In this document: positions 1 through 28,465 of the stretch, piece by piece
Layout of the letters: each line of letters starts with the position of its first letter
How positions within the stretch are numbered: position 1 is the stretch's first letter
Source of the DNA: a virus
Reading direction: 5' to 3' (one strand)
IMG/VR virus record: IMGVR_UViG_3300006752_000151
Coordinates: 1-28,465 of that record
Length of the DNA stretch: 28,465 bases
The notes under the pieces: generated by a model
Told to the model about the DNA's origin: nothing
Seen by the model: only the letters and a program-made list of their open reading frames with translations
Database searches by the model: none
Program-made: the position numbers and the translations under genes

Positions 1-1
1 A

Positions 2-100
2 CAACAACAAATAATTGATCAACTAAAATCTCAAAACGAATCCCAGCAATCTACAATCAACGACCTCGCCTCACGCATAGAAACTTTAGAAAACAAATAA
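2..100 (+). CDS. Tail fibre protein, C-terminal end (partial)
   Basis: The frame is open from the left edge and ends at TAA 98-100, giving 32 residues rich in Gln, Ser and Leu with heptad spacing (QLKSQNESQQ, then ASRIETLENK). Short coiled-coil tails of this kind close many phage fibres that carry a C-terminal intramolecular chaperone (Peptidase_S74 type); that family assignment is inference because the domain itself lies outside the window. It fits the adhesin genes that follow on the same strand. Confidence 0.55.
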   Translation, partial: QQQIIDQLKSQNESQQSTINDLASRIETLENK

Positions 101-101
101 C

Positions 102-188
102 ATGAAAGACTTTAGAACAAAAAGTGGTATATTCACTGGAGGTGTGCGTTACGCTGAACTGCTTGCTTTCATTATAGCAGCCGCTTGA
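102..188 (+). CDS. Small hydrophobic-tailed peptide (28 aa), hypothetical
   Basis: The ATG at 102 follows the upstream stop by one base and the TGA at 186-188 is 3 nt before the next ATG, so the spacing suits a translated small gene in an operon. The N-terminal half is polar (MKDFRTKSG) and the C-terminal half hydrophobic (LLAFIIAAA), enough for a membrane-associated peptide but short for a full transmembrane helix. No family is recognised. The main support is the tight packing between two neighbours. Confidence 0.35.
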   Translation: MKDFRTKSGIFTGGVRYAELLAFIIAAA

Positions 189-191
189 TTT

Positions 192-482
192 ATGAGTGAT
201 ATCGTAATATTCGATCAGTTAGCCGATATTAAAAGGCTAACAAATGACGAAGCTTTTCTACATCTTGAGAAACGTTTTCAAAAGGAACGTGCCCGGTACC
301 TCGCAAAAATGCTTGACCGAGACACGACCGCGGAAGAAACAATTGCTATCAAAGCCGTCATTAACGCACTTGAAGGCTTATCGCCAATGGGTCTCGCAGA
401 GAAAACGCTTAAGATCGAATCAAAAAATAGAAAAGTAAAGCACCCCGAGCTTTTTAAAGTGAGAAGACCTGCAACCGGTTGA
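192..482 (+). CDS. Hypothetical protein, helical, 96 aa
   Basis: The predicted protein is charged and largely helical, with a central Glu/Arg/Lys-rich part (EKRFQKERARYL) and a basic C-terminus (HPELFKVRRPATG). No known domain is recognised. It follows the 28-aa ORF by 3 nt and has no Shine-Dalgarno sequence. Its last codons contain the perfect palindrome CAACCGGTTG (472-481), which is also the upstream element of the promoter proposed for the next gene. It could be a small packaging or structural accessory protein, but the sequence does not decide this. Confidence 0.6.
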   Translation: MSDIVIFDQLADIKRLTNDEAFLHLEKRFQKERARYLAKMLDRDTTAEETIAIKAVINALEGLSPMGLAEKTLKIESKNRKVKHPELFKVRRPATG

Positions 483-508
483 TGGGAAGGGCCTCAGACC
501 CGTAGTAT
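472..508 (+). promoter_or_regulatory. Putative phage promoter (CAACCGGTTG ... TAGTAT)
   Basis: CAACCGGTTG at 472-481 is followed after 21 nt by TAGTAT (503-508), a -10-like hexamer. The same arrangement recurs before at least seven other genes. Here the downstream ATG (539) is about 24 nt beyond the predicted start of transcription, leaving a short A/T-rich leader with TTAACCTT, which also occurs in the leader of the gene at 2764. Confidence 0.45.
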
Positions 509-538
509 TACAGTAATTCTTTTAACCTTTTATATATT

Positions 539-877
539 ATGGCTAATATTCAACTATCTTGGACTGCTTTAACTTCTGATCCCGGTGATGTGGACAGTTT
601 AGAAGTCTATGTTTGTGAACCTACTGCAGCTACAATCAAAGCAACCGAGTCCGATTTTCAAACTGCTTTGGACGCTATTCACGGCGGCGCGGCCCTTAGT
701 ACGCAAGAGCTGCGGCTTGTAGAAGCAAGTCTTGCCTGGGATGCATCAAGTACAACAAGCCCAGATTCTGTCAGTGCTACTGGAACTTACTACTACTGTG
801 TAGCTGCTAAAAATGCTGCTGGGTATAAGGTTGGGGATGGTTCAGCAAGCCTCGCTGTTAGCTCAGTAACAGTTTAA
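539..877 (+). CDS. Fibronectin type III-like tail protein
   Basis: 112 aa. It opens with the strand typical of an FN3 domain (ANIQLSWTAL, then LEVYVCEP) and closes with the matching pair GTYYYCVAAKNAAGYKVGDG, the usual Y-x-Y-x-V-x-A-x-N-x-x-G pattern. A 30-residue Ala/Ser-rich segment is inserted between them. A second single-domain FN3 protein (16181-16465) starts the same way (MASITLTWTA). Such domains decorate phage tails and help carbohydrate or surface contact (established for phage Ig-like/FN3 modules). No Shine-Dalgarno sequence; the upstream region is A/T-rich. Confidence 0.65.
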   Translation: MANIQLSWTALTSDPGDVDSLEVYVCEPTAATIKATESDFQTALDAIHGGAALSTQELRLVEASLAWDASSTTSPDSVSATGTYYYCVAAKNAAGYKVGDGSASLAVSSVTV

Positions 878-890
878 CCCCGCAGGTCCA

Positions 891-1427
891 ATGGCCTTCG
901 TTGCACGCTGGGGGAAATCCGCAAAGACCGCAGAACGGTCGGATTGGGTGTGCAACCGTTCCTTAAACAAGGTCGGGTTAGTTAAGGAAAAAGATATATG
1001 CTCGTCGGGTACAGTTATTGTAATACCCCCGGCCTCAGGCCCTAGTTCTTTATCCTCCGTCCAACTAGCACCAGCCGCAGGCCCGGGTAATTTAACCGCA
1101 ACCCTTCTCCCACCAGCCGCAGGCCCAAGCGGTTTATCCGCTAGCTCAAACCCACCGGCTTCTGGCCCAGGTAATTTATCCGCTACTCTTTTAGCACCAG
1201 CCGCAGGCCCAAGCTCGATGGCCGCAAGCCTCCAGCCGCCAGCCGCAGGTCCGAGCGGGCTAAACAACGGTCCATTAAATTTTGCATCCTCGATAACACC
1301 AGGAACTGAGCAAGAGATAGCGGCATTAACAGGGTACGACATTGGCACCTACGCGCTCAATAGCGATGGTAGCGCATTCTATGTATATGACGGAACAAAC
1401 TGGAAGATATTTAATCCCTACAACTAA
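891..1427 (+). CDS. PAAGP-repeat tail protein with C-terminal Y-x-Y-D-G-x-x-W module
   Basis: 178 aa as called from the ATG at 891. Residues 1-45 look unlike the rest, and the true start may be a later GTG, so the start is uncertain. Residues 46-129 are six tandem 14-residue repeats of the form (P/A)PA(A/S)GPxxLxAxxx. The C-terminus carries SAFYVYDGTNWKIFN, a short beta-hairpin-like module seen in at least six other proteins here. The stop overlaps the next start (TAATG). The same repeat occurs in the 757-aa tail protein at 13859. A role as a flexible virion adhesin or spacer is inference. Confidence 0.6.
   Translation: MAFVARWGKSAKTAERSDWVCNRSLNKVGLVKEKDICSSGTVIVIPPASGPSSLSSVQLAPAAGPGNLTATLLPPAAGPSGLSASSNPPASGPGNLSATLLAPAAGPSSMAASLQPPAAGPSGLNNGPLNFASSITPGTEQEIAALTGYDIGTYALNSDGSAFYVYDGTNWKIFNPYN
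1026..1277 (+). repeat. Six tandem 42-nt coding repeats (PAAGP repeats)
   Basis: Units start at about 1026, 1068, 1110, 1152, 1194 and 1236. The most conserved DNA in each is CCAGCCGCAGGCCC or a close variant (CCGGCTTCTGGCCC in two units). Each encodes 14 residues with a P-A-(A/S)-G-P core. The synonymous differences between units suggest selection on the protein rather than very recent copying. Confidence 0.8.
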
Positions 1428-2329
1428 TGAGTAAGTTTTTAACAATAAACAGTACAACAGCGTCAAGCATTGAAGCAACTGCCTCAAACGGTGACGCATA
1501 TTTTAACACCGACTCCTCCGAAATTTGGGTTTGGGATACTACACCCGTAACTCCTGACTGGAGGAAATACGCAAGCTCTGGACTCGCAAATACATTCCTT
1601 AATGAATTTAGCACATTGTTTGATGCATCGACCGACTACTTAACTGTGTCCGCATCCACAACAGCTGTTAAATCAATGTCGTTCTGGATAAAGCCTACTG
1701 CTACTATATCCGCTAGCTCTTCCTCGCAGGGGCTATTTGGGTTTTCAGGTTATAATTTCGAGCCAGGTCTTGGGGCTATAACTACAGCTTCAGGAGTGCA
1801 CCAACAAACTAATCCTATTTTAGGCATTCATGGCAACGCTGGCGGTACATATGCAACTCCGGGAGTAAACGGAATGCCCAGTGTAATATCAACTGACTGG
1901 CACCATATATTCTTCCACTGGACTAATAGCTTGAGCGTAGACGCCAGTATTGCTGGCTTTGAAATTTACTTTAACGGACAGCTTGTTACAGCAGATATTA
2001 AGGGCGCACCTTTCGGCCTTAACTTTAGCGCAAGCACAAAAATAGGGATTCGTGGTAGTAACTCAAAATATTTTCTTGGGTACATGGACGAGGTGGCCGT
2101 CTGGGATGTTGATGCGTCTTCTGAGATTACAGAGATATACAATGGAGGAAACGGGCCCGCTAATTTAATGAGTCTAACAAACCAACCCGTTCACTGGTGG
2201 AGAATGGGGGACCTTGAGGGGCTTTCAGACGGCGGAACTGTTGTTAACGTGACAGACCGCGGAACTAATGGAACAGCACACGCAGTCCCGTTCTCTAGCA
2301 CAACAACAATATCCTCTGACACTCCCTAA
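1427..2329 (+). CDS. LamG/concanavalin-like tail protein 1
   Basis: 300 aa. The N-terminal 55 residues form a tail module (GDAYFNTDSSEIWVWDT). A LamG_3-type jelly roll then runs from about residue 60 to 270, with the landmarks SMSFWIKP, DWHHIFFHWTN, EIYFNGQ and the family-typical MDEVAVWD. The end is WWRMGD followed by a Ser/Thr-rich tail ending SSDTP. LamG domains in phage tails are thought to bind surface glycans. It is a clear paralogue of the protein at 3524-4399. The start overlaps the upstream stop (TAATG), implying translational coupling. Confidence 0.75.
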   Translation: MSKFLTINSTTASSIEATASNGDAYFNTDSSEIWVWDTTPVTPDWRKYASSGLANTFLNEFSTLFDASTDYLTVSASTTAVKSMSFWIKPTATISASSSSQGLFGFSGYNFEPGLGAITTASGVHQQTNPILGIHGNAGGTYATPGVNGMPSVISTDWHHIFFHWTNSLSVDASIAGFEIYFNGQLVTADIKGAPFGLNFSASTKIGIRGSNSKYFLGYMDEVAVWDVDASSEITEIYNGGNGPANLMSLTNQPVHWWRMGDLEGLSDGGTVVNVTDRGTNGTAHAVPFSSTTTISSDTP

Positions 2330-2430
2330 TGAGTTCTAATAGTACAGACTTGTTTATGGTCGGGCAATACATGCGTTGCGAAGCCGTCAGCCGGGAGAGC
2401 CATATACCATTATATAATGGGAGATATTAA
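2329..2430 (+). CDS. Possible small ORF (33 aa)
   Basis: The ATG overlaps the stop of the LamG gene (TAATGAG), the same junction used at 1427 and 3276, and the frame ends at 2430 inside the beginning of the next gene. It encodes 33 residues with no recognisable domain, ending IPLYNGRY. The conserved start context is the only support; it may be a decayed tail-module gene or simply a chance frame. Confidence 0.25.
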   Translation: MSSNSTDLFMVGQYMRCEAVSRESHIPLYNGRY

Positions 2431-2683
2431 AGCATTCAACAGCGCGGGCGTAAACGACGACCCTAATACTGTGACCAATGCAAACGGTACAACAGGGCGC
2501 GTCGTTGACCTCTTCATGACAAAGCAGGAAATGGAGGCTTTACAAAATCAGGTCGTGTCCAATACCGAAACTGTTTCCGAAGTCATCCAGGATGCACCGG
2601 AAGAGCTAAATTCTTTCAAGGAAGTATCCGACGAATTGGATGTGGACGCCTTTCTATCCGCCTTAAATGGGGATGGTGAGTAA
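2417..2683 (+). CDS. Small tail-fibre segment protein, 88 aa
   Basis: An N-terminal low-complexity part (NGTTGRVVDLFMTKQEM) is followed by a helical segment and IQDAPEELNSFKEVSDELD, which resembles the 'APEALDTLKELADAL' motif common in caudoviral tail-fibre proteins (established pattern; recognised by eye). It probably belongs to the fibre/adhesin set. The start overlaps the doubtful 33-aa ORF, and a candidate promoter follows directly after the stop. Confidence 0.5.
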   Translation: MGDIKAFNSAGVNDDPNTVTNANGTTGRVVDLFMTKQEMEALQNQVVSNTETVSEVIQDAPEELNSFKEVSDELDVDAFLSALNGDGE

Positions 2684-2694
2684 AAAAAAGCCGC

Positions 2695-2730
2695 CAACCG
2701 ATTGATGCAGGCTGCATCTTATTTAATTAT
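2695..2730 (+). promoter_or_regulatory. Putative phage promoter with dyad (CAACCGATTG ... AATTAT)
   Basis: CAACCGATTG (2695-2704) is followed immediately by the perfect dyad ATGCAG-G-CTGCAT (2705-2717) and then by AATTAT (2725-2730; TAATTA one base earlier). The 5' end of the element is 30 nt before the hexamer, as in the other copies. The predicted leader to the ATG at 2764 is about 27 nt and A/T-rich, with no Shine-Dalgarno sequence. Confidence 0.45.
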
Positions 2731-2763
2731 TCATCTTAACCTTATTAACTACCAAACCGCCAT

Positions 2764-3276
2764 ATGAGTATTTTATCAGAATTAGGAACCGCGTTGGGAG
2801 GAAAGCTTGGAGAGAAGCTAAATCTCGCGGGTGGTACCATGACCGGGGCATTAATTGTTCCTGAGCCTACTGCTTCAAACCACGTCGCTACAAGTAACCA
2901 AGTAACCACACTTGAAACCGCTATTGGAAACTACGGCGATTTTGTTGCAACAACTGCTGATGTAACCGTCACTGTTTTTGATACCGCCGCTAATGTTTTG
3001 GGTCGTGACTCTGACCCTAAAGGCACAATTGCTGTAACCAGCGACACCAGCCTGATTTATATATGGACCGGTTCTTTCTGGCAGCAAAGCACTATTGAGG
3101 CAGTAAAATCTGACTACCTTGATATCATCGCCACCTTAAATATATCCGGCGATACAGAATCTAACATCCGGTCGCGGTCCGGTGATTCAGCAGGTACTAT
3201 TATGTACGGAACTGATACTGACGATCTCTACATTTTTGATGGTTCCGCATGGCAAACCTATAACAACGACGCATAA
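2764..3276 (+). CDS. Tail protein with two Y-x-W-x-G modules, 170 aa
   Basis: The N-terminus MSILSELGTALGGKL belongs to a short lead sequence shared with the fibre at 5483 (MSNILSQIGSAVKTKI) and the minus-strand protein ending at 4951. Next come a fibre-like 'GGTMTGALIVPEPTASNH' segment and two repeats of a small module: GTIAVTSDTSLIYIWTGSFW and GTIMYGTDTDDLYIFDGSAW. The shared N-terminus suggests docking to a common partner on the tail; that is inference. The stop overlaps the next start. Confidence 0.65.
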   Translation: MSILSELGTALGGKLGEKLNLAGGTMTGALIVPEPTASNHVATSNQVTTLETAIGNYGDFVATTADVTVTVFDTAANVLGRDSDPKGTIAVTSDTSLIYIWTGSFWQQSTIEAVKSDYLDIIATLNISGDTESNIRSRSGDSAGTIMYGTDTDDLYIFDGSAWQTYNNDA

Positions 3277-3419
3277 TGAGTGATATAAATATTTACGCTG
3301 ATCAAGCCGCGATTGACGCGCTAACCCCGATTACGGGGGATGTCGTTCTCCGCGCCAGTGATAACGCCGTTCTAGTATATAACGGAACCGCGTGGAAAGA
3401 GTTCCAAGCCGATGCTTGA
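3276..3419 (+). CDS. Single-module tail protein, 47 aa
   Basis: A short protein starting MSDINIYADQAAID and consisting almost entirely of one copy of the module (GDVVLRASDNAVLVYNGTAW, then KEFQADA). The TAATG overlap with the upstream stop argues for coupled translation. The module is recognisable in at least six neighbours, so this ORF is probably real despite its size. Confidence 0.6.
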   Translation: MSDINIYADQAAIDALTPITGDVVLRASDNAVLVYNGTAWKEFQADA

Positions 3420-3450
3420 CACTGACATTCTTGGCCAACGCTCACTGATT

Positions 3451-3519
3451 ATGAGAAGTTACGCAATTTTAAAAATCCTGTCCAACGAAAATTGGACCTC
3501 TCCAATGGAGGAATTATAA
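3451..3519 (+). pseudogene. Internally deleted copy of the gene at 4418 (22 codons)
   Basis: The frame starts MRSYAILKILSNENWT and ends after 22 codons. It joins the first codons of the 76-aa gene at 4418 (MRNYVII) to its last part (EILEILSNENWT), skipping about 50 residues. The shared 3' stretch (3465-3498 versus 4594-4627) is nearly identical at DNA level. The end also supplies GGAGG upstream of the next ATG (3524), one of the few plausible Shine-Dalgarno sequences in the region. It could be a relic or a leader peptide. Confidence 0.6.
3465..3498 (+). repeat. Direct repeat, copy 1 (flanks LamG cassette)
   Basis: 34 nt matching 4594-4627 with one mismatch; the longest identical run is 26 nt (3473-3498). 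The two copies bracket the LamG gene and most of the 76-aa gene, a unit of 1129 nt. Confidence 0.85.
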
Positions 3520-3523
3520 GATC

Positions 3524-4399
3524 ATGGCATCTATAGATACAATCGCAGACAGAAGCACCGGATCCGCAGTTGCGGGCAAGGCATACTTCGAGACAAGCAC
3601 AAATAAATTCATCGTTTATAACGGCAGCTCCTGGGTCGATATAGATTCCGATGGCACCGGAGCCGCACCTTTCTCTAACGCCTACAGCGTAGACTTTGAC
3701 GGCACAAACGATATTGTATCAGGTCCAACTGTAGGAACTACTTTAGGAACTTGTTCAATGTGGTTCTATAATGACGATGTTATTACAACCACTTCTACAG
3801 GTCAGGTTCTTTTAAACACCGTTGGTTATCATTTCGGAATCGTGCTTGGTAGCCAAACCGGGTTGACCAACGAATTAATATCTATGCAATATAAACAAAG
3901 CGGTGTGTGGCGAGCCATTGGATACACAGGATCAGGATTATCGCTTGCAAGTGGTTGGCATCATGTCATGACTGCATGGGTAAGTAACTCTTCAACCAAT
4001 CCCGGAAACGCTGGGTATGATTTATGGTTAGACGGTGTTAAAGTAGGAAATTCAGTTTCAACTGCTCCCACAGCACCCGATAGTTTAGCCAGTGCCGGCA
4101 ACGGTTTTCATTTAGGTGCTCGATTTGGTTCAGGCTCTATTTATCGTCCTTTTGACGGTAGAATCGACGAGTTTGCTCTTTGGTCAGGTGATGCTTCAGG
4201 TGATATTGCTAACATCTACAACAGTGGAGCAGGAGCTGTAGATTTAAACAACCTAAGCACGGCTCCAGAAATTTGGTGGAGAATGGGCGATGACGACGGA
4301 GGGACCGGAACAACCATCACTAACCAAGGATCATTAGGCTCAAGTGCTGACGGTACTCTCGTCAATGGACCAACCTTCTCCTCTGACACTCCTTCCTAA
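3524..4399 (+). CDS. LamG/concanavalin-like tail protein 2
   Basis: 291 aa. Residues 1-45 form the tail module (GKAYFETSTNKFIVYNGSSW). A LamG_3-type domain follows from about residue 50 to 270, with YSVDFDGTNDIV, TCSMWFYND, GWHHVMTAWVSN, DLWLDGVKVG and GRIDEFALWSGDAS. The end, WWRMGDDDGG to SSDTPS, matches the paralogue at 1427-2329. A receptor- or glycan-binding function is inferred from the fold. GGAGG lies 10-15 nt before the start. Flanking direct repeats suggest this gene can be gained, lost or swapped as a cassette. Confidence 0.75.
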   Translation: MASIDTIADRSTGSAVAGKAYFETSTNKFIVYNGSSWVDIDSDGTGAAPFSNAYSVDFDGTNDIVSGPTVGTTLGTCSMWFYNDDVITTTSTGQVLLNTVGYHFGIVLGSQTGLTNELISMQYKQSGVWRAIGYTGSGLSLASGWHHVMTAWVSNSSTNPGNAGYDLWLDGVKVGNSVSTAPTAPDSLASAGNGFHLGARFGSGSIYRPFDGRIDEFALWSGDASGDIANIYNSGAGAVDLNNLSTAPEIWWRMGDDDGGTGTTITNQGSLGSSADGTLVNGPTFSSDTPS

Positions 4400-4417
4400 C
4401 CGTTCTTACTAATAACT

Positions 4418-4648
4418 ATGAGAAACTACGTAATCATTGACGCTTCGGAAGTATCTTCTGTTGACTTTAACCAAGTACTAGAAACTTCCACCGATACATT
4501 AAGGTACAATGTAGCAGGAGATAAGACATTTGTTAAATATGAAGGTGAGACTCCTAGCTTTTTGGTTGGTAAGCCCAGCTTTTCGCATTCGGAAATTTTA
4601 GAAATCCTGTCCAACGAAAATTGGACCGAGAAGTTACCTGTAGAATAA
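4418..4648 (+). CDS. Small tail-region protein, 76 aa
   Basis: The protein begins MRNYVIIDASEVSSVDFNQV, continues with ETSTDTLRYNVAGDKTFVKYEGETPSFL and ends EILEILSNENWTEKLP. The pattern resembles small conserved proteins of tail regions in marine phages (recognised by eye, no name known). A deleted copy lies at 3451-3519. It follows the LamG gene by 18 nt and precedes the next gene by 1 nt, so all three are probably co-transcribed. Confidence 0.6.
   Translation: MRNYVIIDASEVSSVDFNQVLETSTDTLRYNVAGDKTFVKYEGETPSFLVGKPSFSHSEILEILSNENWTEKLPVE
4594..4627 (+). repeat. Direct repeat, copy 2
   Basis: Partner of 3465-3498 (33 of 34 positions equal). It lies within the coding sequence of the 76-aa protein, encoding ILEILSNENWT. 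Confidence 0.85.
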
Positions 4649-4649
4649 C

Positions 4650-4973
4650 ATGATTCTTAGGATAGAGGCAGCTTTAAGCGAGCCTCCTTCCTCAATCAGC
4701 GCATTCCGAGATACAACGCTTTACGCAACCGTATTCCGTCAGCTTGATGTACTCCTTGAATGTGAGGAGGGTACAAGGTCTTTATATTGGGAGTGGTTAA
4801 AGAAAAACGGAGCGCATGATTTTGTGCGCGATCTTATATTTCCTTATGAGGAGGTCCAAACCCCAAGGATTGCGCGAAGAGATGCTAATATCCGGGTGGA
4901 CAGTTTAACTGCCGAGTCTTTACCTTTTGTAACAGCCTCAATAAAAGGGCTTACGCAGGACTGGTATTTATAA
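4650..4973 (+). CDS. Hypothetical protein, 107 aa
   Basis: Starts one base after the previous stop, MILRIEAALSEPPSSISAFR. The middle is rich in aromatic and charged residues (SLYWEWLKKNGAHDFVRDL), the end LTQDWYL. No domain is recognised. The last 23 nt overlap the end of the minus-strand gene 4951-5148, so the two genes converge. Position suggests a tail-operon accessory protein. Confidence 0.55.
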   Translation: MILRIEAALSEPPSSISAFRDTTLYATVFRQLDVLLECEEGTRSLYWEWLKKNGAHDFVRDLIFPYEEVQTPRIARRDANIRVDSLTAESLPFVTASIKGLTQDWYL

Positions 4974-5148
4974 CCACCCATGAGCCTGAACCGACATGAA
5001 TGTATAATTTATTTGTATCGGATCCTAATGCGAGGGATCCGGCAGGGTCTGAGCTTCGAGATTTTATATTATTCTCGGTATCTATAATTTTTACAAGGCC
5101 CCGTATAGAGTTGACCGCCGACCCGATAGCGCTTGCTAAATTACTCAA
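4951..5148 (-). CDS. Tail-module paralogue on the opposite strand, 65 aa
   Basis: The protein, MSNLASAIGSAVNSIRGL then TENNIKSRSSDPAGSLALGS and DTNKLYIHVGSGSWVVIN, is clearly homologous to the C-terminal half of the plus-strand protein at 2764 (TESNIRSRSGDSAGTIMYGT, DTDDLYIFDGSAW) and shares its N-terminal lead with that gene and with 5483. The start is TTG, overlapping the stop of the upstream HTH gene (TTGAGTAA), so translation is probably coupled. It is therefore a real gene, inverted relative to its relatives. Confidence 0.7.
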   Translation of the reverse strand: MSNLASAIGSAVNSIRGLVKIIDTENNIKSRSSDPAGSLALGSDTNKLYIHVGSGSWVVINTSPA

Positions 5149-5323
5149 AGGACACCCCCAGACTATTTTCTACATCTGACGCCAAATATCTTATGACCCG
5201 CGCGTTTATTTCTTTCCTCTCCCATCCATATTGTTTCGCCCAGCGTCTAATGGTTCCAGCAGAAACATCCATGCGCTCCCTGATTTGTCTTGGAGATAGG
5301 TATCGATTTTCTCTTGCACCCAT
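5141..5323 (-). CDS. Small helix-turn-helix DNA-binding protein, 60 aa
   Basis: LSPRQIRERMDVSAGTIRRW (residues 9-28) reads as a helix-turn-helix of the kind found in small terminase subunits, excisionases and MerR/HTH_17 proteins; ERKEINARVIRYLASDVEN follows as a helical tail. It precedes a tail-module paralogue in a two-gene minus-strand operon and diverges from the long fibre gene at 5483. Its start codon is abutted by AACCGATT (5324-5331) and its promoter contains CAACCGGT, so it may bind that motif and regulate itself; this is inference. Confidence 0.6.
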   Translation of the reverse strand: MGARENRYLSPRQIRERMDVSAGTIRRWAKQYGWERKEINARVIRYLASDVENSLGVSFE

Positions 5324-5385
5324 AACCGATTAGTAACGCTCATTTGCGGTCAGTGCGACCGGTTGTAAAACCGGGCAACCGATTG
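5324..5385. promoter_or_regulatory. Divergent regulatory region with repeated AACCG(A/G)TT
   Basis: Three copies of the motif lie in 62 nt: AACCGATT 5324-5331, ACCGGTTG 5358-5365 and CAACCGATTG 5376-5385. A perfect dyad CCGGTT-GTAA-AACCGG occupies 5359-5374. On the minus strand CAACCGGTCG (5365-5356) and TACTAA (5335-5330) place the HTH gene's ATG exactly 42 nt from the motif start. On the plus strand the copy at 5376 could serve the fibre gene at 5483, but its -10 is weak (GATCAT, 5406-5411). Confidence 0.55.
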
Positions 5386-5482
5386 AGAAACCGCTAAATA
5401 TAGGCGATCATTCTCCTTACGGGAAGCACAGGCTTTTCTATTTTAACCCAGATTAATCTAACCCAAAAATACATACAAAACT

Positions 5483-6487
5483 ATGTCTAATATTCTATCA
5501 CAAATCGGTAGTGCAGTAAAAACCAAGATCGACGGAGTTAATTCCGCAATCTCGGACGAAGAAGCAGCACGTATAGCCGCTGACAGCACTCTTACCACAA
5601 ACCTCGCAACCGAAGCATCAACCGCTAGGGCAGCAGAAGCAGCTAATGCTACCGCTATAAGCGATGAGGAAACTCGCGCAACCGCAGCAGAAGGTGTATT
5701 GACCAGCAATCTCAACACTGAGATCTCTGATCGTACCACCGCAGTTTCTAACGAAGCATCCGCTCGTGCAGCTGCTGACACCACTCTTCAAGGCAACATC
5801 GACGCTGAAGCTACCACCGCTAGAGCCGCAGAATCTGCTAACGCTACTGCTATTTCTGACGAAGAAACTGCTCGTATCGCTGCTGTTTCTTCTGAAGCAA
5901 GCACCAGAGCTTCCGCAGACACCGCTCTTCAAGGCGAAATCGACGCTGAAGAAACCCGTGCAATTGCTGCTGAAGGAGTTCTTACCGCAAACCTCGCACA
6001 AGAAGTTACTGATCGCCAAACCGCAGTTTCCAATGAAGCATCAACTCGTGCAGCAGCAGTTTCCGCATTGGACGCAGCAAAAGCTAACCTTGCTGGCGCG
6101 ACCTTCACCGGTGCTGTAAACGGTACTGACTTGGTTCTTTCCGGTAATCTTACCGTTCAAGGTACCACCACAAGTCTTGAAACTGTTAACTCCCAGGTTA
6201 AAGACTCGATCATGCTTCTCAATGACGGAGCAAATGACAGCGCTAACAACGGAAATGACGTTGGGCTTATCATGGAACGTGGATCCTCCGAGGACAATGT
6301 TGCATTGGTATTCGACGAAGGTGAAGACAAGTTCGTATGCTACAAAACTAGCGCAACCGCATCTTCGACCGACATCTCCAGCGATGACTCATCCGCTGAG
6401 CTTATGGACATCAAAGTTAATGATGTTTTCATCGGTGCTGACAACCTTGGTTCTTTAGCAGAATTTACATCTGCATTGAATGCATAA
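5483..6487 (+). CDS. Coiled-coil tail fibre protein, 334 aa
   Basis: Residues 1-15 (MSNILSQIGSAVKTK) are the lead shared with the proteins at 2764 and 4951. Residues about 20-205 are Ala/Glu/Thr-rich degenerate repeats with motifs such as AISDEETAR, ARAAE.AN and VSNEAS.RAA, forming a long helical shaft. Then comes FTGAVNGTDLVLSGNLTVQG, the common fibre transition, followed by a beta-rich tip (SIMLLNDGAND, DVGLIMERGSSEDNVALVFD). This architecture is typical of fibres in marine phages. It lacks a Shine-Dalgarno sequence and is followed by a strong terminator. Confidence 0.8.
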   Translation: MSNILSQIGSAVKTKIDGVNSAISDEEAARIAADSTLTTNLATEASTARAAEAANATAISDEETRATAAEGVLTSNLNTEISDRTTAVSNEASARAAADTTLQGNIDAEATTARAAESANATAISDEETARIAAVSSEASTRASADTALQGEIDAEETRAIAAEGVLTANLAQEVTDRQTAVSNEASTRAAAVSALDAAKANLAGATFTGAVNGTDLVLSGNLTVQGTTTSLETVNSQVKDSIMLLNDGANDSANNGNDVGLIMERGSSEDNVALVFDEGEDKFVCYKTSATASSTDISSDDSSAELMDIKVNDVFIGADNLGSLAEFTSALNA

Positions 6488-6518
6488 TTCAAAGAGCCTT
6501 GTAAATTGAATCTCTTAA

Positions 6519-6552
6519 GGGGCTGGAGGCAATTCCTCCGGCCCCTTTTTTT
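6519..6552 (+). terminator. Rho-independent terminator after the fibre gene
   Basis: The stem pairs GGGGCTGGAGG (6519-6529) with CCTCCGGCCCC (6535-6545), one G-T wobble, across the loop CAATT. Seven T residues follow (6546-6552). It closes the tail-fibre transcript just before the small membrane-protein genes. Confidence 0.9.
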
Positions 6553-6558
6553 ACGCTA

Positions 6559-6966
6559 ATGAAAATCGTCCTCGCTATACTTGTACTACTATCATCGTCA
6601 TGTAGTTTTAAAAAGCTGTACCCTGTTGCCGGTGCAACCGTAGGTGGTGGAGTAGGGGCCTTGGTCGGAGGACCTGGAGGTGGGGCCCTTGGCGCATTTG
6701 CTGGAGCTGCTAGCGGGGAGGTTTTAAAATCAGAAGAAGAAGTAAAAGAAGCAGTCGCAAAGGTTGAAGCTTTAACTTCCGGAGATGTAAAAAAGATCGT
6801 GGAACTCGGTTTAAATGAGCACAAGGGGTGGTTCCAGAAGACGATCGATGGTATTTATGATGTACTGATGCTCGGCGCTTTGGCTTCGATAATCTATTTC
6901 ATCTTTCAATTTTGGTACGGCAGACATTTTGTAAACAAAAAACTAAAAACAGATAATTTAAAATGA
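6559..6966 (+). CDS. Lipoprotein-like membrane protein with glycine zipper, 135 aa
   Basis: The start MKIVLAILVLLSSSC looks like a lipoprotein signal with Cys15 as the possible modified residue, although Ser at -3 is not ideal. Residues 23-53 are a glycine-zipper stretch (GGGVGALVGGPGGGALGAF). Residues 55-85 are charged and helical. A C-terminal hydrophobic helix (LGALASIIYFIFQFWYG) is followed by a basic tail. Stop and next start overlap (ATGA). With the holin-like gene that follows, a role in lysis or envelope passage is plausible but not shown. Confidence 0.6.
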   Translation: MKIVLAILVLLSSSCSFKKLYPVAGATVGGGVGALVGGPGGGALGAFAGAASGEVLKSEEEVKEAVAKVEALTSGDVKKIVELGLNEHKGWFQKTIDGIYDVLMLGALASIIYFIFQFWYGRHFVNKKLKTDNLK

Positions 6967-7115
6967 GTGATACGCCTATGATTGTTGGATTTGGGGGGAC
7001 TGTAGCAACTGTTTCTTTGGGACAGTGGAGTGATATAATTGCAATCGTTTGCGGTATAGCAACGACTGCCTATATGATCACTAAACTTATTCAAACACTT
7101 AAACACAAAGACTGA
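6963..7115 (+). CDS. Putative holin-like single-helix membrane protein, 50 aa
   Basis: Starts at ATG 6963 overlapping the upstream stop and ends at TGA 7115, overlapping the next start. A short glycine-rich N-terminus is followed by one hydrophobic helix (DIIAIVCGIATTAYMI) and a basic tail (KLIQTLKHKD), the layout of small one-helix holins. No endolysin is visible nearby, so the holin assignment rests on topology and context only. Confidence 0.5.
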   Translation: MSDTPMIVGFGGTVATVSLGQWSDIIAIVCGIATTAYMITKLIQTLKHKD

Positions 7116-7252
7116 TGGCTAAAGAATTTAAACACTGCGAAAAATGCGACCCTGCAAGAAAAAATCTTTGCGCTAAATTCGGCACCTGCCTTGGTAAAGA
7201 TAAAGCCAAAAAAGGCGATAAGAAACCTGTTCGTAAAGGTACTTACGGGTAA
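7115..7252 (+). CDS. Small Cys-rich basic protein, 45 aa
   Basis: The ATG overlaps the upstream stop (TGATGG). The sequence has four cysteines as C-x2-C-x7-C-x5-C (CEKC, C19, C25), which could bind one zinc ion, followed by a Lys-rich tail (KDKAKKGDKKPVRKG). It might bind nucleic acid. No named family is recognised. It is the last gene before the capsid promoter region. Confidence 0.55.
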   Translation: MAKEFKHCEKCDPARKNLCAKFGTCLGKDKAKKGDKKPVRKGTYG

Positions 7253-7264
7253 TTTTATTTCTTC

Positions 7265-7300
7265 CAACCGGTTACATTGGCGTAACCGATTGTATATCTT
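7265..7300 (+). promoter_or_regulatory. Putative leaderless promoter of the scaffold/capsid operon
   Basis: CAACCGGTTA (7265-7274) lies 42 nt before the ATG at 7307, and TATCTT (7295-7300) is at the expected -10 position, placing the predicted transcription start at or next to the start codon. A second motif copy, TAACCGATTG (7283-7292), lies in between and may be an additional operator. Confidence 0.55.
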
Positions 7301-7306
7301 CGCGTT

Positions 7307-8380
7307 ATGGAAACATCAATCGCGGAGGTTGAATCCCCGCAAGAAACAGGACAGGAACAGTTCAGCATTGAGCAGGCGTCAACCGACGAACTGCGCAGTG
7401 CATTAGGTATAACGCAGGAGCCTCAAGCCCAGGATCCAGAGCCAGTAGCCGAGGAGCAAATCCCGGAGACCCAAGCCGTGGAACCTATGCCGCAAGCCGA
7501 AAGCCAAGAGCCGGAGGTCGAAAGCCAAGAGGAGGCAGAGGAAGCTGAGGAAGCAGAGGACGAAAAGCTCGGGAAGCGGAGGATTAGACCTCGAAACGAG
7601 CTAGATCAGCAAGTCATAGATCTTTACAGATCGGAAGGATTTAGCGGATCATTTGCCGATGCATCTCGTGTAATATACGGACAAGAAACTGCTCCCACCC
7701 CTAATTCAAATCAAAATTTAACGCCCACACAGGATGAAGTCGAGGCGAACGAGCCCGACCCAATCGCAGGCATAGATCAACAGGCTGACGACATTCGCGC
7801 TACCATTCTTGAGCTTGAAGGAAAAGTTGAGAAAGCAGCGGAAGATCTTGAAACCACTGAAGCACTTAGGCTCCAGAGGGACATAATGAAACAAGAGCTT
7901 CAACTGCAAAACTTAACTCTCCGTAAACAGCAGATGGAGCAGGAAAGAGAGCAGCAGGTTTATCAAACCCATCGCAGTAAAGCGATGGAAAGCCGAGACA
8001 GAGTTTACGATCGTTATCCCGCTCTATCTGATAAGCAGTCTGTTTATCGGAAACAGTTTGATGATTATGTCGCGAACGCTCAATCGGACCCCGACTACGC
8101 AGCAGTTTTCAACTCGCCAAAATGGCCTGAATTACTCGCCAATGAATTTGCATCTATAGTTCCAGCACCGCAGGAAGCACCTCAGCCACAAGCTGTTGCT
8201 CCTCAGCCGCAGGCTCCACAGATGGGAACTCAGGCAAAGGTCTTGACGACGGGAACTGCCGCACAACCTGTAAACACCCCTGTAACTCGCGAAGGTTTAC
8301 TTCAACAAGTTCCCACTATGAGCAATAACGATTTATATGCCCTGCTTGGGAATCCTGGAGGAGCACAACCTTTAAGATAA
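7307..8380 (+). CDS. Probable head scaffolding protein, 357 aa
   Basis: The first 100 residues are strongly acidic and Pro/Gln/Glu-rich (ESQEEAEEAEEAEDEKLG). Residues 155-225 form a long coiled coil (AEDLETTEALRLQRDIMKQE, then MEQEREQQVYQ). Pro/Gln/Ala-rich linkers follow, and the C-terminus is LLQQVPTMSNNDLYALLG. This composition and its place directly upstream of the major capsid gene are typical of scaffolding proteins. Length is within the usual range. Assignment rests on context and composition, not on a diagnostic motif. Confidence 0.7.
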   Translation: METSIAEVESPQETGQEQFSIEQASTDELRSALGITQEPQAQDPEPVAEEQIPETQAVEPMPQAESQEPEVESQEEAEEAEEAEDEKLGKRRIRPRNELDQQVIDLYRSEGFSGSFADASRVIYGQETAPTPNSNQNLTPTQDEVEANEPDPIAGIDQQADDIRATILELEGKVEKAAEDLETTEALRLQRDIMKQELQLQNLTLRKQQMEQEREQQVYQTHRSKAMESRDRVYDRYPALSDKQSVYRKQFDDYVANAQSDPDYAAVFNSPKWPELLANEFASIVPAPQEAPQPQAVAPQPQAPQMGTQAKVLTTGTAAQPVNTPVTREGLLQQVPTMSNNDLYALLGNPGGAQPLR

Positions 8381-8417
8381 TCGGGGAAATCTAAAACCCT
8401 ATAAATAATTAAATAAA

Positions 8418-9944
8418 ATGGCTGAAAAATTCTCAACTCCTCCAGTTGTCCCAACTCAAGCCGACACCTTCGGTGCGAACTTGGGCAATGTGGATCTATT
8501 ATCAAACACAACGTCATACGGCGATCTTCTTAAAGGAGACGGTAATTCCGACTTACGCTCACGCCTTTGGTCCGAGCTCGTTTCTCGCGATGCTCGCGAA
8601 AAAAACGTATTCGCCAAGTTCATCGGCGGAGAAGGAAGCGGTAAACCAATCACTGAAAAACGCGATCTTAGCGCAGGCGGATCTGACAAAGTAACATTCA
8701 CTACTGTTGCACCAATTCGTGGACAAGGCGTCCGTGGGGAGTCTATCCTCAAGAACGCTACTGACACCCTCGATTTCGGAACTTTCAGTATCGAAGTTGA
8801 CCTTGTCCGTCACGCTGTCTCCTGGACCCAAGTCCTTAAGCTTATGCGCTTCACCGGTAAAACCATCGACCAGCTTTCTGCTGAGGTTATGTCCGAGTGG
8901 ATGTCACGCACCGAGCAAGACCAAATCCAATACTCCCTTCGTCAAATCTGCTTGAACACAGGCGGAAACTTGATCAGCGGATACGGAACCGGCGCAAACG
9001 GCGACCTTAAATATGTTGACGGTCTTTCCACCGACATCATCCAGGAAGCAAAACAAGCTCTTATCGCTAACGGCGGTGAGCCTATGAGCACTGGTGGAGA
9101 CATCAACCAAGAAATCCCTGGTTACTTGTTCTTCGCTCCTGACGCTTGCTTACGCCCCCTCCGTTCTGACCCCGACTACTTAGAAGCAATCACTCAAGCT
9201 GACGCTAGAAGTGACAATAATAAGTTGTACAACGGTTCATACGCTAAGTGGGACAACAACATCATCGCTAACCATAACGTTCTTATCGACACAGCTCGTG
9301 GACGCCAAGGTTCTCCTCTTCTTCCTACTTTCTACGCTTACTCAGCAGTTGCTGACGCAAGTGCATTAATTGGAGATACCAATGGAGATTTCATGGCTAA
9401 CTTCCGCGGAGCGTTTATCGACATCCCTGGTGGTGGCGGTACTGACCTTGTTGAAGAAGCTGGAGTTACCTACTACATCTTAGGTATCGACACCGACGGA
9501 ACCGTTGCTCTTTACTCTTACGACGCTGCTGCTGCTGCTACTGCTGGAGATTTCTCCAACATAAGCGGTGGTGCTTTAGCTCGTGTTGCTAATGCTGCAA
9601 CTGGTTTTGATGTTGCTAATATGGCAAACCTTAAAGCTGACGGATCAAACTCATTCTCCGCTGGCGCATTGTTCGTACAAGCCAACGCTCTTGGTACTCC
9701 TATCGGGTATGCATTGGCGATGGGTAAAGACGCGATGTACTACGCAAAAGGAAAAATCTACGGTGAGCAAATCTTCCATTACGACGATTTCGCTAACTCC
9801 GGAAACGAAGCACACCTCTCCGCAGTCGGCGTTCAGTCGGTTTACGGAATGGGAGCTCGTAAGGACACCCGCGGCCGCGTTCCTTCCGTTCAACTTGTTG
9901 AAGTTGTTCGTCAGGTTCCTGGTCTTTCCATTACTCAAGCGTAA
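8418..9944 (+). CDS. Major capsid protein (N4 gp56/DUF4043-like), 508 aa
   Basis: Landmarks of the N4-gp56 capsid family include LRSRLWSELVSRDAREKNVF followed by AKFIG, the ITEKRDLSAGGSDKVTF strand, RGQGVRGESILKNATDTLDF, DLVRHAVSWTQVLKLMRFTG and the C-terminal GMGARKDTRGRVPSVQLVEV. The length is somewhat above the common 350-420 residues; an extra Ala/Gly-rich section lies at about residues 320-410. No Shine-Dalgarno sequence: the upstream region is a run of A and T. Codon use is strongly biased, as expected for the most abundant protein. A terminator follows. Confidence 0.88.
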   Translation: MAEKFSTPPVVPTQADTFGANLGNVDLLSNTTSYGDLLKGDGNSDLRSRLWSELVSRDAREKNVFAKFIGGEGSGKPITEKRDLSAGGSDKVTFTTVAPIRGQGVRGESILKNATDTLDFGTFSIEVDLVRHAVSWTQVLKLMRFTGKTIDQLSAEVMSEWMSRTEQDQIQYSLRQICLNTGGNLISGYGTGANGDLKYVDGLSTDIIQEAKQALIANGGEPMSTGGDINQEIPGYLFFAPDACLRPLRSDPDYLEAITQADARSDNNKLYNGSYAKWDNNIIANHNVLIDTARGRQGSPLLPTFYAYSAVADASALIGDTNGDFMANFRGAFIDIPGGGGTDLVEEAGVTYYILGIDTDGTVALYSYDAAAAATAGDFSNISGGALARVANAATGFDVANMANLKADGSNSFSAGALFVQANALGTPIGYALAMGKDAMYYAKGKIYGEQIFHYDDFANSGNEAHLSAVGVQSVYGMGARKDTRGRVPSVQLVEVVRQVPGLSITQA

Positions 9945-9984
9945 GCTTGATGGCATTTCCCCTGCCCACAAATCCCTAAAACTG

Positions 9985-10018
9985 GCCTCTCCCCGGCATT
10001 GCTGGGGGGAGGCTTTTT
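9985..10018 (+). terminator. Rho-independent terminator after the capsid gene
   Basis: The stem pairs GCCTCTCCCC (9985-9994) with GGGGGGAGGC (10004-10013), ten pairs including one wobble, with a nine-base loop. Five T residues follow (10014-10018). It probably limits read-through from the highly expressed capsid gene into the tail genes. Confidence 0.9.
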
Positions 10019-10027
10019 ATATATATC

Positions 10028-10345
10028 ATGAAAATAATAATAATCGGAAAAAGAGATCAGATGGGAACTACTCCCGCTATTCGTGTTAAAGGTATGTCTC
10101 AAGTGAGATATCAGTTCTTATGGGACAAAGAAATTAGGCACTACGCTTATGAGCCTAAGAATCAAAAGGAAGTGGATGATATTTTTAGAACGCAGGGAAA
10201 ACTTTATAAGTCGATGTTTTTCTCCGTATGGCTGCCGGAGCCAGAGCTAGAGAAAGAGGTACAGGTCAGCGCAGGATCTAAAGCTAGACCCACCTCTAAG
10301 TCCAAGAAAAAGCAACCGGTAGAAAAAGAAGTCGTATCCGCATAA
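10028..10345 (+). CDS. Hypothetical capsid-adjacent protein, 105 aa
   Basis: The protein starts MKIIIIGKRDQMGTTPAIRV, has a folded-looking core (QVRYQFLWDKEIRHYAYEPK) and ends in a basic, disordered tail (ARPTSKSKKKQ). An alternative start is Met12. It lies between the capsid terminator and the adaptor gene, a place where head-completion or decoration proteins are often found; no family is recognised. The last codons contain the upstream element of the next promoter. Confidence 0.55.
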   Translation: MKIIIIGKRDQMGTTPAIRVKGMSQVRYQFLWDKEIRHYAYEPKNQKEVDDIFRTQGKLYKSMFFSVWLPEPELEKEVQVSAGSKARPTSKSKKKQPVEKEVVSA

Positions 10346-10348
10346 AAT
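10313..10348 (+). promoter_or_regulatory. Putative leaderless promoter of the adaptor operon
   Basis: CAACCGGTAG (10313-10322), inside the end of the upstream gene, is followed by TAAAAT (10343-10348). The ATG at 10355 is exactly 42 nt from the motif start. Confidence 0.55.
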
Positions 10349-10354
10349 CGCTTA

Positions 10355-11107
10355 ATGGCTGCGATTACATATTTAGCATTGCGGGATCAGCTCGCTTCCA
10401 TGCTTGGGGCGGACTCTCTCGCAGACCTCCCCCCAGTAGATCAGGACAGGGTTGGTATATTTGTAAACCAGGCATACCGTGAGTGTTACTCACCTATTGA
10501 TGGTAAAAGACCTATGTGGGCACAGAAAGGTTTCACGCTAGACTTTTTAGCCGATCAAGCAGGAGCAGACCTAACCCCAGATGTTGTATCCGTTGACAAA
10601 ATACCTGAGCTAGTAGGTGAGGGGCCTCTGTCACCCATGACGGGACCGGAAGCGGAAATCAAAGCGAGATCTATTTTTGCTTACGATTTCCGTGCACCTT
10701 CGGGAAGAGGGTTAAATTTCCCACACTACAAGGACAACGAACCGGAAAAAGGGAGACCGATCTGGTATTATTTAGACAATCGCGATCAGGGAGCTGATAC
10801 GAAAGTAGTACCCCGCTTCTATCTCTACCCTGTGCCAGATAAAGCGTATCAGGTAGAACTGTATGCAAACGTTGTTCCTTCTGATCTCGTCGCTGATGCT
10901 GATGAGCCCAGACTACCGGCTGATTTAGTCTGGGATATTTTATTCCCTATTGCGCAGGCAAAGCTACTGGCGGATCCCCGCTATAACGGTGCAAACCGTG
11001 AGCTTCTTGTTCGTAATGCGGAAGAGGCTAGAAAAAGACTAAGAACACTGATAAGCCCCCAAAAACACAAAGGCTCTCTTAGATTGACCAAGAGACCTGG
11101 GTTCTAA
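10355..11107 (+). CDS. Head-tail adaptor/connector protein, 250 aa
   Basis: The helical N-terminus (LRDQLASMLGADSLADL, then IFVNQAYRECY) and the C-terminal helices (LVWDILFPIAQAKLLADPRY, EEARKRLRTL) enclose a beta-rich middle (KVVPRFYLYPVPDKAYQVEL). This arrangement is that of phage adaptor (gp6-like/DUF6682-like) proteins that join portal and tail in short-tailed phages; I recognise the pattern by eye. It is the first gene after a candidate promoter and is followed 4 nt later by the next structural gene. Confidence 0.6.
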   Translation: MAAITYLALRDQLASMLGADSLADLPPVDQDRVGIFVNQAYRECYSPIDGKRPMWAQKGFTLDFLADQAGADLTPDVVSVDKIPELVGEGPLSPMTGPEAEIKARSIFAYDFRAPSGRGLNFPHYKDNEPEKGRPIWYYLDNRDQGADTKVVPRFYLYPVPDKAYQVELYANVVPSDLVADADEPRLPADLVWDILFPIAQAKLLADPRYNGANRELLVRNAEEARKRLRTLISPQKHKGSLRLTKRPGF

Positions 11108-11111
11108 GCCA

Positions 11112-12440
11112 ATGGCCAAAGACCTGACAATTCGGGAGTTAAACCGTCCGCAAATATCGCAGGACAACCAACTTGGATTCCAGAAAATTGTACGAAAGTA
11201 TGTGGTCGAAGGCGATCGCGTAAATCAGGCAGAGCTAAACTCCCCGGCCGACCCTTTATTTTTACCTGTTGGTGACACTGACACAGAATACACCGATCAC
11301 TATTTAGTTAATCAACAAATAGCCCCTGCAACCGGGGATATGGATCGTGCTTATCTGACGAGAGAGTTTATACAGCTTCGAAATCAGTTTTTCTCGGAGT
11401 CCACTAATCAGTCACATGATTTAATTAGGTTGAATCGTAAATATGCTGTTCTTCGTTCAGATGACGCGGTTCACGGGTACGGCTCAAACTGGGGTAAGCA
11501 CCCAAACAATTCAGAAAGTACCTCTTATTCTTCTGAGTACACTCCTTGGGATTACGCACCCGGTAAGGTGTCAGAGCCTAACGCTATAACTTATAACTAC
11601 TCTAACGATTCAGGTTTTACTTCAATCCCTCAAGTTTCTATTAACGGCGGGCAGCAGTCTCTTTTCGACTACCTTACATCCAATGTAGGGAATTCGGATA
11701 TGGGTAAATGGCTCCCCGGGCGGGCTTCGGTTTCTCAGTATATGCCTGGATTAGATATATGGGATGTTGAATGGATTACTCACGGCGCTCCTTATTGGAC
11801 CGTGGGAACCGCTAAAGGGTCTGGTTCAAAATCTACACCTTTGACGGTCATAGACTTCGACCATAACGGCTTAATAATTGACGACTTCGGCTCTAGTGGG
11901 GGGTCAGATCAGTCAAAAGTCATAGCTCGAACCAAAAACTTTTTTCATGTTGGTGAGTCTTTACCGGACAGCTTGGTTTCTATTTCTGGAGGGTCTGACA
12001 GCTCCTATGCACCCAACACTGTGCATGTGGATATCCAAATGCTAACTCGTGATCGTCAGCAAATATCAGAAACTAAGGTTTTTAAAAATGCCGTCTTTAA
12101 AGTCACGGGCACTGGGGCTTCTACAGGATTGAGGTTCCCCATTCAACCTGGCGGGTCTCTTCAGCAAACTGTGGCAACCCGAGAAAGTAAAAGAAGGCTC
12201 GTTTTTAATTTTACAGAAGATCCCGGAAACCCTTTTAGCTACTGTGTTTATAAGGGCCAGTATATCGCTAGGATTGGGGGAGCGATCTCTTGGACGAGGA
12301 GCCACTTGGTGACTACGGGAAGTACCGGCTCCACTACCAGGATCAACTCATCTACATCTAAAATCACCCCGATTTTCTCTTATAGTAATAACGGCACCGC
12401 TAAAAGAATCTGGAAAATAGAAATAACTTACATCGGGTGA
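11112..12440 (+). CDS. Putative virion/tail protein, 442 aa
   Basis: The N-terminal 110 residues are helical and polar (REFIQLRNQFFSESTNQSHD). The rest is rich in Gly, Ser, Thr, Tyr and Asn, as in beta-structured tail proteins (SINGGQQSLFDYL, DFDHNGLIIDDFG, IARIGGAISWTRSHL). No domain is recognised. It overlaps the next start (GTGATGG) and lies between adaptor and propeller genes, so a neck, tail or spike role is likely. Confidence 0.6.
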   Translation: MAKDLTIRELNRPQISQDNQLGFQKIVRKYVVEGDRVNQAELNSPADPLFLPVGDTDTEYTDHYLVNQQIAPATGDMDRAYLTREFIQLRNQFFSESTNQSHDLIRLNRKYAVLRSDDAVHGYGSNWGKHPNNSESTSYSSEYTPWDYAPGKVSEPNAITYNYSNDSGFTSIPQVSINGGQQSLFDYLTSNVGNSDMGKWLPGRASVSQYMPGLDIWDVEWITHGAPYWTVGTAKGSGSKSTPLTVIDFDHNGLIIDDFGSSGGSDQSKVIARTKNFFHVGESLPDSLVSISGGSDSSYAPNTVHVDIQMLTRDRQQISETKVFKNAVFKVTGTGASTGLRFPIQPGGSLQQTVATRESKRRLVFNFTEDPGNPFSYCVYKGQYIARIGGAISWTRSHLVTTGSTGSTTRINSSTSKITPIFSYSNNGTAKRIWKIEITYIG

Positions 12441-13078
12441 TGGATTTTGAAAGTGCTAACTTAGACGACCTCACCGAGGAAATTACTAGACTAAAAGAAG
12501 AGTTAAACAATCTTACAGAGGTTGTTTCTCAGTTAGACTCTCCAGCTAGTGTGGAGGACGACACTTCTCAAGCATTAATTGGAGGCAACAAAAAGCCGGT
12601 ACTTCACTGGATTGAACCCGTCGAATTTCAATACACATGCTCATTAATTCAAAGCCTCGATGACGCAAAAGTAGCGATGCGTATGGCGGTTACATACAGG
12701 GATGATGAGGATAACGGGAAACCTGAGGTTATGCATGGCGATTTTTTGATTTTAACCTGTGTGGATGAAACTGAAAAATCAGATCAGGATATCTTTAATA
12801 GTAAAATGTTTTTTGGTTTGTGTGTAGAACCCGATGGAGGGTTTCAAGGCGATATACCTGCACAATTCACAATTAACAATATGCCCAACAACCATCCTTC
12901 TGTAGCGGAAAAAATAACTGCCACTCACGGTCACGCAGATAGATTTATTATAGCATGGTCTACGACAGGTGGCTCAAGTGTGGGTGAGTTTGATGGGTGG
13001 AAAGAGTTAGAAATTTGTGAGTCCGGATCCGTCAGTACGATATATGTCCCGTATTTCACAGAAAACCCAAAACCGTAA
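12437..13078 (+). CDS. Putative structural protein with N-terminal coiled coil, 213 aa
   Basis: Residues 8-36 (LTEEITRLKEELNNLTEVVS) form a short coiled coil that could trimerise the protein. The remaining 165 residues look like a beta-domain (FQYTCSLIQSLDDAKVAMRM, HGDFLILTCVDE, FDGWKELEICESGSVSTIYV). No family is recognised. The start overlaps the previous stop. A trimeric tail appendage is the simplest reading. Confidence 0.55.
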   Translation: MMDFESANLDDLTEEITRLKEELNNLTEVVSQLDSPASVEDDTSQALIGGNKKPVLHWIEPVEFQYTCSLIQSLDDAKVAMRMAVTYRDDEDNGKPEVMHGDFLILTCVDETEKSDQDIFNSKMFFGLCVEPDGGFQGDIPAQFTINNMPNNHPSVAEKITATHGHADRFIIAWSTTGGSSVGEFDGWKELEICESGSVSTIYVPYFTENPKP

Positions 13079-13092
13079 CCTAGCACTTAGTC

Positions 13093-13713
13093 GTGGCTAA
13101 GTTAATTCACACCGCTGTAAAAAAACAGCTCGAACACTATAACGCACCAAGCGGCTGGAGTTCTGTGTCTCTGCCAGTTTACGAGTCATGCTTTGACGAA
13201 TATGGATTTGGGGATTGGTCTTTCATAGGAGCTACAGGCCCCACATCATTTACCTCGTCCAAAACAGGTGCTTCTGCTAGTATAACTTTATTGGATGTAG
13301 GGACCGGAACTAACGCTCTTCAACGGGCTGATATATTCATAGCTAACCCTGGTTGTACACCTGGTGAATACACATTGGACATCACAGGAATTATTGAAAC
13401 CTATAATTACGGTTATGATAAGCTGTCGGTTTCTGTAAACGATGAGCTTATAGATCTTGAGGGCACTATCCTAACGCATGCTAATGGATCCGATAGCTAT
13501 GTTTATTCTAACGGTTCTTTTGAAATAACCTCGCAGTTTGATGACCAAGACAGCAGTGACCCAGGGTCGTCAGTCTATGTACCTACAAGAAATATAACGG
13601 CGGAAGGCCCGTGTTTTACCCAGATTACTTTCTGGTCCAGTACCGGGGACGCACAACACAACACCACAAGTTTAGGAAATGTGAAATATGACATCGTGAT
13701 AACAAAAATATGA
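13093..13713 (+). CDS. Putative beta-rich virion protein, 206 aa (GTG start)
   Basis: Starts at GTG 13093, 14 nt after the previous stop. The sequence suggests a jelly-roll type domain: NPGCTPGEYTLDITGIIETY, YDKLSVSVNDELIDLEG, QITFWSSTGDAQHN and KYDIVITKI. It resembles a glycan-binding or tail decoration domain, but no family is recognised. It overlaps the next small gene by 4 nt (ATGA). Confidence 0.55.
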   Translation: MAKLIHTAVKKQLEHYNAPSGWSSVSLPVYESCFDEYGFGDWSFIGATGPTSFTSSKTGASASITLLDVGTGTNALQRADIFIANPGCTPGEYTLDITGIIETYNYGYDKLSVSVNDELIDLEGTILTHANGSDSYVYSNGSFEITSQFDDQDSSDPGSSVYVPTRNITAEGPCFTQITFWSSTGDAQHNTTSLGNVKYDIVITKI

Positions 13714-13862
13714 GCGATAAAGAAAAATCTAAAGGTCTGGGTGATACCGTAAAAAAGGTAACTGAAGCCCTTAAAATAAAGCAATGTTCAGCGTGTAAAC
13801 GCAGACAGGAAAAGCTCAACCGATTGTTTCCTTACAAACAAAAGCGTACAAATAAAGGGTGA
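13710..13862 (+). CDS. Small CxxC protein, 50 aa
   Basis: MSDKEKSKGLGDTVKKVTEA is followed by IKQCSACKRRQEKLNRLFPY and a basic tail. The C-x2-C-x3-R-x3-LN-x-x-FP pattern recurs in small phage proteins encoded near tail genes (recognised by eye; function unknown). Start and stop overlap both neighbours (ATGA, GTGA). The codons for LNRL contain CAACCGATTG, the upstream promoter element of the next gene. Confidence 0.7.
   Translation: MSDKEKSKGLGDTVKKVTEALKIKQCSACKRRQEKLNRLFPYKQKRTNKG
13817..13852 (+). promoter_or_regulatory. Putative leaderless promoter of the propeller gene
   Basis: CAACCGATTG (13817-13826) and TACAAA (13847-13852), inside the 50-aa gene, place the GTG start at 13859 exactly 42 nt from the motif start. 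TTGTTT-N17-TACAAA also fits a sigma-70 pattern. Confidence 0.55.
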
Positions 13863-16132
13863 GGTTTTTCCGGATACCATCCTTCACCGGGATCGAGTCG
13901 CATCGCGATGACGCCGATCGCGGGTCCCTTCGTGCAATCGAAGGCTGCTTGCCACACGGGCCGGGTGGCGTGCGCTCTGCTCCCGTGTGGGAAGAGGTAG
14001 GTGAGGTCGATATGTTCTCTGAAACAGAGTATAATATGATTTCGGCTGCTGATGACGGAAATGGAAACTCACTCCTGTTTGTATCCCGCCTCGGGCAGAT
14101 TACAGACATCGCCGTGCTATCTACAGAAAATACAGATGTCGGACCTTTCGGGGCTAACTATCTCGTTTCTGACTCTATCGTACACAACCAGAAAACCGGA
14201 GCCATTTCCCCAATAGGTGACAGGAAGTTTGCGGTGGGGGATGGAACCGCTGAGGCAGTCTATGTAGGAAAAGGTCCTCCAGGTGGATCCGCTTCAGTTT
14301 TTCCTGATGAGGTACTTTATCGCCAAGAATGGTCAAGATTCCCTAACTGTAAGCACTATGTGCAAGGACCGAATAAAACTATATTTGCCGCGGGTAACCC
14401 AGAAAAACCTTTAACCATTTATGTCTCGGAGCCTGCTGGATCGACTAACCCCAATGTAGACTCCCCTTACTCTACCGAGCTTACACCACCGGCAAATAAA
14501 GCGGGTAAGCTTAGCACAGTTGATATTTTGGCAAGCAAAGCGAGCCAGATAACAGCTTTAACATCTAACGGGAACCAGGTAATTGTGCACACCGACAAAG
14601 GATGCCATGTTCTATACGCCCCCTCTGCTGATCAGGCGAATACCGGATACCGAGTGGAGCAAGCCCCGTCTTCTGTTTTTTCCGCGGCTGTATCATCTCG
14701 AACAGCAATCTCAGATAACGGGTCTATGATCTTTTGGCTCGGTCACGACGGTCAGATATACAAGGACGAATCCGCTGGTCGAGGGTCGGAGGATGCAAAA
14801 AAATTCACTGATCCTGAACAAGCAAACTGGAAGTCTAAAGGTATATGGGAAAAAGCACACCCTAAAGACCTGTCGGACTCTTTCTCATTTTACGACCCTC
14901 AATCTGGTTATTACTGGGTTTTTATAAGATCTTTGGCGTCCCTCGACTACGCAGGTTCACTAAGCCCTAACAGACCTACTATGCTCGAAGCTTTACCGGC
15001 CGCCCCGAGCGTCCCAGGAACTTTACAAGCTTCTATAGTAGCACCGTCGGAGCCTTTAACTTTAGCAGCTTTACCTCAAAACCCAGCTCAACCCGGTACT
15101 CTTCAGTCGCTTGTGCAGGCCCCCAGTTCTCCTACAGACTTTGTAGCTTTACCTACCAATGCACCGGCCGCGCCAACTGATTTAGTGGCGGCTCCCCCTG
15201 TATCACTACCTGTTTCAGGTCCTGTAAACCTTCAAGCTTTAGAATCAGGGCCTCTAGCTGGGCCAACTGATTTATCTGCTCTTATGCTAGCACCTGCCGC
15301 GGGGCCCACTAATTTAAGCACCTCCTTACAGAGTCTTGCACCTGGCTCCGGACCATCGGGTTTAACTGCTTCTTATGAGTGGGATCAAGCGGAGGCTTTT
15401 GCACAAAGTGGAAACCTTTTAGGTTTTATATCAAGAGTTGTTAATAATGTTCCGTCGCTAAGCACTTCAACCTGTGGAGTTGGCTTTAGAAACGCCTGCC
15501 CATCAACTTTTCAAGGGACTATAAACCCCGCCACCGGACTACGGGCAACGGGTGACGGGACCGGGACCAATCCATACATGACGGAATGGTATCCGAATCA
15601 CAACATAGCGGCAACAACTGCAAAAGGCTACCAAGTGAATGCGGCCACTGATCTTTATAATGTGTGGTCAAACTTTTCTTATGAAGGAACTCGGGATCTT
15701 AATGACCTGGGTCAAAGCTTCGGACAATGGACTTGGCTTAACACGAATGGCGCACAACATTCATGGAGTTTTACAGTTCAAGGGGCTACTGCTGCATCGA
15801 CTTACTGGCTCGTTTACGACCCAACCAATTCTCAGTACTGTGTTGTCGAAGGCCGGTGGGCCAATGCCGGAAACAATAATGGAAACTACTCAATCGCACC
15901 TGTGTACCCTAAAGCAAACAATTTTAACAATGCTTTAGACCCAAACAACCCTTTCGGGACTTACATATTAAACAGCGGCATTAACACCTGGTACATTTTA
16001 CATGTGGGCAACGGTGTGAGCGACGCCGCCTTAGCCGTAGATACAGATTTTCAGGCAAGATATACCGTGCCATTCGCTTCAGTTAATGGAGTTGAGGTAG
16101 ACTGTAAAAACGGTACATCCAGAAATTTCTAA
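13859..16132 (+). CDS. Tail protein: beta-propeller-like N-terminus, Pro-rich repeats, C-terminal domain (757 aa)
   Basis: Residues 1-370 have repeated strands and Trp/Tyr-rich edges (SLLFVSRLGQITDIAVLS, GPNKTIFAAGNPEKPLTIYV, GNQVIVHTDKGCHVLY, GSMIFWLGHDGQIYKDES), as in propeller-shaped tail-tube proteins of podoviruses. Residues about 375-505 are Pro/Ala repeats of the form APxxPxxLxA, ending in LAPAAGPTNLSTSL, nearly the repeat of the protein at 891. Residues 508-757 form a separate Asn/Gly/Trp-rich domain (FGQWTWLNTNGAQHSWSF), possibly a receptor-binding tip. It starts at GTG, overlapping the previous stop. Propeller identity is inference. Confidence 0.65.
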   Translation: MRFFRIPSFTGIESHRDDADRGSLRAIEGCLPHGPGGVRSAPVWEEVGEVDMFSETEYNMISAADDGNGNSLLFVSRLGQITDIAVLSTENTDVGPFGANYLVSDSIVHNQKTGAISPIGDRKFAVGDGTAEAVYVGKGPPGGSASVFPDEVLYRQEWSRFPNCKHYVQGPNKTIFAAGNPEKPLTIYVSEPAGSTNPNVDSPYSTELTPPANKAGKLSTVDILASKASQITALTSNGNQVIVHTDKGCHVLYAPSADQANTGYRVEQAPSSVFSAAVSSRTAISDNGSMIFWLGHDGQIYKDESAGRGSEDAKKFTDPEQANWKSKGIWEKAHPKDLSDSFSFYDPQSGYYWVFIRSLASLDYAGSLSPNRPTMLEALPAAPSVPGTLQASIVAPSEPLTLAALPQNPAQPGTLQSLVQAPSSPTDFVALPTNAPAAPTDLVAAPPVSLPVSGPVNLQALESGPLAGPTDLSALMLAPAAGPTNLSTSLQSLAPGSGPSGLTASYEWDQAEAFAQSGNLLGFISRVVNNVPSLSTSTCGVGFRNACPSTFQGTINPATGLRATGDGTGTNPYMTEWYPNHNIAATTAKGYQVNAATDLYNVWSNFSYEGTRDLNDLGQSFGQWTWLNTNGAQHSWSFTVQGATAASTYWLVYDPTNSQYCVVEGRWANAGNNNGNYSIAPVYPKANNFNNALDPNNPFGTYILNSGINTWYILHVGNGVSDAALAVDTDFQARYTVPFASVNGVEVDCKNGTSRNF
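14985..15380 (+). repeat. Degenerate Pro/Ala coding repeats in the propeller protein
   Basis: About nine units of 13-17 codons follow the pattern P-x-x-P-x-x-L-x-A, the last ones reading APAAGPTNLS and APGSGPSGLTA. They are less regular than those at 1026-1277 but of the same type. They form a linker between the N- and C-terminal domains. Confidence 0.7.
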
Positions 16133-16137
16133 AAAAT

Positions 16138-16173
16138 CAACCGATTGATAAAACTCTAATTTAAAACCAAAAT
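16138..16173 (+). promoter_or_regulatory. Putative leaderless promoter of the FN3 gene
   Basis: CAACCGATTG (16138-16147) is followed by CAAAAT (16168-16173); the ATG at 16181 is 43 nt from the motif start. This copy is intergenic. TTGATA overlaps the motif as a -35-like hexamer with 17-nt spacing. Confidence 0.55.
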
Positions 16174-16180
16174 ACTGATT

Positions 16181-16465
16181 ATGGCATCGATTACTTTAAC
16201 ATGGACCGCCTCGGACACCGCAACCGGAGGGACGCCAACTAATTACGACATCTACCGGACTGTGGGTGATACGGACGAGCAGACCGTTGACGATTCAACT
16301 ACAGGTGCATCTAATAAAATTGCGGATGTAACCGGAACGGTCTTAACTTATGAAGACACAACCGTGACCGCGGGCTCCACTTATTCGTATACCGTAATCG
16401 CCAGAAACGCTGGCGGAAGCAGCGCGCCTGCCGACAATATTAACGCTAAAGGCATCTTAGCTTAA
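16181..16465 (+). CDS. Single-domain fibronectin type III protein, 94 aa
   Basis: The whole protein is one FN3 domain: ITLTWTASDTATGG (strands A-B with the core Trp), YDIYRTVGDTD (strand C), TVLTYEDTTVTAGSTYSYTV (strands E-F with the tyrosine corner) and IARNAGGSSAPADN (strand G). It resembles the FN3-like protein at 539. It is followed 5 nt later by the conserved 220-aa protein, and the pair has its own promoter candidate. Confidence 0.8.
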   Translation: MASITLTWTASDTATGGTPTNYDIYRTVGDTDEQTVDDSTTGASNKIADVTGTVLTYEDTTVTAGSTYSYTVIARNAGGSSAPADNINAKGILA

Positions 16466-16470
16466 ACCCG

Positions 16471-17133
16471 ATGGGACTCACGACTCCAGCGGGGTTTGGA
16501 GCTTACGCTTTTAATGAGCGTACAAAATCCTTAGCCGGCCCGATTGCGAACGAGGATATAACTGCGGTTGCCAATCGGGAAAACTCCTCTGAGATTTATT
16601 GCGTAACAACCGACCGGAAAGTAAAGAAAACCGATCTTCTTGATTTAAACGACGCATCATTTCCTGAATTTATAGACCCTTTTACTGATCTAGAAACACC
16701 TATAACTGAAGGAGTCATTGCGTCAGAATCAGGCCAGGGATTTCACTACCGGGGACTTTATCGACCCGCCCCGTTTGAGGAGGAAAGCACCGCAGATACC
16801 GTTATAGCGGACCCACTTTACTTTGCTGAATCTTACCTGGCGATTACAGAAACTCACTGGATGCACTTAGGCGATGAGCACAACGAAAAACAGGTTCACC
16901 GTGTAGACCTCGCGTTTCATAAAAACTCATGCGGCCACCTGTGGCTTTATGTAAAAAATGAATCCGGGAAAATTTCGGGGCAGTATAAAGGCATGCTAAA
17001 AGAGCACATGAAAGTCTTTACCAACATCCGAGGACGTCGGTTTAAAATTCAAATGCTTATAGCTACACACAAAAACTTTCCGTGGGCCTTACGCGAAATG
17101 TCTGTAGGGCACCTGTACGGAAAAAGCTTTTAA
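16471..17133 (+). CDS. Probable conserved tail protein, 220 aa
   Basis: Notable stretches are HRVDLAFHKNSCGHLWLYVK, NESGKISGQYKGM, VFTNIRGRRFKIQMLIATHK and PWALREMSVGHLYGKSF. The C-terminal strand pattern looks like the end of a tail-tube or propeller protein and may complete the assembly begun by the 757-aa protein. No named family is recognised. It is the last structural gene in the window. Confidence 0.55.
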   Translation: MGLTTPAGFGAYAFNERTKSLAGPIANEDITAVANRENSSEIYCVTTDRKVKKTDLLDLNDASFPEFIDPFTDLETPITEGVIASESGQGFHYRGLYRPAPFEEESTADTVIADPLYFAESYLAITETHWMHLGDEHNEKQVHRVDLAFHKNSCGHLWLYVKNESGKISGQYKGMLKEHMKVFTNIRGRRFKIQMLIATHKNFPWALREMSVGHLYGKSF

Positions 17134-17134
17134 G

Positions 17135-17174
17135 CAACCGGTAGAGTTTTACTTTCGTATACTTTAATATACGA
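17135..17174 (+). promoter_or_regulatory. Putative leaderless promoter with dyad TCGTATA/TATACGA
   Basis: CAACCGGTAG (17135-17144) is followed by TAATAT (17165-17170); the ATG at 17178 is 43 nt from the motif start. A perfect 7-bp inverted repeat (17155-17161 with 17168-17174) spans the -10 element, so it could be a repressor site or a 5' hairpin. Confidence 0.55.
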
Positions 17175-17177
17175 GGT

Positions 17178-17414
17178 ATGGATAACGAAAAAGAGCAGGA
17201 AAATAAAACTACTATATTAATTGATGACGTTGAGCATGTTTACGAAGACATGACCGATGAGCAGAAAGTGATCATCGAGCACATCACCGATCTTGGCCAC
17301 AAGTCCAGAAAAGCTCAGCTAGAGCTAGACCAGCTAAATGTAGCCAAAAACGGTTTTGTCTCTATGCTTAAAGATTCTCTGGCTACGCAGCCTGAAGAGT
17401 CCACAGACTCTTAA
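17178..17414 (+). CDS. Small acidic phage protein (DUF6447-like), 78 aa
   Basis: A short beta start, TTILIDDVEHVYEDMTDEQK, is followed by a helix, LELDQLNVAKNGFVSMLKDS. The layout, a small hydrophobic strand pair with 'DDxE' then a coiled coil ending in a Leu-rich helix, matches the DUF6447 family as I remember it. Function is unknown. Its last 32 nt overlap the end of the integrase gene on the other strand. Confidence 0.6.
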   Translation: MDNEKEQENKTTILIDDVEHVYEDMTDEQKVIIEHITDLGHKSRKAQLELDQLNVAKNGFVSMLKDSLATQPEESTDS

Positions 17415-18576
17415 TATTTTCGTCGATAATTGCGTCAGCATAGCTGTCGTTAGTCGTACTTGCATCAGCATGTCTTAAGAATTTTTGGGAGATGTAGATC
17501 CCTTCGGTACTCGCGATATAGCTGCCGAACAGTTTTCTTAATTCATGCAACGGATTCGCACGCTCCCATCCGATCGCACGAAGCTGATCTAAGCATTTTT
17601 TAAATGCAGTGTTACCTTTGTCCATACGATTAAGCATTAAATAATCATCGCCCGACGCTTTATTAATTATAGCTTTAGCTATCGAGCAGGACCCCATGGT
17701 AAAACCCTCATGGCCACCTTTTGGCTTAAAGGAATTTTCGGCTACTATATTAACTCGTGCACGTGAATCACCAGACCCAAGATCAAACCAATCCGCTCTA
17801 GCATGATAAATCTCATTGCGACGGAGACCGAAATATAGAGCCAGGCCGATGAGCGTATGCGTATCACCATCGGTCTTTGGCCAAAGGTCGAAGGTCTTTT
17901 GTATAAGGTCAATGGGCGGAAGCCGGTACTGTTTCTTTAAACCGCGAAAGAATTCCTGCCTTTTAACTGAATCCACGAACTCCAAATTATAGCCTTCGTA
18001 TATCGAAATTCGAGTGAAAACAGCCTTCATCGCTCTCATAATGGAGTTTAGAGTCCTCTTTTTAGAAGCGACTAAAGCCTGATCAGTTATACCGTGGAGG
18101 CTTTTTAACTTAAAATCACGGAACATACGGTCGTTAATACGCCCTAGATCGAAGTCATCGACATCCTGCTCTCCGGTTACCACCCGAGCAAACCGCTTCA
18201 ACCCGTCTGTATAATTCTGAACTGAGCTTTGGCTCAGCCCTGAAGAAATCCGATTGTCCTTTAAAATCTTAACTACCTGAGAAATGGTAGGGGTCGGATC
18301 TTTAGACATAGCGAACTTTTTCTTATTATACATCTCCAGGACTTCAGTATAAGGATTAAGAATTAGATGAGCTCGAATTTGATCGGCTAGCGCTAATGCT
18401 TTTTTCTTTTCGGTTCCGAGAGGCCAATAATTTTGAACCCCTCCGAATTGACTTTTATATGTCCAGCTCCCTTTTTCCGTCCTCCGGAAAATCCGCGTAC
18501 CCGACCGGGAACGCGCGACTGAATTGTGACTGCTTATGGTGTGTGGCATACCATTATATATATTCTGTTTTTTCAT
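17383..18576 (-). CDS. int: Tyrosine recombinase (phage integrase), 397 aa
   Basis: The catalytic signature is readable: the first Arg in ALYFGLRRNEIYHAR (about residue 251), H344-x-x-R347 in HELRKLFGS, His369 in LRHADASTTNDSY and the nucleophile Tyr379. Residues 95-200 form the core-binding helical domain (ISQVVKILKDNRIS, MRAMKAVFTRISIY), and the N-terminal part with SWTYKSQFGGVQNYWPLG looks like an arm-binding domain. It would catalyse integration and excision between attP (18629-18679) and the host tRNA-Leu gene. Met10 is an alternative start. The 3' end overlaps a convergent gene. Confidence 0.92.
   Translation of the reverse strand: MKKQNIYNGMPHTISSHNSVARSRSGTRIFRRTEKGSWTYKSQFGGVQNYWPLGTEKKKALALADQIRAHLILNPYTEVLEMYNKKKFAMSKDPTPTISQVVKILKDNRISSGLSQSSVQNYTDGLKRFARVVTGEQDVDDFDLGRINDRMFRDFKLKSLHGITDQALVASKKRTLNSIMRAMKAVFTRISIYEGYNLEFVDSVKRQEFFRGLKKQYRLPPIDLIQKTFDLWPKTDGDTHTLIGLALYFGLRRNEIYHARADWFDLGSGDSRARVNIVAENSFKPKGGHEGFTMGSCSIAKAIINKASGDDYLMLNRMDKGNTAFKKCLDQLRAIGWERANPLHELRKLFGSYIASTEGIYISQKFLRHADASTTNDSYADAIIDENIKSLWTLQAA
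18518..18536 (+). repeat. Candidate integrase arm-type site, copy 1
   Basis: ACTGAATTGTGACTGCTTA matches 18749-18767 (17 of 19). The two copies lie on either side of the attP core, in the same orientation. Copy 1 is within the 5' end of the integrase gene. Confidence 0.6.
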
Positions 18577-18628
18577 TCTGTCCAGTAATCATGCGGGTTT
18601 TCATTACCGGTGAGGTGCCTCGAAAAAA

Positions 18629-18679
18629 TTTAGGATCTGGTATCCCATGGATGTGAGGGTTCGACCCCCTCCTCGGGCA
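18629..18679 (+). other. attP: attP core: 3' half of a tRNA-Leu(UAG) gene
   Basis: The sequence runs from an anticodon loop TTTAGGA (18629-18635, anticodon TAG) through stem TCTGG, a class II variable arm ATCC-CAT-GGAT, a perfect T arm GAGGG-TTCGACC-CCCTC (18655-18671), the acceptor strand CTCGGGC (18672-18678) and the discriminator A. The 5' half is absent: no complement to TCTGG or CTCGGGC lies upstream. This is what an attP looks like when a phage integrates at the anticodon loop of a host tRNA-Leu and restores its 3' end (established mechanism). It lies 53 nt upstream of the integrase start. Confidence 0.85.
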
Positions 18680-18699
18680 TATCCTTGATTATCAACGAT

Positions 18700-18737
18700 T
18701 TGACTCAACCGTGTCATTTTGTTATACATAGTGTAAC
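18700..18737 (+). promoter_or_regulatory. Sigma-70-like promoter with overlapping operator dyad
   Basis: TTGACT (18700-18705) and TATACA (18723-18728) are separated by 17 nt, a near-consensus promoter reading toward the gene at 18783. GTTATAC-ATA-GTGTAAC (18721-18737), an inverted repeat with one mismatch, covers the -10 and the predicted start and is related to dyads in two minus-strand early promoters. Confidence 0.7.
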
Positions 18738-18740
18738 GCA

Positions 18741-18767
18741 GAATTGTGACTGAATTGCAACTGCTTA
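18741..18767 (+). repeat. Candidate integrase arm-type site, copy 2, with overlapping half copy
   Basis: ACTGAATTGCAACTGCTTA (18749-18767) matches copy 1 at 18518. It is overlapped at 18741-18752 by GAATTGTGACTG, identical to the centre of copy 1. These sites are just upstream of the gene at 18783 and downstream of its promoter, so integrase or excisionase binding could also affect that gene. Confidence 0.6.
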
Positions 18768-18782
18768 ATTTATATTAGGGAT

Positions 18783-19064
18783 ATGAAAGATTGGTTGGAA
18801 AAACAAAAAATGCAGGAAAACGACGTGCTTGATTCCGTAGGAATCCAGGCGAGACAAATAGCGGAAGATCTAATTCCACAGATTAGATTATGTGCTTTAG
18901 AAAATGAAAATGTCTCAGACATTTTGATTAAGGTACATTTCGAATTCGATAGCGAAAAGACCGAAATTTGGTCTGAGGGTGCGGTTAACTTCCCACCGAA
19001 GCAAAGCACATCAGAACTCCATGCTATTACATATGTCGAAAAGCAAGACCTCGAAAGTTCTTGA
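18783..19064 (+). CDS. Hypothetical early protein, 93 aa
   Basis: Helical N-terminus (MKDWLEKQKMQENDVLDSVG, then ARQIAEDLIPQIRL), then beta-like segments (ILIKVHFEFDSEKTEIWSEG). No domain is recognised. It is the first gene after the strong promoter at 18700, and its last 32 nt overlap the next gene, which encodes an HTH protein. A role in lysogeny control or excision is possible from position alone. Confidence 0.55.
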   Translation: MKDWLEKQKMQENDVLDSVGIQARQIAEDLIPQIRLCALENENVSDILIKVHFEFDSEKTEIWSEGAVNFPPKQSTSELHAITYVEKQDLESS

Positions 19065-19320
19065 TAAACTGGGTCTCACCAAAGAAGAAGTCCGTGCGGC
19101 TTTTTCTGTGGAGAAACCGGCATCAGAAAACAAACCTAAAAAAGGTTATCTATTTCGCGCAGATCAGGCGCGTATGAGTAAACGCATGAAGCGCTGGAAT
19201 GATCTAATTTTTGCACGGTTTATGGGCGGTACACACCCAAAGGATATCGCTGACGCGATTGGCGTAACCGAGGAATCTGTTCGCGTTCGGTTACGCCGGG
19301 CTAAATTCTTTTCGAATTAA
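19033..19320 (+). CDS. Small regulator with sigma-70 region 4/LuxR-like HTH, 95 aa
   Basis: The start is taken at ATG 19033 (MSKSKTSKVLDKLGLTKEEV), because upstream ATGs in frame lie deeper in the preceding gene. The middle is basic (RADQARMSKRMKRWNDLIFA). The C-terminal part, GGTHPKDIADAIGVTEESVR, then VRLRRAKFF, is a good helix-turn-helix of the sigma region 4 type. It may be a transcriptional regulator of phage genes. Its stop shares bases with that of the convergent nuclease gene. Confidence 0.65.
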   Translation: MSKSKTSKVLDKLGLTKEEVRAAFSVEKPASENKPKKGYLFRADQARMSKRMKRWNDLIFARFMGGTHPKDIADAIGVTEESVRVRLRRAKFFSN

Positions 19321-19727
19321 ATAAGGTCCCAAGCCTCTTTGTACTTTTCGTACTTCGCTTTGGAATCCGGGTTATCCGGGTAAAACCATAGAGAAACCTT
19401 TCCGTCGAGCGCATTGCACGGTACAATGTACCAGGTGTCTGCGGCTTTTAAATAAACAGCTAAAATGTCAACCTCGCGGCAATCCAGAGGCTTTTTAGAG
19501 CTTTGACCCGTACCTGCGATTATCTTGTACCGTCCAAAACCTTGACCGTCCTCGTGATTTTTAGTCGTTCCTTTAATTTGGACCCTTTTTAGGTTTCCAT
19601 TAGAGCTGAGCACGCAATCCACAGGCAGGTTATCACCCGCCGGGATATAAAGACCCAGGCCTAAATCAAGGGCTTTAGTAAAAAATTGATACTCCCACAA
19701 AGTACCTAGCGATTTATTGCTTTTCAT
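19317..19727 (-). CDS. PD-(D/E)XK endonuclease-like protein, 136 aa
   Basis: The nuclease residues appear in order: Glu12 in GTLWEYQF, Asp37 in AGDNLPVDCVL and Gln50-x-Lys52 in LKRVQIKGT, followed by DILAVYLKAADTWYIVPC. This is the E...D...(E/Q)xK layout of small PD-(D/E)XK enzymes, such as PDDEXK_5 or Holliday-junction resolvase relatives. It overlaps the start of the minus-strand primase-helicase stop region by 4 nt, so it is the last gene of the replication operon. Substrate cannot be read from the sequence; branched recombination DNA is a reasonable guess. Confidence 0.65.
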   Translation of the reverse strand: MKSNKSLGTLWEYQFFTKALDLGLGLYIPAGDNLPVDCVLSSNGNLKRVQIKGTTKNHEDGQGFGRYKIIAGTGQSSKKPLDCREVDILAVYLKAADTWYIVPCNALDGKVSLWFYPDNPDSKAKYEKYKEAWDLI

Positions 19728-21820
19728 TTCTCACCTAAAATTACCCAACCATACTGTTTCTTCTTGCTTCGCAGAACCCACGGAAAACCTTTAGACTGCA
19801 TGTGGCTCATACCCCACCCAAGTTTCTTAGGGCTGAGCTCTTTTAGAAGTACGCGGTTAAGCTCATTTGCGGATAAAACCACCATGAGTTCCGAACAAGT
19901 ACCCTCCCAACTATCATCCTTTAGAGTGCGGCGGAACATAGAAAGGAGCTCGATAATGTGGGAATACCTGCTGTCTGCTTTTGCCTGAGATTCTAAGTCA
20001 GGGTTTACGTAGGCTTTAACGCCAAACCGAACCTCCCTCATCGCCTCAGGAATGTCGTAAGCCAAAAGCCAGCGGGCGAAGGTCGGGAGCTCTTTTTGAA
20101 CAATACCTTTCGTCTCCCATTTAAAATTAAACCCGTCGTTACATTTAAACAGCATGAGTTTATCTTTTATGCTCATGTCCAGATCAGGGAGCAGCCTCAT
20201 GGAAACCGGGTCATCATTAAGCGTAATGCTTATCCTCCCGCGCCAGTAAGCCCGACCCGCTTTAAGAAACTTCCCTTTTATCAGAAAGGTGTCATTCGCT
20301 ATGTGCTCCTTGAGTCTAGCAGTGAACGCGGTGTGCATGGATGTGCTAGCGGTTGGTGCCTCATCGTCAACTAACCAAGCACCGAACTCAAACAAATGAT
20401 CAGTCCAATCATCTTTACCTGTTAAGTAATCAGACGCCTTAATTCCACCCCCAAATAACCCTCCTAGTATTACACTGTTATACAGTGTTTTCCCGCAATT
20501 AGGAGGACCCACTAGAAAATGTGCATGCCCACGCTTGGGTTGACCGGCGTATGCATTTGAATACGCATATGCGAGCCAAGTAAGTTCGTGTTTCAGTTGC
20601 TCCTCTCCCAGCATGTGAGTCATCCATGCAGCGATGGTGGGAAAGCCCTCCCCCCATTCACCTGATGAATCAGCCGGAGAAAGGGGTCTAACCCGCGCAG
20701 TGTTAAAATAAGTGTTATTCTCATGTTTAACAATTCGGCTTTTCGTAAAACAGAAAGGGACTCCTGCTTCCACCCGTTTGCTCGTGTTGATCATATGCAG
20801 CGCTCTACGAGCCTCGCTTACATTTTCGCTTCGACCCGGCCGGGAGGTTAAATCATGCCGACATTGGAGGTCGAGCAGTGTATCATCCTTATTGTTCACT
20901 AAAAACCCACCGGTCTCATCCTGAATGAAATAATTCTTCCCGTCGGTCCAGTAGTTTTTAATCGCTTCGCCAATTCTACCGACTTCATACTGCCTGACAA
21001 AACCGGGAGATAATATCTCGGCCCAAGTATAGAACCCTTTAGGCATGTTAAACACTTGCATTCCTGCTTCACGAACGATCGCGGAGTTTACTGTCTTATG
21101 CTGCCCACCTGGATCCCAGTAAGTGGGACCCCTACTTCCTTCCACAAATTCACCGGGCCATTCATGATTCGGCCACACTTTTTTAACCTCTTCAAATACA
21201 ACATCCAGCGGAATGGTCGGACCTTGACTTATAAAATCAGAACTCTTCGACTCCTCGTACTGCCAATATTGCAGCAAACTTTCTGAAATCCTTGCTTTGG
21301 GGACAACAGGACGCCAATCGTCACCGTGCAAAAGATAATGCTGCTTCTCGAAGTTACCCATGTCAAACCCGCGAGCGACCGCATCGCGACCATCCAGCTT
21401 CATTTCTTTCGATAGCCTCTTTAAGAACCGAGCATTACTTTTAGGCCCGTGCATAAAAATAGGGCTTTCAAAAAACCACACCGCGTGAATGCCCCCGCTA
21501 AAACTTCGGCTGATATAATTAACAGGATATTCATGGTCGATTAAACGCCGGACAATATCTTCGAATTCTTCATCGTTAAAAGTGGCGTCCCAATCTACGC
21601 ACACGCCATGCAGAAATCTTACAGGGTTCTGTGAGCTAACCCGTTGATTAGGGTCAACCCCTTCGGCTGTGCTGTGAGCACCATATCTTGTGCTCGGTCT
21701 GGCGGCCCACTGCTTATACTCGTTCGAGCTGCGAAATTCCGGAAGCTCATAAGAAAGCTCCCACGGTTTGGTGCGGCTAACCTGACTAGCTGACAGGTTG
21801 GGTATCGTAAATAGTTCCAT
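19724..21820 (-). CDS. Primase-helicase (PrimPol-like N-terminus, SF3 helicase), 698 aa
   Basis: The N-terminal part has archaeo-eukaryotic primase-like residues: D76-W-D78 in HGVCVDWDATF, SGGIH (108-112) followed by AVWFF, and Asp153 in RGFDMG. The C-terminal part is a superfamily 3 helicase with Walker A GPPNCGKT (about 435-442), Walker B WLVDDE and the sensor-type SITLNDDPVSMR. It would open DNA and prime synthesis for the polymerase encoded upstream. The last 35 nt of the dNMP kinase gene overlap its start. The primase call is weaker than the helicase call. Confidence 0.8.
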   Translation of the reverse strand: MELFTIPNLSASQVSRTKPWELSYELPEFRSSNEYKQWAARPSTRYGAHSTAEGVDPNQRVSSQNPVRFLHGVCVDWDATFNDEEFEDIVRRLIDHEYPVNYISRSFSGGIHAVWFFESPIFMHGPKSNARFLKRLSKEMKLDGRDAVARGFDMGNFEKQHYLLHGDDWRPVVPKARISESLLQYWQYEESKSSDFISQGPTIPLDVVFEEVKKVWPNHEWPGEFVEGSRGPTYWDPGGQHKTVNSAIVREAGMQVFNMPKGFYTWAEILSPGFVRQYEVGRIGEAIKNYWTDGKNYFIQDETGGFLVNNKDDTLLDLQCRHDLTSRPGRSENVSEARRALHMINTSKRVEAGVPFCFTKSRIVKHENNTYFNTARVRPLSPADSSGEWGEGFPTIAAWMTHMLGEEQLKHELTWLAYAYSNAYAGQPKRGHAHFLVGPPNCGKTLYNSVILGGLFGGGIKASDYLTGKDDWTDHLFEFGAWLVDDEAPTASTSMHTAFTARLKEHIANDTFLIKGKFLKAGRAYWRGRISITLNDDPVSMRLLPDLDMSIKDKLMLFKCNDGFNFKWETKGIVQKELPTFARWLLAYDIPEAMREVRFGVKAYVNPDLESQAKADSRYSHIIELLSMFRRTLKDDSWEGTCSELMVVLSANELNRVLLKELSPKKLGWGMSHMQSKGFPWVLRSKKKQYGWVILGEK

Positions 21821-22352
21821 AATAAATTAAATCTTCTAATGTTTTAATAGCTGTGTGCTCTAAATCTGTTACATAACATGATGAATTTCGTAGCTCGCAA
21901 TCGATCTGCTCAGAATCTAAACCTGACTCGGACACATGTTTGTCTTTTGCCGCTTCTTCTTCCTGTGCCGGACGATACACGCGAACAACCTTTCCACCTC
22001 TTGCGTGAATCATTGCCGCCTCATTCGGAAATCGCACATCATCGATTACATAGTTTTTACCATCATCTATACGCTTCTCTAAAGCCCTGACCCATATATT
22101 CTGCGAGACGAGCTCACGCCCGAATTCAGTGCCCAAAATCTGCATCAGTTCCCGTGGGCTTTTTCCATACTCGTCGAGAGGGATTTCTTTAATCGTAGGG
22201 TCATTTAGTTCCGCATCCCCCAGACCAAGAACCCTAAGCATGTCCTTGATCGGGGAAGCGAAACTTAAGATTTCGTAACCCAGACGATCTCTAAAAATAT
22301 TAGCGACTGATGATTTTCCACACCCTTTTCTTCCCGTTAATCCTATAATCAT
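21786..22352 (-). CDS. Deoxynucleoside monophosphate kinase, 188 aa
   Basis: The start is taken at ATG 22352 (MIIGLTGRKGCGKSS), overlapping the polymerase stop (ATGA). The P-loop G-R-K-G-C-G-K-S is at residues 7-14. Later motifs, LSFASPIKDMLRVL, GKSPRELMQILGTEFGREL and NYVIDDVRFPNEAAMI, are those of T4 gp1-like dNMP kinases. The enzyme phosphorylates dNMPs to dNDPs for phage DNA synthesis. A longer frame from 22409 exists, but it lies in the polymerase gene and lacks homology. The 3' end overlaps the primase-helicase start. Confidence 0.88.
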   Translation of the reverse strand: MIIGLTGRKGCGKSSVANIFRDRLGYEILSFASPIKDMLRVLGLGDAELNDPTIKEIPLDEYGKSPRELMQILGTEFGRELVSQNIWVRALEKRIDDGKNYVIDDVRFPNEAAMIHARGGKVVRVYRPAQEEEAAKDKHVSESGLDSEQIDCELRNSSCYVTDLEHTAIKTLEDLIYYGTIYDTQPVS

Positions 22353-24244
22353 TTCGTATACTCCTTTGATATTATCGCTTCTGATGCTAATGGAACCCTG
22401 TCCATCCACTCGGGCGGCTGGCTCATTATTTTCTGTATCGCCGATTTTGATTCTTCCGCATAAGCCTCATCGACTTCTACAACAACCTCATCGTGAACAT
22501 GCAAAACCACATCGAATCCTGCGTGGTCTAGGTTTGTAAGTATTCTCCCAAACGCATCACGAGCCAATGCCTGAACCTTATTTTGAAATAGGTTGGCCCC
22601 GTACATTTTTACCCTGCGTATAGATCCTTTCTGAGTTGCGCATGTTACACCGTCCGGCTCATGCCGGCAGCGGTAATATTTTAACTCTCTGCCAGACTCG
22701 ATCGGTACCATGAAATCTGCACCCTCTCCGGCCGCCGACTTTAGTTGGCGATCCAGATCTTTCCATTGGCTCACGATCCTTTGGTTTTTATCGCGGAAAT
22801 CCTGGACTTGGATGAAGGCATTGACCCATTGCCGACGGTCTTCGGTCGAAAGGTTAGGGTACATCGCACCTTTTGCGGGCTGATAACTATTCGCGAATTT
22901 CTGAAATCTTATCTCATCTTCGCGGCTGAAATCATTATCTAATATCTGCTGCTGACCATACAGCTTTACCGTCTCCGCAAACTTAAACCAACCGCTGCCA
23001 TAGCCCAACTGAAGAACACGGACTTTAGCGAGAAGGTAGAGCTCGGGATCTTCATCCTTTAATTTACCTCCTGTCCAGCCCATGGTCTGCCGAGCGTGTG
23101 CTTCATACGGACTCATACCTTTCCGAATCAGATCAAGAAAGTCGAAATCTCCTGCGACGAAAGCCGTTAGTCGAGGCTCGATCTGCGAAAGGTCAGAAAT
23201 TATTAAGGTTTTACCTTCACCCGCGGACACCATGTTTCGAATATTAACACCGTACTTAGTGTCCCGGGGCATATTCTGAACATTGAACCCTGCATCTCCA
23301 CTCCATCTGCCCGTAGCATCTGCGCCAAAATATTTAAGGTTATACGACATGCGGTCCTCTGTGGTCAGCCTGTCCTTAATCGAACGTAACCTCTGAAGAT
23401 GCATGTTAATACGATTATGATTCTGCATCGCAGCCACAAAGGTAAGCTTATCACCATGCTCCTTAATCCATTCCGCTAGAGCAGGGGAGTCCTTCGCGAG
23501 ACTTTTAGGCGGTTCTACTCCCGCTTTTCTACACTCCAACGCCATCGCTTTTTTAGAGTAAACGACATACTCCTTTTTTGTGTCTGGATCCACCTCACCG
23601 TACCACGGCAATGCTTTCTTTGCCTCGAACAGGTGTTTTTCTAATTTATCTATACCGTCCGCCAAAGCCCTTTGATCGATGGGCAAGCCACGATACGCCA
23701 TGGCCCGAGTCATCTCGGAAAGTCTACGCTCATGCTCCGGCCATTGGTCGAAGTACTTTTCCCATATCTGATATGTATACTTAGAGTCATCGAGGGCGTA
23801 CTGAAGGACCGCTTTACTTTCGTCCATGGCGATCATGTCAGCCCAGGTTTTTCCCTTCATGTTTGTCCGGACTCCTTTGTCCATCTCAACCCCGAGAATC
23901 TCTTTAGCTGAACCTTTTAAATTTCTCTGGAACTGAAAATAGACGCACATGTCAGCCGTGCATATCCATTTAACTTTTATGTCGGGAATAATCCCAAGCT
24001 CCTGGCATCGCTCAAAACATCTCTGATCGAAGGAGGCGTTATGTGCAATGAAGGTGCACCCATCTAACTTCTTCCAATCTTTAAAATCCTCCGTTCTTCC
24101 TACATACGCCAAATCGGGGCTCCATAAGGAGACAAGATATGCGTCGAACTCCGGATGGTGTACATACTGATATGTACTGCTGCCTGCTATCGAATAATCT
24201 TTCGAATAGTAGGTCTCAAAATCTAGTGCCAATACTTTATTCAT
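22349..24244 (-). CDS. DNA polymerase A family with 3'-5' exonuclease, 631 aa
   Basis: The exonuclease residues are visible: D8 and E10 in LALDFETYYS, N69 and D73 in FIAHNASFDQRCF, D152/D153 in YALDDSKYT. Polymerase motif A is LIISDLSQIEPRLTAF (about residue 347), the O-helix region is LLAKVRVLQLGYGSGWFKF, and motif C is LHVHDEVVVEV (about 581). This is the phage-type polymerase of T7-like and related phages, somewhat shorter than T7 gp5 (704). It replicates the phage genome with the helicase and kinase encoded in the same operon. Confidence 0.93.
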   Translation of the reverse strand: MNKVLALDFETYYSKDYSIAGSSTYQYVHHPEFDAYLVSLWSPDLAYVGRTEDFKDWKKLDGCTFIAHNASFDQRCFERCQELGIIPDIKVKWICTADMCVYFQFQRNLKGSAKEILGVEMDKGVRTNMKGKTWADMIAMDESKAVLQYALDDSKYTYQIWEKYFDQWPEHERRLSEMTRAMAYRGLPIDQRALADGIDKLEKHLFEAKKALPWYGEVDPDTKKEYVVYSKKAMALECRKAGVEPPKSLAKDSPALAEWIKEHGDKLTFVAAMQNHNRINMHLQRLRSIKDRLTTEDRMSYNLKYFGADATGRWSGDAGFNVQNMPRDTKYGVNIRNMVSAGEGKTLIISDLSQIEPRLTAFVAGDFDFLDLIRKGMSPYEAHARQTMGWTGGKLKDEDPELYLLAKVRVLQLGYGSGWFKFAETVKLYGQQQILDNDFSREDEIRFQKFANSYQPAKGAMYPNLSTEDRRQWVNAFIQVQDFRDKNQRIVSQWKDLDRQLKSAAGEGADFMVPIESGRELKYYRCRHEPDGVTCATQKGSIRRVKMYGANLFQNKVQALARDAFGRILTNLDHAGFDVVLHVHDEVVVEVDEAYAEESKSAIQKIMSQPPEWMDRVPLASEAIISKEYTK

Positions 24245-24252
24245 TAATATTT

Positions 24253-24265
24253 GTGGTGTGTGGTT
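24253..24265 (-). promoter_or_regulatory. Shared 13-nt element AACCACACACCAC before the polymerase start
   Basis: Read on the minus strand, AACCACACACCAC ends 8 nt before the ATG at 24244. The same 13 nt occur before the start of the 94-aa gene (27171-27183). The position suggests a translation- or expression-related element of early genes. Confidence 0.5.
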
Positions 24266-24337
24266 GTAAAATTTATGCGGCGGTCTGAGCGGGCACCGAG
24301 GAGAAAAAACAAAACTCGATACCCGCTCTCACACCAC
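24253..24337. repeat. Nested inverted repeats upstream of the polymerase gene
   Basis: Outer arms: GTGGTGTG (24253-24260) with CACACCAC (24330-24337). Inner arms: GAGCGGG (24287-24293) with CCCGCTC (24322-24328), then CCGAG with CTCG (24315-24318). The RNA of the minus strand could fold into a long hairpin between the 236-aa gene and the polymerase gene. No T-run follows, so it does not look like an ordinary terminator. The remaining 100 nt here hold nothing else I can name. Confidence 0.65.
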
Positions 24338-24356
24338 ATGAACTAATCTAATATGA

Positions 24357-25067
24357 TCAGCAGAAATCCTTTAGCCATTCGATGAACTTAGGATCGTTTT
24401 TTGATCCTCTTCGAATCTTAGGAACATGAACAGATTTTCCCCCGAAGGTTGCCTTCTCTGTATTTAAAAGAAAACTTCCGGTATTGATCCCGTCACGATA
24501 ATACATCCGAGCGGCTGTAAAAATCGGTACCGCTGCACGCTTATAAGCAGTTCCTTTAATTCTCCATAAGGCGAATGCGTAATTGTTCCCGTCGTACTCA
24601 AAAGGAAACACATCAGGGTCTTCCCCTTTGATGCAAATCAAGGCATCCGCTATAGGCAGCCAATTAGGCTTCTCGCCATTAGGGCCCCACTCAAAGCTTC
24701 CGCCGATTTCTACGGCTTCTGATTTAGCCACAATGCGAGGAATCTCACCGGAGTCCCAGTCCACATTTTCCTCAAACTGTTTCCCTATGCGGCAAACCGT
24801 AAACTCCACAGGAGTTGGGCCGTCAGATATTAGAGACTCGCCATCTAAAACGATCTCTCCCTTTTTATAGTTTTCGGAAAGGTTACCCATTCCTTGAACG
24901 ATCTGTAATCTCGGAAACGAGATATCGGATGCGTCCAGATCACCTGTAATACCCGCGCCGGTCGGTCCCGCCAAGGCACCGGTGGGTGATCCCTCAATGA
25001 TATCGCCAGAAGCCTCGGCTTCCGCGGTCTTTTCACTTACTTTTTCACTTAATGCTGTCTTTGCCAT
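24357..25067 (-). CDS. Putative replication-associated (possibly ssDNA-binding) protein, 236 aa
   Basis: A disordered, Ala/Gly/Thr-rich N-terminus of 45 residues leads into ISFPRLQIVQGMGNLSENYK then KGEIVL, PVEFTVCRIGKQFEENV, DVFPFEYDGNNYAFALWRIK and a C-terminal VPKIRRGSKNDPKFIEWLKD. Proteins of this kind lie between nuclease and polymerase genes in several phages and have OB-like strand content, so ssDNA binding is a guess from position and pattern. It has its own promoter with an operator-like dyad. Confidence 0.5.
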   Translation of the reverse strand: MAKTALSEKVSEKTAEAEASGDIIEGSPTGALAGPTGAGITGDLDASDISFPRLQIVQGMGNLSENYKKGEIVLDGESLISDGPTPVEFTVCRIGKQFEENVDWDSGEIPRIVAKSEAVEIGGSFEWGPNGEKPNWLPIADALICIKGEDPDVFPFEYDGNNYAFALWRIKGTAYKRAAVPIFTAARMYYRDGINTGSFLLNTEKATFGGKSVHVPKIRRGSKNDPKFIEWLKDFC

Positions 25068-25109
25068 TTCTATTTTCCTATTTTGTATTTTGTATTGTTG
25101 TTAATCATT

Positions 25110-25138
25110 TGTCTAATAGTGTTATACACTCTGGACAA
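25110..25138 (-). promoter_or_regulatory. Early promoter with operator-like dyad AGTGT-TAT-ACACT
   Basis: On the minus strand TTGTCC (25138-25133) and TAGACA (25115-25110) are 17 nt apart. The dyad AGTGTTATACACT (25118-25130) lies between them. It shares GTTATAC with the dyads at 18721 and 27195, so one repressor may control all three promoters. Confidence 0.6.
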
Positions 25139-25139
25139 A

Positions 25140-25982
25140 TTAAAGATTTCGGGATTTCCGTAAATAAGGGCTGCGGTCGCGCTCCTCTTCGGGAGGTAAC
25201 ACCTCAGCCTCCTCCAAGCTCAGCTCAATAACAGCCCGAGCATTTTTCTTCTCCCCACGCTCAAGTTTCTCAGCATACTTTTTTGCAAGCGCTGAAACGC
25301 TAACTTTACACGCACCCATAAAATCATCTGGGCTCATGATATGAGACACTGCATCAAACGCTTCCTGTGCATCCTCAATCCCCATGCTGGCGTTTCTGTA
25401 ATGAAGATCGTAGCCAGGAATCTCGGCACCTTCCTCAACCGCAAGCTTTAATGCCTGCTTTTTAGCCGCTGCCTGCCACTTATCTACGACCTGTGCGACA
25501 TTTAACATCTTGGATAATACCATAGGATCATCCACTTTTTCGGGACTGTAATTACCCCACAGACTCATCTCGAAGTCTTCAACGCTAGCGCTGTACTTCT
25601 TGGCGAGCGGAAGCATTTTGTCAGAGAGGGCAGGGCAGGAAAGCTTGTGCTTACAGTACCTACACCCCTCAGTGTTAGGTATCGCTTCAGCTGTCTCAAG
25701 CTCTGCTTTTTCTACTATCATGTTTATACGCAACCGGATATCTTCCATGTCCGCACGGGTATAATCATGAGTTAATACCTCATCTCGTCGAGGTATTAGA
25801 AAGTGAACCGTGGCCGTCTGTAGCTCAGGGAATTTATCCATAACTCCCAAGAGGTACGCCTGGCCCTGTATGTTCATGTCAGCATCATCAATCTCTCCAA
25901 TGCCGAATTTAAAATCCACGAGATCAACATGATCTCCCTTGATAATAACCCTGTCAACTGTTCCAAATATCGTAGTACTCAT
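25140..25982 (-). CDS. RecB/Cas4-like Fe-S nuclease, C-terminal part (280 aa)
   Basis: The nuclease core is present at the very start: D10 in GTVDRVIIKGD and D23-x-K25 in LVDFKFGIGE, then MNIQGQAYLLGVMD (QxxxY-like motif). CRYCKHKLSC gives C107, C110 and C116 of a four-Cys Fe-S cluster. The rest is a helical C-terminal extension. The family (DUF2800/Cas4/AddB-like) normally has an N-terminal helical part with the first Cys and an HxxxE motif; here those lie on the separate gene 26162-26431. The ATG directly follows an in-frame TGA. The function, 5'-end processing or recombination, probably needs both parts. Confidence 0.75.
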   Translation of the reverse strand: MSTTIFGTVDRVIIKGDHVDLVDFKFGIGEIDDADMNIQGQAYLLGVMDKFPELQTATVHFLIPRRDEVLTHDYTRADMEDIRLRINMIVEKAELETAEAIPNTEGCRYCKHKLSCPALSDKMLPLAKKYSASVEDFEMSLWGNYSPEKVDDPMVLSKMLNVAQVVDKWQAAAKKQALKLAVEEGAEIPGYDLHYRNASMGIEDAQEAFDAVSHIMSPDDFMGACKVSVSALAKKYAEKLERGEKKNARAVIELSLEEAEVLPPEEERDRSPYLRKSRNL

Positions 25983-26172
25983 TCAAAATATTCTGTAAAT
26001 TTTTATTCATTTTAAACATGTAGATCGGAATGTTCCCATTCGGTGTTTCCACATGAACCATATCATCAATTATCACGATTGATGTTCCTTCTACCGGCTC
26101 TCTGAAATCTAAAAGCGTCAGCTTGTTTTCAGTGTTTTGCCGGATGATGCCCTCGATGGTACTAATTCCCAT
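25954..26172 (-). CDS. ORF inserted between the two nuclease parts, 72 aa
   Basis: The start ATG (26172) overlaps the stop of the N-terminal fragment and the stop overlaps the start of the C-terminal fragment, so all three frames are chained. The protein reads MGISTIEGIIRQNTENKL, LLDFREPVEGTSIVIIDDMV, HVETPNGNIPIYMFKMNKNL and NILNEYYDIWNS; composition is normal coding. No family is recognised, and it shows no intein, intron or homing-nuclease signature. It may be a genuine small gene that split the nuclease, or a segment joined by frameshifting. Confidence 0.55.
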   Translation of the reverse strand: MGISTIEGIIRQNTENKLTLLDFREPVEGTSIVIIDDMVHVETPNGNIPIYMFKMNKNLQNILNEYYDIWNS

Positions 26173-26431
26173 GGCGAATACTGACTCGTAATTCTTTATG
26201 GATATCATCTGCTAAATCCTCCAAAGGTTTAATATAATCCAAACATGAGATGACCAGACGAAGCTGTTCTTCATTTAAGCCGTCCAGGTTGCCTGTCTCA
26301 GCCGCCGAGTGAAGCATGGTGCCTTCCTCAGCAAAAATATTAGTCTCATTGCTCGATCGATAGCTTGGGCAAATTTCCACATACTTTAATGTGCTCGGCC
26401 CAAGCTCGTGATGTTCTTCCGGGCTACTCAT
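26162..26431 (-). CDS. RecB/Cas4-like Fe-S nuclease, N-terminal part (89 aa)
   Basis: The start is taken at ATG 26431 (MSSPEEHHELGPSTLKYVEI), overlapping the upstream stop. C21 in ICPSYRS and H41-x-x-x-E45 in AEEGTMLHSAAE match the N-terminal first cysteine and the HxxxE motif of DUF2800-type nucleases. The helical part SCLDYIKPLEDLADDIHKEL runs into ELRVSI, where the family continues into the 'GTxD' motif; here the frame stops after four more residues (RHGN). The missing half is encoded about 180 nt downstream. Confidence 0.7.
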   Translation of the reverse strand: MSSPEEHHELGPSTLKYVEICPSYRSSNETNIFAEEGTMLHSAAETGNLDGLNEEQLRLVISCLDYIKPLEDLADDIHKELRVSIRHGN

Positions 26432-26651
26432 CGAAATTGTCAAATTCAGAGGTTGTAGGTTTCTCAGCAGTTTTACTAAACGCTTCACTGATACCCCAAT
26501 CATCAGGCAGCATGTGCTGATCCGCATTGACCGGGTGAAAACCCGCCGCGACGACCAAGCCCTTCAGCGCAATCATTATACGGTCAAGGCTGGAGTCTTC
26601 CGGTATCGAAGCACTGACCTCGTTACCGTACTGCACGATACTAATCTTCAT
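26424..26651 (-). CDS. Hypothetical early protein, 75 aa
   Basis: The start is set at ATG 26651 (MKISIVQYGNEVSASIPEDS), which overlaps the upstream stop; upstream in-frame Met codons lie in the preceding gene. A beta start, a helix (SLDRIMIALKGLVVAAGFHP) and an acidic tail (SEFDNFDE) are visible. Acidic aromatic C-terminal tails of this kind occur on ssDNA-binding proteins, but the rest does not resemble one. It is directly upstream of the split nuclease in the same operon. Confidence 0.55.
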   Translation of the reverse strand: MKISIVQYGNEVSASIPEDSSLDRIMIALKGLVVAAGFHPVNADQHMLPDDWGISEAFSKTAEKPTTSEFDNFDE

Positions 26652-26880
26652 CAACTCTCTCGGCATCCGCACCATCTTTTTTACCCTCCTCTAAGTTTTT
26701 TACGTAATTTTCTAAACCTTCACGAATTGCGATATTTATAAAATCAGCATCCGTTGCGATATCCCTGCCCCAATCAGCAAGCATGCTATGAGTGTTATCA
26801 CCCATCTCCAGATCCATCTCGGAATACATCACATCCCGAAACTCTATTATTTTAATAATAGGCAGGTCTTTACTCTCCAT
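26641..26880 (-). CDS. Hypothetical early protein, 79 aa
   Basis: An acidic, mainly helical protein (MESKDLPIIKIIEFRDVMYS, then ADWGRDIATDADFINIAIRE and ending AERVDED). No family is recognised. It overlaps both neighbours by about 11 nt, so it is translated as part of the minus-strand early operon. Confidence 0.6.
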   Translation of the reverse strand: MESKDLPIIKIIEFRDVMYSEMDLEMGDNTHSMLADWGRDIATDADFINIAIREGLENYVKNLEEGKKDGADAERVDED

Positions 26881-27154
26881 TGTCGATCGCCCTCGCTAAC
26901 AGGATTAACATTTTGTGAACATTCGCGATCTCTGCCTGAAGGGCATGAATCTGAAATTCCTGAAATGCAAAGTAAGTAACCAAAGAGTCTCGGTCCTTTG
27001 TGTCCTCTTCATGCTTCAACATTTCCACAACTCTTTCACGAATCTCTTCGAGCTGCTCTGCCGCATCCCCTGGCAAATCGTCCAAGGTTTCTAGTGTTTG
27101 AAACTTCTCCCTGCTTAAATCAGGGTCGGGTTCGTAATCTGGATTGAATCTCAT
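26870..27154 (-). CDS. Hypothetical early protein, 94 aa, coiled coil
   Basis: The N-terminus is acidic (MRFNPDYEPDPDLSREKFQT) and the rest helical with heptad character (EQLEEIRERVVEMLKHEEDT, FQIHALQAEIANVHKMLILL). No family is recognised. It is the first gene after the early promoter at 27193 and has the AACCACACACCAC element in its leader. Confidence 0.6.
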   Translation of the reverse strand: MRFNPDYEPDPDLSREKFQTLETLDDLPGDAAEQLEEIRERVVEMLKHEEDTKDRDSLVTYFAFQEFQIHALQAEIANVHKMLILLARAIDNGE

Positions 27155-27170
27155 ATTTATTTAGTTTTAG

Positions 27171-27183
27171 GTGGTGTGTGGTT
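27171..27183 (-). promoter_or_regulatory. Second copy of the AACCACACACCAC element
   Basis: Identical over 13 nt to 24253-24265. It ends 16 nt before the start codon of the 94-aa gene and lies in the predicted 5' untranslated region. Confidence 0.5.
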
Positions 27184-27192
27184 CGTAGTAAA

Positions 27193-27221
27193 TTGTTATA
27201 CTAATGTATAACAAAAATCAA
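27193..27221 (-). promoter_or_regulatory. Early promoter with perfect operator dyad GTTATAC-TAAT-GTATAAC
   Basis: On the minus strand TTGATT (27221-27216) and TAACAA (27198-27193) are 17 nt apart. The perfect inverted repeat GTTATAC/GTATAAC (27195-27212) fills the spacer and touches the -10. This is a classic repressor-operator layout for the first promoter of the early operon. Confidence 0.65.
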
Positions 27222-27362
27222 TTACAAAAAAGGTCTCATGTGTAAAGTTTCCTCGGAAGGCGCTTTTTTACAAGCTTTCCGGTCAGAAGTTTTTTTCATT
27301 AGCCGACGGACCAAGGTCAAGGGTCGGAGGATTATAGCTATTATTTTTGTTTTCATATTAAA
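27222..27362. other. Non-coding stretch between early promoter and tRNA-Thr
   Basis: No convincing gene. CCGAC (27303-27307) can pair with GTCGG (27324-27328), forming a weak hairpin with no T-run in the direction of tRNA transcription. Otherwise A/T-rich and unremarkable. Confidence 0.5.
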
Positions 27363-27438
<76 letters not shown>

Positions 27439-27446
27439 GAATAAAA

Positions 27447-27522
27447 TGGTGGAGCCAGACGGGATCGAACCGACGACCTCCTGAATGCAAATCAGGCGCT
27501 CTTCCAACTGAGCTATGGCCCC
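27447..27522 (-). tRNA. tRNA-Ala(UGC)
   Basis: A complete 76-nt cloverleaf: acceptor GGGGCCA/TGGCTCC with the alanine identity pair G3-U70, D arm GCTC/GAGC, anticodon stem CCTGA/TCAGG with loop TTTGCAT (anticodon TGC), and encoded CCA. The T stem (GTCGG/CCGTC) has one T-T mismatch. Alanine codons GCA/GCU are abundant in the fibre and capsid genes. Confidence 0.97.
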
Positions 27523-27530
27523 AAAATATG

Positions 27531-28465
27531 TCATAGAATCGGGTTCATCTCATCATCATTAATGAGATCTAAATTGTTAAGCTTCTGTCTAACCGCTTTG
27601 CACACACGCATCTCTACAGTGTCATTAGCGAAGACTATTTTCTGAACCGCGTGACTCTTTGATCCGGCGCGATGGATGCGACCGAGAACCTGTCTTAAAT
27701 CAACCGCGCTAAAGCTCGGGCTTATTAAAGATACACGAGGATATTCACCGGTTTCATCATGCAGGCTAATCCCGGTGCCACCTGCTTGTGTCATGCACAG
27801 ACAGATACGGGTCTTGCCTTCCTGAAACTTCCGGATTTCTAAAGATCTTTCATAATCATCCTGACCACCATGGATTAAACTAATCTCATGCTCACCCGCC
27901 AAACGCCGAAGCAGGGCCTCCATCGTGTCACGGAAATTCACAAAAATCGCAACAGCATTACCCTCCTCCAATGCATCCCGGGCCAAGGACTCAAATAATG
28001 GGACCTTTAAAAGCTCCACCTCCTGCCTTGCACGAAGCTGCAAGATCAAAGGGCTGTCCAATTCGTCATCCTCACGCTTCTCATCCAAAGATAAAAGGTC
28101 AGCCTTTAAATCAGAATACGCCAGCTCTATAGCCGCCCGGCTTTCGATATCATATCCATCGGCTGATATTATAGAGTCAGGGAACGAGCCGGGGGGCAGG
28201 TCTCTAACCCGAATCCTGCTACCCCGTCCCTGCTTGTAGATGTGATCGTGAATCCTTTTTAAGGCCGCTTTCGTTCCCATGAATTTTAGCCCGCCAAAGG
28301 TTCCGCGTTTACACCCGTTCTTAAGGCACCAATTCCACCATCCCCGATCATTATGAAAATCAAGCACATATCCCATAGCTCTCATCTCGACAGGGTTGGT
28401 ACAACTAGTGGCACCAAGCATTAAAGTCTTAAACCCTCCACGCTTAGCCGCTATCATCATCTTTG
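27531..28465 (-). CDS. SNF2/DEAD-like helicase, C-terminal part (cut by window edge)
   Basis: The frame stays open to the right edge, so the N-terminal motor domain with Walker A is missing. Visible are a motif III-like LMLGATSCTNP, the second RecA-like domain with AIFVNFRDTMEALLRRL and ISLIHGGQDDYERSLEIRKF, motif V QAGGTGISLHD and motif VI LRQVLGRIHRAGSK. This is the C-terminal helicase domain of SNF2-type proteins found in many phage replication modules. The apparent Met at 28460 is probably internal. Two tRNA genes follow on the same strand. Confidence 0.85.
   Translation of the reverse strand, partial: KMMIAAKRGGFKTLMLGATSCTNPVEMRAMGYVLDFHNDRGWWNWCLKNGCKRGTFGGLKFMGTKAALKRIHDHIYKQGRGSRIRVRDLPPGSFPDSIISADGYDIESRAAIELAYSDLKADLLSLDEKREDDELDSPLILQLRARQEVELLKVPLFESLARDALEEGNAVAIFVNFRDTMEALLRRLAGEHEISLIHGGQDDYERSLEIRKFQEGKTRICLCMTQAGGTGISLHDETGEYPRVSLISPSFSAVDLRQVLGRIHRAGSKSHAVQKIVFANDTVEMRVCKAVRQKLNNLDLINDDEMNPIL

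Follow-up and report, generated by a model that had tools for sequence, protein, structure and literature searches.

A CAACCG box locked to start codons in an uncultured phage family: probable activator-dependent late promoters, predicted to yield mainly leaderless transcripts

Introduction

The DNA considered here, the whole 28,465-nt stretch formed by positions 1 to 28,465 of IMG/VR record IMGVR_UViG_3300006752_000151 (referred to below as the window), raises the question of why one short sequence, CAACCG, stands at an almost constant distance in front of the start codons of several viral genes. The original prediction was that these boxes, each followed by a -10-like hexamer, form a family of phage promoters dependent on a phage activator or an altered sigma specificity, that transcription from them would begin on the start codon itself and yield leaderless mRNAs, and that a motif search of the window and its relatives, compared with shuffled sequence, would be the appropriate check. 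The results described below argue that the elements are probably activator-dependent promoters for the late genes of a family of temperate phages, and that mRNAs made from them are predicted, from sequence, to be mostly leaderless.

Results

The box in the window

CAACCGRT was found 10 times in the window against 1.59 expected, at 472+ and 474- (one palindrome), 2695+, 5358-5365-, 5376+, 7265+, 10313+, 13817+, 16138+ and 17135+, and none of 100 shuffled sequences reached that number. Measured to the first start codon of each reading frame, the distance from box to start is 42 nt for the genes beginning at 5323 (minus strand), 7307, 10355 and 13859, and 43 nt for those at 16181 and 17178. These six placements, the hexamers at offset 30 from the box (Table 1) and the two leadered copies at 472 and 2695, in which a box and a -10-like hexamer precede a leader, all agree with the original prediction, whose list of copies was correct in every coordinate but overlooked 5376+; its statement that every copy has a -10-like hexamer holds for the offset, but not for T at -7, which is absent from two of the six (5323 and 13859). 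The motif search likewise confirmed the anticipated excess over shuffled sequence.

The motif extends to a near-palindrome, CAACCGRTTG (consensus CAACCGGTTG), whose right half falls where a -35 hexamer would have its TTG, with 17 bp separating it from the -10. Relative to the start codon, the 10-bp box spans -42 to -33; at a constant offset of 30 bp comes a sigma70 -10 hexamer, nAnnnT, which in the major class ends 6 nt before the ATG, and a conserved -35 hexamer beyond the box is absent. The -10 was judged as a sigma70 type, and the host may differ in its sigma70 spacing and its tolerance of leaderless mRNAs. A scan for CAACCGRT-N20-24-TANNNT gave four matches in the window against 0.16 expected; a generic sigma70 promoter scan showed no excess (18 found versus 19.5 expected), so that the late promoters are not conspicuous as ordinary -35/-10 pairs.

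Table 1. Box-containing promoters and associated genes in the window
Feature	Position (strand)	Box	-10-like hexamer	Start or other details
Leadered promoter	472-481 (+)	CAACCGGTTG, perfect palindrome	TAGTAT, 503-508	Gene start 539, leader about 25 nt
Leadered promoter	2695-2704 (+)	CAACCGATTG	AATTAT, 2725-2730	Gene 2764-3276
Promoter	5330-5365 (-)	CAACCGGTCG, 5365-5356	TACTAA, 5335-5330	Predicted +1 at ATG 5323
60-aa HTH protein (excisionase/terminase-small-subunit-like HTH)	5141-5323 (-)			Own CAACCGGT promoter upstream
Divergent leadered promoter	5376-5411 (+)	CAACCGATTG	GATCAT, 5406-5411	Gene 5483-6487, leader about 65 nt
Predicted leaderless promoter	7265-7300 (+)	CAACCGGTTA	TATCTT, 7295-7300	ATG 7307
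357-aa protein	7307-8380 (+)			Directly upstream of major capsid gene
Major head protein	8418-9944 (+)			phrog_334, 4e-18
Predicted leaderless promoter	10313-10348 (+)	CAACCGGTAG	TAAAAT, 10343-10348	ATG 10355
250-aa tail/adaptor-like protein	10355-11107 (+)			phrog_10775, 1.2e-4
Promoter	13817-13852 (+)	CAACCGATTG	TACAAA (weak), 13847-13852	GTG 13859
757-aa late protein	13859-16132 (+)			Tail-module position
Promoter, predicted leader 0-1 nt	16138-16173 (+)	CAACCGATTG	CAAAAT, 16168-16173	ATG 16181
94-aa fibronectin type III domain protein	16181-16465 (+)			PF00041, 1.5e-6
Promoter, predicted leader 0-1 nt	17135-17170 (+)	CAACCGGTAG	TAATAT, 17165-17170	ATG 17178
78-aa protein without assigned function	17178-17414 (+)			Last gene of late module
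Candidate activator, 95 aa, sigma-region-4-like HTH	19033-19320 (+)			Recognition helix EESVRVRLR; close to integrase

The head protein gene has no CAACCG box of its own, and is presumably carried on the transcript that begins at 7307; the position of the 357-aa protein, for which a PHROG search gave no match, suggests a scaffold or assembly role. The promoter of the 10355 gene overlaps the 3' end of a gene at 10028-10345, and that of the 13859 gene lies inside a gene at 13710-13862, with whose stop codon the GTG overlaps, such that translational coupling could be an alternative reading of that start.

Conservation among relatives

Comparisons were made with 80 related viral contigs, gathered via the capsid protein. 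The phage family to which they belong is aquatic or marine, large and still uncultured, and is present in many metagenomes. The capsid has no relative among 50,697 annotated phage records; a search for hosts with the capsid profile in genome contigs recovered just two MAG contigs, one labelled archaeon and the other Gammaproteobacteria, with no further matches in 369 genomes of that class (Gammaproteobacteria) or in 300 of that phylum. Identities of the phage DNA polymerase are only about 25%, to phages of many hosts. A sequence search against solved structures gave no match at E <0.2. The phage encodes an integrase (itself without a match in a database search). The family is probably temperate and would use host RNA polymerase.

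Among the 80 relatives, the start codon lies exactly 42 nt downstream of the box in 158 of 311 matches. An unbiased scan of 6-mers by position, across 646 non-redundant genes of these contigs, placed CAACCG at -42 above every other pair (41 genes versus 1.1 expected, z 33), and 25 permuted motifs gave at most 5 matches at distances of 41-43, compared with 44 for CAACCG itself. A logo of 38 non-redundant sites with the box 42 nt before the start codon, aligned on the ATG, displayed T at -12 (.74), A at -11 (1.00) and T at -7 (.89), with A at -11 and T at -7 occurring together in 34 of the 38 and a pyrimidine at -1 in 28, these counts representing non-independent events since the sites stem from about six orthologous gene groups. 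The pattern nAnnnT at -12 to -7 is found in 75% of box genes and in 10% of other genes, and the box-to-hexamer offset is 30 at most sites.

Alignments of orthologues demonstrated that box and hexamer are kept and that the intervening DNA diverges. In particular, the 7307 promoter is retained in relatives down to 42% protein identity, the 5323 promoter retains CAACCGGT or CATCCGGT at -42 in most orthologues, and at the 5376 promoter the box recurs with a GATNAT-type hexamer. In the 7307 and 10355 groups a poor -35 (TTACAT, TAGAAA) accompanies an almost invariant CAACCGGT; that is, the box stands at a fixed spacing from a sigma70 -10 and beside a poor -35, as in activator-dependent late promoters. 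A second promoter class shares the box and the -10 and has leaders of roughly 13-65 nt. In six long records the promoter-shaped copies cluster around the capsid and tail module, among the structural genes, and the other box copies are mostly without a hexamer or a start. When IMG/VR was scanned with the full pattern, family contigs among the matches listed had a median reading frame of 331 aa and at least 21 contigs with two sites, and matches listed outside the family corresponded to chance reading frames (median 13 aa), none with two sites.

Leaderless transcripts

At promoters of the major class the mRNA is predicted to start on the start codon or within 1-2 bases of it, the 38-site logo having the form of a TANNNT-type signal that begins about 12 bp ahead of the start codon. 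Of the claims made at the outset, the existence of a promoter family was upheld by the conservation of box, spacing and -10 across the 80 contigs, as was a constant CAACCG beside a variable -35; the leaderless prediction gains strong support, at the level of sequence, from the fixed register of -12 T, -11 A and -7 T to the ATG. The reported absence of Shine-Dalgarno sequences at these starts is true but not diagnostic: such cores occur in 12% of other family genes and in 8% of shuffled sequence, and their absence was dropped as leaderless evidence because they are rare throughout the family.

A candidate activator

The best candidate for the activator, at about an even chance of being correct, is the 95-aa sigma-region-4-like protein, whose gene lies next to that of the integrase and borders the late module. 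Of 19 long records, 13 carry this gene; the remaining six extend less than 10.3 kb beyond the start of the capsid gene, and in the compared records the gene lies 10.6-17.5 kb away. This co-occurrence with the promoters, which makes the protein a putative binder of the box, favours the class of explanation first proposed (a phage activator or altered sigma specificity). At E values up to 0.01, 11 of the 13 homologues match PF04545 and nine match PF08281 (sigma70 region 4); the member in the window falls below the Pfam cut-offs, at 17.4 versus 24.1 bits and 21.3 versus 25.7 bits, respectively. The predicted structure contains HTH helices at residues 42-89 (pLDDT about 84-94), and fold comparison indicated a generic HTH (best Z 6.8); sigma chains, at Z 4.5-4.9, were some of the numerous HTH folds that matched. 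No homologue was found among the 50,697 annotated phage records. Weak profile matches, to PHROG 323 (D5-like, 1.5e-4) and PHROG 79 (Q-like, 1.5e-3), suggest a likeness to other phage-encoded late regulators with a sigma-like HTH, which we take to be of the ArpU/RinA type.

Discussion

Several other explanations of these elements were weighed. Recognition of the box at the same late promoters by a factor of the host (either an activator or an alternative sigma), and not by a phage protein, is an explanation that we regard as unlikely: the fact that co-occurrence is the one connection between the 95-aa protein and the box and the similarity of the box's AAC core to the -35 elements of ECF sigma factors favour such a reader, but the promoter-shaped boxes cluster in the phage late module, a restriction typical of phage-encoded activators, and the -10 is sigma70-like. 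An ECF-type promoter was rejected on spacing, with box and hexamer 30 bp apart, start to start, versus about 23 bp in ECF sigma promoters. The 60-aa HTH protein could itself be the late activator, its own box then serving autoactivation, and it is indeed a small HTH protein with a box at -42 of its promoter in most relatives; this is quite improbable, given its detection in only 8 of 19 long records and the maintenance of the promoters in records with no detectable copy (G005, G006, G012 and G016 among others). Its gene apparently lies on a late promoter as well, so that something else must start the cascade, and as a universal activator this clade-limited protein was ruled out. Little probability attaches, too, to the palindrome being a repressor operator laid over the -35 of ordinary sigma70 promoters that are silent in a prophage; the dyad symmetry of the site, the integrase, and the right-half TTG at the -35 position with its 17-bp spacer would suit that role, but a poor -35 beside an almost invariant box is the pattern of activated promoters, operators do not need a fixed position, and another dyad, TGTTATAC-N4-GTATAACA, is present in the region of the early promoter.

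Two further objections concern the elements themselves. The promoters may be real and the transcription start lie off the predicted base, giving short leaders or making an internal codon the true start. Start sites generally scatter by 1-2 nt about a point 7 nt from the -10, the prediction is one made from sequence, and some promoters with this box do have leaders; however, a hexamer-to-ATG distance of 12 dominates, hexamer and ATG move together by 1 in L044, L075 and L088, Y at -1 and A at +1 suit a purine start, and the starts are the first codons of their reading frames, all of which renders the objection rather improbable. That the motif arises from a bias in coding or in composition (conserved Asn-Arg-Leu codons, for instance) and has no promoter role is an explanation with a negligible chance of being correct. 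Two boxes do lie in coding sequence (10313 and 13817), one of them within a conserved LNRLF peptide, but only those NR-L codons that preserve the site or its reverse complement are used there, relative L045 has CAAGCGATTG in another reading frame, and intergenic copies share the same geometry; the shuffles, the position scan, the permuted motifs and the codon choice together rule out such an artefact. The predicted promoter element embedded in that gene restricts codon choice.

In the favoured reading of activator-dependent late promoters, a phage activator would bind the box, substitute for the -35 contact and recruit host sigma70 holoenzyme, and the polymerase so recruited would place +1 at the A of the ATG or one position earlier, generating a leaderless mRNA; genes further down each late transcript would be translated by other means. 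The activator would be made first, followed by the late structural genes from the CAACCG promoters and, in one clade, likewise by the 60-aa HTH gene. We propose tentatively, at somewhat under an even chance, that in this uncultured, Shine-Dalgarno-poor family the sigma-region-4-like phage protein supplies its own DNA contact (CAACCGGTTG) for the host sigma70 polymerase, with the start codon locked to +1 at most of these promoters and late genes expressed on leaderless mRNAs.

A literature search for CAACCG found no description of such a box. The middle mRNAs of phage T4 carry leaders, and its MotA box lies at about -30, unlike the near-palindromic box described here, at -42 to -33. The MotA box, with AsiA, replaces the -35 element (PMC7403470), and the two systems are alike in placing a phage-specific box, in lieu of that hexamer, upstream of a sigma70 -10; among the proteins of the window that were scanned, none was identified as a homologue of MotA or AsiA. 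GcrA of Caulobacter, which acts as a co-activator with sigma70 and binds DNA through a small HTH domain (PMC7403470), ranked first in the fold comparison of the candidate's HTH (Z 6.8 over 48 residues, 17-19% identity), a match that may reflect no more than a shared common fold. Both would be small proteins working with sigma70, but the 95-aa protein ends just after its HTH and lacks a C-terminal sigma-interacting domain, and GcrA, as a further difference, reads methylated DNA. In TA-led bacterial genes, a TANNNT lying about 12 bp ahead of the start codon serves as the signature of a leaderless gene (PMC3160421); there it characterizes host genomes and is accompanied by no upstream box, and here it is limited to promoters belonging to a single phage regulon. 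Thermus phage phiYS40 already provides an example of leaderless late phage mRNAs, of which the present case would be a variant: the available text of its review reports that most middle and late mRNAs have no leader, which is the state predicted here for late mRNAs, and that IF2 and IF3 change, and for that unrelated phage of another host it describes no activator box of this type (PMC3594737).

These observations provide a one-line rule (CAACCG at -42, nAnnnT at -12, ATG at +1) for predicting where transcripts and operons begin and which start codons are the true ones, and name a small candidate activator for a phage family with no annotated capsid relative. If leaderless initiation is true, the translation of leaderless viral mRNAs becomes directly testable, the usual ribosome-docking leader would be bypassed at capsid and tail genes, and the choice of late genes to be expressed would depend on the promoter box and not on a ribosome-binding site.

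A conserved box and its -10 hexamer

The window carries ten copies of the CAACCGRT box where 1.59 would be expected by chance, and four copies of the box with a -10-like hexamer against an expectation of 0.16. Six copies do lie 42 or 43 nt ahead of an ORF's first start codon, as the original prediction had it, although its list overlooked a plus-strand copy at 5376 that forms a divergent pair with the copy at 5365(-), the two facing genes 5483(+) and 5323(-). No relative of the capsid protein was found among 50,697 annotated phage records; one is encoded in 111 stretches of IMG/VR contigs, from which 80 loci were retained as relatives. An ORF start falls exactly 42 nt 3' of the box in 158 of their 311 matches, and in a scan of 6-mer/position pairs across 646 non-redundant genes, for which no motif was chosen beforehand, CAACCG at -42 ranked first (41 seen, 1.1 expected). 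Permuted motifs produced nothing comparable to the box signal.

Among 38 non-redundant sites at this exact distance, the hexamer is marked by T at -12 (.74), A at -11 (1.00) and T at -7 (.89), and the DNA between it and the box is otherwise barely conserved. A-11 and T-7 occur jointly in 34 of the 38 (expected joint frequency 0.077), an exact probability for which overstates the case, as the sites derive from about six orthologous groups; the independent support is the geometry shared by different genes on both strands. Box and hexamer persist in orthologues of gene 7307 down to 42% protein identity while the spacer DNA diverges, and are likewise kept, with some losses, in the 10355, 13859, 16181 and 5323 groups. 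No such conserved element precedes genes 10028 and 11112 or the capsid gene, all of them apparently transcript-internal.

The copy embedded 5' of 13859 sits in an LNRLF peptide whose codons are only AAC-CGA, AAC-CGG or AAT-CGG, followed by TTG. The resulting DNA reads CAACCGATTG, CAACCGGTTG or CAATCGGTTG, and CAATCGGTTG is exactly the reverse complement of CAACCGATTG. Relatives with a different peptide retain CAAGCGATTG, and locus L045 has it in a different reading frame. The pattern as a whole indicates that selection acts on the DNA and that the site is dyad-symmetric.

Genomic setting

Promoter-shaped sites in six long records are concentrated around the capsid/tail module, and box copies outside it mostly have no hexamer or start codon. 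Among the matches listed from the viral collection, the full pattern occurs in at least 44 family contigs (at least 21 with two sites; median following ORF 331 aa) and at least 75 unrelated contigs, where the following ORF has a median of 13 aa and no contig carries two sites.

Features of the 28,465-base virus record
Feature	Position	Strand	Remark
Structural module	1-17.4 kb	+	
AAATCCTGTCCAACGAAAATTGGACC, near-identical stretches	about 3462-3498, 4590-4626		latter ends a small gene; former without gene
Strong terminators	6517-6547, 9984-10014		next ATG at 6559, 10028
Major head protein	8418-9944		phrog_334
Integrase	17383-18576	-	adjoins tRNA-like 3' end
tRNA 3'-end-like sequence	18640-18681		
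GTTATACA, further copies	18721, 20477, 25121		
95-aa protein gene	19033-19320		
Replication module		-	includes family A DNA polymerase
CCACACACCAC element	24250-24265, 27160-27180		
TGTTATACATTAGTATAACA dyad	27194-27213		0 mismatches; precedes the early genes, which run leftward
Phage tRNA genes (two): Thr(GGT), Ala(TGC)	27363-27522		

The tRNA-like 3' end is probably the attachment site, and the AAATCCTGTCCAACGAAAATTGGACC repeat is perhaps the remnant of a duplicated gene. Each terminator stem ends no more than about 15 nt from the next ATG, an arrangement kept in relatives. GTTATACA occurs four times (0.7 expected), once just upstream of the operon carrying the candidate activator described below; these sites, the TGTTATACATTAGTATAACA dyad included, are possibly early repressor operators. 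CCACACACCAC is common to two early genes (24244- and 27154-), shortly ahead of the start codon.

A candidate activator

The 95-aa protein gene is present in 13 of 19 long records, 10.6-17.5 kb from the capsid gene start in the records compared; the six without it stop less than 10.3 kb past that start. A 60-aa HTH gene occurs in only 8 of the 19. The recognition helix of the 95-aa protein, like the box, is nearly invariant across 13 homologues, which share 38-99% identity with the protein of the window; 11 of the 13 match Sigma70_r4 weakly. Its predicted model contains a confident HTH, whose closest fold neighbours are generic HTHs, headed by the GcrA DNA-binding domain. The protein is a candidate activator, its one link to the box being co-occurrence. 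In two related loci, L109 (9193-9468) and L118 (minus strand), the matched stretch of the homologue includes an in-frame TAG, which may reflect upstream mis-extension, a pseudogene or recoding.

Promoter classes and predicted leaderless transcripts

In class 1 the start codon lies 41-44 nt from the box, and in three loci (L044, L075 and L088) hexamer and ATG are displaced together by one. In class 2 the box takes the palindromic form CAACCGRTTG and the hexamer, an nAnnnT that is often GATTAT, again stands at offset 30 (23 of 44 palindromic matches outside class 1, against 1-8 at other offsets); start codons lie mostly 55-117 nt downstream of the box. The shared offset argues that box and -10 form one unit, the leader being the variable part. 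Class 2 leaders (515-538, 2735-2763 and 5440-5482) are without Shine-Dalgarno sequences, and have in common, also in relatives, TTAACC or TAACCCA stretches about 15-45 nt ahead of the ATG.

Because sigma70 transcription begins about 7 nt past the -10, the predicted +1 at the 42-nt sites is the A of the ATG; position -1 is a pyrimidine in 28 of the 38. A TANNNT about 12 bp ahead of the start is the published signature of leaderless genes (PMC3160421). The absence of Shine-Dalgarno sequences, correctly observed in the original prediction, is on its own no evidence for leaderless transcripts, since such sequences are rare across all genes of the family. Gene 13859 starts with a GTG overlapping the preceding stop codon, and its translation could be coupled to the upstream gene.

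The proposed interpretation was right in outline, and the promoter family is real and, by sequence evidence from 80 relatives, widely conserved. The closest known systems are Thermus phage phiYS40, with leaderless middle and late mRNAs (PMC3594737) where leaderless late mRNAs are here predicted, and T4, in which the MotA box substitutes for the -35 (PMC7403470), as a phage-family box here stands ahead of the -10. What is new is the combination in one system of a box standing in for the -35 with predicted leaderless mRNAs.

Follow-up and report, generated by a model that had tools for sequence, protein, structure and literature searches.

Two halves of a putative phage iron-staple nuclease are encoded by separate genes with a small conserved ORF at the break

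Analysis of a virus record of 28,465 bases, which at its full length is referred to here as the window, revealed a replication cassette in which the two halves of a nuclease are carried by separate genes. We consider it likely that these genes, N and C, give rise to separately translated subunits of one iron-staple nuclease, with the product of a small ORF located between them, M, serving as an accessory. Together, N and C would form a Cas4/AddB-like (DUF2800) nuclease, which is probably the exonuclease of a helicase/exonuclease/ssDNA-binding protein/polymerase cassette. N, M and C all reside on the minus strand, where they are preceded by the helicase, two tRNAs and three small genes and followed by one more gene and DNA polymerase A. 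The features are as follows:

27531..28460, minus strand: helicase, C-terminal 309 aa only, the gene being cut by the record end
26162..26431, minus strand: N half of the nuclease, 89 aa, with C21, H41xxxE45 and the predicted strand beta1 (KELRVSIRHGN) at its end; dN/dS 0.062
26162..26172, minus strand: N/M overlap, 11 nt; the M ATG precedes the N stop
25954..26172, minus strand: middle ORF M, 72 aa, predicted small beta-barrel plus helix; dN/dS 0.188
25954..25982, minus strand: M/C overlap, 29 nt; the C ATG precedes the M stop
25140..25982, minus strand: C half of the nuclease, 280 aa, with GTVD, DFK and C107/C110/C116; DUF2800 / PDDEXK_1; dN/dS 0.058
24357..25067, minus strand: gene after C, at the position that by synteny is taken by a single-strand-binding-like gene (DUF2815 or OB-fold) in unsplit-nuclease phages
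22349..24244, minus strand: DNA polymerase family A by family match, same replication cassette

The three ORFs lie on the minus strand as an initial annotation had described them, and the motifs and cysteines assigned there to N and C are present as well. M, read from a conserved ATG at 26172 (an additional in-frame ATG is found at 26208), occupies the third frame, which differs from the frames of N and C. The chaining of the ORFs by overlap had been regarded as an argument against decay. The chaining itself holds, and the overlaps of 11 nt and 29 nt represent overlapping genes rather than ATGA or TAATG junctions. The argument drawn from it carries little weight by itself, since overlap is normal in this genome: the three ORFs upstream of N (26424-26675, 26641-26880 and 26870-27154) overlap one another likewise, and tight overlap alone is therefore weak evidence. 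In relatives, the open frames of the helicase comprise 437-489 aa. The product of 24357..25067 yielded no family match of its own, and for the polymerase the best identity is 25.7% among the matches listed.

The sequence motifs of a PD-(D/E)XK nuclease are distributed over both genes. C bears GTVD at residues 7-10, DFK at 23-25 and C107-x2-C110-x5-C116, and N contributes C21 and the H41-S-A-A-E45 motif. In alignments, G7, T8, D10, D23 and K25 are invariant in C, as are H41 and E45 in N; C21 is retained in 16/16 N rows, and C107, C110 and C116 in 16/16 C rows. One N-terminal and three C-terminal cysteines hold the domain of iron-staple nucleases together (PMC3466216), and the iron-sulfur staple of Cas4 and AddB is built from four such cysteines (PMC3466216, PMC7430649). 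Judged from the alignments, the four-cysteine set (one N-terminal plus CX2CX5C) is complete here, yet spread over two chains. Profile searches matched the C half to PF10926 (DUF2800; E 4.6e-21) and PF12705 (PDDEXK_1; 4.4e-9). The phrog_69 exonuclease family was recovered at 3e-28 for C and at just 0.019 for N alone, which gave no Pfam match. Annotation pipelines will miss N with its 89 aa and label C a truncated exonuclease. Relatives in annotated phages are distant, sharing at most ~35% identity with C among the matches listed.

Comparison with unsplit homologues, suggested by the initial annotation as a way to find the break, placed it in a single turn by means of one relative. This locus, L069, belongs to the window's clade, lacks M and encodes an unsplit nuclease of 369 aa that shares 78% identity with the window in N and 64% with the best clade member in C, and that matches PF10926 across residues 48-328 (2.5e-29). 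It reads through both halves uninterrupted (HKEMRVKVVYREDGSSIFGTVDLVII), and the linker joining the two halves is VVYREDGSSIFGTVD. In its AF2 model (pLDDT 81.7, pTM 0.57), beta1 covers residues 76-86, a turn 87-92 and beta2 93-104, with block pLDDT values of 94-98 in this region. N stops just past beta1 and C begins at beta2. For a PD-(D/E)XK nuclease of the Cas4/AddB ("iron-staple") type, the model thus puts the break in the turn of the beta1-beta2 hairpin. A fold search with the same model returned the AdnA nuclease (Z 16.1, 195 residues, 2.8 A), followed by ACE1 (Z 11.4), AddAB, Cas4 and RecE; a search of PDB sequences with the full-nuclease profile gave none at E <= 1, although the fold search matched. 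Other phage homologues, taken from eight annotated genomes and one unannotated scaffold, are open through the break point in 9/9 cases, and in two of these nine the gene next to the nuclease encodes an OB-fold or DUF2815 protein, with more DNA-metabolism genes beyond it. The initial annotation had also considered that M might align as an ordinary internal segment of the nuclease in close relatives; no such case was found, M being missing from the unsplit relatives. L069 does without M, which shows M to be dispensable once the halves are joined.

To determine the extent of the arrangement, IMG/VR and GTDB contigs were scanned and 60 loci were examined for both halves. Five of these are without N, and the remaining 55 lie on 44 distinct contigs (11 repeat a contig), some of which are near-identical. 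N and C are present as separate ORFs in 42 of the 44 contigs and as a single ORF in two (L069 and L117), and M accompanies the split in 41 of the 42 split contigs, missing in L115 as well as in the unsplit L069 and L117. Since 42/44 contigs share the arrangement, a sequencing error in the window is no explanation for the split. L115 and L117 may contain sequencing errors themselves and were given little weight; the unsplit nuclease ORF at L117:2680-3702 stops early (340 aa), possibly reflecting a frame error, and its linker is unlike that of L069. After the overlapping ends had been trimmed, 10 independent pairs gave dN/dS values of 0.062 (N), 0.188 (M) and 0.058 (C). Differences fall mainly on the third codon position (positions 1/2/3: N 47/21/213, M 62/56/154, C 154/66/742), and the M frame is free of stops (0 in 1102 codons), the other two frames containing 63 and 73 in 1082 codons. 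Together with the invariant cysteines of N and C, this goes far beyond what chance would give. Such purifying selection on all three ORFs indicates that N, M and C are all translated and maintained. By these sequence measures, N and C are maintained equally strictly, M is a genuine protein-coding gene, and the split arose long ago and has been kept by selection.

The history of the split was addressed with a tree of 51 rows, for which the test groups were named after the tree was seen, weakening the tree tests reported here. L069 falls within the split clade, at a fork (87/93) that the tree does not resolve. Placing L069 outside all others was borderline (p-AU 0.054), and the M-bearing rows as one clade without L069, L115 and L117 were rejected (p-AU 0.010). 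At minimum, two changes of M state are required on the tree. For L069, loss of M together with re-fusion of the halves is the likely course of events, as far as the sequences indicate.

A second split was encountered in the sister clade, which comprises 19 loci with 36-46% identity to C. In 10/19 of these loci the nuclease is unsplit and lies in the helicase reading frame, as in L120, where an 830-aa ORF consists of ResIII, Helicase_C and DUF2800, and in 9/19 it is split. In the split loci, N remains on the helicase and ends in KTGV or KTGK in 9/9 cases, C opens with MTxI and continues into the beta1 stretch, and the halves are 322-1006 nt apart, with other, unrelated genes filling the gap. 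The break thus maps to the loop in front of beta1 and precedes that of the window's clade by one element; from the alignments, each of the two clades has a stable split of the same nuclease, and the two loops concerned are neighbours. The sister split site looks as if it were an insertion spot, again going by sequence. The helicase and nuclease in one ORF are reminiscent of AddAB, AdnAB, Dna2 and UvrD-Cas4 fusions; in contrast to these, only N is kept on the helicase in 9/19 sister loci, with the catalytic half separate. The gap ORFs of L119, L121, L123, L125-L127, L133, L134 and L137 (about 1928-2941) differ from phage to phage.

As for translation signals, the C start is an ATG in 24/24 loci scored; 3/27 loci (L061, L065, L068) were omitted from the Shine-Dalgarno count for C, their start codon not being settled. 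Anti-Shine-Dalgarno pairing at the C start averages -8.3 as compared to -4.0 at random positions and is <= -6 in 16/24 loci. L001, whose three proteins are identical to those of the window, shows no Shine-Dalgarno pairing at the C start (-0.1), and M starts have no Shine-Dalgarno signal on average (-4.6 vs -4.25). M starts adjoin the N stop, which is where coupled re-initiation would place them. Without a Shine-Dalgarno site at the window C start or at M starts, coupling must be assumed for these. Taken together, assembly in trans is favoured by the conserved split, by purifying selection, by the same domain order in unsplit relatives and by RBS-like sequences at most C starts. Mechanistically, the chain would be broken in the turn between beta1, at the end of N, and beta2, which lies at the start of C and carries GTxD, and the halves may reassemble in trans via beta1-beta2 pairing. 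One metal cluster would also join the chains, with C21 provided by N and C107, C110 and C116 by C. Because the ligands sit on both proteins, a cluster built like the Cas4/AddB staple would have to bridge the two. M would be made from the same message, restricted to split-nuclease phages; most likely it arrived with or into the break and now may act as an accessory of the two-chain enzyme.

The length of M ranges from 60 to 82 aa across the split clade, and its alignment consists of an N-terminal TIEGxIRQSTDNP stretch, which is missing in some lineages, and a core with IPIYAFKM; the first Met is kept in 29/29 aligned rows. The AF2 model (pLDDT 76.1, pTM 0.59) depicts a small beta-barrel plus helix, which had weak matches in the PDB (best VIA, Z 4.4; several rows SH3-like) and no Foldseek match at E <= 0.001. 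M is probably a small beta-barrel accessory. No family was found for M in Pfam, PHROGs, NCBIfam or PADLOC, where at best 1-2/29 members gave hits at E 0.004-0.09. Its sequence matched only designed-protein repeats (Cake) in the PDB, besides weak matches, and nothing below E 0.4 in annotated phages elsewhere. M was also considered as a homing endonuclease or a defence gene, and no convincing match, no HNH and no GIY-YIG motif was obtained. In the virus collection, 21/21 M loci are on contigs that had already been found to carry the split nuclease; 8 records contain a single copy of M each, and 6 others contain none. When L072 and L138 were left out of the M profile, their M was still recovered (E 2.5e-8 and 4.4e-6, respectively), and at E <= 1 nothing was detected in L069, L115, L117 or another 25 loci; the sole additional match was the helicase start of L138 (0.04). 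This helicase (L138:424-1773) starts with MPVTIEGVIRQSTGNP, close to the M N-terminal motif TIEGVIRQSTDNP, and the M of L138 itself is without the motif. As a repeated tag in other genes, TIEGxIRQSTDNP was seen outside M only at this helicase start. In L002 and L003, which are the nearest relatives of the window, most of the N-terminal motif of M is missing, though their C is ~99% identical to that of the window.

The initial annotation had listed four options for the locus, namely a trans-assembled enzyme, a frameshift-joined protein, a removed intervening sequence and a recently broken gene. Our data favour the trans-assembled enzyme; they contradict a recent break, make a frameshift unlikely and leave an intervening sequence unsupported. 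Programmed frameshifting, either from N to M to C or by a hop across M, would yield one protein and draws on the overlap at both joints and on relative frames that are constant (+1, +2) in 25/26 loci. However, the constant frame merely follows from overlap at both ends, and in the exception, L028, C is in the N frame and M ends before C. Moreover, C has its own ATG, mostly with a Shine-Dalgarno-like site, the window C frame is closed by a stop just upstream of the C ATG, in several loci the M frame is open for no more than a few codons upstream of the M ATG, and the distance of the N stop from the overlap varies. In the sister clade, joining by a frameshift is excluded by the 322-1006 nt gap between the pieces, and altogether we regard this explanation as improbable. 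Even less credit is given to an intervening sequence, such as an intron or an intein, that is excised at the RNA or protein level. Exactly this segment is missing in the unsplit L069, but selection acts on M as a protein in its own frame, no Rfam intron reached gathering scores in the window, L018, L022, L138 or L069, and the segment is short, the C match lying 131-242 nt past the N stop in M-bearing split loci. Being out of frame with N and C, M is no intein; inteins comprise over about 130 aa, and M has only 72 aa. Least of all do we believe in a recently broken pseudogene or an assembly error. The data consist of metagenome contigs only, and L117 and L115, which differ at the junction and of which L117 ends early, may include sequencing errors, but 42/44 contigs are alike and dN/dS is ~0.06.

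A rival reading of a different kind leaves the two-chain nuclease untouched and is an alternative only to M being an accessory: M could be a passenger that landed in a tolerant loop and is held there by the overlaps, having a nuclease-unrelated function, like homing endonucleases elsewhere. We see an even chance for this. There are phage precedents of working genes split by unrelated inserts (PMC2988022), the inserts of the sister clade vary from phage to phage, M has a higher rate of evolution than N and C, and the record of L069 is without M anywhere. On the other hand, M has been seen only at the split-nuclease junction (21/21 loci; once per each of 8 records, 0/6 others), and there is no homing-endonuclease match. 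It is this strict linkage that leads us to favour a role of M with the nuclease, although a trapped passenger would also give linkage. The ~3-fold faster evolution of M relative to N and C, together with the motif missing in L002 and L003, fits a loosely constrained accessory, a passenger or a subunit alike. Beyond the two-chain nuclease with M as an accessory, we tentatively entertain, with more doubt than confidence, a three-gene nuclease in which the inter-subunit Fe-S cluster serves as a latch and M is a dedicated small beta-barrel subunit controlling assembly, activity or helicase coupling. If this were true, splitting near beta1 in two clades would represent a selected route to a conditional nuclease.

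With Cas4, AddB, AdnA and Dna2 (DUF2800/PF10926, phrog_69), the two-chain nuclease shares the domain order, GTxD/DxK, the cysteines and the predicted fold of L069. It differs from these enzymes in consisting of two polypeptides and in having a third ORF in the break. Phage split genes whose products reassemble are already known, as in Aeh1 nrdA split by mobE, T4 topoisomerase with mobA and the phage 25 genes 43A/43B (PMC2988022). In common with pieces of the nrdA/mobE type, an enzyme gene is divided into two polypeptides, presumably reassembling here, uninterrupted homologues exist and both pieces are retained. Unlike in that type, the insert lacks endonuclease motifs, the split is common to a whole phage clade, and a metal cluster would, from the position of the cysteines, be divided between the chains. 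The word 'split' is missing from the main text of a Cas4 phylogenomics paper (PMC5704561), and searches of an open-access library, with subscription journals and preprints mostly outside its coverage, returned no report of this split nuclease. Within the literature searched, the split of this enzyme is new, and so are the cluster ligands on two chains and a conserved middle gene that is not an endonuclease. A natural and conserved case is at hand in which a staple believed to keep a single nuclease domain together would need to link two proteins, and its role thereby becomes directly testable. In addition, the two neighbouring loops show where natural evolution has broken a nuclease of the Cas4/AddB type, and M represents a new small protein tied to such a break.

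Some further observations concern the surroundings of the locus. Between the helicase and the small genes, at 27363-27522, the window carries one tRNA gene for Thr (ggt) and one for Ala (tgc), and L018 likewise has two tRNAs. Family matches of the three small overlapping ORFs upstream of N (26424-27154) are unconvincing. Finally, the N/M/C arrangement also occurs in L144, on a contig from the Red Sea that was binned as a Rickettsiales MAG, which may be either a hint at the host or a binning error.
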